Counted from the stretch's first letter, positions 1 to 31,105 are shown. The stretch: 31,105 nt of DNA from a virus (IMGVR_UViG_3300025324_000026:1-31105); one strand, 5' to 3'. Notes: a model not told the origin generated them from the letters alone. Translations and numbers: made by a program.

Positions 1-120
1 CACAGTCGGGTTGAAGCCCTTCGGAATGCTCGTCAGCGAACTCAGGTAAAGAGAACCGCCCACAGTCGGGTTGAAGCCCTTCGGAATGCTCGTCAGCGAA
101 CTCAGGTCAAGATAACCGCC
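1..120 (-). repeat. Two 60-bp tandem repeats coding 20-aa LRR units
   Basis: Bases 1-60 and 61-120 match at 58 of 60 positions. The two differences (positions 48/108 and 54/114) both change the amino acid: Tyr/Ser and Asp/Tyr in the G-G-x-L-x-L part. The unit is exactly 20 codons, so copy number can change without a frameshift. The array probably continues left of the window. Confidence 0.93.
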
Positions 121-195
121 CACTTTTTCTTTTCCATAAAACTGATTTTCGGTCAAACCGTTTTCTTGGCAAAAATTATTTATGTTTTCTTTCAT
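1..195 (-). CDS. Leucine-rich-repeat-like protein, N-terminal part (cut by window edge)
   Basis: Reading leftward from the ATG at 195-193, 65 codons stay open to base 1, so the protein continues beyond the window. The first 25 residues are unique. They are followed by two 20-residue repeats of the form GG-x-L-x-L-SSLTSIPKGFNPTV. Regular Leu/Ile spacing and the terminal GG fit a short bacterial or phage leucine-rich repeat, which usually makes a solenoid for protein or glycan binding. A receptor or host-surface role is only inference. The gene starts 13 bp after the upstream 45-aa gene and is the last visible gene of the minus-strand arm. No signal peptide is seen. Confidence 0.75.
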   Translation of the reverse strand, partial: MKENINNFCQENGLTENQFYGKEKVGGYLDLSSLTSIPKGFNPTVGGSLYLSSLTSIPKGFNPTV

Positions 196-208
196 TTTTT
201 TTGTTGGT

Positions 209-346
209 TTAAAAATTCAGTTTGTTAATTTCCCTCGCGATTTTCGCGCATTCCAAAATTTGCAGAACAAAGACAATATAATCTCTGTGTAAATCGCTGC
301 CGTATTCGTGCGGATTTTTACCCGCGATTAGTGTTTTCGTTTTCAT
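209..346 (-). CDS. Small hypothetical protein (45 aa)
   Basis: This short open frame begins ATG AAA ACG AAA ACA, the same MKTK-type opening used by the HTH micro-gene at 6061-6213. It ends with TAA at 211-209, just before the LRR gene. The product is about MKTKTLIAGKNPHEYGSD... followed by an amphipathic helix rich in Ile, Leu and Lys. It overlaps the end of the upstream 74-aa gene by 29 bp. No family is recognised. Support is the open frame, the tight packing and the start context. Confidence 0.5.
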   Translation of the reverse strand: MKTKTLIAGKNPHEYGSDLHRDYIVFVLQILECAKIAREINKLNF

Positions 347-542
347 TTTGTAACATTTTTATATTTGAAATCCTTTCCGAAAATGAACCGAAGCCCCCAA
401 TACTGGCAAACTCCGGTATTGAATCATTTATTTTAGTTTCAACGCAAGCATCATAAATTGACCGCCACTTTATAAATTTCTTTACAAGTTTATTTTCTGA
501 TTTTGCCAAAGCAAGTTTGTTTTTGACTTCTTGAATATTCAT
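318..542 (-). CDS. Hypothetical protein (74 aa)
   Basis: A Lys/Asn-rich small protein that starts at the ATG directly after a TGA stop (TGAATG) of the preceding frame, which suggests translational coupling. It has a basic N-terminal helix (KNKLALAKSENKLVKKFIKW) and a Gly/Ser/Phe-rich middle (IGGFGSFSERI). No domain is recognised. It lies in the run of small minus-strand genes between the DNA-binding protein and the LRR protein. Confidence 0.55.
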   Translation of the reverse strand: MNIQEVKNKLALAKSENKLVKKFIKWRSIYDACVETKINDSIPEFASIGGFGSFSERISNIKMLQNENENTNRG

Positions 543-863
543 TCAGAATCGCAAAGCCAAATCAGATTCTTCAAATCCTTTTACCATATTCCAAAACAGT
601 ATCTCTGAAAGGTCGGGTTTCATTTTTTTAAGAATAGTTTTTCCATTTTCACTAAAATATTTTCGTCCATTTTTGAATAATTCCAAACATTGCGGGCGTG
701 TCTGCGGTTCATGTTCGGATAGGTGTAGAAAAGCACCGAAAGAGGCGATTCTTTTGGTGCGACTTTCTTCACTTCCATAACCCTCAAAATAAATTCTTCT
801 CTGCTCAATTTCTTTGTTTTCATAAAAAATATTTTCAACAAAATTAGTAAAATTAATTAACAT
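543..863 (-). CDS. Hypothetical protein (106 aa), competes with 620-823
   Basis: A 106-codon frame beginning MLINFTNFVENIFYENKE and ending in TGA directly before the ATG of the 74-aa gene. It overlaps the frame at 620-823 over almost that gene's whole length, and both are unlikely to be used. It is longer and ends neatly at the next start. However, its first 14 codons run through very AT-rich sequence that looks like leader. No family is recognised. Confidence 0.4.
   Translation of the reverse strand: MLINFTNFVENIFYENKEIEQRRIYFEGYGSEESRTKRIASFGAFLHLSEHEPQTRPQCLELFKNGRKYFSENGKTILKKMKPDLSEILFWNMVKGFEESDLALRF
620..823 (-). CDS. Hypothetical protein (67 aa), competes with 543-863
   Basis: Starts ATG AAA ACA AAG, matching the MKTK opening of other small genes in this arm, after an A/T-rich leader typical of Bacteroidetes starts. 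The product is basic and helical (MKTKKLSREEFILRVMEVKK...), ending LVKMEKLFLKK. Its TGA overlaps an ATG as ATGA, which opens a 26-codon frame (623-543) that itself ends at the start of the 74-aa gene. The start context favours this frame over the longer overlapping one, but the choice is uncertain. Confidence 0.45.
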   Translation of the reverse strand: MKTKKLSREEFILRVMEVKKVAPKESPLSVLFYTYPNMNRRHARNVWNYSKMDENILVKMEKLFLKK

Positions 864-900
864 ACATACTAATTAAAAATACTTATTAACAAAATGGTTG

Positions 901-1101
901 TTAATTCAGAATTTGTTGTTTTAATTCACTCGTGGAATTACTCATTTCAAAATCTATTCCAACAATAGAACTAAGCCCTGAACATATTTTCGCTTGGCTG
1001 TACCTGTATGCCGTCAGCACTTTTACGCTGTTTAGCGGCAAATTGTAATAGTGCGCCAATGCTTGTAAAATTGGTGTGGTCTGGGAGATGGTTTTTTTCA
1101 T
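901..1101 (-). CDS. Hypothetical protein (66 aa)
   Basis: Starts at 1101 with MKKTISQTTPILQALAHYYN, 33 bp after the stop of the HTH gene upstream and presumably on its transcript. The sequence NLPLNSVKVLTAYRYSQAKICSGL could form a small helical, HTH-like fold, but no family is recognised. The leader (ACACTAAAAAACAACACT) is A-rich and lacks a Shine-Dalgarno sequence. Confidence 0.65.
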   Translation of the reverse strand: MKKTISQTTPILQALAHYYNLPLNSVKVLTAYRYSQAKICSGLSSIVGIDFEMSNSTSELKQQILN

Positions 1102-1134
1102 AGTGTTGTTTTTTAGTGTAACGATTTATTCACT

Positions 1135-1899
1135 TTACTTTATTTGTTTGTAGTAGTTCTCATTTAGAGTAACTGTACATGGCAACGACTGAACAACAAA
1201 TCCCTTTGAAAAGAAAACGCAACCGAATTGTTTTACCAACAAATCAAAAGAGTTCTCAAATGCTTTCAAAGAAGTTTTGAAAAGCAATTTTCTGTTTCGG
1301 GTAAATTTCGCAAGTCCGTTTCTTTCTGTAAATCTTTTGAAAGAGTTGGCTCTGTTTTCTGAAATGTTGAGTAATTGAGAAATGCCTTTTTGCGAAAAAG
1401 TAATATCAGAATTATATGGCTTTTCAAGCATACCCGAATTGATATTCCTTGTAATCCGCTTTATTTGTCGGATAGTAAGGTATGCCTTCGGGCAAACAAA
1501 TAATCTCGCTTCTGCCTTCTCTGATATTACCCGTTTCTGCTGTCGGGCGTTTTTCTCAATGATTTTCAAATATAATTTATTTTCAATGTCGGTCAATGTG
1601 TCCGTTTCGTTTATGATTACGGAGCATTTGTGTTTGTGTATTATATTTTTGAATGTTAGATTTCCTTTCATTTCCCGGACTAAATCAATTTTTCGCAAAA
1701 TATCCATGTGATATTTTACTTTGTTGTGGCTGCATTTCAGGAGTGTTGCCAGCCGTCTGTGCGAATAGTTGAAAATAGTAGCGTGGTGGAATAATAATTT
1801 GCAGTGTCCGAAAAAAGCAAGTGATTTCACCCATTTTTCATCAATGGCTTGCTCAATCAGATTTTCGTTGAATTGTATTTTTCTTGTTTTGTATTTCAT
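1135..1899 (-). CDS. DNA-binding protein with two winged-HTH-like segments
   Basis: 254 aa from the ATG at 1899 (MKYKTRKIQFNENLIEQ). The frame stays open to 2052, but a canonical promoter at 2013-2042 puts transcription start near 2006, downstream of that ATG, so the internal start is preferred. Residues about 40-85 (YSHRRLATLLKCSHNKVKYHMDILRKIDLV) look like a winged HTH. Residues about 170-215 (FSQKGISQLLNISENRANSFKRFTERNGL) look like a second. The arrangement resembles plasmid or phage replication initiators and regulators of Bacteroidetes, but no catalytic motif is present. Its structured leader suggests self-control of expression. An exact family cannot be named. Confidence 0.75.
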   Translation of the reverse strand: MKYKTRKIQFNENLIEQAIDEKWVKSLAFFGHCKLLFHHATIFNYSHRRLATLLKCSHNKVKYHMDILRKIDLVREMKGNLTFKNIIHKHKCSVIINETDTLTDIENKLYLKIIEKNARQQKRVISEKAEARLFVCPKAYLTIRQIKRITRNINSGMLEKPYNSDITFSQKGISQLLNISENRANSFKRFTERNGLAKFTRNRKLLFKTSLKAFENSFDLLVKQFGCVFFSKGFVVQSLPCTVTLNENYYKQIK

Positions 1900-1912
1900 A
1901 AGAAACGAAAAT

Positions 1913-2005
1913 GCCACACTTTTTATTTTCTTTTGCCAAAGAAGAGTGTGGCTAAATTTCGTCCCTATGAGTAGGGAAGAAAATCTTTCAACTTCTTTGG
2001 CAAAA
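1913..2005 (-). promoter_or_regulatory. Structured 5' leader with interleaved inverted repeats
   Basis: Three pairings can be read in the leader of the double-HTH gene. (A) A perfect 14-bp pair: 1931-1944 (ttttgccaaagaag) with 1992-2005. (B) 8 bp: 1913-1920 (gccacact) with 1945-1952. (C) A small hairpin ccctaTGAGtaggg at 1963-1976, inside the loop of A. In the RNA the order is A5', C, B5', A3', B3', so A and B interleave. They can form a pseudoknot or be alternatives. A further GGCAA-aac-TTGCC dyad (1999-2011) lies at the predicted transcription start. Confidence 0.6.
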
Positions 2006-2012
2006 CTTGCCG

Positions 2013-2042
2013 CAAAAGTAAAAAATATTCTTAACCCTACAA
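2013..2042 (-). promoter_or_regulatory. Canonical Bacteroidetes promoter for the double-HTH gene
   Basis: On the minus strand TTG (2042-2040), 19 bp, then TACTTTTG (2020-2013) match the -33 and -7 elements TTG / TAnnTTTG known for Bacteroidetes. Transcription should start near 2006, leaving a leader of about 107 nt before the ATG at 1899. Confidence 0.75.
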
Positions 2043-2081
2043 AATTTTTCATAAAATTATTTTTTTTAGATTGGGTTTGTA

Positions 2082-2408
2082 TTACATTAATTGTTTTATT
2101 ATTTCTCCTGAATTATTGAGCGCATACAATAATACAGTCGCTCTGCTCCGCCTTAGATTTCTATTCCACCATCGCGCATCGCTTTTGGCTTTTTCAATAG
2201 TTTTCACACTGCAAATAAATTTTTTCTCTTGCCGTTCATAATTCCACGAATACAAATCATACCTTATTGCCGTTGCTCTTTCGCTAATTATATCAACTCC
2301 ATTGTATAAATGTTTCACTATATCTCCGCTGCCGTCAACAACTCCAACATAATCATCTCCGAAAAGAGAAGATATAAAAAATGTTTTATTTTCTTTGGTG
2401 CGTTTCAT
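2082..2408 (-). CDS. Hypothetical protein (108 aa)
   Basis: Begins MKRTKENKTFFISSLFGDDYVGVVDGSGDIVKHL and ends with LNNSGEIIKQLM. The alternation of short beta-type segments, the charged KTIEKAKSDARWWNRNLRRSR helix and the Trp pair suggest a compact alpha/beta protein. No family is recognised. It follows the 88-aa gene after 3 bp and lies upstream of the internal promoter at 2013-2042, so it belongs to the transcript that comes from the 6.2-kb side. Confidence 0.65.
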   Translation of the reverse strand: MKRTKENKTFFISSLFGDDYVGVVDGSGDIVKHLYNGVDIISERATAIRYDLYSWNYERQEKKFICSVKTIEKAKSDARWWNRNLRRSRATVLLYALNNSGEIIKQLM

Positions 2409-2411
2409 TTT

Positions 2412-2678
2412 TCAAAACATTAATACTTTTTGGTTCACCGGTGTTTTTTGTGTTCTACTTTTCTTTGCCTTCGCCTTGCAAATTACGAAATTAATAGCGT
2501 TGTTTTCATCGGTAAATATTGCCGTTCCGATTCCGATTTTATCGGCAATGAAATTTTTACCTTTTTCGGTAATGCGCCCGACAAATTCGCACACTCCGCT
2601 ATTTCCCCAATCGCAAAATATGTTTTTCATGTTCTTGTTGAACATATCCGGGCTGCTGGTGTATGTTGGCTGTGTCAT
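2412..2678 (-). CDS. Hypothetical protein (88 aa)
   Basis: The start is placed at ATG 2678 (MTQPTYTSSPDMFNKN), after the stop of the upstream gene. The longer in-frame extension to 2768 would overlap that gene by 65 bp and reads poorly. The middle contains CDWGNSGVCEFVGRITEKGKNFIADKIG, then FTDENNAINFVICKAKAKK, which looks like a small beta/alpha domain. The function is unknown. It sits between two other small hypothetical genes. Confidence 0.65.
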   Translation of the reverse strand: MTQPTYTSSPDMFNKNMKNIFCDWGNSGVCEFVGRITEKGKNFIADKIGIGTAIFTDENNAINFVICKAKAKKSRTQKTPVNQKVLMF

Positions 2679-2703
2679 GGTGTTTGATTTTGGTAGGGTT
2701 AAA

Positions 2704-3126
2704 TTATTGCGGTTCTGTTTGGCTTCCGAAAATTGATTGATAAATTTTCTTTGATACTTTTTTACCATTAGGCATCATTGATTTTTCCCTTTCGGTTTTG
2801 AAATCATAATCACAAGCGTAACCAACAATCTCAATATCAGCTGTGTTTTTTAAATACCTTTTATATTCCGACATTGGTATTGTTGCAGATTGTATTTCCG
2901 CCAATACCCATACACTTTCTGCTCCGCCAGCGAATAAATTACTATCATTCATTTCTTCAAGTTCGTCAGCAGAAATAGATTTTAAACTAAACCCATCAAA
3001 TGCTTTTACTGCTTTTGATAAATCATTATCCCAATCAGTTATTTCAGCAGAAGCCAGTGGATAACCGCCGCCTTTGTAAATTGTCATTGGGTTAAATCTG
3101 TGAATTGTTACCATTTCTTTTTTCAT
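2704..3126 (-). CDS. Hypothetical protein (140 aa)
   Basis: The start is taken at ATG 3126 (MKKEMVTIHRFNPMTIYKGG). An upstream in-frame ATG at 3192 overlaps the A-rich leader (AACTTTTAAAACACC) that precedes other genes here and is less likely. The product is acidic in the middle (ADELEEMNDSNLFAGGAE) and has an IVGYACDYDFKTEREKSMMPNGKK segment near the C terminus. No domain is recognised. The next gene upstream ends at 3201. Confidence 0.7.
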   Translation of the reverse strand: MKKEMVTIHRFNPMTIYKGGGYPLASAEITDWDNDLSKAVKAFDGFSLKSISADELEEMNDSNLFAGGAESVWVLAEIQSATIPMSEYKRYLKNTADIEIVGYACDYDFKTEREKSMMPNGKKVSKKIYQSIFGSQTEPQ

Positions 3127-3200
3127 TTTGTTTGGTGTTTTAAAAGTTAAACTGTTAAATAAATGCGTGATAAGGAATGCGCAACCCTCCAACGCTCGGT

Positions 3201-4208
3201 TTATGCTTTATATTTAATTGTTGGTTTTACTTCGTTTCCGTCTCTGTCGTGTACTATTACAGTTCCGTTAATACTTTGCATGCTTTTGATTTGGTCAAAC
3301 TTGAATTTCCATGTGAAATGAGCAATGCCCAGCCAATTCAATACAGTAACTGTGTCGCGGTTAATACTTTTGAGCGGATACCATTCTTTTGCACCGATAC
3401 GAACATAAGCGGGTTTCCTTTCTTTCATCCTTTCTGCTGTCATTTGTCCGCCTCCCGCCTCTTGTAACTTAGTCATAAAGAAATCCATTTTTTCCGTCCA
3501 TTCGGATTTTTTGCCGTTTAATCTCGTGCGCCTTTCCTCTGATATTTCGCACCCGCCTAACATTCTTTCGCCTGTTTCGTTATTTATCAAGTCCTTGCCC
3601 TCTAAACTTCTTTCGGTTGCGCGGAGTTCCCTTTTACATTCCTCAATTCTGTTGAGTAGATAATTCACATTTTTAAACTTCTCTCCATTTGCTGTGTATT
3701 CGGCTGTTGCTGCCCTGCTTTCGTAGTATTTCGCTTTGTCCGATTCTTCGCAACTTTTACGCATTGCATTATCAATTTTTTCTATGTCTCTGCGGTGTCT
3801 GCCTTCGGAATGGTGTCCAACTAAAATTGGTTGCCCCATCGGAATAAAACTACCGATATGGTGCGCCCTCTGATATGCTGCATCGCTGCGGCTTTCGGCT
3901 TTGTCTGCTCTTTCATTCATCCGCTCGGCTCTTGCCTCTGCTCGCTCTTGTTCGTTTTGTACTTGTTCTGCAAAAGTCATTTTTTCGCCTTTCTCGCCTT
4001 CAAAAATTAAATTTAATTCCTTTGCGATATTTTCGGCTTGCCATGTGTTCGGGTTCTTTGCCCTGCTTACCCATCCGCCCGCGTAATTGCTCCAAAGAAA
4101 AGCGGATTTAATACGCTGTTTCGTGGTGTCGGGTAAATTCATATAATCGGATTTATTGAAATGTAGTTCAATCTTTCCGGTTTCGTTGTTTTTTAAATAG
4201 TGGTTCAT
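3201..4208 (-). CDS. DUF3560-family protein
   Basis: 335 aa. Residues about 75-180 hold the typical DUF3560 pattern: a long charged helix (EQERAEARAERMNERADKAESRSDAAYQRA) followed by PMGQPILVGHHSEGRHRRDIEKIDNAMRKS and a second helical run (ESDKAKYYESRAATAEYTA). This family is common on plasmids, conjugative elements and phages; its biochemical role is unknown. The N-terminal 70 residues look like a small separate domain (WSNYAGGWVSRAKNPNTWQAENIAKEL), and the C-terminal 90 residues form a beta-rich tail. It is the largest gene of the left arm. Confidence 0.85.
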   Translation of the reverse strand: MNHYLKNNETGKIELHFNKSDYMNLPDTTKQRIKSAFLWSNYAGGWVSRAKNPNTWQAENIAKELNLIFEGEKGEKMTFAEQVQNEQERAEARAERMNERADKAESRSDAAYQRAHHIGSFIPMGQPILVGHHSEGRHRRDIEKIDNAMRKSCEESDKAKYYESRAATAEYTANGEKFKNVNYLLNRIEECKRELRATERSLEGKDLINNETGERMLGGCEISEERRTRLNGKKSEWTEKMDFFMTKLQEAGGGQMTAERMKERKPAYVRIGAKEWYPLKSINRDTVTVLNWLGIAHFTWKFKFDQIKSMQSINGTVIVHDRDGNEVKPTIKYKA

Positions 4209-4240
4209 GGTTTCTGTTTTTTTAAATGGTTTGCGTTTAG

Positions 4241-4630
4241 TTAATTTTTCGGATAGCCGATAAAATGTTTTCCTTCTTCAATCCAGCATGCCCGATGTAT
4301 TGGCTTGCCCGTTCCGCTTTCGTGGTGGTGTGGTTCGCCAACTTCAAAGTAATCGTCTTTCCAATTTCGCGGAGGCAAACAATTTAACATTGTGAAATAA
4401 ATTGCCTCTGATATTTCTACTTTCTGTCCTTTTGGTAATTCGGTGTTCCATCTACTCCAGTCATTCAAAAGTATTTGCTCGTCAATCTGTTCTTGTGTTG
4501 GTTCGTTCTCCCAGAGTTTGATATATTCCGGTTCGCGCATTTCCGTACCATCGTCAAAATGTGTTTTCAAAAGTGTGAAAATGTTTTGTCCGTTTTTGTT
4601 TAATCCGTTTGTTAGTTTGTAGTGTTTCAT
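4241..4630 (-). CDS. Hypothetical phage/plasmid protein (129 aa)
   Basis: Starts MKHYKLTNGLNKNGQNIFTLLKTHFDDGTEM. It contains a His cluster (VGEPHHHESGTGKPIHRACWIEEGKHFIGYP) after a Cys-Pro-Pro segment. The His/Cys content could bind metal, but no family is recognised with confidence. The gene lies directly downstream of the free-standing HNH gene and upstream of the DUF3560 gene. Confidence 0.7.
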   Translation of the reverse strand: MKHYKLTNGLNKNGQNIFTLLKTHFDDGTEMREPEYIKLWENEPTQEQIDEQILLNDWSRWNTELPKGQKVEISEAIYFTMLNCLPPRNWKDDYFEVGEPHHHESGTGKPIHRACWIEEGKHFIGYPKN

Positions 4631-4688
4631 ATTCCTTTAACGGCTCGCCTCTCGGCTTAATTAGTGGGTGCGTTACGCCCGGACTGGT

Positions 4689-5171
4689 TTAATTTATAAA
4701 TAGATTTGTTTGATTGCCTTTTGTTTGTTTTATTTTGGCTTTTGCCCCCTTGAGCGTTTTTGCCATTCCTAAATATACTGTCTTATTATTTACTCTCTCA
4801 TTAATCATCCAAAATTTTCTTTTTTTATGAAAGTGAATACAAATTGATGGTTGGTGGTTTGTTTTGTTTTTAGAAACGCGCTTTTTTAGCGGAAATGGTT
4901 TGTTTTTATTATTTTGTGAATGTGTGCAATGCCAAATATTATTTTTTTGATTATTCAACCCGTTTCTGTCCTTGTGGTCTGTTACCATATTTATTGGCGG
5001 CTTGCCTATAATTAAATGATGCAAATACATTTTTCTTTTTTTTCCAATACTACATTTTGCATAATTATTGGTTCTTCGCTTGTCTACGCACCATGTAAAT
5101 TTTGATGCTTTTTCAAAGTCATCATCGTCTATCATTGCAAAATATCCTTGTGAAAGTGGAATTTTTTTCAT
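4689..5171 (-). CDS. HNH homing endonuclease with AP2-like DNA-binding tail
   Basis: 160 aa from ATG 5171 (MKKIPLSQGYFAMIDDDDFEKASKFTW). The opening matches free-standing phage HNH nucleases. HNH core: MYLHHLIIGKPPINMVTDHKDRNGLNNQKNN, with the His-His, Asp-His and Asn of the beta-beta-alpha metal site. Residues about 110-150 (SICIHFHKKRKFWMINERVNNKTVYLG, then KTLKGAKAKIK) match an AP2-type DNA-binding module. Such proteins nick or cut DNA and spread by homing. The gene interrupts two unrelated small genes and has a long AT-rich upstream spacer (5172-5406), consistent with insertion. Confidence 0.88.
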   Translation of the reverse strand: MKKIPLSQGYFAMIDDDDFEKASKFTWCVDKRRTNNYAKCSIGKKRKMYLHHLIIGKPPINMVTDHKDRNGLNNQKNNIWHCTHSQNNKNKPFPLKKRVSKNKTNHQPSICIHFHKKRKFWMINERVNNKTVYLGMAKTLKGAKAKIKQTKGNQTNLFIN

Positions 5172-5406
5172 AAAAAAAATACCCGCAAACATTACAAAGG
5201 TCGTCCAGTCCCCTGAATTATTCAGAGTTGAGGCAATGTAACGAATGCGGGATTTTTTAATATTTTCATAACTGAACGACAGGGCAAATATAATAATAAA
5301 AATAATATTCTATTATATTTCCGTTAAAAGTGTGGTCTCCACTATATCAATAAAATATTTATCCCTTCTCTCCCCTGCTGCCTTTCGGCTGTTACTGCTT
5401 ACCCTC

Positions 5407-5613
5407 TTACCTCTTTGCCCTTCTCCCTTCCCTTTGCGCCGCTGCCCTATTCGCTTTGAATGCTGCGAACATCATGCCGCTCTCTATATTCATAAGTGCC
5501 TCTGCTATCCTCTGCCTTCTGTGGCTCCGCTCCAGTCCTCCAATCTTTTCAGGGTGTAACATATAAGCCCTTTTATTTATCCGTGCTTGCTCTGTATGTT
5601 TGAATTGGTACAT
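5407..5613 (-). CDS. Small basic hypothetical protein (68 aa)
   Basis: MYQFKHTEQARINKRAYMLH... with a strongly basic, Ala/Arg-rich C terminus (FKANRAAAQREGRRAKR). It is GC-richer than its neighbours. It starts 7 bp after the GIY-YIG gene stop, so coupling is plausible. No family is recognised. The basic tail suggests nucleic-acid contact, as inference only. Confidence 0.55.
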   Translation of the reverse strand: MYQFKHTEQARINKRAYMLHPEKIGGLERSHRRQRIAEALMNIESGMMFAAFKANRAAAQREGRRAKR

Positions 5614-5620
5614 TTGATTT

Positions 5621-6019
5621 TTAGTTATTAATTCGTTTTGTTTTTAAAAATATTTTGTTCGTGCGTCTAATTAGGTGTTCGGGTGAGAATTGCCCCCGTA
5701 TATTTAAAAGAGAAAATTTTATTCTGTATTTATTAATGTAGTCCGATTCCTTTAGTAGCGCTTCGTCAAAATTATCAGTAAAAAACAGTTTTTTTAATCT
5801 CGGCAACTTGTCCATAGATTTTAAATTTTGAACATATTTTAAAACGGCAGTATTTGCGCCGCTTGAAACATGGTGTCGGTATCTGTTAATTAGATTGCTC
5901 GTATATCCTACATAAAAAGGTTGTTTGCTAATAGGACAAATCAACGCATAAATACAATAACGCTTTGTCATTCTAAATTGCGTTAATTTTTTTGTTTTAT
6001 TCCAAAATCTTAATTTCAT
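5621..6019 (-). CDS. GIY-YIG nuclease-domain protein
   Basis: 132 aa. Residues about 20-100 carry the GIY-YIG core: CIYALICPISKQPFYVGYTSNLINRYRHH (the IYALI and YVGYT strands, then the conserved Arg and His) and a Glu in the later helix (DEALLKESDYINKYR). The family cleaves DNA with one metal ion and includes homing and repair nucleases. The short length and absence of a further DNA-binding domain fit a free-standing phage GIY-YIG protein. It follows the HTH micro-gene (6061-6213) and has one copy of an 18-bp repeat directly upstream of its ATG. Confidence 0.85.
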   Translation of the reverse strand: MKLRFWNKTKKLTQFRMTKRYCIYALICPISKQPFYVGYTSNLINRYRHHVSSGANTAVLKYVQNLKSMDKLPRLKKLFFTDNFDEALLKESDYINKYRIKFSLLNIRGQFSPEHLIRRTNKIFLKTKRINN

Positions 6020-6022
6020 GTT

Positions 6023-6040
6023 TTTAAAGTTTTAAAGTTT
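6023..6040. repeat. 18-bp direct repeat, copy 1
   Basis: tttaaagttttaaagttt is identical to 6244-6261. This copy is immediately upstream of the GIY-YIG start codon; on the coding strand it reads AAACTTTAAAACTTTAAA. Confidence 0.8.
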
Positions 6041-6060
6041 AAATTTATTAGTCAAAAAAA

Positions 6061-6213
6061 TTATTCCTCTATTAGTGTTAATTGCTTTCGGTCTGCTCTG
6101 CCTACCTTCACCACTTTATATTTACCGTCTTTAATTCTGTTGTGAATTGTAGTTACGCTTACTCCCTGCTCTGTGGCTACCTGCTGAATCGTTTTTAATG
6201 TTTTTGTTTTCAT
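6061..6213 (-). CDS. Small HTH (MerR/excisionase-like) protein (50 aa)
   Basis: A 51-codon frame starting at ATG 6213: MKTKTLKTIQQVATEQGVSV, then TTIHNRIKDGKYKVVKVGRADRKQ and LTLIEE, stop TAA 6063-6061. The pattern IQQVATEQGVSVTTIHNRIKDGK is a helix-turn-helix of the excisionase/MerR-like type, followed by a short wing. A canonical promoter ends about 14 bp upstream of the start. A likely role is regulation of this transcript or directionality of the recombinase. This is inferred from fold and position. Confidence 0.8.
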   Translation of the reverse strand: MKTKTLKTIQQVATEQGVSVTTIHNRIKDGKYKVVKVGRADRKQLTLIEE

Positions 6214-6233
6214 TTTCGTTTCGTTTGACGGTA

Positions 6234-6265
6234 CAAAGATATATTTAAAGTTTTAAAGTTTGCAA
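6234..6265 (-). promoter_or_regulatory. Canonical promoter of the left-arm operon
   Basis: TTG (6265-6263), 21 bp, TATCTTTG (6241-6234) on the minus strand match the Bacteroidetes TTG / TAnnTTTG pattern. The spacer is filled by copy 2 of the 18-bp repeat, so a repressor bound there would block the promoter. Transcription should start near 6227 and read the HTH micro-gene, GIY-YIG and following genes. Confidence 0.75.
6244..6261. repeat. 18-bp direct repeat, copy 2 (candidate operator)
   Basis: Identical to 6023-6040 and located exactly between the -33 and -7 elements of the promoter at 6234-6265. Each copy contains the heptamer AAAGTTT/AAACTTT in tandem. Confidence 0.7.
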
Positions 6266-6776
6266 ATCTTGAATGCCCAATGTTTTCGCACCTTTCGGAA
6301 GATTGCCGTTTTTCACAACCACGCGGAAACACCAATAAAATCAAGGGTTTCGGAAGGTTCGCGCAAATTCCAAACATGGTCAAAAAAATATTTTGTTAAT
6401 AACCGCCAAAATAAACCGATTTCTCCAATGAAAAACTATGTTGATAACTTCCCGAAAATAAATTGAATTATTTTAAATCACCACTAAAAAAATGAGTATT
6501 TTTATACCAAAATAGCGAAGGAATTAACGCGATTTTGAACGGCTGAATTTCCCAGAGGAGCGCACCAATGAAAAAAAAGCAAATGAGATGTTCGGTAATT
6601 CCGAACCACTGAAAAAAAAGTTGTTTGAAATAGTGAATGAAGTGGAAATCCTTTTTTAGTATGGCAATTAGCGAAGGAAAAAAGATTAAAACGAAAATGA
6701 ACGATGCGCCTCAAGCATAAACCGAGCCGCGCAATTTCCCAAAGATTTGAAGTAAAAGAGGAAACTATGGAAGGAA
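6266..6776. other. 511-bp stretch without a convincing gene
   Basis: No frame here has both a plausible start and coding character. On the plus strand, 6514-6655 holds peptide-like fragments split by stops (for example a frame ending FGNSEPLKKKLFEIVNEVEILF), so it may be a decayed gene. TTCGGAAG occurs twice (near 6296 and 6350). Two DnaA-box-like nonamers (tgttaataa 6394-6402, tgttgataa 6439-6447) sit in AT-rich DNA. Confidence 0.5.
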
Positions 6777-7286
6777 TTAAACAAATGCCGTCATTCTATA
6801 CTGCCGTTCTGCCCTCACCGCCTCAACACTTGTCCGTGTGAAACGGTATTGCGGCTTTTTGCCTATCATAATCCGTTCCGCTTTCAACTTCCCAACCTTG
6901 AGCAAATGATAAATATAAGGAACCGAAGTATTCAGTATTTCCGCCACTTCATTGCTGTTGTATAACCTATCTTCCAGCGTTGGAAGGGTAGAAGGCAGCC
7001 CAACCCGCGAACCCTCAACAAACCAATTATTAGAAGCCGCAAATTTAGGATGATAGCCCAAAGCCATCGCCAAAATCTCTACCAAACTATATTTACCTTC
7101 AAACAAACCGCAGATAGTTACCAAGTCACGAACCCTGAATAGTGCTGGCTGATACAGGAATGAGTTAACATTATTCCTCGCAATTCGCAAGTGAGCCGCC
7201 AATGATAATCTGTTCATTGGTAACTCTTTCATTAGTATTTGACCGAAAGGGGAGAAGGGTGTTGTTCTATTTACAGTGTTCTTCAT
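6777..7286 (-). CDS. HTH protein, excisionase-like, next to the serine recombinase
   Basis: 169 aa. Residues about 108-160 (LYNSNEVAEILNTSVPYIYHLLKVGKLKAERIMIGKKPQYRFTR, then TSVEAVRAERQYR) are a winged HTH of the excisionase/MerR-like type. The N-terminal 60 residues (LMKELPMNRLSLAAHLRIARNNVNSFLYQ) could hold another small HTH. Placement directly downstream of a serine recombinase suggests a recombination directionality factor or a regulator. Its promoter region contains a parS-like palindrome overlapping the expected transcription start. Confidence 0.75.
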   Translation of the reverse strand: MKNTVNRTTPFSPFGQILMKELPMNRLSLAAHLRIARNNVNSFLYQPALFRVRDLVTICGLFEGKYSLVEILAMALGYHPKFAASNNWFVEGSRVGLPSTLPTLEDRLYNSNEVAEILNTSVPYIYHLLKVGKLKAERIMIGKKPQYRFTRTSVEAVRAERQYRMTAFV

Positions 7287-7335
7287 TACTCAAAAATTGG
7301 CTGTATTTGGCTAAATTATACGCGGATTATTGCAA

Positions 7336-7351
7336 TGTTTCACGGGAAACA
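7336..7351. promoter_or_regulatory. parS-like 16-bp palindrome
   Basis: TGTTTCACGGGAAACA differs at one base (position 10, G for T) from the well-known bacterial ParB-binding parS sequence TGTTTCACGTGAAACA. The two 6-bp arms TGTTTC/GAAACA are perfect. It lies 5 bp downstream, in the minus-strand sense, of a TATTTTTG -7 element (7363-7356), so it spans the likely start of transcription of the HTH gene. It could be a ParB site, or simply an operator for the HTH protein. Confidence 0.5.
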
Positions 7352-7430
7352 TCGGCAAAAATAGTAAATTCTCCGAACATGGAAAACTTTGTCTCCGTAC
7401 GGTGGGACAAGCAGCCACAACCCTTGATAA

Positions 7431-7967
7431 TCAACCCTTTAATTTTTCCTTAATTTTCGCAAATCTTGCCAAATATCCCGCATTATTTCTTTTCGCGGTG
7501 TCTTTTTTGCCTTTTGGTCTGCCCAAAGTCGTGCCCGAAGCCCTGACGCGCCTCAATCCCTCCTTTGTTCTTTCCGAAATTAGTGAGCGTTCAAATTCGG
7601 CAAAAGCGGAGAGAATTTGAAAATGTAATTTTCCCGCCGCTGTTGTGAAGTCAATATTATCGGAAATGGAAATGAACGCGATTCCCTTACTTGTTAGTTC
7701 TTGCAACTCCAGTATCAATTCTGCGGAACTTCGCGCCCAGCGGTCAAGTTTATACACAATAACGCCCAAATATCTACCATTGCGAAGGTCTGCCAGTAGT
7801 TGCGCCTTAATTGGTCGCGTTTTGCGGGTGCTTTCCGTTTCTTCGTAGAAATCAAACGGAAGGTTGAGCCGGTTACAATGTTCCTCTAATCGCTGCCGCT
7901 GTCCTTCGGTGGTTTGTCCCTCTGTACTTACGCGAGCATAACAAGCGTATTTAGTTGCCGTTGTCAT
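7431..7967 (-). CDS. Serine recombinase (resolvase/invertase family)
   Basis: 178 aa from ATG 7967 (MTTATKYACYARVSTEGQTT). Frame upstream of this start reads as AT-rich leader and contains a TATATTTG -7 box (8003-7996). The catalytic domain is complete: YARVST with Ser14 as nucleophile, VIVYKLDRWARSSAEL with the active-site arginines, and the long E-helix ILSAFAEFERSLISERTKEGL. After GRPKG only a 28-residue basic tail follows (KKDTAKRNNAGYLARFAKIK), so the usual C-terminal HTH is missing or replaced. It may catalyse integration, resolution or inversion. The downstream HTH gene may assist it. Confidence 0.9.
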   Translation of the reverse strand: MTTATKYACYARVSTEGQTTEGQRQRLEEHCNRLNLPFDFYEETESTRKTRPIKAQLLADLRNGRYLGVIVYKLDRWARSSAELILELQELTSKGIAFISISDNIDFTTAAGKLHFQILSAFAEFERSLISERTKEGLRRVRASGTTLGRPKGKKDTAKRNNAGYLARFAKIKEKLKG

Positions 7968-8657
7968 AGTGTTTGGATTTAGTTTATATCGGCTGCAAAT
8001 ATACGGACAATTATTAATAATAATACTACCATAATAAAAAGATATAAACAATTAGAACAAACATAGAGTGAAACGCTCCCGAACCGAGACACAAAAATAG
8101 TGGGCTGTTGCACTTTCTACATTTCCCCCATTCAAACGCAACGAACAAGCGACTCAATGTTACATTGCTTTGCCTGTGTTATATCCTTGCTGCCTGATTA
8201 GTTGCGCCCGTCCGCAACCGGTGAGCGTGTCCGTGAGTGGTGGAAACGGGGAAGTGGTTTGAATCGGAGGGTACACGGTCGCGGATTTCGCTTTCCTGTG
8301 AGCCGATGCACCCCCGCGATGTGGACAATTATCCCCTGAACAATTTTCCACAACTCATTTTTTGTGAATGGTGTTGGAATAATGGAATTGTTGCGTGAAC
8401 GGATTACTGTGGGTGTTTTTGAGAGAAGCGGTATTTTTTTGTGGGGTATTTTGGAAATAGCCGTACCCGGTGGTGTAATAGTTTTTTCTTTTTTGGATTG
8501 TAGCCCCCTATTTGGGCTTTGCGGGGTATTTGGTTGTTGTTGTGGTTAGGGTGTTTGGATGGTTATTTGGGGATGTTGCTTTCTTTTAGTTGCTGCCTTA
8601 TAAAATTCCCTCCTATTGAGCAGCTACCTATTCCATTGCACCCCAGAGTTACTGTGG
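7968..8657. other. 690-bp region between recombinase and late genes, no convincing gene
   Basis: Besides the recombinase leader (7968-8050), no frame has both a good start and coding character. 8130-8345 is GC-richer than the surroundings. 8350-8590 is strikingly G+T-rich on the plus strand. A short inverted repeat agccc/gggct (8502-8506, 8514-8518) could form a hairpin. As the spacer between the end of the TerL transcript and the recombinase promoter, it is a candidate for an attachment site, which cannot be proven here. Confidence 0.5.
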
Positions 8658-9326
8658 TTATTCGTTTCCCTCAATGAGGTGCATTTGTCCTGTTATGTCT
8701 AAGCCCACTCCCACCTTTGGGAATGTGATGTCAAAGGAATTATCTGCTATTGCTGTTATTAGTCCTGTCCAGCCATCCCCATTGCCAGTAACATCTATAA
8801 CAACTATTGACTTATCTTGTATCCATAGCGAGGGATTTTGTCCCCCATATCTAAGAACGCAATTTGAAATCACACCATTGTCCTTCCCATCCGAACCAAA
8901 TGATGCTCCAGAAACTACATTTAAAAACGCCAACTTCAATTTCTTAGCTGTTGGGATGGTGAGAATCCAAATAGGGTCGTTGTCAAGAACAACTGGGTCT
9001 GTATTTGGAAATTCAATAGTATCTCCGTTTGCCCATGCTCCTGCGGTGAGAGTGTCTAAGGTTAAAATACCTCCGTCTTTTACAACTATTACGCCTGTTG
9101 CGCCTGTTGTAACATTGGTCAGCGTTTGCCCTACTGTTGTAATGGGAATGGGTGCTGTAAATTCTAACTTCACCTTTAACTGTGTAGGGTCAGTAGTGTT
9201 GTCTTCATCATACACAATAGTTCCTTCACTGTCTTTTGTAACAACAGTACTTGTATCTCCCGCTGCGTTGAGCGTGAAAGTTGCGTTTTCAAAGGTGTTG
9301 CCACCATCACTGGGAATAGTAATCAT
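8658..9326 (-). CDS. Probable virion protein (222 aa, beta-rich)
   Basis: Starts 6 bp after the TerL stop, so it is in the same operon. The sequence is Thr/Asp/Gly/Val-rich with little Lys/Arg and looks all-beta: TTVGQTLTNVTTGATGVIVV, TLDTLTAGAWANGDTIEF, then NGDGWTGLITAIADNSFDIT. This composition is typical of phage structural proteins such as decoration, fibre or baseplate parts. No specific family is recognised, and no signal peptide or membrane segment is seen. Confidence 0.7.
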   Translation of the reverse strand: MITIPSDGGNTFENATFTLNAAGDTSTVVTKDSEGTIVYDEDNTTDPTQLKVKLEFTAPIPITTVGQTLTNVTTGATGVIVVKDGGILTLDTLTAGAWANGDTIEFPNTDPVVLDNDPIWILTIPTAKKLKLAFLNVVSGASFGSDGKDNGVISNCVLRYGGQNPSLWIQDKSIVVIDVTGNGDGWTGLITAIADNSFDITFPKVGVGLDITGQMHLIEGNE

Positions 9327-9332
9327 AGGATT

Positions 9333-11402
9333 TCAGGATAACATTTGTTTAACAAGTTCTTTATCATCTTCGTCTTTTTTGGAGTTAGAATAGGTGCGAA
9401 AGTACTGTATTTTTTTGTTATCGTGGTTTTTTATGAAGATTTTTTTTTGGCAGGCAAGGAGGGATAGCCCGAAAGCTACGGTGCAATCGTGTGGTGTCCA
9501 CTTCTCGGGGTCAAAGGCAATGAGGTCTTCAAGGAGTTCGGGGAAAAAGAGTTTTCCGTAAAATTCTGTTTGAAGGTCAAAACCTACCTGCTCGTAGATA
9601 TAGGAAATTATGGCGTTGATGAGCGCGCCTCTTGCTTCTTCTCCTGTGAGCGGTATGCCTACCTCCTGCTGCTGCTTTGAATAGGTGGTCTGCGTGGATT
9701 CTGGTCTACGCATGAGATACTGATAGTACCCTTTCTGCCGGAAATAGTTTATAAGCCCTATCTTATTGTTTTCGCAAAGAAGTTCACATCCGTAAAAAAC
9801 ACACTGCATTAACATATCTTCGTAAAATGCTTCTGGTGTGTGTGGTCTGGCGATGTACTGAGAAACCGGCAGGGAACTACTTACATGGTCAAAAGGGTCA
9901 TATTTCTTAAAAACATAACTCGCAGCATTGGATTTGCGGTTGTCAGTGGTGAACTTATGGTCAAAAGGGTCTGCACCCGCGACATGGTTCGGATTCCCCG
10001 GACACACCTTTCCGTAGGATATTACCTGCTTGTTTGTATCTTGGTCTTTGGGTCTCCATACGATATGCCACCGTCCGCTTTCATCGGGAACGAATTTTGC
10101 CGATATTCCCCATTTTACCCAAACGAAGTTTCCCCTTATCACCGTGCTTGCAGGAAGTGTCTCGTTATATTCCATCTGCTTGTATATGCGGTCAAGGTCA
10201 AAGAGCGATTCCTTGTTGTCTATGACGAAAAGGTCAGATTCGTAAAGAGGATATTTCCTGCGGTAGGATAGTAATGCGGCTCCGGAAAGTGTGCTGCGCT
10301 TCTTCATGTGGTAGGCAAGAGCCGCCTCTTTGTTGGAGTAGCCGTATTCATCTACGAAGGACACACCTTCGTCCTCTCCGCGAAAACCATAGTATGCAGG
10401 GTTGAAATAGCGGTACATGCCCCCGTCCGTCTGCCCTAATACATTTCTTTTGTTTTGGTCGGAGATTTTCCATACATTATAGAACTGCCGTCCCCCTTTC
10501 TTTTCCATCTCCTCCACCGTTGTCGTCCAAAGGGCTTTGCCTGTAACTACATTACCATCGCTGATACATTCTTTTACTACAAGCCAGCGTTCTAATACAT
10601 TGCCATTTTTGGGGGTTACCTTGCCAACCTCGTCAGAGAAATGAAATAACAGCCCGTCTCCGTCATAATGTTCGTCCAATGCCGTGCCGAAATCTATTTC
10701 AGAGCGGAGTACCTGCGAATAGCTTTTTTGTTGTGTCTTGCTTGTTCTCGTGGCGGGTTCGTAAAATCTAAGTGATGAAGAAGGATTTGTTTCCCCTGTG
10801 TCTATTGGTTTGAAAAAGTCAGGTAACTTCTGCCACGACTTAATAAGTTTTTTAAACACCTTCTTTCCGTCTCCGTCCGTCTTGCTCTGTATTCCACCGT
10901 GCGATTCGGGGGTTTGTGATATAGTGTCGTATAGGCGGCAAGTGCTGCGATATGTTTTACCACTGCGACGGAAAGAGGCAATAAGCATGCCATAACATTT
11001 GGGGTCAATTTCACATTGCCTCCAGAAATATGCCTCGTCCCTGTCCGAATCTACGAAAGAGGGGAGTCCTAATATCTTCTTGCCGTTTTTTACTACGGGG
11101 AACTTCCAGTAGTTGATGTATAGGTAGTGGTTGCCTGTTATGTATTCAAGATTACCGTTGTTGAAAAACCAATATCCCTCCCTGCGCCTTTTCCATTCGC
11201 GGGTCTCAAATTCTTTTCTTCTTTCGGGTTGCCATAAGCGAAGGTCGGGCGGTACTGTTACAGGAACAAAGCGTTGGTCTTTCTGCGGTAGGTTGTGTCC
11301 GTCAATGAGGTCAAAGGGTGGTGGTTTCGGGAGTTCACACTTTAATCCGTAAATCTCTCTCTCTCTCTGGAAGTTTTTATATGATTCGCGGGCGATGCTC
11401 AT
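9333..11402 (-). CDS. terL: Terminase large subunit (TerL)
   Basis: 689 aa, the motor that packages phage DNA. Walker A is a variant, IASFRRSGKTYR (residues about 141-152). Walker B is LLFHFSDEVG (about 251-260), with Asp-Glu as catalytic pair. The RNase H-like nuclease starts at VAGADPFDH (about 474-482) and includes CELLCENN and a late acidic site HDCTVAFGLSLL near residue 650. The N-terminal 120 residues contain an aromatic segment (YITGNHYLYINYWKFP) seen in large Bacteroidetes-phage terminases. It is transcribed opposite to portal and capsid and lies about 12 kb from them. Confidence 0.93.
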   Translation of the reverse strand: MSIARESYKNFQREREIYGLKCELPKPPPFDLIDGHNLPQKDQRFVPVTVPPDLRLWQPERRKEFETREWKRRREGYWFFNNGNLEYITGNHYLYINYWKFPVVKNGKKILGLPSFVDSDRDEAYFWRQCEIDPKCYGMLIASFRRSGKTYRSTCRLYDTISQTPESHGGIQSKTDGDGKKVFKKLIKSWQKLPDFFKPIDTGETNPSSSLRFYEPATRTSKTQQKSYSQVLRSEIDFGTALDEHYDGDGLLFHFSDEVGKVTPKNGNVLERWLVVKECISDGNVVTGKALWTTTVEEMEKKGGRQFYNVWKISDQNKRNVLGQTDGGMYRYFNPAYYGFRGEDEGVSFVDEYGYSNKEAALAYHMKKRSTLSGAALLSYRRKYPLYESDLFVIDNKESLFDLDRIYKQMEYNETLPASTVIRGNFVWVKWGISAKFVPDESGRWHIVWRPKDQDTNKQVISYGKVCPGNPNHVAGADPFDHKFTTDNRKSNAASYVFKKYDPFDHVSSSLPVSQYIARPHTPEAFYEDMLMQCVFYGCELLCENNKIGLINYFRQKGYYQYLMRRPESTQTTYSKQQQEVGIPLTGEEARGALINAIISYIYEQVGFDLQTEFYGKLFFPELLEDLIAFDPEKWTPHDCTVAFGLSLLACQKKIFIKNHDNKKIQYFRTYSNSKKDEDDKELVKQMLS

Positions 11403-11460
11403 TATTTACAAAGTGCTTATAATCACCGTACATTCATTTATGCTTTCGTTATACGCAAAT

Positions 11461-11811
11461 TTAAACACCCGCCAACGCACCAGTTACAAGTTCAGGCACT
11501 TCGGTAAATCCGTATGAATTTTGAGCATTGGCAATAAAATTGTCTATCGCTTCTTGTGTTGTCCATTCTTCTCGCACTCCGCAATAATCAGAGTATTCAA
11601 TCGGGTTGCTCCATTCAAGTTTGCTGTCTTTCTTGAACACTTTATGCCAATTTCCATCTTTATATGGTTCTACTTTCAAACTCTCATACCAATCCATCAG
11701 TTGTTGTTTGTCGTAGGCAATGGCAACCATATTTACCTTTTCAAAATTGGCTGGCATCGGATTTAACAGAAGTTTGTAAATCTTCACTTGTGTAATTGTT
11801 CTTGTTTCCAT
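11461..11811 (-). CDS. Hypothetical protein (116 aa)
   Basis: METRTITQVKIYKLLLNPMPANFEKVNMVAIAYDKQQLMDWYESLKVEPY..., an acidic alpha/beta protein that contains a repeated tryptophan pattern (DWYESL, NWHKVF, LEWSNP, EEWTTQ). Conserved-looking small proteins of this kind are frequent in Bacteroidetes phages, but no function is known to me. It lies 58 bp upstream of TerL in the same transcript. A small-terminase role is possible by position only. Confidence 0.7.
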   Translation of the reverse strand: METRTITQVKIYKLLLNPMPANFEKVNMVAIAYDKQQLMDWYESLKVEPYKDGNWHKVFKKDSKLEWSNPIEYSDYCGVREEWTTQEAIDNFIANAQNSYGFTEVPELVTGALAGV

Positions 11812-11880
11812 TTTATAGTTATTTAGTTATTAGTTTCCTCCCCTCAAAAGGGTGTTTAAATCAGCGTATAACAAGGTATA

Positions 11881-11912
11881 TAAGAAATAAAAAAATCATT
11901 GTTTATTTCTTA
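11881..11912. repeat. 11-bp perfect inverted repeat in the TerL-operon spacer
   Basis: taagaaataaa (11881-11891) pairs with tttatttctta (11902-11912) around a 10-nt loop. It sits between the 109-aa gene and the 116-aa gene. It is AT-only and not followed by a clear U-tract on the minus strand, so it may be a weak terminator, an RNA processing hairpin or a protein site. Confidence 0.6.
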
Positions 11913-11955
11913 ATGGTATTTTTTTACTTCTCATATACCCAACCGTTATCTGTAA

Positions 11956-12285
11956 TCATTGCCCAAAGATATGCGCCTCCGCTGCCGATTCCCTATGTTT
12001 CTTTATTTCTTCGGGGGTGAGTTTGCTGCGGAAGTAATTCATGTTCTCGCTGATGGTCTTGCTCTTTAAAATAATATCTATAAACCGCTCAATAGCCACA
12101 TCATTCTTGTTTGTGATATTAAACTGCGTTTCTGAAATCTGTTTTGAAATGCGGGAAAGTTGGTCGTTTAACGAAACATACATCTCCACATCAGCATTGT
12201 TGTCAAGTATCGCAACCCTGTTTTCAAGGTGTTCTATGTATGCCTTTACTTCAGCAGTACATTTGGTCAAGGAAGGTTTTTGCAT
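11956..12285 (-). CDS. Hypothetical coiled-coil protein, first gene of the TerL operon
   Basis: 109 aa, helical throughout: MQKPSLTKCTAEVKAYIEHLENRVAIL..., SLNDQLSRISKQISETQFNI, SENMNYFRSKLTPEEIKKHRES. Size, helical content and position upstream of TerL are compatible with a small terminase subunit, but no HTH is obvious, so this is only a suggestion. A canonical promoter lies about 29 bp upstream of the start. The leader contains AATCAAAATACAATCTA, related to the leaders of the 19068 and 29688 genes. Confidence 0.7.
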   Translation of the reverse strand: MQKPSLTKCTAEVKAYIEHLENRVAILDNNADVEMYVSLNDQLSRISKQISETQFNITNKNDVAIERFIDIILKSKTISENMNYFRSKLTPEEIKKHRESAAEAHIFGQ

Positions 12286-12313
12286 TAGATTGTATTTTGA
12301 TTTTGATTGGCTG

Positions 12314-12345
12314 CAAATTTATAAACTTTTCCGATATATGTACAA
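12314..12345 (-). promoter_or_regulatory. Canonical promoter of the TerL operon
   Basis: TTG (12345-12343), 21 bp, TAAATTTG (12321-12314) on the minus strand. The -7 box overlaps the last codons of the upstream glycosyltransferase, which separates TerL expression from that of the glycan genes. Transcription should start near 12308. Confidence 0.75.
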
Positions 12346-13809
12346 TGGTTTGTCAATATGTACGGAAGTTTTCAATGCTCCATCGCGCACCATTTCTAAG
12401 GAGTGGTGCGTATCGGTCGCTCTATCACGCTCCTTTGAAAGTTCCTTAAACTTGTACCGAATAGCAATATCCTTTTTTATCGCGTTGAGATGTCCGGGCG
12501 GGCGCATGAATATCTTATTTGTGTTTTTGTATTCCTTGTAGTCAATATGTGAATTGAACTGCTGCGGATTTATTCCGTTGAATGTTACGATTCCGTTAAA
12601 GGTTATTACATCGGGGTTTTTCTTTGTCGCCTCGTAGATTTCTTTTATGTAGTCGGAACTTACTTCATCGTCATCATCGGTGAACATCACATACTTCGCG
12701 TTGGACTGCTCCACAAGCCAATTTCTTTTATATCCTATGCTTAGTTTTCCATCGTCAATATAGTGGCTTACCCTGATTTCGTTTTGAAGTTTTAATGAAT
12801 TAATCTGCCCGTGCAAAGATTTTGTTATTCTCTGAAAAAAGCGGGCGCGGTTTCTCAAAGAAGGGATGAGGATTTCTATTTGTGTTTGGGGTTTTTCCTC
12901 AATAGCCGCGGGAATTATTCTTGGTATATTTTTTATAGGCGCCTCTGTTTCTGGATTCATTGTTGCGGAAAAATTGGATGATTCTCCCAAAGAATAAGTT
13001 TCATCCGTCCTTAATAAATCAAACTCGTTTATATCCGAATTTATGTTGTTGTATGCGTGATTCAGGTAGAGAATATTTGTTAAAAAGTCGTCGTTGTATT
13101 CTTTTGACAACAATATATTAAGGTCGGTTATTCTTCCGCGATACGAAGAATATTTCCACAAATTACAATTTGATTTTATGCTTAACATTGATAATTCGTT
13201 GCAGGACAAATATTTTTTTCTTACGCCTTCTATTTTTGAAATCACCCTGTCCATTGACATATCTAAGCCCGAATTCAGATTGTCATCCCAAAGAGAATAA
13301 TTATTCCTTGAAACAATATATGTACTAATCAGGCGCCCACACCCCAGCGACTTATCCCTGGAATCGTTGTTATAACCCAACCATAATTTACACTGCAAAC
13401 TAAAAATATCAACCAAGTAATAATCTGTAATCGCTATGAAATTATTTTCCGGAATAAGTTTCAGATATTTTTCGAATAAACTTATTGAAGGATAGTCGTC
13501 CGACCCTAATATGAAAAAATAATCAAATGGTGTTCCTTTTGCTGCAGATATGGTGGCGTTCCACTTTTTCCCAAGGGGTTCGTTTGGTGATTCTACCCAT
13601 GTTCCGGATTTTCCTACTGTAGCGTTGAAAATTCTCCTGCACTCTCCTCCGTAGTCGTTGACGGAACCTCCGCAGAAAAGGTGGAACTTAATTTTATCGC
13701 TAAGGGATTTCTTGAAAAAAAGATACCACTTAAGGAATAGTTTAAAAACCATCGGGCGGTCATAGGCGCAGGTAATTACGGCTATTTTTATAGGGAGGCG
13801 GCTATCCAT
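12319..13809 (-). CDS. Tandem-domain glycosyltransferase (two GT-A/GT2-like domains)
   Basis: 496 aa with two glycosyltransferase halves. Domain 1 (about 5-240) opens IAVITCAYDRP and has FFILGSDDYPS at 98-108, where the acidic pair replaces the DxD sugar-nucleotide site. Domain 2 (about 310-495) opens IEILIPSLRNRARFF and has YVMFTDDDDEVSSDY as its DxD-type motif, followed by PPGHLNAIKKD. A linker with TMNPETEAPIKNIPRIIPAAIEEKP joins them. Such proteins transfer sugars from nucleotide donors. The two domains may add successive sugars. It is the last gene of the glycan operon and overlaps the methyltransferase by 22 bp. Confidence 0.85.
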   Translation of the reverse strand: MDSRLPIKIAVITCAYDRPMVFKLFLKWYLFFKKSLSDKIKFHLFCGGSVNDYGGECRRIFNATVGKSGTWVESPNEPLGKKWNATISAAKGTPFDYFFILGSDDYPSISLFEKYLKLIPENNFIAITDYYLVDIFSLQCKLWLGYNNDSRDKSLGCGRLISTYIVSRNNYSLWDDNLNSGLDMSMDRVISKIEGVRKKYLSCNELSMLSIKSNCNLWKYSSYRGRITDLNILLSKEYNDDFLTNILYLNHAYNNINSDINEFDLLRTDETYSLGESSNFSATMNPETEAPIKNIPRIIPAAIEEKPQTQIEILIPSLRNRARFFQRITKSLHGQINSLKLQNEIRVSHYIDDGKLSIGYKRNWLVEQSNAKYVMFTDDDDEVSSDYIKEIYEATKKNPDVITFNGIVTFNGINPQQFNSHIDYKEYKNTNKIFMRPPGHLNAIKKDIAIRYKFKELSKERDRATDTHHSLEMVRDGALKTSVHIDKPLYIYRKSL

Positions 13810-14354
13810 AATCTCTCGTGTTGTCCTTTTAACTCCTTGCCAATCTGCCCCTTCATCAAAACCTTAAATCCATTATCGGCAAAAACTTTTATCAGAATGT
13901 CGGAAGAAAAATGACCCACAACCGTTTTGTCGGGTTTATATCCTTCCGGATTTTGTAATTCCAGCCACATTTTATTGGGCGTCAAAACAAATATTTGTGT
14001 GCCCTTCTCACAAAAATCCTTAAGCCGCTCAAGGCAATAATTTATATTGGGAATATGTGCCAGCGAGTGCATGAAATATATTTTATTAAATGTAAAGTGA
14101 TATGAATTTCGTATGTATGGCTGAGGATTTCCTTCAAAAAAATCATAAACATCATATCCATAAACATCTCCCTCTGTTTTTCTTTTCAAATATTCAATCA
14201 TAGTCCCTATTCCACAACCATAATCCAATACTTTCTCGATGGGTTGTATGTCCATAAGTTTTTTCATGAAATCCATTTCGGATTTATACTTCTCTGTATC
14301 GTTGAATCCCTCCAATTTTTTTTTGTATTCCAATATTTCTAAGTTAGTTTTCAT
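13788..14354 (-). CDS. SAM-dependent class I methyltransferase
   Basis: 188 aa. Residues about 40-56 (EKVLDYGCGIGTMIEYL) are the glycine-rich SAM motif. YGYDVYDFF has the acidic residue that binds the ribose. FMHSLAHIPNINYCLERL resembles the post-motif region of Methyltransf-11/23 proteins. In this context it probably methylates a sugar or glycan rather than DNA, since no DNA-target domain is present. It overlaps the upstream GT4 gene by 4 bp (ATGA-type coupling) and the downstream glycosyltransferase by 22 bp. Confidence 0.85.
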   Translation of the reverse strand: MKTNLEILEYKKKLEGFNDTEKYKSEMDFMKKLMDIQPIEKVLDYGCGIGTMIEYLKRKTEGDVYGYDVYDFFEGNPQPYIRNSYHFTFNKIYFMHSLAHIPNINYCLERLKDFCEKGTQIFVLTPNKMWLELQNPEGYKPDKTVVGHFSSDILIKVFADNGFKVLMKGQIGKELKGQHERLWIAASL

Positions 14355-15280
14355 TTTTTTATTTTTGTTAGTATGTTTTTTAAATAGGTGCCCGTTGATT
14401 TATAAGAGTGTTTTTCTTCAACCCATTGTCTTGTTTGATTCTGCAAATTTCGTATTTCTTTTTTGGTTAAACCCAACAACCAATTAATTTTTTTTATGAA
14501 ATCCGATTCATCCTCAATAAGTATAAGAGGACTTCTGCCGTAATGCTTTTCATAAATTTCAGAAGACAAATTTTGAGTTACCACAACCTTCCCCATTGCA
14601 GCGGCTTCCAATGCGGTTATCCCCCAACTGCCATATTTCTTTCCGCTCAATTCGGGTTTTAAAAGTTCTATGTAAATATCGCAGTTTTGCATTTTTTTCT
14701 GTTGCGCGGAATAGGGGTATTTTATGTCGTTTTCGTTATAATTAAAAATAAACCGGTTTGTCGCGCCTATTTCTTTCATTAACCTAACGATTGTTTCGGT
14801 TCCCTTTACTTCTTTTTTAGATGGATAGTGGGCGAGAACAAGTTCTTTGTTTTGTGTGGGTTCGGGTTTTATTTTTTCGGTGTCGGTGGCGCCAACCACA
14901 TAAATCTCATTCTTTGCTCCGTGATTCATAAGTTCACCAAGGGCGGTAAATGAAATTTCAACAAGCGGATTGAAGATATTGTTTAGTTTTTCCGGTTCGC
15001 TCCTGTAACCACTTCCGGTGTGATACACTACCAATGGTTTCCCTAAATATTTTACATGGTTTAAAATATTATAGTCAGAATGAAATATTTGTATAATGTC
15101 TGCATTCGAACAAACATTTTTAATTTCAGAATGATTAATAACCGTGGAGGTTTGGTCGTAGTCAAAGGCATGGGGTTTGTTAACATAAGAGGAACATTCT
15201 ATGCCAACTGAATTCAGCGCACGGCAGTTGTCGTATGCGAAATTTGCCCAGTCGTTCGTGCAGATATTAACAACCCTCAT
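14351..15280 (-). CDS. GT-B glycosyltransferase (GT4-like)
   Basis: 309 aa. The C-terminal half has the GT4 donor-site pattern SGKKYGSWGITALEAAAMGKVVVTQNLSSE, with the E-x7-E-like region and Gly-Ser-Trp-Gly loop. The N-terminal half is a Rossmann-like acceptor domain (MRVVNICTNDWANFAYDNCRALNSVGI, PLVVYHTGSGYRSEP). It lacks a signal peptide, so it should act in the cytoplasm. It is coupled to the formyltransferase upstream by a 14-bp overlap. Confidence 0.85.
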   Translation of the reverse strand: MRVVNICTNDWANFAYDNCRALNSVGIECSSYVNKPHAFDYDQTSTVINHSEIKNVCSNADIIQIFHSDYNILNHVKYLGKPLVVYHTGSGYRSEPEKLNNIFNPLVEISFTALGELMNHGAKNEIYVVGATDTEKIKPEPTQNKELVLAHYPSKKEVKGTETIVRLMKEIGATNRFIFNYNENDIKYPYSAQQKKMQNCDIYIELLKPELSGKKYGSWGITALEAAAMGKVVVTQNLSSEIYEKHYGRSPLILIEDESDFIKKINWLLGLTKKEIRNLQNQTRQWVEEKHSYKSTGTYLKNILTKIKK

Positions 15281-16208
15281 CGTAGCCCCCCCTGTAATTT
15301 ATTGAAAATTTATTCTTTACTTTTTCGTTATTGAAAACATTTCCAACACTCATATCGCCCTCAAATTCTTCTATGAGTAACAGTCCTCCGAAACATTTTA
15401 CGATTGGGCAATCGCAAACAACACTCACCACTTCACCGACAGTTGAGTTATAAAAATCAAATTCATCATTTACAACTTGCGCCTTTTTGATGATTATTTT
15501 TTTTTCTCCAATAAAGCCATATGCGCTTCCGAATGGCTCTGACACTGCTCTTATGTGCCGATGTATATCATGTACGGATTTTGTCCAGTCAATCAGGTTA
15601 TACTCGTAGGTTCTCTTGGGATAGAATGTAGGACTGATATTTTTTTGAGGCGTTGGCGATATTTCTCCGTTAATAATTTTTAGAATGTTTTTCTTTACCA
15701 AAAAAACCATTGCCATAGTGTTTTTTATGTGCATTGTCTTTGCCGTATCGGTGTCGGTTATCTCAAACTTATATTTATCCACAATATCGCCATCGTCTAT
15801 TCCTGGTTTGTATTTAAAAAGATTAGTATAAAAAGATTTCCTACCTTCTATTAAAGCCCAATTCATCGGGGAGCGACCCCTTCCAATGGGGAGGTCAAAT
15901 GCGCTGCCGTGCATACCATACACACCGAAACTGAATGTGTTTAGCGCTTCTTCGGGTATTAGTCGTTGCCAGCCTAAACAAAAACCTATGTCGTATTTTT
16001 TGTTTTTGAAATACTCAATGTCATTTTTTAATGAATATGTGTTTGCCCGATATTTGAATGGCAAAATTTCTTTGTACCCTGCAACTGAATTTATCATTGC
16101 ACACTCCGGGGATATTGTTATCAGGTCGGCTTCCGTAAAAACACTTAATAGCGAAACTGTAGTGTCCTTACAGCCGAATATTGCTATTGATATATCTTTC
16201 AAATTCAT
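15267..16208 (-). CDS. Formyltransferase-fold protein (sugar N-formyltransferase-like)
   Basis: 313 aa. Residues about 70-145 show the formyl-THF transferase core: YDIGFCLGWQRLIPEEAL, YGMHGSAFDLPIGRGRSPMNWAL, FYTNLFKYKPGIDDGDIV. The catalytic His (about 100) and the Asp of GIDDGDI (about 138-139) are present. The Asn that precedes His in methionyl-tRNA formyltransferase (N-x-H) is Gly here (G98-M-H). In glycan gene clusters such enzymes N-formylate amino sugars using N10-formyl-THF. That role fits the neighbours better than tRNA formylation. It overlaps its upstream neighbour by 41 bp. Confidence 0.82.
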   Translation of the reverse strand: MNLKDISIAIFGCKDTTVSLLSVFTEADLITISPECAMINSVAGYKEILPFKYRANTYSLKNDIEYFKNKKYDIGFCLGWQRLIPEEALNTFSFGVYGMHGSAFDLPIGRGRSPMNWALIEGRKSFYTNLFKYKPGIDDGDIVDKYKFEITDTDTAKTMHIKNTMAMVFLVKKNILKIINGEISPTPQKNISPTFYPKRTYEYNLIDWTKSVHDIHRHIRAVSEPFGSAYGFIGEKKIIIKKAQVVNDEFDFYNSTVGEVVSVVCDCPIVKCFGGLLLIEEFEGDMSVGNVFNNEKVKNKFSINYRGGYDEGC

Positions 16209-16821
16209 CTTGTTTTTTTTCCTTTATTTTTTTTATGTTTTCATGTAGGTGGTCGCTGCCATTCATCCACCAGATAGGGTGAATAAGTACCTGTAAGGGA
16301 TAAGAAACAATAAATTCTTTTGATTCAAAAATTCCATGAATTGTTTTATCGCACCGGCTGTCAGAAAAATATTTAATGTCTGAAAAATATTCTTTTTCGT
16401 AACTGTGGTGAAAGGGGAGGGTGTTGTTATTTAGAAAATATTTGTCGGGTCTGTGGATTGAGGTAAAATATTCTTTTTTCGGAAACCTCTCTTTTATTAT
16501 ATTCATTTGTTGCCAAAACTGCTCTCTTATGTTTTTTCCGTCTGTTATATTAAAATGAAGTCCTACATTATGATTGTTTCCTATGTATTGCAGAATATAC
16601 TCTTTGTCGGTGTCAAATAAATTATATGCGGAAGAACCAACCAAAAAAAAATAATTTGCCTTAATTCCCATATCCGTTTCCATCTTCGCCATTTCGTAAG
16701 CGGATTCAAGGCTGAAATCTATATCGTGTCGCAAAATAAGGTCTCCAACATTATACTGTTTTTTGTGAAAATCCACAAAAGTATAATTTGATTTAAGCCT
16801 ATGTAATACTTCGCTATACAT
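16168..16821 (-). CDS. Polysaccharide-deacetylase-like (NodB/CE4-type) protein
   Basis: 217 aa. NodB-type features: ILRHDIDFSLESAYEMAKMETDMGI (HD motif in the first strand-helix unit, with the A-x3-A-x3-E spacing of this subgroup), ANYFFLVGSSAYN, NHNVGLHFN, and FTSIHRPDKYFL, whose His could be a metal ligand. Enzymes of this class remove N-acetyl groups from sugars. A free amine made this way would be a substrate for the adjacent formyltransferase. The start overlaps the preceding stop as TAATG. Confidence 0.78.
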   Translation of the reverse strand: MYSEVLHRLKSNYTFVDFHKKQYNVGDLILRHDIDFSLESAYEMAKMETDMGIKANYFFLVGSSAYNLFDTDKEYILQYIGNNHNVGLHFNITDGKNIREQFWQQMNIIKERFPKKEYFTSIHRPDKYFLNNNTLPFHHSYEKEYFSDIKYFSDSRCDKTIHGIFESKEFIVSYPLQVLIHPIWWMNGSDHLHENIKKIKEKKQDEFERYINSNIRL

Positions 16822-17543
16822 TAAAGTAGTTGCCTTTTTGGTCTTGATTTTACTACATCATAAATAGAATACTTATATTCCACTCCCAACCTGTTCAATG
16901 TTCCGTTTGGTAGATTCTTTCGGTAAAGATAAATCGGCTCATAAACTATTCCTATCCTGTCTTTACCACACATTTCAAGGCACGAAAACATTGTTTCTGA
17001 TTCGGTGGTGCTGTCTATCCACTTCCCGTTAATCATAAAATCTTCTTGTGGAATTTTCGCAAAAATGAATTGATAAAAGGTGTTGGGGCAGGTGGAACGG
17101 TAAAGGACTTTTCTGTAATCTCTATTTTTGTGTGTTTCTTCGTCAAAATCAAGTTGAAATGTTTTGGGGAGCATTTCTCCTCTTTGGTCTATCCAGTTTC
17201 CGTAGGTCATCCACTTTCCCTTCATGTAGTAATCTACAACTGTTTCAAGGCAATGGGGAAGCATTTCATCATCCATTCCCAATAACAAAATAATATCATC
17301 GGGATTTGCGTATTTGTGAATGGCAAAATATCTCCTGTGGGCTGCACCGCGATTATCGGGGTGTATTTCGCTAATAATGTTCGGGGTTGAAAATTTCAGT
17401 ATCTCGGATTCCGTGTCGTCTGTACTACCGTCTGAAATGGCAATGAGTAAGAAGTTTTTATATGTTTGGTTTATCGCGCTATCTAAACATTTCTTAACAT
17501 ATTCGGAGCAATTAAAACCGGTGCATATAATTACAAATCTCAT
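16821..17543 (-). CDS. Family 2 glycosyltransferase
   Basis: 240 aa with classic GT2 features. The N-terminal strand MRFVIICTGFNCSEYVKKCL and CLDSAINQTYKNFLLIAISDGSTDDT (conserved DGSTDDT) form the nucleotide-binding half. The metal site is ILLLGMDDEML in place of DxD, followed by YGNWIDQRG in the acceptor region. It is the first gene of the glycan operon. It begins 18 bp after the terminator U-tract at 17561-17566 and no promoter lies between, so expression depends on read-through from upstream. Its stop is TAATG-coupled to the next gene. Confidence 0.88.
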   Translation of the reverse strand: MRFVIICTGFNCSEYVKKCLDSAINQTYKNFLLIAISDGSTDDTESEILKFSTPNIISEIHPDNRGAAHRRYFAIHKYANPDDIILLLGMDDEMLPHCLETVVDYYMKGKWMTYGNWIDQRGEMLPKTFQLDFDEETHKNRDYRKVLYRSTCPNTFYQFIFAKIPQEDFMINGKWIDSTTESETMFSCLEMCGKDRIGIVYEPIYLYRKNLPNGTLNRLGVEYKYSIYDVVKSRPKRQLL

Positions 17544-17560
17544 TTCACATTGTATTTTAC

Positions 17561-17592
17561 AAAAAAGGCAGTCCGAGTTTCCGAACCGCCTT
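17561..17592 (-). terminator. Intrinsic terminator after the 140-aa gene
   Basis: On the minus strand AAGGCGGTTCGG (17592-17581) pairs with the segment 17577-17565 (CTCGGACTGCCTT) with a few G-U pairs around an AAA-containing loop, followed by a run of six U (17566-17561). It lies 24 bp after the stop of the 140-aa gene and just before the glycan operon, so it should set a strong-to-weak expression step. Confidence 0.8.
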
Positions 17593-17615
17593 GTATTATT
17601 AAAGTGCAGAAATTC

Positions 17616-18038
17616 TTAGTTTCTGCTTGCGATGGTAGTGTCAAGTTCGGCAACGGTCTCCTGAACAAGAATGTAGTTGAGTTGCGCTCCGTAAGCATCG
17701 TACTCAATCTTCGTGTTGATAGTGCCGGAAACAAATTCCTCTTTGTGCTTTATTCGGAAGTTGTTTATCCATTCCACCGAACCGTCTTCAAGGGTTACGG
17801 GGAACATACAAGGGGCTGTGCCGGGTGTGTCTGCTCCGCCCTGCGCCACAGATGTGCCACCGATAGTGGTTCCGGATTCAGTAACGATGTGGCTTTCTAC
17901 CCTTGCGCCATCGCGCTCGTAAAAAACCTGTGCGCCCAGCGTATCGTCAATGACGGAAATAAAGGTCGTTTCTGTAAGTGTGAAAGAATCCCCCGATGAT
18001 GCTTGTGTCAGCGGTACTTGTTTGATTGATGTTGCCAT
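17616..18038 (-). CDS. Probable abundant structural protein (140 aa)
   Basis: MATSIKQVPLTQASSGDSFTL..., acidic, Thr/Ser/Gly-rich and probably all-beta (FTLTETTFISVIDDTLGAQVFYERDG). It has its own TACTTTTG -7 box at 18068-18061 and an intrinsic terminator behind it, so it forms a single-gene high-output unit. Its leader (AACTTTAAATTTACTTATC) and first codons ATGGCA are nearly the same as those of the major capsid gene. A capsid-decoration, head-fibre or similar role is inferred from this and from the composition. No family is recognised. Confidence 0.75.
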   Translation of the reverse strand: MATSIKQVPLTQASSGDSFTLTETTFISVIDDTLGAQVFYERDGARVESHIVTESGTTIGGTSVAQGGADTPGTAPCMFPVTLEDGSVEWINNFRIKHKEEFVSGTINTKIEYDAYGAQLNYILVQETVAELDTTIASRN

Positions 18039-18060
18039 GATAAGTAAATTTAAAGTTGGG

Positions 18061-18068
18061 CAAAAGTA
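18061..18068 (-). promoter_or_regulatory. -7 element (TACTTTTG) before the 140-aa gene
   Basis: TACTTTTG fits TAnnTTTG. No TTG is found at the usual -33 distance, which is AT-rich. The same octamer precedes the portal gene (23311-23318) and the double-HTH gene. Confidence 0.5.
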
Positions 18069-18100
18069 ATTAATTTTTGAATAAAAAAATTTTTCTTTTA

Positions 18101-18703
18101 TTATTTTTCCAAAACCGCAATAATATCTTTATCTTTCATACAATAATATTTTTTGCCCTCTACCTCAATATCGTAGTCGGAATTGGCTGTAAAAGCAACT
18201 GTGTCGCCTTTCTTCGCTCCTTGTTCGGCAAGTTTTTTATTCATGTGCCTCAGAATACCTATGTTCTTGCTTTCCTTTATTGCTGAATCGGGAGTAATTA
18301 TCAAAGAGGATTTTTTTTCTTCGTTTGTCGGCTCTACAAGGCAATGTTCTCCAAGCATTTCAATTTTTTCTTCCACGATTTTGCAGAAAATACTTTCATA
18401 AATTATATGATAAAGAATTTCACCATTTACCTCAACTTGGTTTTCTTCATCGCAAAGAAAGTGGTGACAAAAAACTTTATCGCCTTTCTTTATTTCTATT
18501 TTCTGTTTGTTGCTTAATTTGGCGGGAACATATTCTACAATACCGTCTTGGGTCACATTTCCTGCGTGGTGAGGATTAAACCTTGTATCAATAACAATGT
18601 TTATTCCCCCTGCAAGGGTTTTGTTCTTTGCCTTATCTTTATCCGCACGGATAAATACATAGTCCCTGATTGGAGCAAAGTTTTTAGAATCTATTGATAG
18701 CAT
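18101..18703 (-). CDS. Tandem GroES-like co-chaperonin
   Basis: 200 aa with two GroES-type (Cpn10) beta-barrel repeats. Repeat 1 (about 8-110): FAPIRDYVFIRADKDKAKNK, GGINIVIDTR, GIVEYVPAK, IKKGDKVFCHHFLC, VNGEILYHIIYESIFCKI. Repeat 2 (about 114-200): MLGEHCLVEPTNEEKKSSLI, NIGILRHMN, AKKGDTVAFTANSDYDIEVEG, KYYCMKDKDIIAVL. Each has the start strand, the mobile-loop region, the KKGD turn and the closing IY/V segment. Known phage co-chaperonins replace host GroES for capsid folding; here two domains are fused in one chain. The start shares one base with the preceding stop (TAATG). Confidence 0.82.
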   Translation of the reverse strand: MLSIDSKNFAPIRDYVFIRADKDKAKNKTLAGGINIVIDTRFNPHHAGNVTQDGIVEYVPAKLSNKQKIEIKKGDKVFCHHFLCDEENQVEVNGEILYHIIYESIFCKIVEEKIEMLGEHCLVEPTNEEKKSSLIITPDSAIKESKNIGILRHMNKKLAEQGAKKGDTVAFTANSDYDIEVEGKKYYCMKDKDIIAVLEK

Positions 18704-19068
18704 TACACGAAATTTTCAATTATTACAGGTTGTTGTTCGCAGTATTTCCACAGCGTTTCTTCTTTCTTATTTACCCCTGTACGCTTGTGCGCCTTCAGTT
18801 CTTCCGAAAGTTCCATGATTTCTTTTTCTCCACTGCGCTTTACAATGAAACACTGATATTGTACATGACCTGTTAGGTAGTAGTAGTTTTCATCTCGCCT
18901 TATCTGAGAAATAACAAACCATTGCCAATCTTTTTTTTCTTTTCCTGTTTCGGGGATAGGATACTTGTTGCCTACTTGCCATACAAGGGAATTTTCTTTG
19001 AGAGGGTCGCCAATGATTAACTTTCGTATGTTGGCATTGTCAAGGGGCTGTCGGTGGAGTTCTTGCAT
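18703..19068 (-). CDS. Hypothetical protein upstream of the co-chaperonin (121 aa)
   Basis: MQELHRQPLDNANIRKLIIGDPLKENSLVWQVGNKYPIPETGKEKK..., an alpha/beta protein with aromatic DWQWFVISQIRRDENYYYLTGHVQYQCFIV in the middle and a C-terminal EETLWKYCEQQPVIIENFV. No family is recognised. It is the first gene of the co-chaperonin transcript. Its leader ATCAAATACAATACA is related to that of the TerL operon. A near-consensus -7 box (TATCTTCG) lies at 19099-19092. Confidence 0.7.
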   Translation of the reverse strand: MQELHRQPLDNANIRKLIIGDPLKENSLVWQVGNKYPIPETGKEKKDWQWFVISQIRRDENYYYLTGHVQYQCFIVKRSGEKEIMELSEELKAHKRTGVNKKEETLWKYCEQQPVIIENFV

Positions 19069-19165
19069 TGTATTGTATTTGATTTTCGGGGCGAAGATAG
19101 GATTTTTTTCTTTGCCGGGTTGTTTATCATCGCTGTATGTTGGTAATTTTCTTTTTTATTCTTTC

Positions 19166-19320
19166 GGATGTCTGGCTATATGCGGGTGAAACTCCCCTAC
19201 CCTAAAGGGATAGGGGCTTCGTGCTTCACAGAACGGCTATTGCCTTTCTCCACACGCTTGACATCCGACATTTCCTGCCGTAGTTGTTTGACATTATTTT
19301 TATAGAAACAAAAATCTCTT
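19166..19320 (-). ncRNA. Candidate omega RNA from the 3' end of tnpB
   Basis: In TnpB elements the guide RNA scaffold covers the 3' end of tnpB and the right-end hairpin, with the guide taken from flanking DNA. Here the tnpB stop (19199-19197) lies inside that hairpin. The guide would be the bases just after TTTCAC, beginning CCGCATATAG (19185 downward). The 5' limit is a guess from known lengths. Confidence 0.4.
19194..19216 (-). repeat. Right-end hairpin of the TnpB element
   Basis: CCCCTATCCC-TTTA-GGGTAGGGG forms a stem of about 9 bp with a TTTA loop and overlaps the tnpB stop codon, a layout typical of IS200/IS605 right ends. Confidence 0.8.
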
Positions 19321-20402
19321 ATGTTCAGCGAAGCGTTTTTATCACGGTCATTTACAGAACCGCAATTAGCACAAGTCCACTCTCTGTCTTTCAGAGTAAG
19401 CGAATGGTTTGTTGCTCCACATGGATTACAGATTTTTGATGATGCTTCAAATTGTCCGCAACGCAAAATATTTGAACCATACCACAATGCCTTGTACTCA
19501 ATTAGCGTATTGAATTTACCTATTGCAATATCGCTTAATGCTTGTGCAAGTTTATGGTTTGCCATCATGTTTTTTGCTTTCAATGTTTCAAGACAGACAG
19601 TTTGGTTTTCGCTGACTAATTTCTTTGTAACCTTATGCAAAAAATCATTTCTTTTGTTGCTGACTTTCTCATGTTGCTTTGCCAGAGCGATACGGGCTTT
19701 GTTTCTATTATTGCTTCCTTTTACTTTTTTACTTACTTTTCGTTGTAACTGTTTTAATCGCCTTAATGACTTCCGTAGATGCTTTGGATTTTTAATTTGT
19801 TCTCCATTGCTCAAAGTTGCAAATGTTTTAATTCCTAAATCTACTCCAACTGCTTTTTTTATCGTAGGAACTTTTGATGTTTTTTCTTTGTCATTAGTTT
19901 CAACAAGCACCGAAGCGAAGTATTTACCTGTTGGAGTTTTGCTGATGGTAGTGGTTTTTATTTTACCCTCAAACTTTCTATGCAGGACAATATTGATACC
20001 TGACTTTAATTTAGGAATGAATAATTTACCTCCATCAAAATCTACTTTTGCATTTTGCGGAATAGAAAAACTTTGTCTGTTATCATGCTTTGATTTGAAA
20101 CGAGGAAACCCTTTTTTCTCTTTGAAGAAACGAGTAAATGCCTTATCTAAATTCTCTAAACTTGCTTGTAATGTTTGACTATTCACTTCAGATAGCCATT
20201 TTGTTTCTTCTGTTTCCTTTAGTTTCGGAAGGGTTGCCTGTATATCAAATCGTGATGGGGATTTTCCTGTTTCCTTGTATGATTTTACCTTTGTATCAAG
20301 CGCATGATTGTAAATCCAACGAGAACAACCCAAATGCTGATGAATTACATTTGCCTGTTCTTTGGTCGGGTATAACCTGTACTTATATGCACGGAGTAAC
20401 AT
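19197..20402 (-). CDS. tnpB: TnpB RNA-guided nuclease (IS200/IS605 family)
   Basis: 401 aa from ATG 20402 (MLLRAYKYRLYPTKEQ), the usual TnpB opening; the in-frame ATG at 20441 adds an unlikely hydrophobic tail. The RuvC-like site is intact: VGVDLGIKTF with Asp188, CLETLKAKNM with Glu272, and NDRDKNASLN with Asp near 354. The zinc finger has Cys325, 328, 344 and 347 (ICNPCG ... TCANCG). TnpB cuts DNA guided by the omega RNA and keeps its element in place after transposition. No frameshift is seen, so it is probably functional. Confidence 0.95.
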   Translation of the reverse strand: MLLRAYKYRLYPTKEQANVIHQHLGCSRWIYNHALDTKVKSYKETGKSPSRFDIQATLPKLKETEETKWLSEVNSQTLQASLENLDKAFTRFFKEKKGFPRFKSKHDNRQSFSIPQNAKVDFDGGKLFIPKLKSGINIVLHRKFEGKIKTTTISKTPTGKYFASVLVETNDKEKTSKVPTIKKAVGVDLGIKTFATLSNGEQIKNPKHLRKSLRRLKQLQRKVSKKVKGSNNRNKARIALAKQHEKVSNKRNDFLHKVTKKLVSENQTVCLETLKAKNMMANHKLAQALSDIAIGKFNTLIEYKALWYGSNILRCGQFEASSKICNPCGATNHSLTLKDREWTCANCGSVNDRDKNASLNIRDFCFYKNNVKQLRQEMSDVKRVEKGNSRSVKHEAPIPLG

Positions 20403-20487
20403 ATCGCAAAGATAGAAATAATATTTTAGAACTTGTATCATTGTATTCTAAAAGTTATGAACATAGTTTGTTCGCTTTCATCCTACT

Positions 20488-20499
20488 ACTCTAAAGAGT
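20488..20499 (-). repeat. Left-end hairpin of the TnpB element
   Basis: ACTC-TTTA-GAGT on the minus strand, 86 bp upstream of the tnpB start. It has the same loop as the right-end hairpin. The flanking sequence outside it (TTTATGTAAAA) would contain the target motif recognised by TnpB. Confidence 0.55.
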
Positions 20500-20545
20500 T
20501 TTTACATAAACAAATATTTTTTTCATTTTTTTTTGTTTTTCACTC

Positions 20546-20854
20546 CTATTTTTTAGTTTTCAAATGTGGGTGTGAGTGGCTTTCAAGGAATTTAATTAAT
20601 TTTTTCTTCTTTGTGTTGATTCGAAAAACTCCATCAAATTTATTTTCATTCGCATTGGTATTGTGTTTCCACAATTTGCCGCCCTTAAAACTTACAACAC
20701 CTATTCTTTTTGCATTATTTTTTTCACAATCATTATAGAATGAAATCAATTCTCCGATTACATGCAGAAAAGAATTTTGGTATCGGATAGTTCGCTTATC
20801 AACCTTCTGCAAAGAGGCGATTGCCGACTTAATTAGTTTCTGATTTTTATTCAT
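20546..20854 (-). CDS. Hypothetical protein (102 aa)
   Basis: The start is placed at ATG 20854 (MNKNQKLIKSAIASLQKVDKRT), which gives a 8-bp overlap with the upstream gene; the longer frame to 20890 overlaps it more. The product is basic, with IGELISFYNDCEKNNAKRIGVVSFKGGKLW in the middle and a His/Lys-rich end (ESHSHPHLKTKK). No family is recognised. It is the last gene of the operon before the TnpB insertion. Confidence 0.6.
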   Translation of the reverse strand: MNKNQKLIKSAIASLQKVDKRTIRYQNSFLHVIGELISFYNDCEKNNAKRIGVVSFKGGKLWKHNTNANENKFDGVFRINTKKKKLIKFLESHSHPHLKTKK

Positions 20855-21218
20855 TGGGTAGTGGTTTTTCCTCCGGCTTTCCATTTCCAAAATATTTAAA
20901 CACCAATTTCCGCATATCCTCTAAGTGTTCCTTTGTGGCTGAAAACTTCCCATGCAATACACTTTCATTATCCGTCTTGATATTATTTTCCTGTGCAAAA
21001 TTACATACCGCCTTTACAAATGCTTCAAAAAAGTTATTCGGCAGCGAAAGAAATGGTTTTAACTCTCTTGGAGATTCCTCGTCTAATTTCGTCTGTTGTA
21101 GGTGTCCTGATTCTTTGTCAATTGTTACTTCAAATCTGCTTGTTCCTTGTTCGTCAATGACGAAAATTTTTGCGTGGTCAATGCCACTTGCATACGGTTT
21201 TTGAATATAGATTCTCAT
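20847..21218 (-). CDS. Hypothetical protein (123 aa)
   Basis: The start is taken at ATG 21218 (MRIYIQKPYASGIDHAKIFVID); an in-frame ATG at 21242 encodes only a Lys/Asn run. An N-terminal beta hairpin region (IDEQGTSRFEVTIDKESG) is followed by a helical half (NNFFEAFVKAVCNFAQENNIK, then ATKEHLEDMRKLVFKYFG). No family is recognised. It starts 14 bp after the 127-aa gene. Confidence 0.65.
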   Translation of the reverse strand: MRIYIQKPYASGIDHAKIFVIDEQGTSRFEVTIDKESGHLQQTKLDEESPRELKPFLSLPNNFFEAFVKAVCNFAQENNIKTDNESVLHGKFSATKEHLEDMRKLVFKYFGNGKPEEKPLPNE

Positions 21219-21231
21219 AATTTTGTTTTTT

Positions 21232-21615
21232 TTAGGTTTCAATATTCACCTTCGCCTCCAAAATTTCCTTTTCTTTCGCAAGATAATCTTCCAAAGTTTT
21301 CCCCTCTTGCATCATCGGTTTTTCTTCGCTGCGGTCGGCAGCGGCTGCGTATTTCTTCAACCCTACCTTCTGCCAAAAATCTTTTTTCGGCTGCGGTACT
21401 TTTATTTTCACCGTTTCGGTTTTTACGGTGTTTTCTTCAATAACGAAAAATTCGTTTTGCAACTTTGTGAGTTTTTCGTTCAGCGTTTTGATTCGCTCAT
21501 TGTTGCGGTTTCGGAACTCGCGGATTTTGGAATGGTGGAAAATTCCCGTTATGTGGTTTTCCATTTTCGCCATTTCGTTCCAGTGGTCAAGAAGTTTTTT
21601 ATTGGTGATTTCCAT
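21232..21615 (-). CDS. Hypothetical coiled-coil protein (127 aa)
   Basis: Residues about 30-65 (REFRNRNNERIKTLNEKLTKLQNEFFVIEE) form a predicted coiled coil. The middle is basic and Pro-containing (IKVPQPKKDFWQKVGLKKYAAAADR). The C-terminal helix EDYLAKEKEILEAKV ends the chain. No enzymatic motif is present. It overlaps the HNH gene upstream by 17 bp. Confidence 0.65.
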   Translation of the reverse strand: MEITNKKLLDHWNEMAKMENHITGIFHHSKIREFRNRNNERIKTLNEKLTKLQNEFFVIEENTVKTETVKIKVPQPKKDFWQKVGLKKYAAAADRSEEKPMMQEGKTLEDYLAKEKEILEAKVNIET

Positions 21616-22075
21616 GTGTGAGTATGTGTAAATTATGTACTGATTTTAATTTTTCTTTCAATTCTTTTTTATCTCCGAACTCGGTGTGGCATTTGCGGCA
21701 GAGTGCCATTAGGTTCTCAATAATATTCTTTTCGCCTGTTTTATCCCCTCCTCGCCCGCGAGATTCAATGTGGTGAATATCCACAGCGGTTTTTTCGCAA
21801 ATTTCGCATGGGATAAAAGAAGAAGAATCGTACCCGAAAAAATCAAAATAAATTTGTTTGTGATTTGATTTCTGATTAAACTTTTTCTTCAACGAACTAA
21901 AAACTTTTTTTCTTTCTTCTCCCGATAATTTAGTTGCCGTGGGGCTGTGGCGGTTTGCTTTTCGCTCGGCTTTTAAATCAAAATTACATCGCTGGCAAAG
22001 TCCGTTCTTGCAAGGAATAATATCCTTCCTTTTGCATTTTTCGTTGGCACAAATTCCGAATTTTGGTTTATACAT
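21599..22075 (-). CDS. HNH endonuclease with zinc sites
   Basis: 158 aa. The N terminus has a Cys4 zinc ribbon (CANEKCKRKDIIPCKNGLCQRC). The C-terminal HNH (about 88-140) reads PCEICEKTAVDIHHIESRGRGG, then NIIENLMALCRKCHTEFGDKKE, with CxxC pairs, the catalytic His-His and the Asn/His of the motif. HNH proteins in phages act as homing nucleases or, when next to terminase, in DNA packaging. TerL is about 10 kb away, so either role is open. It sits within a run of small genes. Confidence 0.88.
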   Translation of the reverse strand: MYKPKFGICANEKCKRKDIIPCKNGLCQRCNFDLKAERKANRHSPTATKLSGEERKKVFSSLKKKFNQKSNHKQIYFDFFGYDSSSFIPCEICEKTAVDIHHIESRGRGGDKTGEKNIIENLMALCRKCHTEFGDKKELKEKLKSVHNLHILTHGNHQ

Positions 22076-22264
22076 TTATTTTTCACTTCCAATTACAGAA
22101 GATAGTTTAACCATTGGCACATCAATCTTGGGGGCTTCGGCAGTCATTATTTTCATGGCAATTTCTTCATTCTTTGCCTCCTGATTTTTCAAGTATGTAT
22201 TGGCGCATATTTCGCGTTGCGCGATGAGCATGGCTTTCACTTGGAGTTCGGAGTACAAATTCAT
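22076..22264 (-). CDS. Small hypothetical protein (62 aa)
   Basis: MNLYSELQVKAMLIAQREICANTYLKNQEAKNEEIAMKIM..., mostly one long helix with a C-terminal tail APKIDVPMVKLSSVIGSEK. It ends directly before the HNH start (22075) and begins 21 bp after the metalloprotein stop. No family is recognised. Confidence 0.6.
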   Translation of the reverse strand: MNLYSELQVKAMLIAQREICANTYLKNQEAKNEEIAMKIMTAEAPKIDVPMVKLSSVIGSEK

Positions 22265-22285
22265 TTTTTCAAGTTCAATAATAAA

Positions 22286-22888
22286 TCAAAACGGTAAATC
22301 AGATTCTTCTTTTGGTAATGGTGGATTTTGTTGCGGATGTTCGCCTCTATCTGCAAATTCTTCGTAATGCGTTTGTTTCTGTTGCTCCTGAATATTTTTT
22401 GGCAATTCGTGTTTGTGCGTATAATTGCCATCTTCCGACTGTGGTTGAGATTTTTCTTCCGATTCAATTTTAAAGCATTTCAAAGTATTCCAGTATCGGT
22501 CTTTCACCTTGCGCCCTCCAATGGAAATTTGATATGCCCACGCTTCAGAAGTTTCGGAAGAATGCTTTATTCCTATTTTTTCAAACAGAAATTCTACCGC
22601 ATGGAAAATTTCATGTGCCAGAACACTATCGCAGTTTAAGCAGTTTTTGTGGTATCGGTTTAATTGAATGAAAATATTTTTATTATTTATAAAATGTGTT
22701 CTCGCTGAAGAATCCCAACACAAATCTATTTCACCGATTATTTTCGCGTCAAAAAATTTAGACAATTTTTGTTTGATTTTTTTCTCCGGAGTATTCACAA
22801 AAAATAATATTTCAAACGGATATGTTCCGCAGTTAATAAAAAAATGCTGCGGTTTAATTTCTTTTTGTGTTTTTGGAAACTTTCTCAT
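22286..22888 (-). CDS. HExxH metalloprotein (putative zinc peptidase)
   Basis: 200 aa. The zinc-protease signature is SVLAHEIFHAVEFLFEKIGI at about 88-107 (HEIFH at 92-96), with a downstream Glu in SETSEAWAYQIS (about 115) as likely third ligand, the gluzincin arrangement. The C-terminal 60 residues are hydrophilic and rich in Gln, Glu, His and Pro (PKNIQEQQKQTHYEEF, EHPQQNPPLPKEES), probably disordered. No signal peptide is present, so it acts inside the cell or the virion. Substrate unknown; prohead processing or host-protein cleavage are possibilities only. Confidence 0.72.
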   Translation of the reverse strand: MRKFPKTQKEIKPQHFFINCGTYPFEILFFVNTPEKKIKQKLSKFFDAKIIGEIDLCWDSSARTHFINNKNIFIQLNRYHKNCLNCDSVLAHEIFHAVEFLFEKIGIKHSSETSEAWAYQISIGGRKVKDRYWNTLKCFKIESEEKSQPQSEDGNYTHKHELPKNIQEQQKQTHYEEFADRGEHPQQNPPLPKEESDLPF

Positions 22889-23000
22889 ACTTCGGCTTTC
22901 TGGTGCGCGGGCGCTTTGGTTTTAGGTATTCCTGTTTCATAATTTCAAAAACTTCGTCCATACTTTTCAGGACGGTTTTGGGAGTTGCATTGCTTTCCAT
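22854..23000 (-). CDS. Micro-gene (48 aa, very basic)
   Basis: From ATG 23000: MESNATPKTVLKSMDEVFEI, then MKQEYLKPKRPRTRKPKYEK and a Lys/Asn end, stop TAA 22856-22854. It overlaps the upstream 59-aa gene by 34 bp and the metalloprotein by 35 bp. The C-terminal half is dominated by Lys, Arg and Pro, which suggests nucleic-acid binding. No family is recognised. Confidence 0.55.
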   Translation of the reverse strand: MESNATPKTVLKSMDEVFEIMKQEYLKPKRPRTRKPKYEKVSKNTKRN

Positions 23001-23146
23001 TTGTATTTTCTTTTTGCTATTAATTTATCCACACTAAGAACGGCTTCTTCTTCCGTATCTACAAGATACTTTTCAAGCACCCCTTCGTCCAAAATCAAGT
23101 TTTGGTTTTTGATAATTATTTCGTGTTTATTTTCTTCATTGCTCAT
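22967..23146 (-). CDS. Micro-gene (59 aa, acidic N-terminal part)
   Basis: From ATG 23146: MSNEENKHEIIIKNQNLILD, then EGVLEKYLVDTEEEAVLSVD and KLIAKRKYKWKAMQLPKPS, stop TGA 22969-22967. The start overlaps the stop of the 37-aa gene as ATGA, so the two are probably translated as a coupled pair. No family is recognised. Confidence 0.6.
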   Translation of the reverse strand: MSNEENKHEIIIKNQNLILDEGVLEKYLVDTEEEAVLSVDKLIAKRKYKWKAMQLPKPS

Positions 23147-23256
23147 AAAACAAGATGCCCCTCCAATCGGGGTTCACAACGGCAAAGCAGGAAAGAACCG
23201 ACCTTCGGGGCATATGATTTATTAATAGATAGTTGCTGATTTTTTTGCTCTGCCAT
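23143..23256 (-). CDS. Leader micro-gene (37 aa) containing a nested inverted repeat
   Basis: From ATG 23256: MAEQKNQQLSINKSYAPKVG, then SFLLCRCEPRLEGHLVL, ending in TGA within ATGA. It is the first gene behind the minus-strand arm of the divergent promoter. The DNA under its second half (23155-23213) is a nested inverted repeat: atgcccc/ggggcat outside, ggttc/gaacc inside. The peptide may therefore partly reflect a structured RNA. A leader-peptide or RNA-switch role is possible. Confidence 0.5.
   Translation of the reverse strand: MAEQKNQQLSINKSYAPKVGSFLLCRCEPRLEGHLVL
23155..23213 (-). promoter_or_regulatory. Nested inverted repeat near the start of the minus-strand operon
   Basis: Arms atgcccc (23155-23161) / ggggcat (23207-23213) enclose ggttc (23170-23174) / gaacc (23195-23199). 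In RNA this gives a branched 59-nt hairpin about 55 nt after the predicted transcription start and directly before the ATGA junction with the next gene. Confidence 0.5.
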
Positions 23257-23271
23257 TGCTTTATTCGGCAG

Positions 23272-23301
23272 CAAAAATATAAAACATTCCCAAACCACCA
23301 A
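23272..23301 (-). promoter_or_regulatory. Canonical promoter, minus-strand arm of a divergent pair
   Basis: TTG (23301-23299), 19 bp, TATTTTTG (23279-23272). It drives the operon 23256 to 20546. It lies back-to-back with the portal promoter, so its -33 element and the portal -7 element are only about 10 bp apart, which could make the two compete. Confidence 0.75.
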
Positions 23302-23310
23302 AATAATTTT

Positions 23311-23318
23311 TACTTTTG
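23311..23318 (+). promoter_or_regulatory. -7 element (TACTTTTG) of the portal promoter
   Basis: TACTTTTG lies 17 bp upstream of the portal ATG at 23336. No TTG occurs at the usual -33 distance, so it may need an activator or a phage factor. Confidence 0.5.
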
Positions 23319-23335
23319 CTGAAATTTTATTATCT

Positions 23336-25669
23336 ATGGCAACCGAACCCATCTCTACCTCGCATTCAGGATTTCCCTCCGACTTCGTTTCCTTTGAAAC
23401 AAAGAAGTCCCCCGAATTTATACGGCAATTTCTCCGCGCCATGTATCAGGCGAAGCAAAAAAATGTATCGTTCTTTGAGCGCGAAAATGACCGTATTATC
23501 AACAACAGGAAATATGCGGAAGGGCTGCAAAGCATTGAGAAATACAAAAATTGGTTTAATGACGAAGGCGACACCTCGTACCTCAACCTTGACTATTCCG
23601 CAATACCGATAGTAAAGAAATTCGTGAATATCCGTGTGGGCGAAATGCTGAATATGGATTACAAAATCTACTGCCGCTCAACCGATGTAAAATCGCTCAC
23701 CGAAAAAGATACCGAAAGAAACAAGTTCCTTGCCAATATGAAGTTGAAGGAATTTTCGGATATGCTCAAAGAAGAAACGGGCGTTCCTATCATACCAGAG
23801 AACGAATATGTTCCCCAAGACACGGAAGAATTGGAGATACACCTTGACTTTAATTTTAAGTTGGGAACGGAAATCGCCACCGAAAAACTTATTGACTTTA
23901 CCTTTGCATACAACGATTGGAAGCGGGAACGCAAGCATATCATACGCGACCTCGTGGTAATAAAGAAATGCGCTGTAAGATTATATTACGATGAAAACAG
24001 TCGTGTGCGCCTGCGCTATACGGATTGGGCGAATATCATCACTCCTTTTGTGGTAAAGGATAATTTCTCCGATGCCAAATATGCGGGTGAGGTTATAAAA
24101 ATGCCCCTCCACGAAATAAGAAGAATGGATATTAACAACGACCTTTCGGAAGAAGATTTATTTGAGATAGCAAAGCGGTTTGCGGGGAAATTCGACAATC
24201 CTTCATGGGATAACAGGGCAACCTCTTTCCACCAATATTTTAATACCAACGGAAAGACCAATGCGGGGTATGACGACTTCCTTGTTCCTGTGCTGGACGG
24301 AGAGTTTATCAGTTTGAATGTGGAGAAGTGGGAAGAAAAGCCAAATAGCAAGGGCGGCTTTTTCTATAATAGAAAATCCTCCGACTATCAGACGGAAGAT
24401 AAAAGCCGCAAGGTAACAGCCAAAGAACTTGAATACCTGTATAAAGGGAAGTGGATTGTAGATACCGACTACCTCTTTGATTTCGGGATGGCAAAGGATA
24501 TAATGCGTACCAAGAAAAACGGCAAAATATCTCCCGAAACAAAGTTGAACTTCCTGATGCTTGCGCCCGATATTATTGATATGCAGAACAAGGCGATGGT
24601 AGAGGATATTATTCCGCAAGCCGACCAGATGCAACTTGTGGGATTGAAGATACAGCACCTCGTAGCGAAGTTAGTACCCCCCGGAATGGCGGTAGATGTA
24701 AATGCGCTGAAAGATGTTTTTTTGGGTAAGGGCGAAAACGCATGGGCACCCCTTGAAATACAGGACTTGTACCAACACTTAGGAACTTATTATTACAACG
24801 GTGCTGATTTGAATGGTATGCCTATGAACCGCAAACCGATTGAAGAAATAAAGCAGAACATAGGAACGGTGCTTACCGAACTTGTGAATACATACAACTT
24901 CTATTTGCAGCAAATACGCGATATGTCTGGGATAAATGAGATGCGCGATGCCTCTACTCCTTCTGCCGACCAAGGGCTTGGTGTAAGCAAAATGGCACTC
25001 GGAAGCAGCCGCAACGCAACAAGGGCAATAGATTACGCCTTTGTAGAAATCTTTGAAATGACGGCAACCCGCATGGCAGAGATGTTACAATATAATATAA
25101 TGAGGGGAAGAAACATTGAAGAATACAAAAACGCTATCGGCAGCATTGATGTAGATACATTAAAGGTACTTGATGAAATCCCTCTGCGCGATTTGGGAAT
25201 ATTCGTTGAAGCGAAGATTGAGGGTGATGAAAGAATGTTACTTGAGCAAAATATACAAATGGAGATAACCCAAAAAACTTTGGGGACGGAAGATGCGATA
25301 ATGATACGCTCCATACTGAACACCAAACAGGCGAACCGCTATTTGATATACCGCAAGAAAAAGCGCATGGAAGAACAAATGATGATAGCGCAGAAGAACG
25401 CACAGGACAACGCAATGGTGCAGCAGCAGTCGGCAGCAGCAAAGGCACAGATGGAGCAACAGGTGATACAAGCGGAGGTGCAGGGCGATATTACAAAGAA
25501 AGAAAATGAATACAAATTAAAGGATTGGCTGGAAGAAAGGAATTTTGAAAGAAAGCAAAAAGAACTTCGGCTAATCAGCGATTTGAAGTTGGGCGAAATG
25601 CACACCAGTTATGACAGGGATTTTCAACAAGCGGCTTTAGATAAGGTTGGGGAGAAGAGGGTGGCTTAG
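23336..25669 (+). CDS. Portal protein
   Basis: 777 aa, the dodecameric ring at the DNA-entry vertex. The N-terminal third (SPEFIRQFLRAMYQAKQKNV, YLNLDYSAIPIVKKFVNIRVGEML) and the central part (WKRERKHIIRDLVVIKKCAVRLYYDENSRVRLRY, YFNTNG, then LYQHLGTYYYNGADLNGMPMNRKP and MSGINEMRDASTPS) match portals of large Bacteroidetes phages. The last 110 residues are a Gln/Glu/Lys-rich coiled coil (EEQMMIAQKNAQDNAMVQQQ). Its length is at the upper end for portals. It precedes scaffold and capsid in the same direction but is separated from them by the minus-strand cassette at 25701-26967. Confidence 0.88.
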   Translation: MATEPISTSHSGFPSDFVSFETKKSPEFIRQFLRAMYQAKQKNVSFFERENDRIINNRKYAEGLQSIEKYKNWFNDEGDTSYLNLDYSAIPIVKKFVNIRVGEMLNMDYKIYCRSTDVKSLTEKDTERNKFLANMKLKEFSDMLKEETGVPIIPENEYVPQDTEELEIHLDFNFKLGTEIATEKLIDFTFAYNDWKRERKHIIRDLVVIKKCAVRLYYDENSRVRLRYTDWANIITPFVVKDNFSDAKYAGEVIKMPLHEIRRMDINNDLSEEDLFEIAKRFAGKFDNPSWDNRATSFHQYFNTNGKTNAGYDDFLVPVLDGEFISLNVEKWEEKPNSKGGFFYNRKSSDYQTEDKSRKVTAKELEYLYKGKWIVDTDYLFDFGMAKDIMRTKKNGKISPETKLNFLMLAPDIIDMQNKAMVEDIIPQADQMQLVGLKIQHLVAKLVPPGMAVDVNALKDVFLGKGENAWAPLEIQDLYQHLGTYYYNGADLNGMPMNRKPIEEIKQNIGTVLTELVNTYNFYLQQIRDMSGINEMRDASTPSADQGLGVSKMALGSSRNATRAIDYAFVEIFEMTATRMAEMLQYNIMRGRNIEEYKNAIGSIDVDTLKVLDEIPLRDLGIFVEAKIEGDERMLLEQNIQMEITQKTLGTEDAIMIRSILNTKQANRYLIYRKKKRMEEQMMIAQKNAQDNAMVQQQSAAAKAQMEQQVIQAEVQGDITKKENEYKLKDWLEERNFERKQKELRLISDLKLGEMHTSYDRDFQQAALDKVGEKRVA

Positions 25670-25700
25670 TTTGGCGTAAGGTGTTTTTCTTTAGGGTTCT

Positions 25701-25862
25701 TTAGTGCTTGCTTCTCTTATTTCTTTTATTCTTCGTCTTTTTTTTGAATTGTTCGGCATATTCCTCCATTGCAAGCAAAACCATTTCGCGATGATTTTTT
25801 GGCTCTAATCCAATTTCCCATCTGCCCTGATAAAAAGTTAATATTTTCTCTGCTGTTTTCAT
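25701..25862 (-). CDS. Micro-gene (53 aa) of the antisense cassette
   Basis: From ATG 25862: MKTAEKILTFYQGRWEIGLE, then PKNHREMVLLAMEEYAEQFK and a Lys/Arg/Asn-rich end, stop TAA 25703-25701. An amphipathic helix REMVLLAMEEYAEQF is followed by a highly basic tail. It is the last gene of the cassette and converges on the portal gene with 31 bp between stops. No family is recognised. Confidence 0.6.
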   Translation of the reverse strand: MKTAEKILTFYQGRWEIGLEPKNHREMVLLAMEEYAEQFKKKTKNKRNKRSKH

Positions 25863-25878
25863 TTTTTTGGGGTTTTAT

Positions 25879-26199
25879 TTAAACAGGGATTGTTTTTGAG
25901 TAATCGGTTGTGTCTTTTGTGTCTGCAAATGCTTCCCATGAAATACCGCCTTCATCAGACAATACAATAAGTATTTTTATTTTTCCAATTTGTATCAACT
26001 GTGTTTTATTGGGCATCTTTTTTTGCGGGGTTGTTGAATATGCAAATCCACCTTTCATTTTCTTTTTTAAAAGAGAAACTATCAACAGATATGTGCCATA
26101 GTTTAAATATGCAATAACCTTTTTTTTCTTTGTAATTTCCGCGAGGTGCAGATAAAAATCAAAGAATCTATTTAGTAGTTGTTTTTCTTTTTTTGTCAT
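25879..26199 (-). CDS. Hypothetical protein (106 aa) of the antisense cassette
   Basis: Starts at ATG 26199 (MTKKEKQLLNRFFDFYLHLAEITKKKK), 7 bp after the GIY-YIG fusion; an in-frame ATG at 26241 would overlap that gene. A helical, basic N terminus is followed by a beta-rich part (VIAYLNYGTYLLIVSLLKK, LIQIGKIKILIVLSDEGGISWEAFAD). No family is recognised. Its function should be read together with the regulator and nuclease next to it. Confidence 0.65.
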   Translation of the reverse strand: MTKKEKQLLNRFFDFYLHLAEITKKKKVIAYLNYGTYLLIVSLLKKKMKGGFAYSTTPQKKMPNKTQLIQIGKIKILIVLSDEGGISWEAFADTKDTTDYSKTIPV

Positions 26200-26206
26200 A
26201 ATTTTT

Positions 26207-26719
26207 CTATTTTTTTGCCAAATCCGAAATTGTCGTGTCAAGTGCTTTCGCTATCTCCTCCTTTTGGTATTCTGATAATGGTATCGTAAAACTGTAAAAT
26301 ATATTATAAATTCTCGTTTTGGTGAATCCCGTTTCTTGGCTCAAGTTGATGAAATTCATCCCTTTTGAATACATGATTTGTTTGGCGTTCATTAAAAAAA
26401 TGTGGTCTGGGTTCTTTTTATATCTTTTCTTTTCTTTAGGGGTGTTGTTGTCGTTGGTAAGTTTATAGCCCCAAGCAAACAATTGCTGTGTCCAATATCT
26501 CTCCAACCAATTAGCATTTTCGGTTTCAGAAAAATCTAATATTTCTATGATAGGTTTTAGGTTTTTTCTTTTTAGGTCGGAAATCCATTTTTGTTTTTCA
26601 ATTCCCTCGTTTTTTAGAATGTGTCCTCTGATTCTTTTGGCTAAATTTTTTGTTCTGCCCACATATTTTATTTCTCCTGTATTGGGGTCGGATAGCGTGT
26701 AAATAAAAATCTCATTCAT
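26207..26719 (-). CDS. GIY-YIG nuclease fused to a Cro/C1-type HTH
   Basis: 170 aa from ATG 26719 (MNEIFIYTLSDPNTGEIKYV). Residues 3-85 are a GIY-YIG domain: IFIYTLSDPNTGEIKYVGRTKNLAKRIRGH and a Glu in the later helix (NANWLERYWTQQLF). Residues about 112-170 (NAKQIMYSKGMNFINLSQETGFTKTRIYNIFYS, then LSEYQKEEIAKALDTTISDLAKK) are an XRE-type HTH. The start overlaps the XRE gene's stop as ATGA. The nuclease-HTH pairing suggests site-specific cutting or a nuclease that controls its own operon. Confidence 0.85.
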   Translation of the reverse strand: MNEIFIYTLSDPNTGEIKYVGRTKNLAKRIRGHILKNEGIEKQKWISDLKRKNLKPIIEILDFSETENANWLERYWTQQLFAWGYKLTNDNNTPKEKKRYKKNPDHIFLMNAKQIMYSKGMNFINLSQETGFTKTRIYNIFYSFTIPLSEYQKEEIAKALDTTISDLAKK

Positions 26720-26967
26720 GTCGCCAATGTGATTAAATCGGTTTTTAATGCCCATGCGATTTTTTCCATACTCTTTATTGATGGATTTGCCGATGGATGG
26801 GTTAATACATATCTGATGTAAAATTTATCCGAATCTATTCGGCTTCCCAATTCGGTTTGTGTCATATCTAATTCCTTCATTAATTTTCTGATATTTTTTC
26901 TGATAATATCCATTCGCGTTTTTAAGAGTGATAATACTTCCTTCCTTTCAATAGTTGGTGTTTCCAT
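26716..26967 (-). CDS. XRE/Cro-C1 family regulator
   Basis: 83 aa from ATG 26967 (METPTIERKEVLSLLKTRMD). The HTH reads IIRKNIRKLMKELDMTQTELGSRIDSDKFYIRYVLTHPSANPSIKSM, followed by EKIAWALKTDLITL, the usual closing helix of XRE repressors. It is first in the minus-strand cassette, behind a TATTTTTG -7 box at 26991-26984, and faces the scaffold gene. It may repress its own cassette, the scaffold/capsid transcript, or both. Confidence 0.82.
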   Translation of the reverse strand: METPTIERKEVLSLLKTRMDIIRKNIRKLMKELDMTQTELGSRIDSDKFYIRYVLTHPSANPSIKSMEKIAWALKTDLITLAT

Positions 26968-26983
26968 AGAATTTTTGTTTGTG

Positions 26984-27054
26984 CAAAAATAATAATAAAT
27001 CAATACGGTGGTAATTTATTTCAACTATTTTTAAAACGCTACAAAGTAATTTTG
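26984..27054. promoter_or_regulatory. Divergent -7 boxes between XRE gene and scaffold gene
   Basis: Minus strand TATTTTTG (26991-26984) for the XRE cassette and plus strand TAATTTTG (27047-27054) for the scaffold gene. Neither has a clear TTG at the -33 position. The 55-bp space between them is the natural place for an XRE operator. Confidence 0.45.
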
Positions 27055-27089
27055 CCAAAAACACAATCTAATCTAACCGAAATATTTTT

Positions 27090-28193
27090 ATGAAAACACC
27101 AGAAGAAATAGACAAAGAAACAAGGGATAATGCTGCGATACAGGCGTTAGGTGGTAGTGCTGAACCAGCACTAACACCCAATCCGAAAGAAGGGGACGAA
27201 CCAACACCAACACCCGACCCTTCGCCCGACCCCGCACAAAGTCCTGAACCAAAACCAAAGGGAGAAGGGGATGAATCTTCGCCCGAACCGAAGCCAAAAA
27301 CTTTTGACGATTATTTTTCTGAAAAGACGGAAGGCAAATTTAAAAACCTTGAAGAATACGAAACACATCTAAGGGAAGAAGCAAAGAAAGAAGTAAAGAT
27401 ACCGCAACTCAGCGAACGGCTGAAAAAACTTGCGGAGATGGAAGAAAAAGGACAGGATATTTTTGAAGTCCTGCGTTACGAAGGAAAGGGGTACGACAAA
27501 CTGAACCCCGAAACGGAAAACGATGCGAAGAAACTGTTGTTTGAAAAGTGGGAGTTGGAAACACCGGGTATAACAGTCCGCGAAATGGAGTTTAAATTCA
27601 AAAAGAAATACTCGCGCACCCTTGAGGAAGATGCTTCGGAAGAAGAGAGAGAAGAATCGGAGATAGCGAAAATTGAGCTGATGCGTGATGCGAAGGGCGC
27701 ACAGAAGTTTCTTCTTGACAAGAAAAAAGAATTTGAGTTACCTCAAAATAAAAATAACCAACCTACCGACACAGAAGTTGCGGAGTTGGTTAAAGTGTGG
27801 AAAGATACGGTAGCCCCCGTTGTTTCCGGTTACAAAGAAGAAAAAATCAAACTTGCCGATGGCAGTGAATTTTCTTTTTCAATCGGAGATGAGGAAAGGA
27901 AATCTATTTTGGACACAATGATTACGCCAGCGAATATTGTGCAGAGGCACATTGTCAATGGAAAAACCGACCTCAATGGACTGCGAAGGACAGCATTGAT
28001 ACAGGAACACTTTGACAAGATTCTTAATGCTTACGGAAGCAAGCGTTTTGAGGAAGGCAAGAAAGCCACCTTAGATGCTATTGAGAACCCAAGCAGGCAG
28101 AAAAATGGTGTTAAAACACCCGATGGCAAACCAATTACAGACCCCGTTCAAGCTGCGGCAGCGGACAAAAGGAAAAAAATGGCTACAGCATAA
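27090..28193 (+). CDS. Scaffold-like head assembly protein
   Basis: 367 aa, highly acidic. Residues about 25-75 are Pro/Glu/Asp/Thr-rich and low-complexity (DEPTPTPDPSPDPAQSPEPK). The rest is mostly charged helix (EYETHLREEAKKEVKIPQLSERLKKLAEMEEK; EEDASEEEREESEIAKIEL). Position between portal and major capsid, acidity and helix content all fit an internal scaffold, which forms the procapsid core and is later removed. No protease triad is visible, so a protease fusion is not supported. Confidence 0.75.
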   Translation: MKTPEEIDKETRDNAAIQALGGSAEPALTPNPKEGDEPTPTPDPSPDPAQSPEPKPKGEGDESSPEPKPKTFDDYFSEKTEGKFKNLEEYETHLREEAKKEVKIPQLSERLKKLAEMEEKGQDIFEVLRYEGKGYDKLNPETENDAKKLLFEKWELETPGITVREMEFKFKKKYSRTLEEDASEEEREESEIAKIELMRDAKGAQKFLLDKKKEFELPQNKNNQPTDTEVAELVKVWKDTVAPVVSGYKEEKIKLADGSEFSFSIGDEERKSILDTMITPANIVQRHIVNGKTDLNGLRRTALIQEHFDKILNAYGSKRFEEGKKATLDAIENPSRQKNGVKTPDGKPITDPVQAAAADKRKKMATA

Positions 28194-28195
28194 AT

Positions 28196-28228
28196 CTTTA
28201 AAAACTAACTAACTTTAAAAACTAACTA
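28196..28228 (+). repeat. Tandem 16-bp repeat in the capsid gene leader
   Basis: ctttaaaaactaacta occurs at 28196-28211 and again at 28213-28228, ending 2 bp before the capsid ATG. There is no Shine-Dalgarno sequence. The A-rich repeat is probably part of the ribosome-loading region for a highly expressed gene. Confidence 0.8.
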
Positions 28229-28230
28229 TC

Positions 28231-29610
28231 ATGGCATACACAACAGGAGCACTTGGTGTTCCAACAAACTATAACTTTGTGTCGTCTTTTGACATGCACA
28301 AACCCGACATTGATCCGGAATTAACTCTGGCTCGCGGGAAACAAACCCTTTACGGATTACTCCGTTCTTTGGGATTAAGCAAAGCAACAACCGGATTGCA
28401 GTACGAACATTTTGAGCAAGATTGGATTATGCCCAAAATTAAGGCGACTACTGCTGGTGGTGGTGCGGGCGCAGCCGTAACGCTGACACTCGATGCCTCT
28501 GCGATTGACGCTCTTTCGCTTACTAATTCACCCTACATTTCCACGAACACACAAAACCTTTTGCCTGTTCGCGTTAATGACTTGTTGCTGATTAAACCCG
28601 CAACAGGAAGTGTGAATGCCGGAACATACATCAGGGCTTTTGTAAAAAGCATCAATGCTGGTGCCGGAACATTCGTGGCGCAACCAATTCTTTCCACGCA
28701 GTCCATACCCGCTATCGGAACGGCAGATGAGATAATCATCTACTCCAACTCCTTTGGTGAAGGAACGGGACAGCCGGAAGGTCGCGCAACCAAGGCGATA
28801 AAGAAAACCAACAACCTGCAAATCTTCAAAAACACCCTTGATATTACCGGCTCGGAAGAAAAGATGATGTCGTGGATAATGGTTAATGGCAAACCCTTTT
28901 GGTATGCCGTTGAAGAAGAAAACACGCAGAAGGTTCACGACAACCACAAAGAACTCGGATTGCTGCTTGGTCAGAAATTCACAAACACTTCTTTGGTGAA
29001 CACCTCCGCTGCAACCGAAACTTTGACGGGAACAGAAGGATTGATACCGGGAATACTTTCAGGTGGAAACATCGTGAACTATTCCGGAATCACGGGAATC
29101 ACCCTTGCCGATATGGAGAACGCAGTAAAAATCCTTGACAGGGAGCGTGGTTCAAAGAAGAATTGGCTGAAAGCGGGTATTAACCTTTCTATAGACATTG
29201 ACAACAAACTTGGCGACAGGTTTAAAGAAGGCGGCTTTGTTTACGGAAACACCACTTTTGACGAAAAGAAAAAAGTAGCGTTGGAATGGGACACCTTCTC
29301 TATCGGTAATTATATGTTTGTAAAAGAAACATACGATGCTTTTAATGACCCTCAAACCCTTGGCGCAGCCGGTTACGGCTTTCCTAATGAGGCGATGGTT
29401 ATTCCGATGGACAACAAGGTTGTGAGTGTGAATGGAGAAGGAGTAACAGTTCCCTCTTTAAGGGTGCGTTACCTTGAAAACCGCGAAAACAAAGTAGTGT
29501 TCGCCAATATGATTGAGATTGACGGTGTGGACAAAATGACCTTCCGCTACCTCTCTCACTGTGGACTTGAAATGTTTGAAAAGAACCGTTACCTCTACAT
29601 TCGTAAGTAA
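28231..29610 (+). CDS. Major capsid protein (HK97-type)
   Basis: 459 aa. The N-terminal arm region (MAYTTGALGVPTNYNFVSSF, IDPELTLARGKQTLYGLLRSLG) is followed by a beta-rich insertion (about 70-170) and an HK97-like core. The core includes WYAVEEENTQKVHDNHKELGLLLGQKFTNTS, the LIPGILSGGNIVNYSG loop, and a C-terminal strand region ending MFEKNRYLYIRK. Place after portal and scaffold and the strong terminator behind it fit the most abundant virion protein. No N-terminal propeptide cleavage site can be read. Confidence 0.85.
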   Translation: MAYTTGALGVPTNYNFVSSFDMHKPDIDPELTLARGKQTLYGLLRSLGLSKATTGLQYEHFEQDWIMPKIKATTAGGGAGAAVTLTLDASAIDALSLTNSPYISTNTQNLLPVRVNDLLLIKPATGSVNAGTYIRAFVKSINAGAGTFVAQPILSTQSIPAIGTADEIIIYSNSFGEGTGQPEGRATKAIKKTNNLQIFKNTLDITGSEEKMMSWIMVNGKPFWYAVEEENTQKVHDNHKELGLLLGQKFTNTSLVNTSAATETLTGTEGLIPGILSGGNIVNYSGITGITLADMENAVKILDRERGSKKNWLKAGINLSIDIDNKLGDRFKEGGFVYGNTTFDEKKKVALEWDTFSIGNYMFVKETYDAFNDPQTLGAAGYGFPNEAMVIPMDNKVVSVNGEGVTVPSLRVRYLENRENKVVFANMIEIDGVDKMTFRYLSHCGLEMFEKNRYLYIRK

Positions 29611-29622
29611 CAAATAAAGTAC

Positions 29623-29657
29623 AGGTTGGGGTGGAAAATCCGCCCCAACCTTTTTTT
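29623..29657 (+). terminator. Intrinsic terminator after the capsid gene
   Basis: AGGTTGGGGTGG (29623-29634), loop AAAAT, CCGCCCCAACCT (29640-29651) form a 12-bp stem with one G-U pair, followed by seven T (29651-29657). It separates the capsid gene from the next virion gene, so the latter is expressed by read-through. Confidence 0.93.
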
Positions 29658-29687
29658 AAAAATCAAATCCAATCTAAAACCAACCCA

Positions 29688-30740
29688 ATGAAAACACAAA
29701 TTGAAGAACCGGTAATCTTTATTTCTCTTGAAAGCAATGAAGACCCGAAAGCCCTTATCAGCGAAAAGTACCCAAAAAACATTACAATCCCTACTATTGC
29801 GCGAATCTACGACCCATTAAAGGAGAAAGAAAGAATCGTACAATATACGAAGGGAGCAAAAACAATTTACAAGGATGAGATGCCCGAAGAAGGAGTAAAG
29901 ACAGAGCCGAGCAAAGAACCAATAATCATGGTAGATGGGCTTCTGCGCCTCAACCCAAGGGAAAAAATATTGATTGAATATCTTGAAAAAACATTTATTC
30001 AGGGTAATGCGAATCTTATGGAGGGGCAACCAATATATTACAAGCGCGACACCGCAAAGACGGCAAAAGAAAATCTGGAAAAGGTGTATGAAGATGTCGA
30101 ACTTATTGCAAAAATCAGGAATATGAGTGCGGAGGAACTGTGCGCTTTATCTATGGTGAAGGGCGACCTTGCGGCAGACAGGAAGGAGGCGGATGAAAAC
30201 CGATGGAATCTTATTGTGGCTGCAAAGAACGACCCGAAGAGCTTGTGGGATAAAATCAAAAGCGTATCTACTTCCCGAAAAGGTACTATTATGCTTGCGG
30301 TAAATCAGGGAATAATCGAAATTGATAAAAAAGCGCGACAGATAAAATGGGATGACGGGGGCTTGATTTTGGAAGTTCCTATTGGCTGCGAACCTGTGGA
30401 TTATTTCGTGGAAATGACCTCACAAGAACAATACAAGGCGGTGCTTGGCTTAATCATACAGCGAATTGAAGGTGTAATCCCCGAAAAAAAAGTAAAACAA
30501 AACCCTGAACCAAAAACGACAGAAAGCGAAGAAGAGCAACTTTTTGAAAAAGCACTTTCAGCCGGACTTCTTGGAAGAAAAGGGGTACATTGGAGTTTCC
30601 CCAAGGACGCCCAAATTGGCGATAAATACAGGAGTTTTGTGAAAGGTGGCGAAGAATTTGTGATTGAATACATCAAAAACAATCCCGACCTGAAAGCCAA
30701 AATAGAAGCAAAATTAAAAGAAGTAGAAGTAACTGTGTAA
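29688..30740 (+). CDS. Probable virion-associated protein (350 aa)
   Basis: The start is placed at ATG 29688 (MKTQIEEPVIFISLESNEDPK) because the in-frame ATG at 29631 lies inside the terminator stem. The leader AATCAAATCCAATCTA resembles that of the TerL operon. The protein is charged, with helical middle parts (EKILIEYLEKTFIQ, then AKTAKENLEKVYEDVELIAKIRNM). The C-terminal part (about 285-345) contains FEKALSAGLLGRKGVHWSFPKDAQIGDKYRSFVKGGEEFVIEYIKNN. No family is recognised. Its position after the capsid suggests a head-completion or internal virion role. Confidence 0.7.
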   Translation: MKTQIEEPVIFISLESNEDPKALISEKYPKNITIPTIARIYDPLKEKERIVQYTKGAKTIYKDEMPEEGVKTEPSKEPIIMVDGLLRLNPREKILIEYLEKTFIQGNANLMEGQPIYYKRDTAKTAKENLEKVYEDVELIAKIRNMSAEELCALSMVKGDLAADRKEADENRWNLIVAAKNDPKSLWDKIKSVSTSRKGTIMLAVNQGIIEIDKKARQIKWDDGGLILEVPIGCEPVDYFVEMTSQEQYKAVLGLIIQRIEGVIPEKKVKQNPEPKTTESEEEQLFEKALSAGLLGRKGVHWSFPKDAQIGDKYRSFVKGGEEFVIEYIKNNPDLKAKIEAKLKEVEVTV

Positions 30741-30778
30741 TCAGAGAACCTAATCCGTTCTCGCAAACTTAATTTACC

Positions 30779-31105
30779 ATGCTCGTAACGGTTAGTTTTA
30801 AGACCACATTTAACTTTTCCACAAAGAAGTTTAATTTTGAAGATACTACGGACTATGTGGGTCAAAGCATTGACTCGGCAGATGTCCGCATTGTTTTCAA
30901 TATCACCGACCCACTTGGGAACACTCTGTATAACAATCCAGATTTCAACAATCCAGATATTTCTCCGAGCGTATCTGTAAACAACAACCTGATTAATCTT
31001 CTCTTAGACAGTGATGGAAATGTGGTGCAGGGGCAATATGTTATTGTTGCCACTTACAAAGTTTTGGCAAGTTCATTGCTTCCCGAACATACGGTACAAC
31101 TGACC
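30779..31105 (+). CDS. Probable virion protein, N-terminal 109 aa (cut by window edge)
   Basis: Open from ATG 30779 to the last base: MLVTVSFKTTFNFSTKKFNF, then EDTTDYVGQSIDSADVRIVF and NITDPLGNTLYNNPDF. The composition is Thr/Asn/Asp/Val-rich and beta-like, as in tail or head-tail structural proteins. It follows the 350-aa gene after 38 bp that include a small gagaac/gttctc dyad (30744-30762). No family is recognised. Confidence 0.75.
   Translation, partial: MLVTVSFKTTFNFSTKKFNFEDTTDYVGQSIDSADVRIVFNITDPLGNTLYNNPDFNNPDISPSVSVNNNLINLLLDSDGNVVQGQYVIVATYKVLASSLLPEHTVQLT

Follow-up and report, generated by a model that had tools for sequence, protein, structure and literature searches.

Six genes on the minus strand, between positions 12319 and 17543, form a putative glycan modification operon in the virus record IMGVR_UViG_3300025324_000026 (Table 1). 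The record, which was analysed at its full length of 31,105 bp and is called the window below, is probably a fragment of a phage genome; the genomes of the closest isolates comprise about 60 kb as compared to 31 kb here. The six overlapping genes noticed in a preliminary description of the sequence were all recovered as open reading frames at the same positions, with overlaps of 1, 41, 14, 4 and 22 nt between neighbours. The operon is flanked by the gene of a GroES-like protein on one side and the gene of the large terminase subunit on the other. A location between head genes, as first proposed, therefore holds for the downstream side with the terminase, whereas upstream a gene of unknown function and the GroES-like gene are found and the portal is encoded on the opposite strand.

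Table 1 Features of the window, sorted by position
Feature	Position	Strand	Evidence and remarks
Terminase large subunit, phage marker	9333..11402	-	phrog_6681 1e-97; relatives in Elemovirus and Cellulophaga phages
Two-part glycosyltransferase, 496 aa	12319..13809	-	C-terminal GT2 domain 310-492, PF00535 1e-10; phrog_14775 3e-27
SAM-dependent methyltransferase, predicted	13788..14354	-	PF13489 5e-13
Divergent GT4-like glycosyltransferase	14351..15280	-	best Pfam PF13692 1.4e-4, below cut-off (weak call)
Sugar N-formyltransferase, predicted, ArnA-like, GxHGS subfamily	15267..16208	-	PF02911 1e-12, PF00551 3e-9
CE4/NodB-fold de-N-acetylase, predicted, unnamed family	16168..16821	-	fold model and invariant residues
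GT2 glycosyltransferase, soluble, encoded by the first operon gene	16821..17543	-	PF00535 7e-18; no hydrophobic segment
Strong terminator-like hairpin with T tail, separating gene 17616 from the operon	17565..17592	-	12-pair stem; folding z -4.2
Protein of unknown function, 140 aa, possible virion protein	17616..18038	-	GC 0.49
GroES-like co-chaperonin	18101..18703	-	Cpn10 5e-19; matched in 42/82 relatives, just upstream of terminase there
Portal	23336-25669	opposite to operon and terminase	phrog_6547 1e-107
Head protein	28231-29610		phrog_13704 2e-42

The phage nature of the window is clear from the sequences of terminase, portal and head protein. Flavobacterium Elemovirus phages, with genomes of close to 60 kb, have related terminases (about 31%), and further matches were obtained in Cellulophaga and Azobacteroides phages. 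By these sequence matches the window phage is a distant relative of Elemovirus and Cellulophaga phages. Its host is probably a Bacteroidota-type bacterium. A close relative was not found in IMG/VR (best match 36%). In the 42 relatives with a GroES-like gene, the distance from this gene to the terminase gene, which follows on the same strand, is about 0.4-3.5 kb. The window keeps this order, with a gap of about 6.7 kb that includes the cassette. All 80 relatives matching both portal and terminase encode them on one strand; in the window they are on opposite strands and 12 kb apart, which implies an inversion or an assembly join. The GC content of the operon (0.32-0.38) is below that of the structural genes (0.42-0.46), and neighbouring small phage genes are equally low. 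The gene at 17616 has neither a PHROG match nor a phage relative, and its transcription may be separate from that of the cassette, since the hairpin follows it.

Most of the gene types proposed initially were confirmed. Pfam cut-offs were passed by the GT2 enzyme, the formyltransferase, the methyltransferase and the C-terminal half of the last glycosyltransferase, but the GT4 assignment stayed below its cut-off, and no phage relative of the GT4-like gene was found. None of the six proteins has an NCBIfam match above cut-off; the nearest family of the GT2 protein, likewise below cut-off, is TuaG. According to hydropathy there is no membrane protein among the six: only the formyltransferase passes the cut-off, in 2 positions of the sliding frame versus 89 in the ArnT control. 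Flippase, polymerase, GtrA-type and other membrane proteins are absent from the cassette. In agreement with the preliminary description, no sugar-synthesis gene is present among the proteins scanned in this 31 kb fragment, and neither ArnB, ArnC, ArnD nor ArnT was detected among them.

The formyltransferase reaches the cut-off for both Formyl_trans_N and Formyl_trans_C. Its structural model has a pLDDT of 91.7, and the closest protein in the PDB, by fold as well as by sequence, is the formyltransferase domain of ArnA. With this N-terminal domain of ArnA it shares the fold, both Pfam domains, the catalytic His and Asp and an RGR[AS]P-NW motif. It differs by a Gly in place of the catalytic Asn, a two-residue insertion before the LP motif and the lack of a dehydrogenase domain, and it scores far below the ArnA NCBIfam cut-off (127 vs 777 bits). 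Of the Asn-His-Asp triad, His100 and Asp138 are thus present and Gly98 occupies the place of Asn. This exchange characterises the whole subfamily: GxH replaces the catalytic NxH of ArnA in 32 of 33 aligned rows, and Gly stands at the Asn position in all motif-scanned rows except ArnA, with one row giving no match.

The deacetylase is less easily assigned. It matches no Pfam family (PF22537 included, E up to 1) and no NCBIfam family, and a profile search against the PDB gave a best E value of 0.08. An AlphaFold model built from 22 aligned relatives (mean pLDDT 90) was matched by Foldseek exclusively to CE4 enzymes with their distorted beta/alpha barrel (15/15 at E <= 0.001). Structure comparison of the model gave Z 11.4 over 177 residues for WbmS (3hft) and Z 10.4 over 160 residues for ArnD (8t0j), differences near 1 counting as ties. 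The invariant residues include R31, H32, D33, H84, H89, H123, D154, L179 and H181. Among them R31, H32 and D33 belong to an RHDxD sequence with D/E at 35, corresponding to the Asp pair of CE4 motif 1, and L179 and H181 form the L-x-H of motif 5. The H-x3-H of motif 2 is replaced by H84-x4-H89 without a His at +4 of H89; the invariant H123 may stand in for the missing second His. As judged from the model, the protein has the CE4 fold and most of the active site. The earlier label NodB-like is hence adequate for the fold, but because of the deviating motif 2 the enzyme is named here CE4-fold and not a standard CE4 member. With a formyltransferase lacking the catalytic Asn of ArnA and a deacetylase lacking the second His of motif 2, the activities of both are not guaranteed. 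The family was not decided on hhalign comparisons with single-sequence templates, which gave weak contrasts among WbmS-like, DUF2334 and ArnD proteins (ArnD profile match 88.6%).

The strongest indication of function comes from genomic association. A scan with two formyltransferase sequences, carried out without regard to the neighbours, yielded 32 cellular loci, and in 28 of them a deacetylase gene adjoins the formyltransferase gene. In 23 loci it is of the window type, mostly overlapping or nearly touching and usually upstream; six haloarchaeal loci and one further locus have it downstream. PIG-L is found upstream in 4 loci and a DUF2334/NodB protein downstream in 1. The remaining four are L028, L039 (at a contig end), L040 and L043 (only 26% identity). 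Other neighbours of the cellular pair include DegT aminotransferases, Gfo/Idh oxidoreductases, bacterial sugar transferases and GT4s. In addition, 296 genomes were drawn evenly from the phylum of the Pedobacter genome (G001) that carries one of the loci (L016). Six of these have a formyltransferase match at E <= 1e-50, each with an adjoining deacetylase, which is of the window type in two, PIG-L in three and WbmS-like in one. Matches to the deacetylase profile occur in only 17 of the 296 genomes, so that chance adjacency is negligible. Of five ordinary formyltransferases encoded in three of these genomes, none adjoins a deacetylase.

The pair also exists outside cellular genomes. Seven more viral contigs with this formyltransferase were found in IMG/VR, all with an adjoining deacetylase, which is of the window type in five contigs, PIG-L in one and WbmS-like in one. 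These contigs were recovered with a later formyltransferase alignment, while the first alignment gave no match in viral contigs; single-sequence scans of the viral and genome contigs for formyltransferase or deacetylase returned nothing where alignment-based scans matched. Virus status is confirmed for one of the seven, L146, which in a Gp23 search showed a T4-type major capsid gene; a Terminase_6N search gave no such confirmation for the others. In the 635 kb phage LR745206 a NodB deacetylase gene directly precedes the formyltransferase gene. The pair is widespread in bacteria and archaea, and the association of different deacetylase families with one formyltransferase subfamily argues for a shared reaction. 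Genome context strongly supports the pair as an acetyl-to-formyl exchange module, and the deacetylation with subsequent N-formylation suggested initially is well supported by this near-constant adjacency. On plasmids, the matches of the formyltransferase are mainly ArnA; those of the deacetylase sit in polysaccharide loci, and the five regions examined contained no annotated formyltransferase, so members of the deacetylase family also occur without this partner. In the open-access literature, which excludes most subscription journals, no paper describing the pair or a phage-borne version was found.

In the formyltransferase tree the window sequence belongs to a supported set of eight (100/98), together with Bacteroidota, alphaproteobacterial and one acidobacterial formyltransferase and that of the T4-like L146. 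Since it is nested in a bacterial clade, capture of the pair from a cell is probable, and the tree suggests that the donor was probably a Bacteroidota-type host. The other four operon genes were not near the formyltransferase in any of the 32 cellular loci. The occurrence of the same operon as a host chromosomal locus, which according to the preliminary description would speak against a phage system, was accordingly not observed for the six-gene set; the deacetylase-formyltransferase pair alone is a common cellular locus.

The last gene of the operon leads to a different group of relatives. The tandem glycosyltransferase originally assumed turned out to contain one GT2 domain, the N-terminal half being named by no library. 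The GT2 domain matches Forza gp93, Che8 gp108, Avani gp105 and Yvonnetastic gp25 with E values of 1e-16 to 1e-23 (Che8 gp108 9e-20, in one domain only). No match of the 496-aa protein at 1e-8 was obtained in the 296 sampled genomes, and a positive control detected it in the four phage records; by its matches the two-part glycosyltransferase is phage-typical. Che8 has glycosylated proteins, and its gp110 was reported as an essential glycosyltransferase for capsid glycosylation (PMC12363180). The gene of gp108 belongs to the same cassette as gp110. Yvonnetastic gp25 is located three genes before the terminase and near the portal, Forza gp93 among head-tail genes between the head-tail adaptor and the tape measure.

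In the reading preferred here, the cassette in the late region of the phage would build or edit a sugar chain in the host cytosol from host nucleotide sugars. The CE4-fold enzyme would strip an amino sugar of its N-acetyl group, and the freed amine would then receive a formyl group from 10-formyl-tetrahydrofolate by action of the formyltransferase. The glycosyltransferases would assemble the chain and the methyltransferase would cap it, presumably by O-methylation. The acceptor would most likely be a virion protein, as in mycobacteriophage Che8. Enzyme activities, order of steps, sugar and acceptor are what we infer from these comparisons. An acetyl-to-formyl exchange with the chain most likely on a virion protein has, in our judgement, about an even chance of being correct. 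A virion target, as already considered in the preliminary description, is indirectly backed by the homology of the last glycosyltransferase to those of Che8, Forza and Yvonnetastic, but the choice of the protein at 17616 as acceptor was a guess, given its lack of a PHROG match and of phage relatives and the hairpin between this gene and the cassette. The relatives in actinophages share just about 180 residues at about 33% identity, and the pair is not accompanied by the other four operon genes in the cellular loci; both observations count against the preferred explanation. Nor is a deacetylase-formyltransferase pair known here among phages whose virion glycans are proven.

The same exchange chemistry might act on a surface glycan of the host, O-antigen or capsule, thereby changing the receptor and blocking superinfection. 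In its home genomes the pair is a module of cell-surface glycans, as seen from the DegT, Gfo/Idh, sugar transferase and GT4 neighbours, and the closest folds of the deacetylase include WbmS from the O-antigen locus of Bordetella. Furthermore, comparable polysaccharide clusters are carried by cyanophages (PMC7824862). However, the cassette lacks membrane proteins such as a flippase, a polymerase or a GtrA-type protein, it lies in the late region beside the terminase, and its last glycosyltransferase is phage-typical and absent from the 296 sampled cell genomes. Virion glycosylation is favoured because this glycosyltransferase is phage-typical and Che8-like and the proteins are soluble; modification of a host glycan is possible but less probable.

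An Arn-like order of reactions, in which formylation of the amine by the formyltransferase would precede transfer of the sugar and the CE4-fold enzyme would finally remove the formyl group in the manner of ArnD, would suit ArnA as the closest PDB relative of the formyltransferase and the fold and profile matches of ArnD to the deacetylase. It is nevertheless improbable, as the window proteins scanned include neither an ArnB aminotransferase nor a dehydrogenase nor a membrane ArnC and the partner of the formyltransferase is elsewhere often PIG-L, a de-N-acetylase family. To our knowledge, no deformylase belongs to the PIG-L family.

A chimeric contig, with a bacterial operon joined to phage DNA, could account for the opposite strands of terminase and portal and for the lower GC content of the operon, but the operon has the GroES-like gene on one side and the terminase gene on the other, all on one strand and in the order of the relatives, the last glycosyltransferase is of phage type and nearby small phage genes are equally low in GC, which makes this explanation very unlikely. 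Glycosylation of DNA occurs in phages, but a transfer of sugars to bases of the phage DNA is the least credible option, as the glycosyltransferases resemble surface or virion enzymes and no enzyme for hydroxymethylated bases is among the window proteins scanned, although half of the genome may be missing.

N-formyl sugars of bacterial surface glycans are usually explained by formylation of an amine made by an aminotransferase. The recurring pair with its interchangeable deacetylases points to a second route, the re-editing of N-acetyl sugars, in bacteria, haloarchaea, Thaumarchaeota-type archaea and several unrelated phages. It represents a testable two-enzyme reaction and a candidate role for two unassigned enzyme families. 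N-formylated virions are possible and, if real, would matter for receptor mimicry, recognition by antibodies and superinfection exclusion. With less confidence than the reading preferred above, and only as a tentative picture, the particle may be coated with an N-formylated, methylated amino-sugar chain by means of an undescribed deacetylase family and a formyltransferase without the Asn, the pair being a portable module of bacteria, archaea and unrelated phages.

Among cellular systems, the WbmS-like proteins (PF22537; Bordetella 3hft) have the CE4-type fold in common with the window deacetylase over the 177 residues mentioned, and their genes also adjoin this type of formyltransferase in L135 and L152; they differ in that PF22537 is not matched by the window protein, whose profile comparison with one member was merely weak. 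The Bordetella wbmS gene presumably adjoins a formyltransferase gene as well. The deformylase ArnD shares the CE4 fold but differs in motif 2, and no other Arn gene is among the window proteins scanned. Phage LR745206 and L146 resemble the window in the subfamily formyltransferase directly beside a deacetylase, but the latter is NodB in LR745206 and PIG-L in L146, the other four window genes are absent, and the LR745206 locus also encodes epimerase-like proteins. The glycosyltransferase cassettes of Che8, Forza and Yvonnetastic share the homologous GT2 domain (about 33% identity over about 180 residues), and in Forza and Yvonnetastic the gene lies near structural genes as in the window; unlike the window, the actinophage glycosyltransferases compared have no deacetylase or formyltransferase match, and the hosts are actinobacterial. 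The system can be seen as a variant of two kinds already known, phage glycan cassettes and sugar N-formylation.

In the window the terminase (9333-11402) and portal (23336-25669) genes lie on opposite strands, with 12 kb between them. Both genes share one strand in all 80 relatives in which matches to both were found. The stretch between the two genes of the window therefore holds either a large inversion or a join made during assembly. The serine recombinase is possibly linked to such an inversion. Furthermore, a TnpB-like gene is set among the late minus-strand genes, with no obvious accompanying TnpA in the ORF list of the window, and four endonuclease genes of the HNH, homing or GIY-YIG types are found within the 31 kb.

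Features of the window
Feature	Position	Remarks
HNH, homing or GIY-YIG endonuclease gene	4689-5192	
HNH, homing or GIY-YIG endonuclease gene	5621-6019	
Serine recombinase, resolvase/DNA-invertase type	7431-8051	PF00239 1e-36; phrog_125
Strong terminator-like hairpin	within 17565-17618	directly 3' of gene 17616
TnpB-like transposase protein	19197-20441	phrog_506, 3e-127
HNH, homing or GIY-YIG endonuclease gene	21599-22075	
HNH, homing or GIY-YIG endonuclease gene	26207-26755	

Gene 17616, upstream of the sugar-modifying cassette, has a GC content of 0.49, the top value among the genes measured, and is without known relative in the PHROG and phage comparisons.

The pair of deacetylase and formyltransferase genes is also present on five viral contigs (L147, L148, L149, L150 and L151). 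In L148 it adjoins NeuB, a CTP-transferase, a DegT aminotransferase and a carbamoyltransferase, and these neighbours suggest a phage-borne synthesis of nonulosonic acid with N-formyl groups. A 635 kb phage carries a cluster of about 18 ORFs (L002; LR745206.1, 424060-440866) which includes a NodB deacetylase, a formyltransferase as well as GT-like and epimerase-like proteins. Throughout this formyltransferase subfamily the GWQRLIP motif is invariant and position 98 (window numbering) is a glycine, whereas ArnA and Fmt possess the catalytic asparagine at the matching site.
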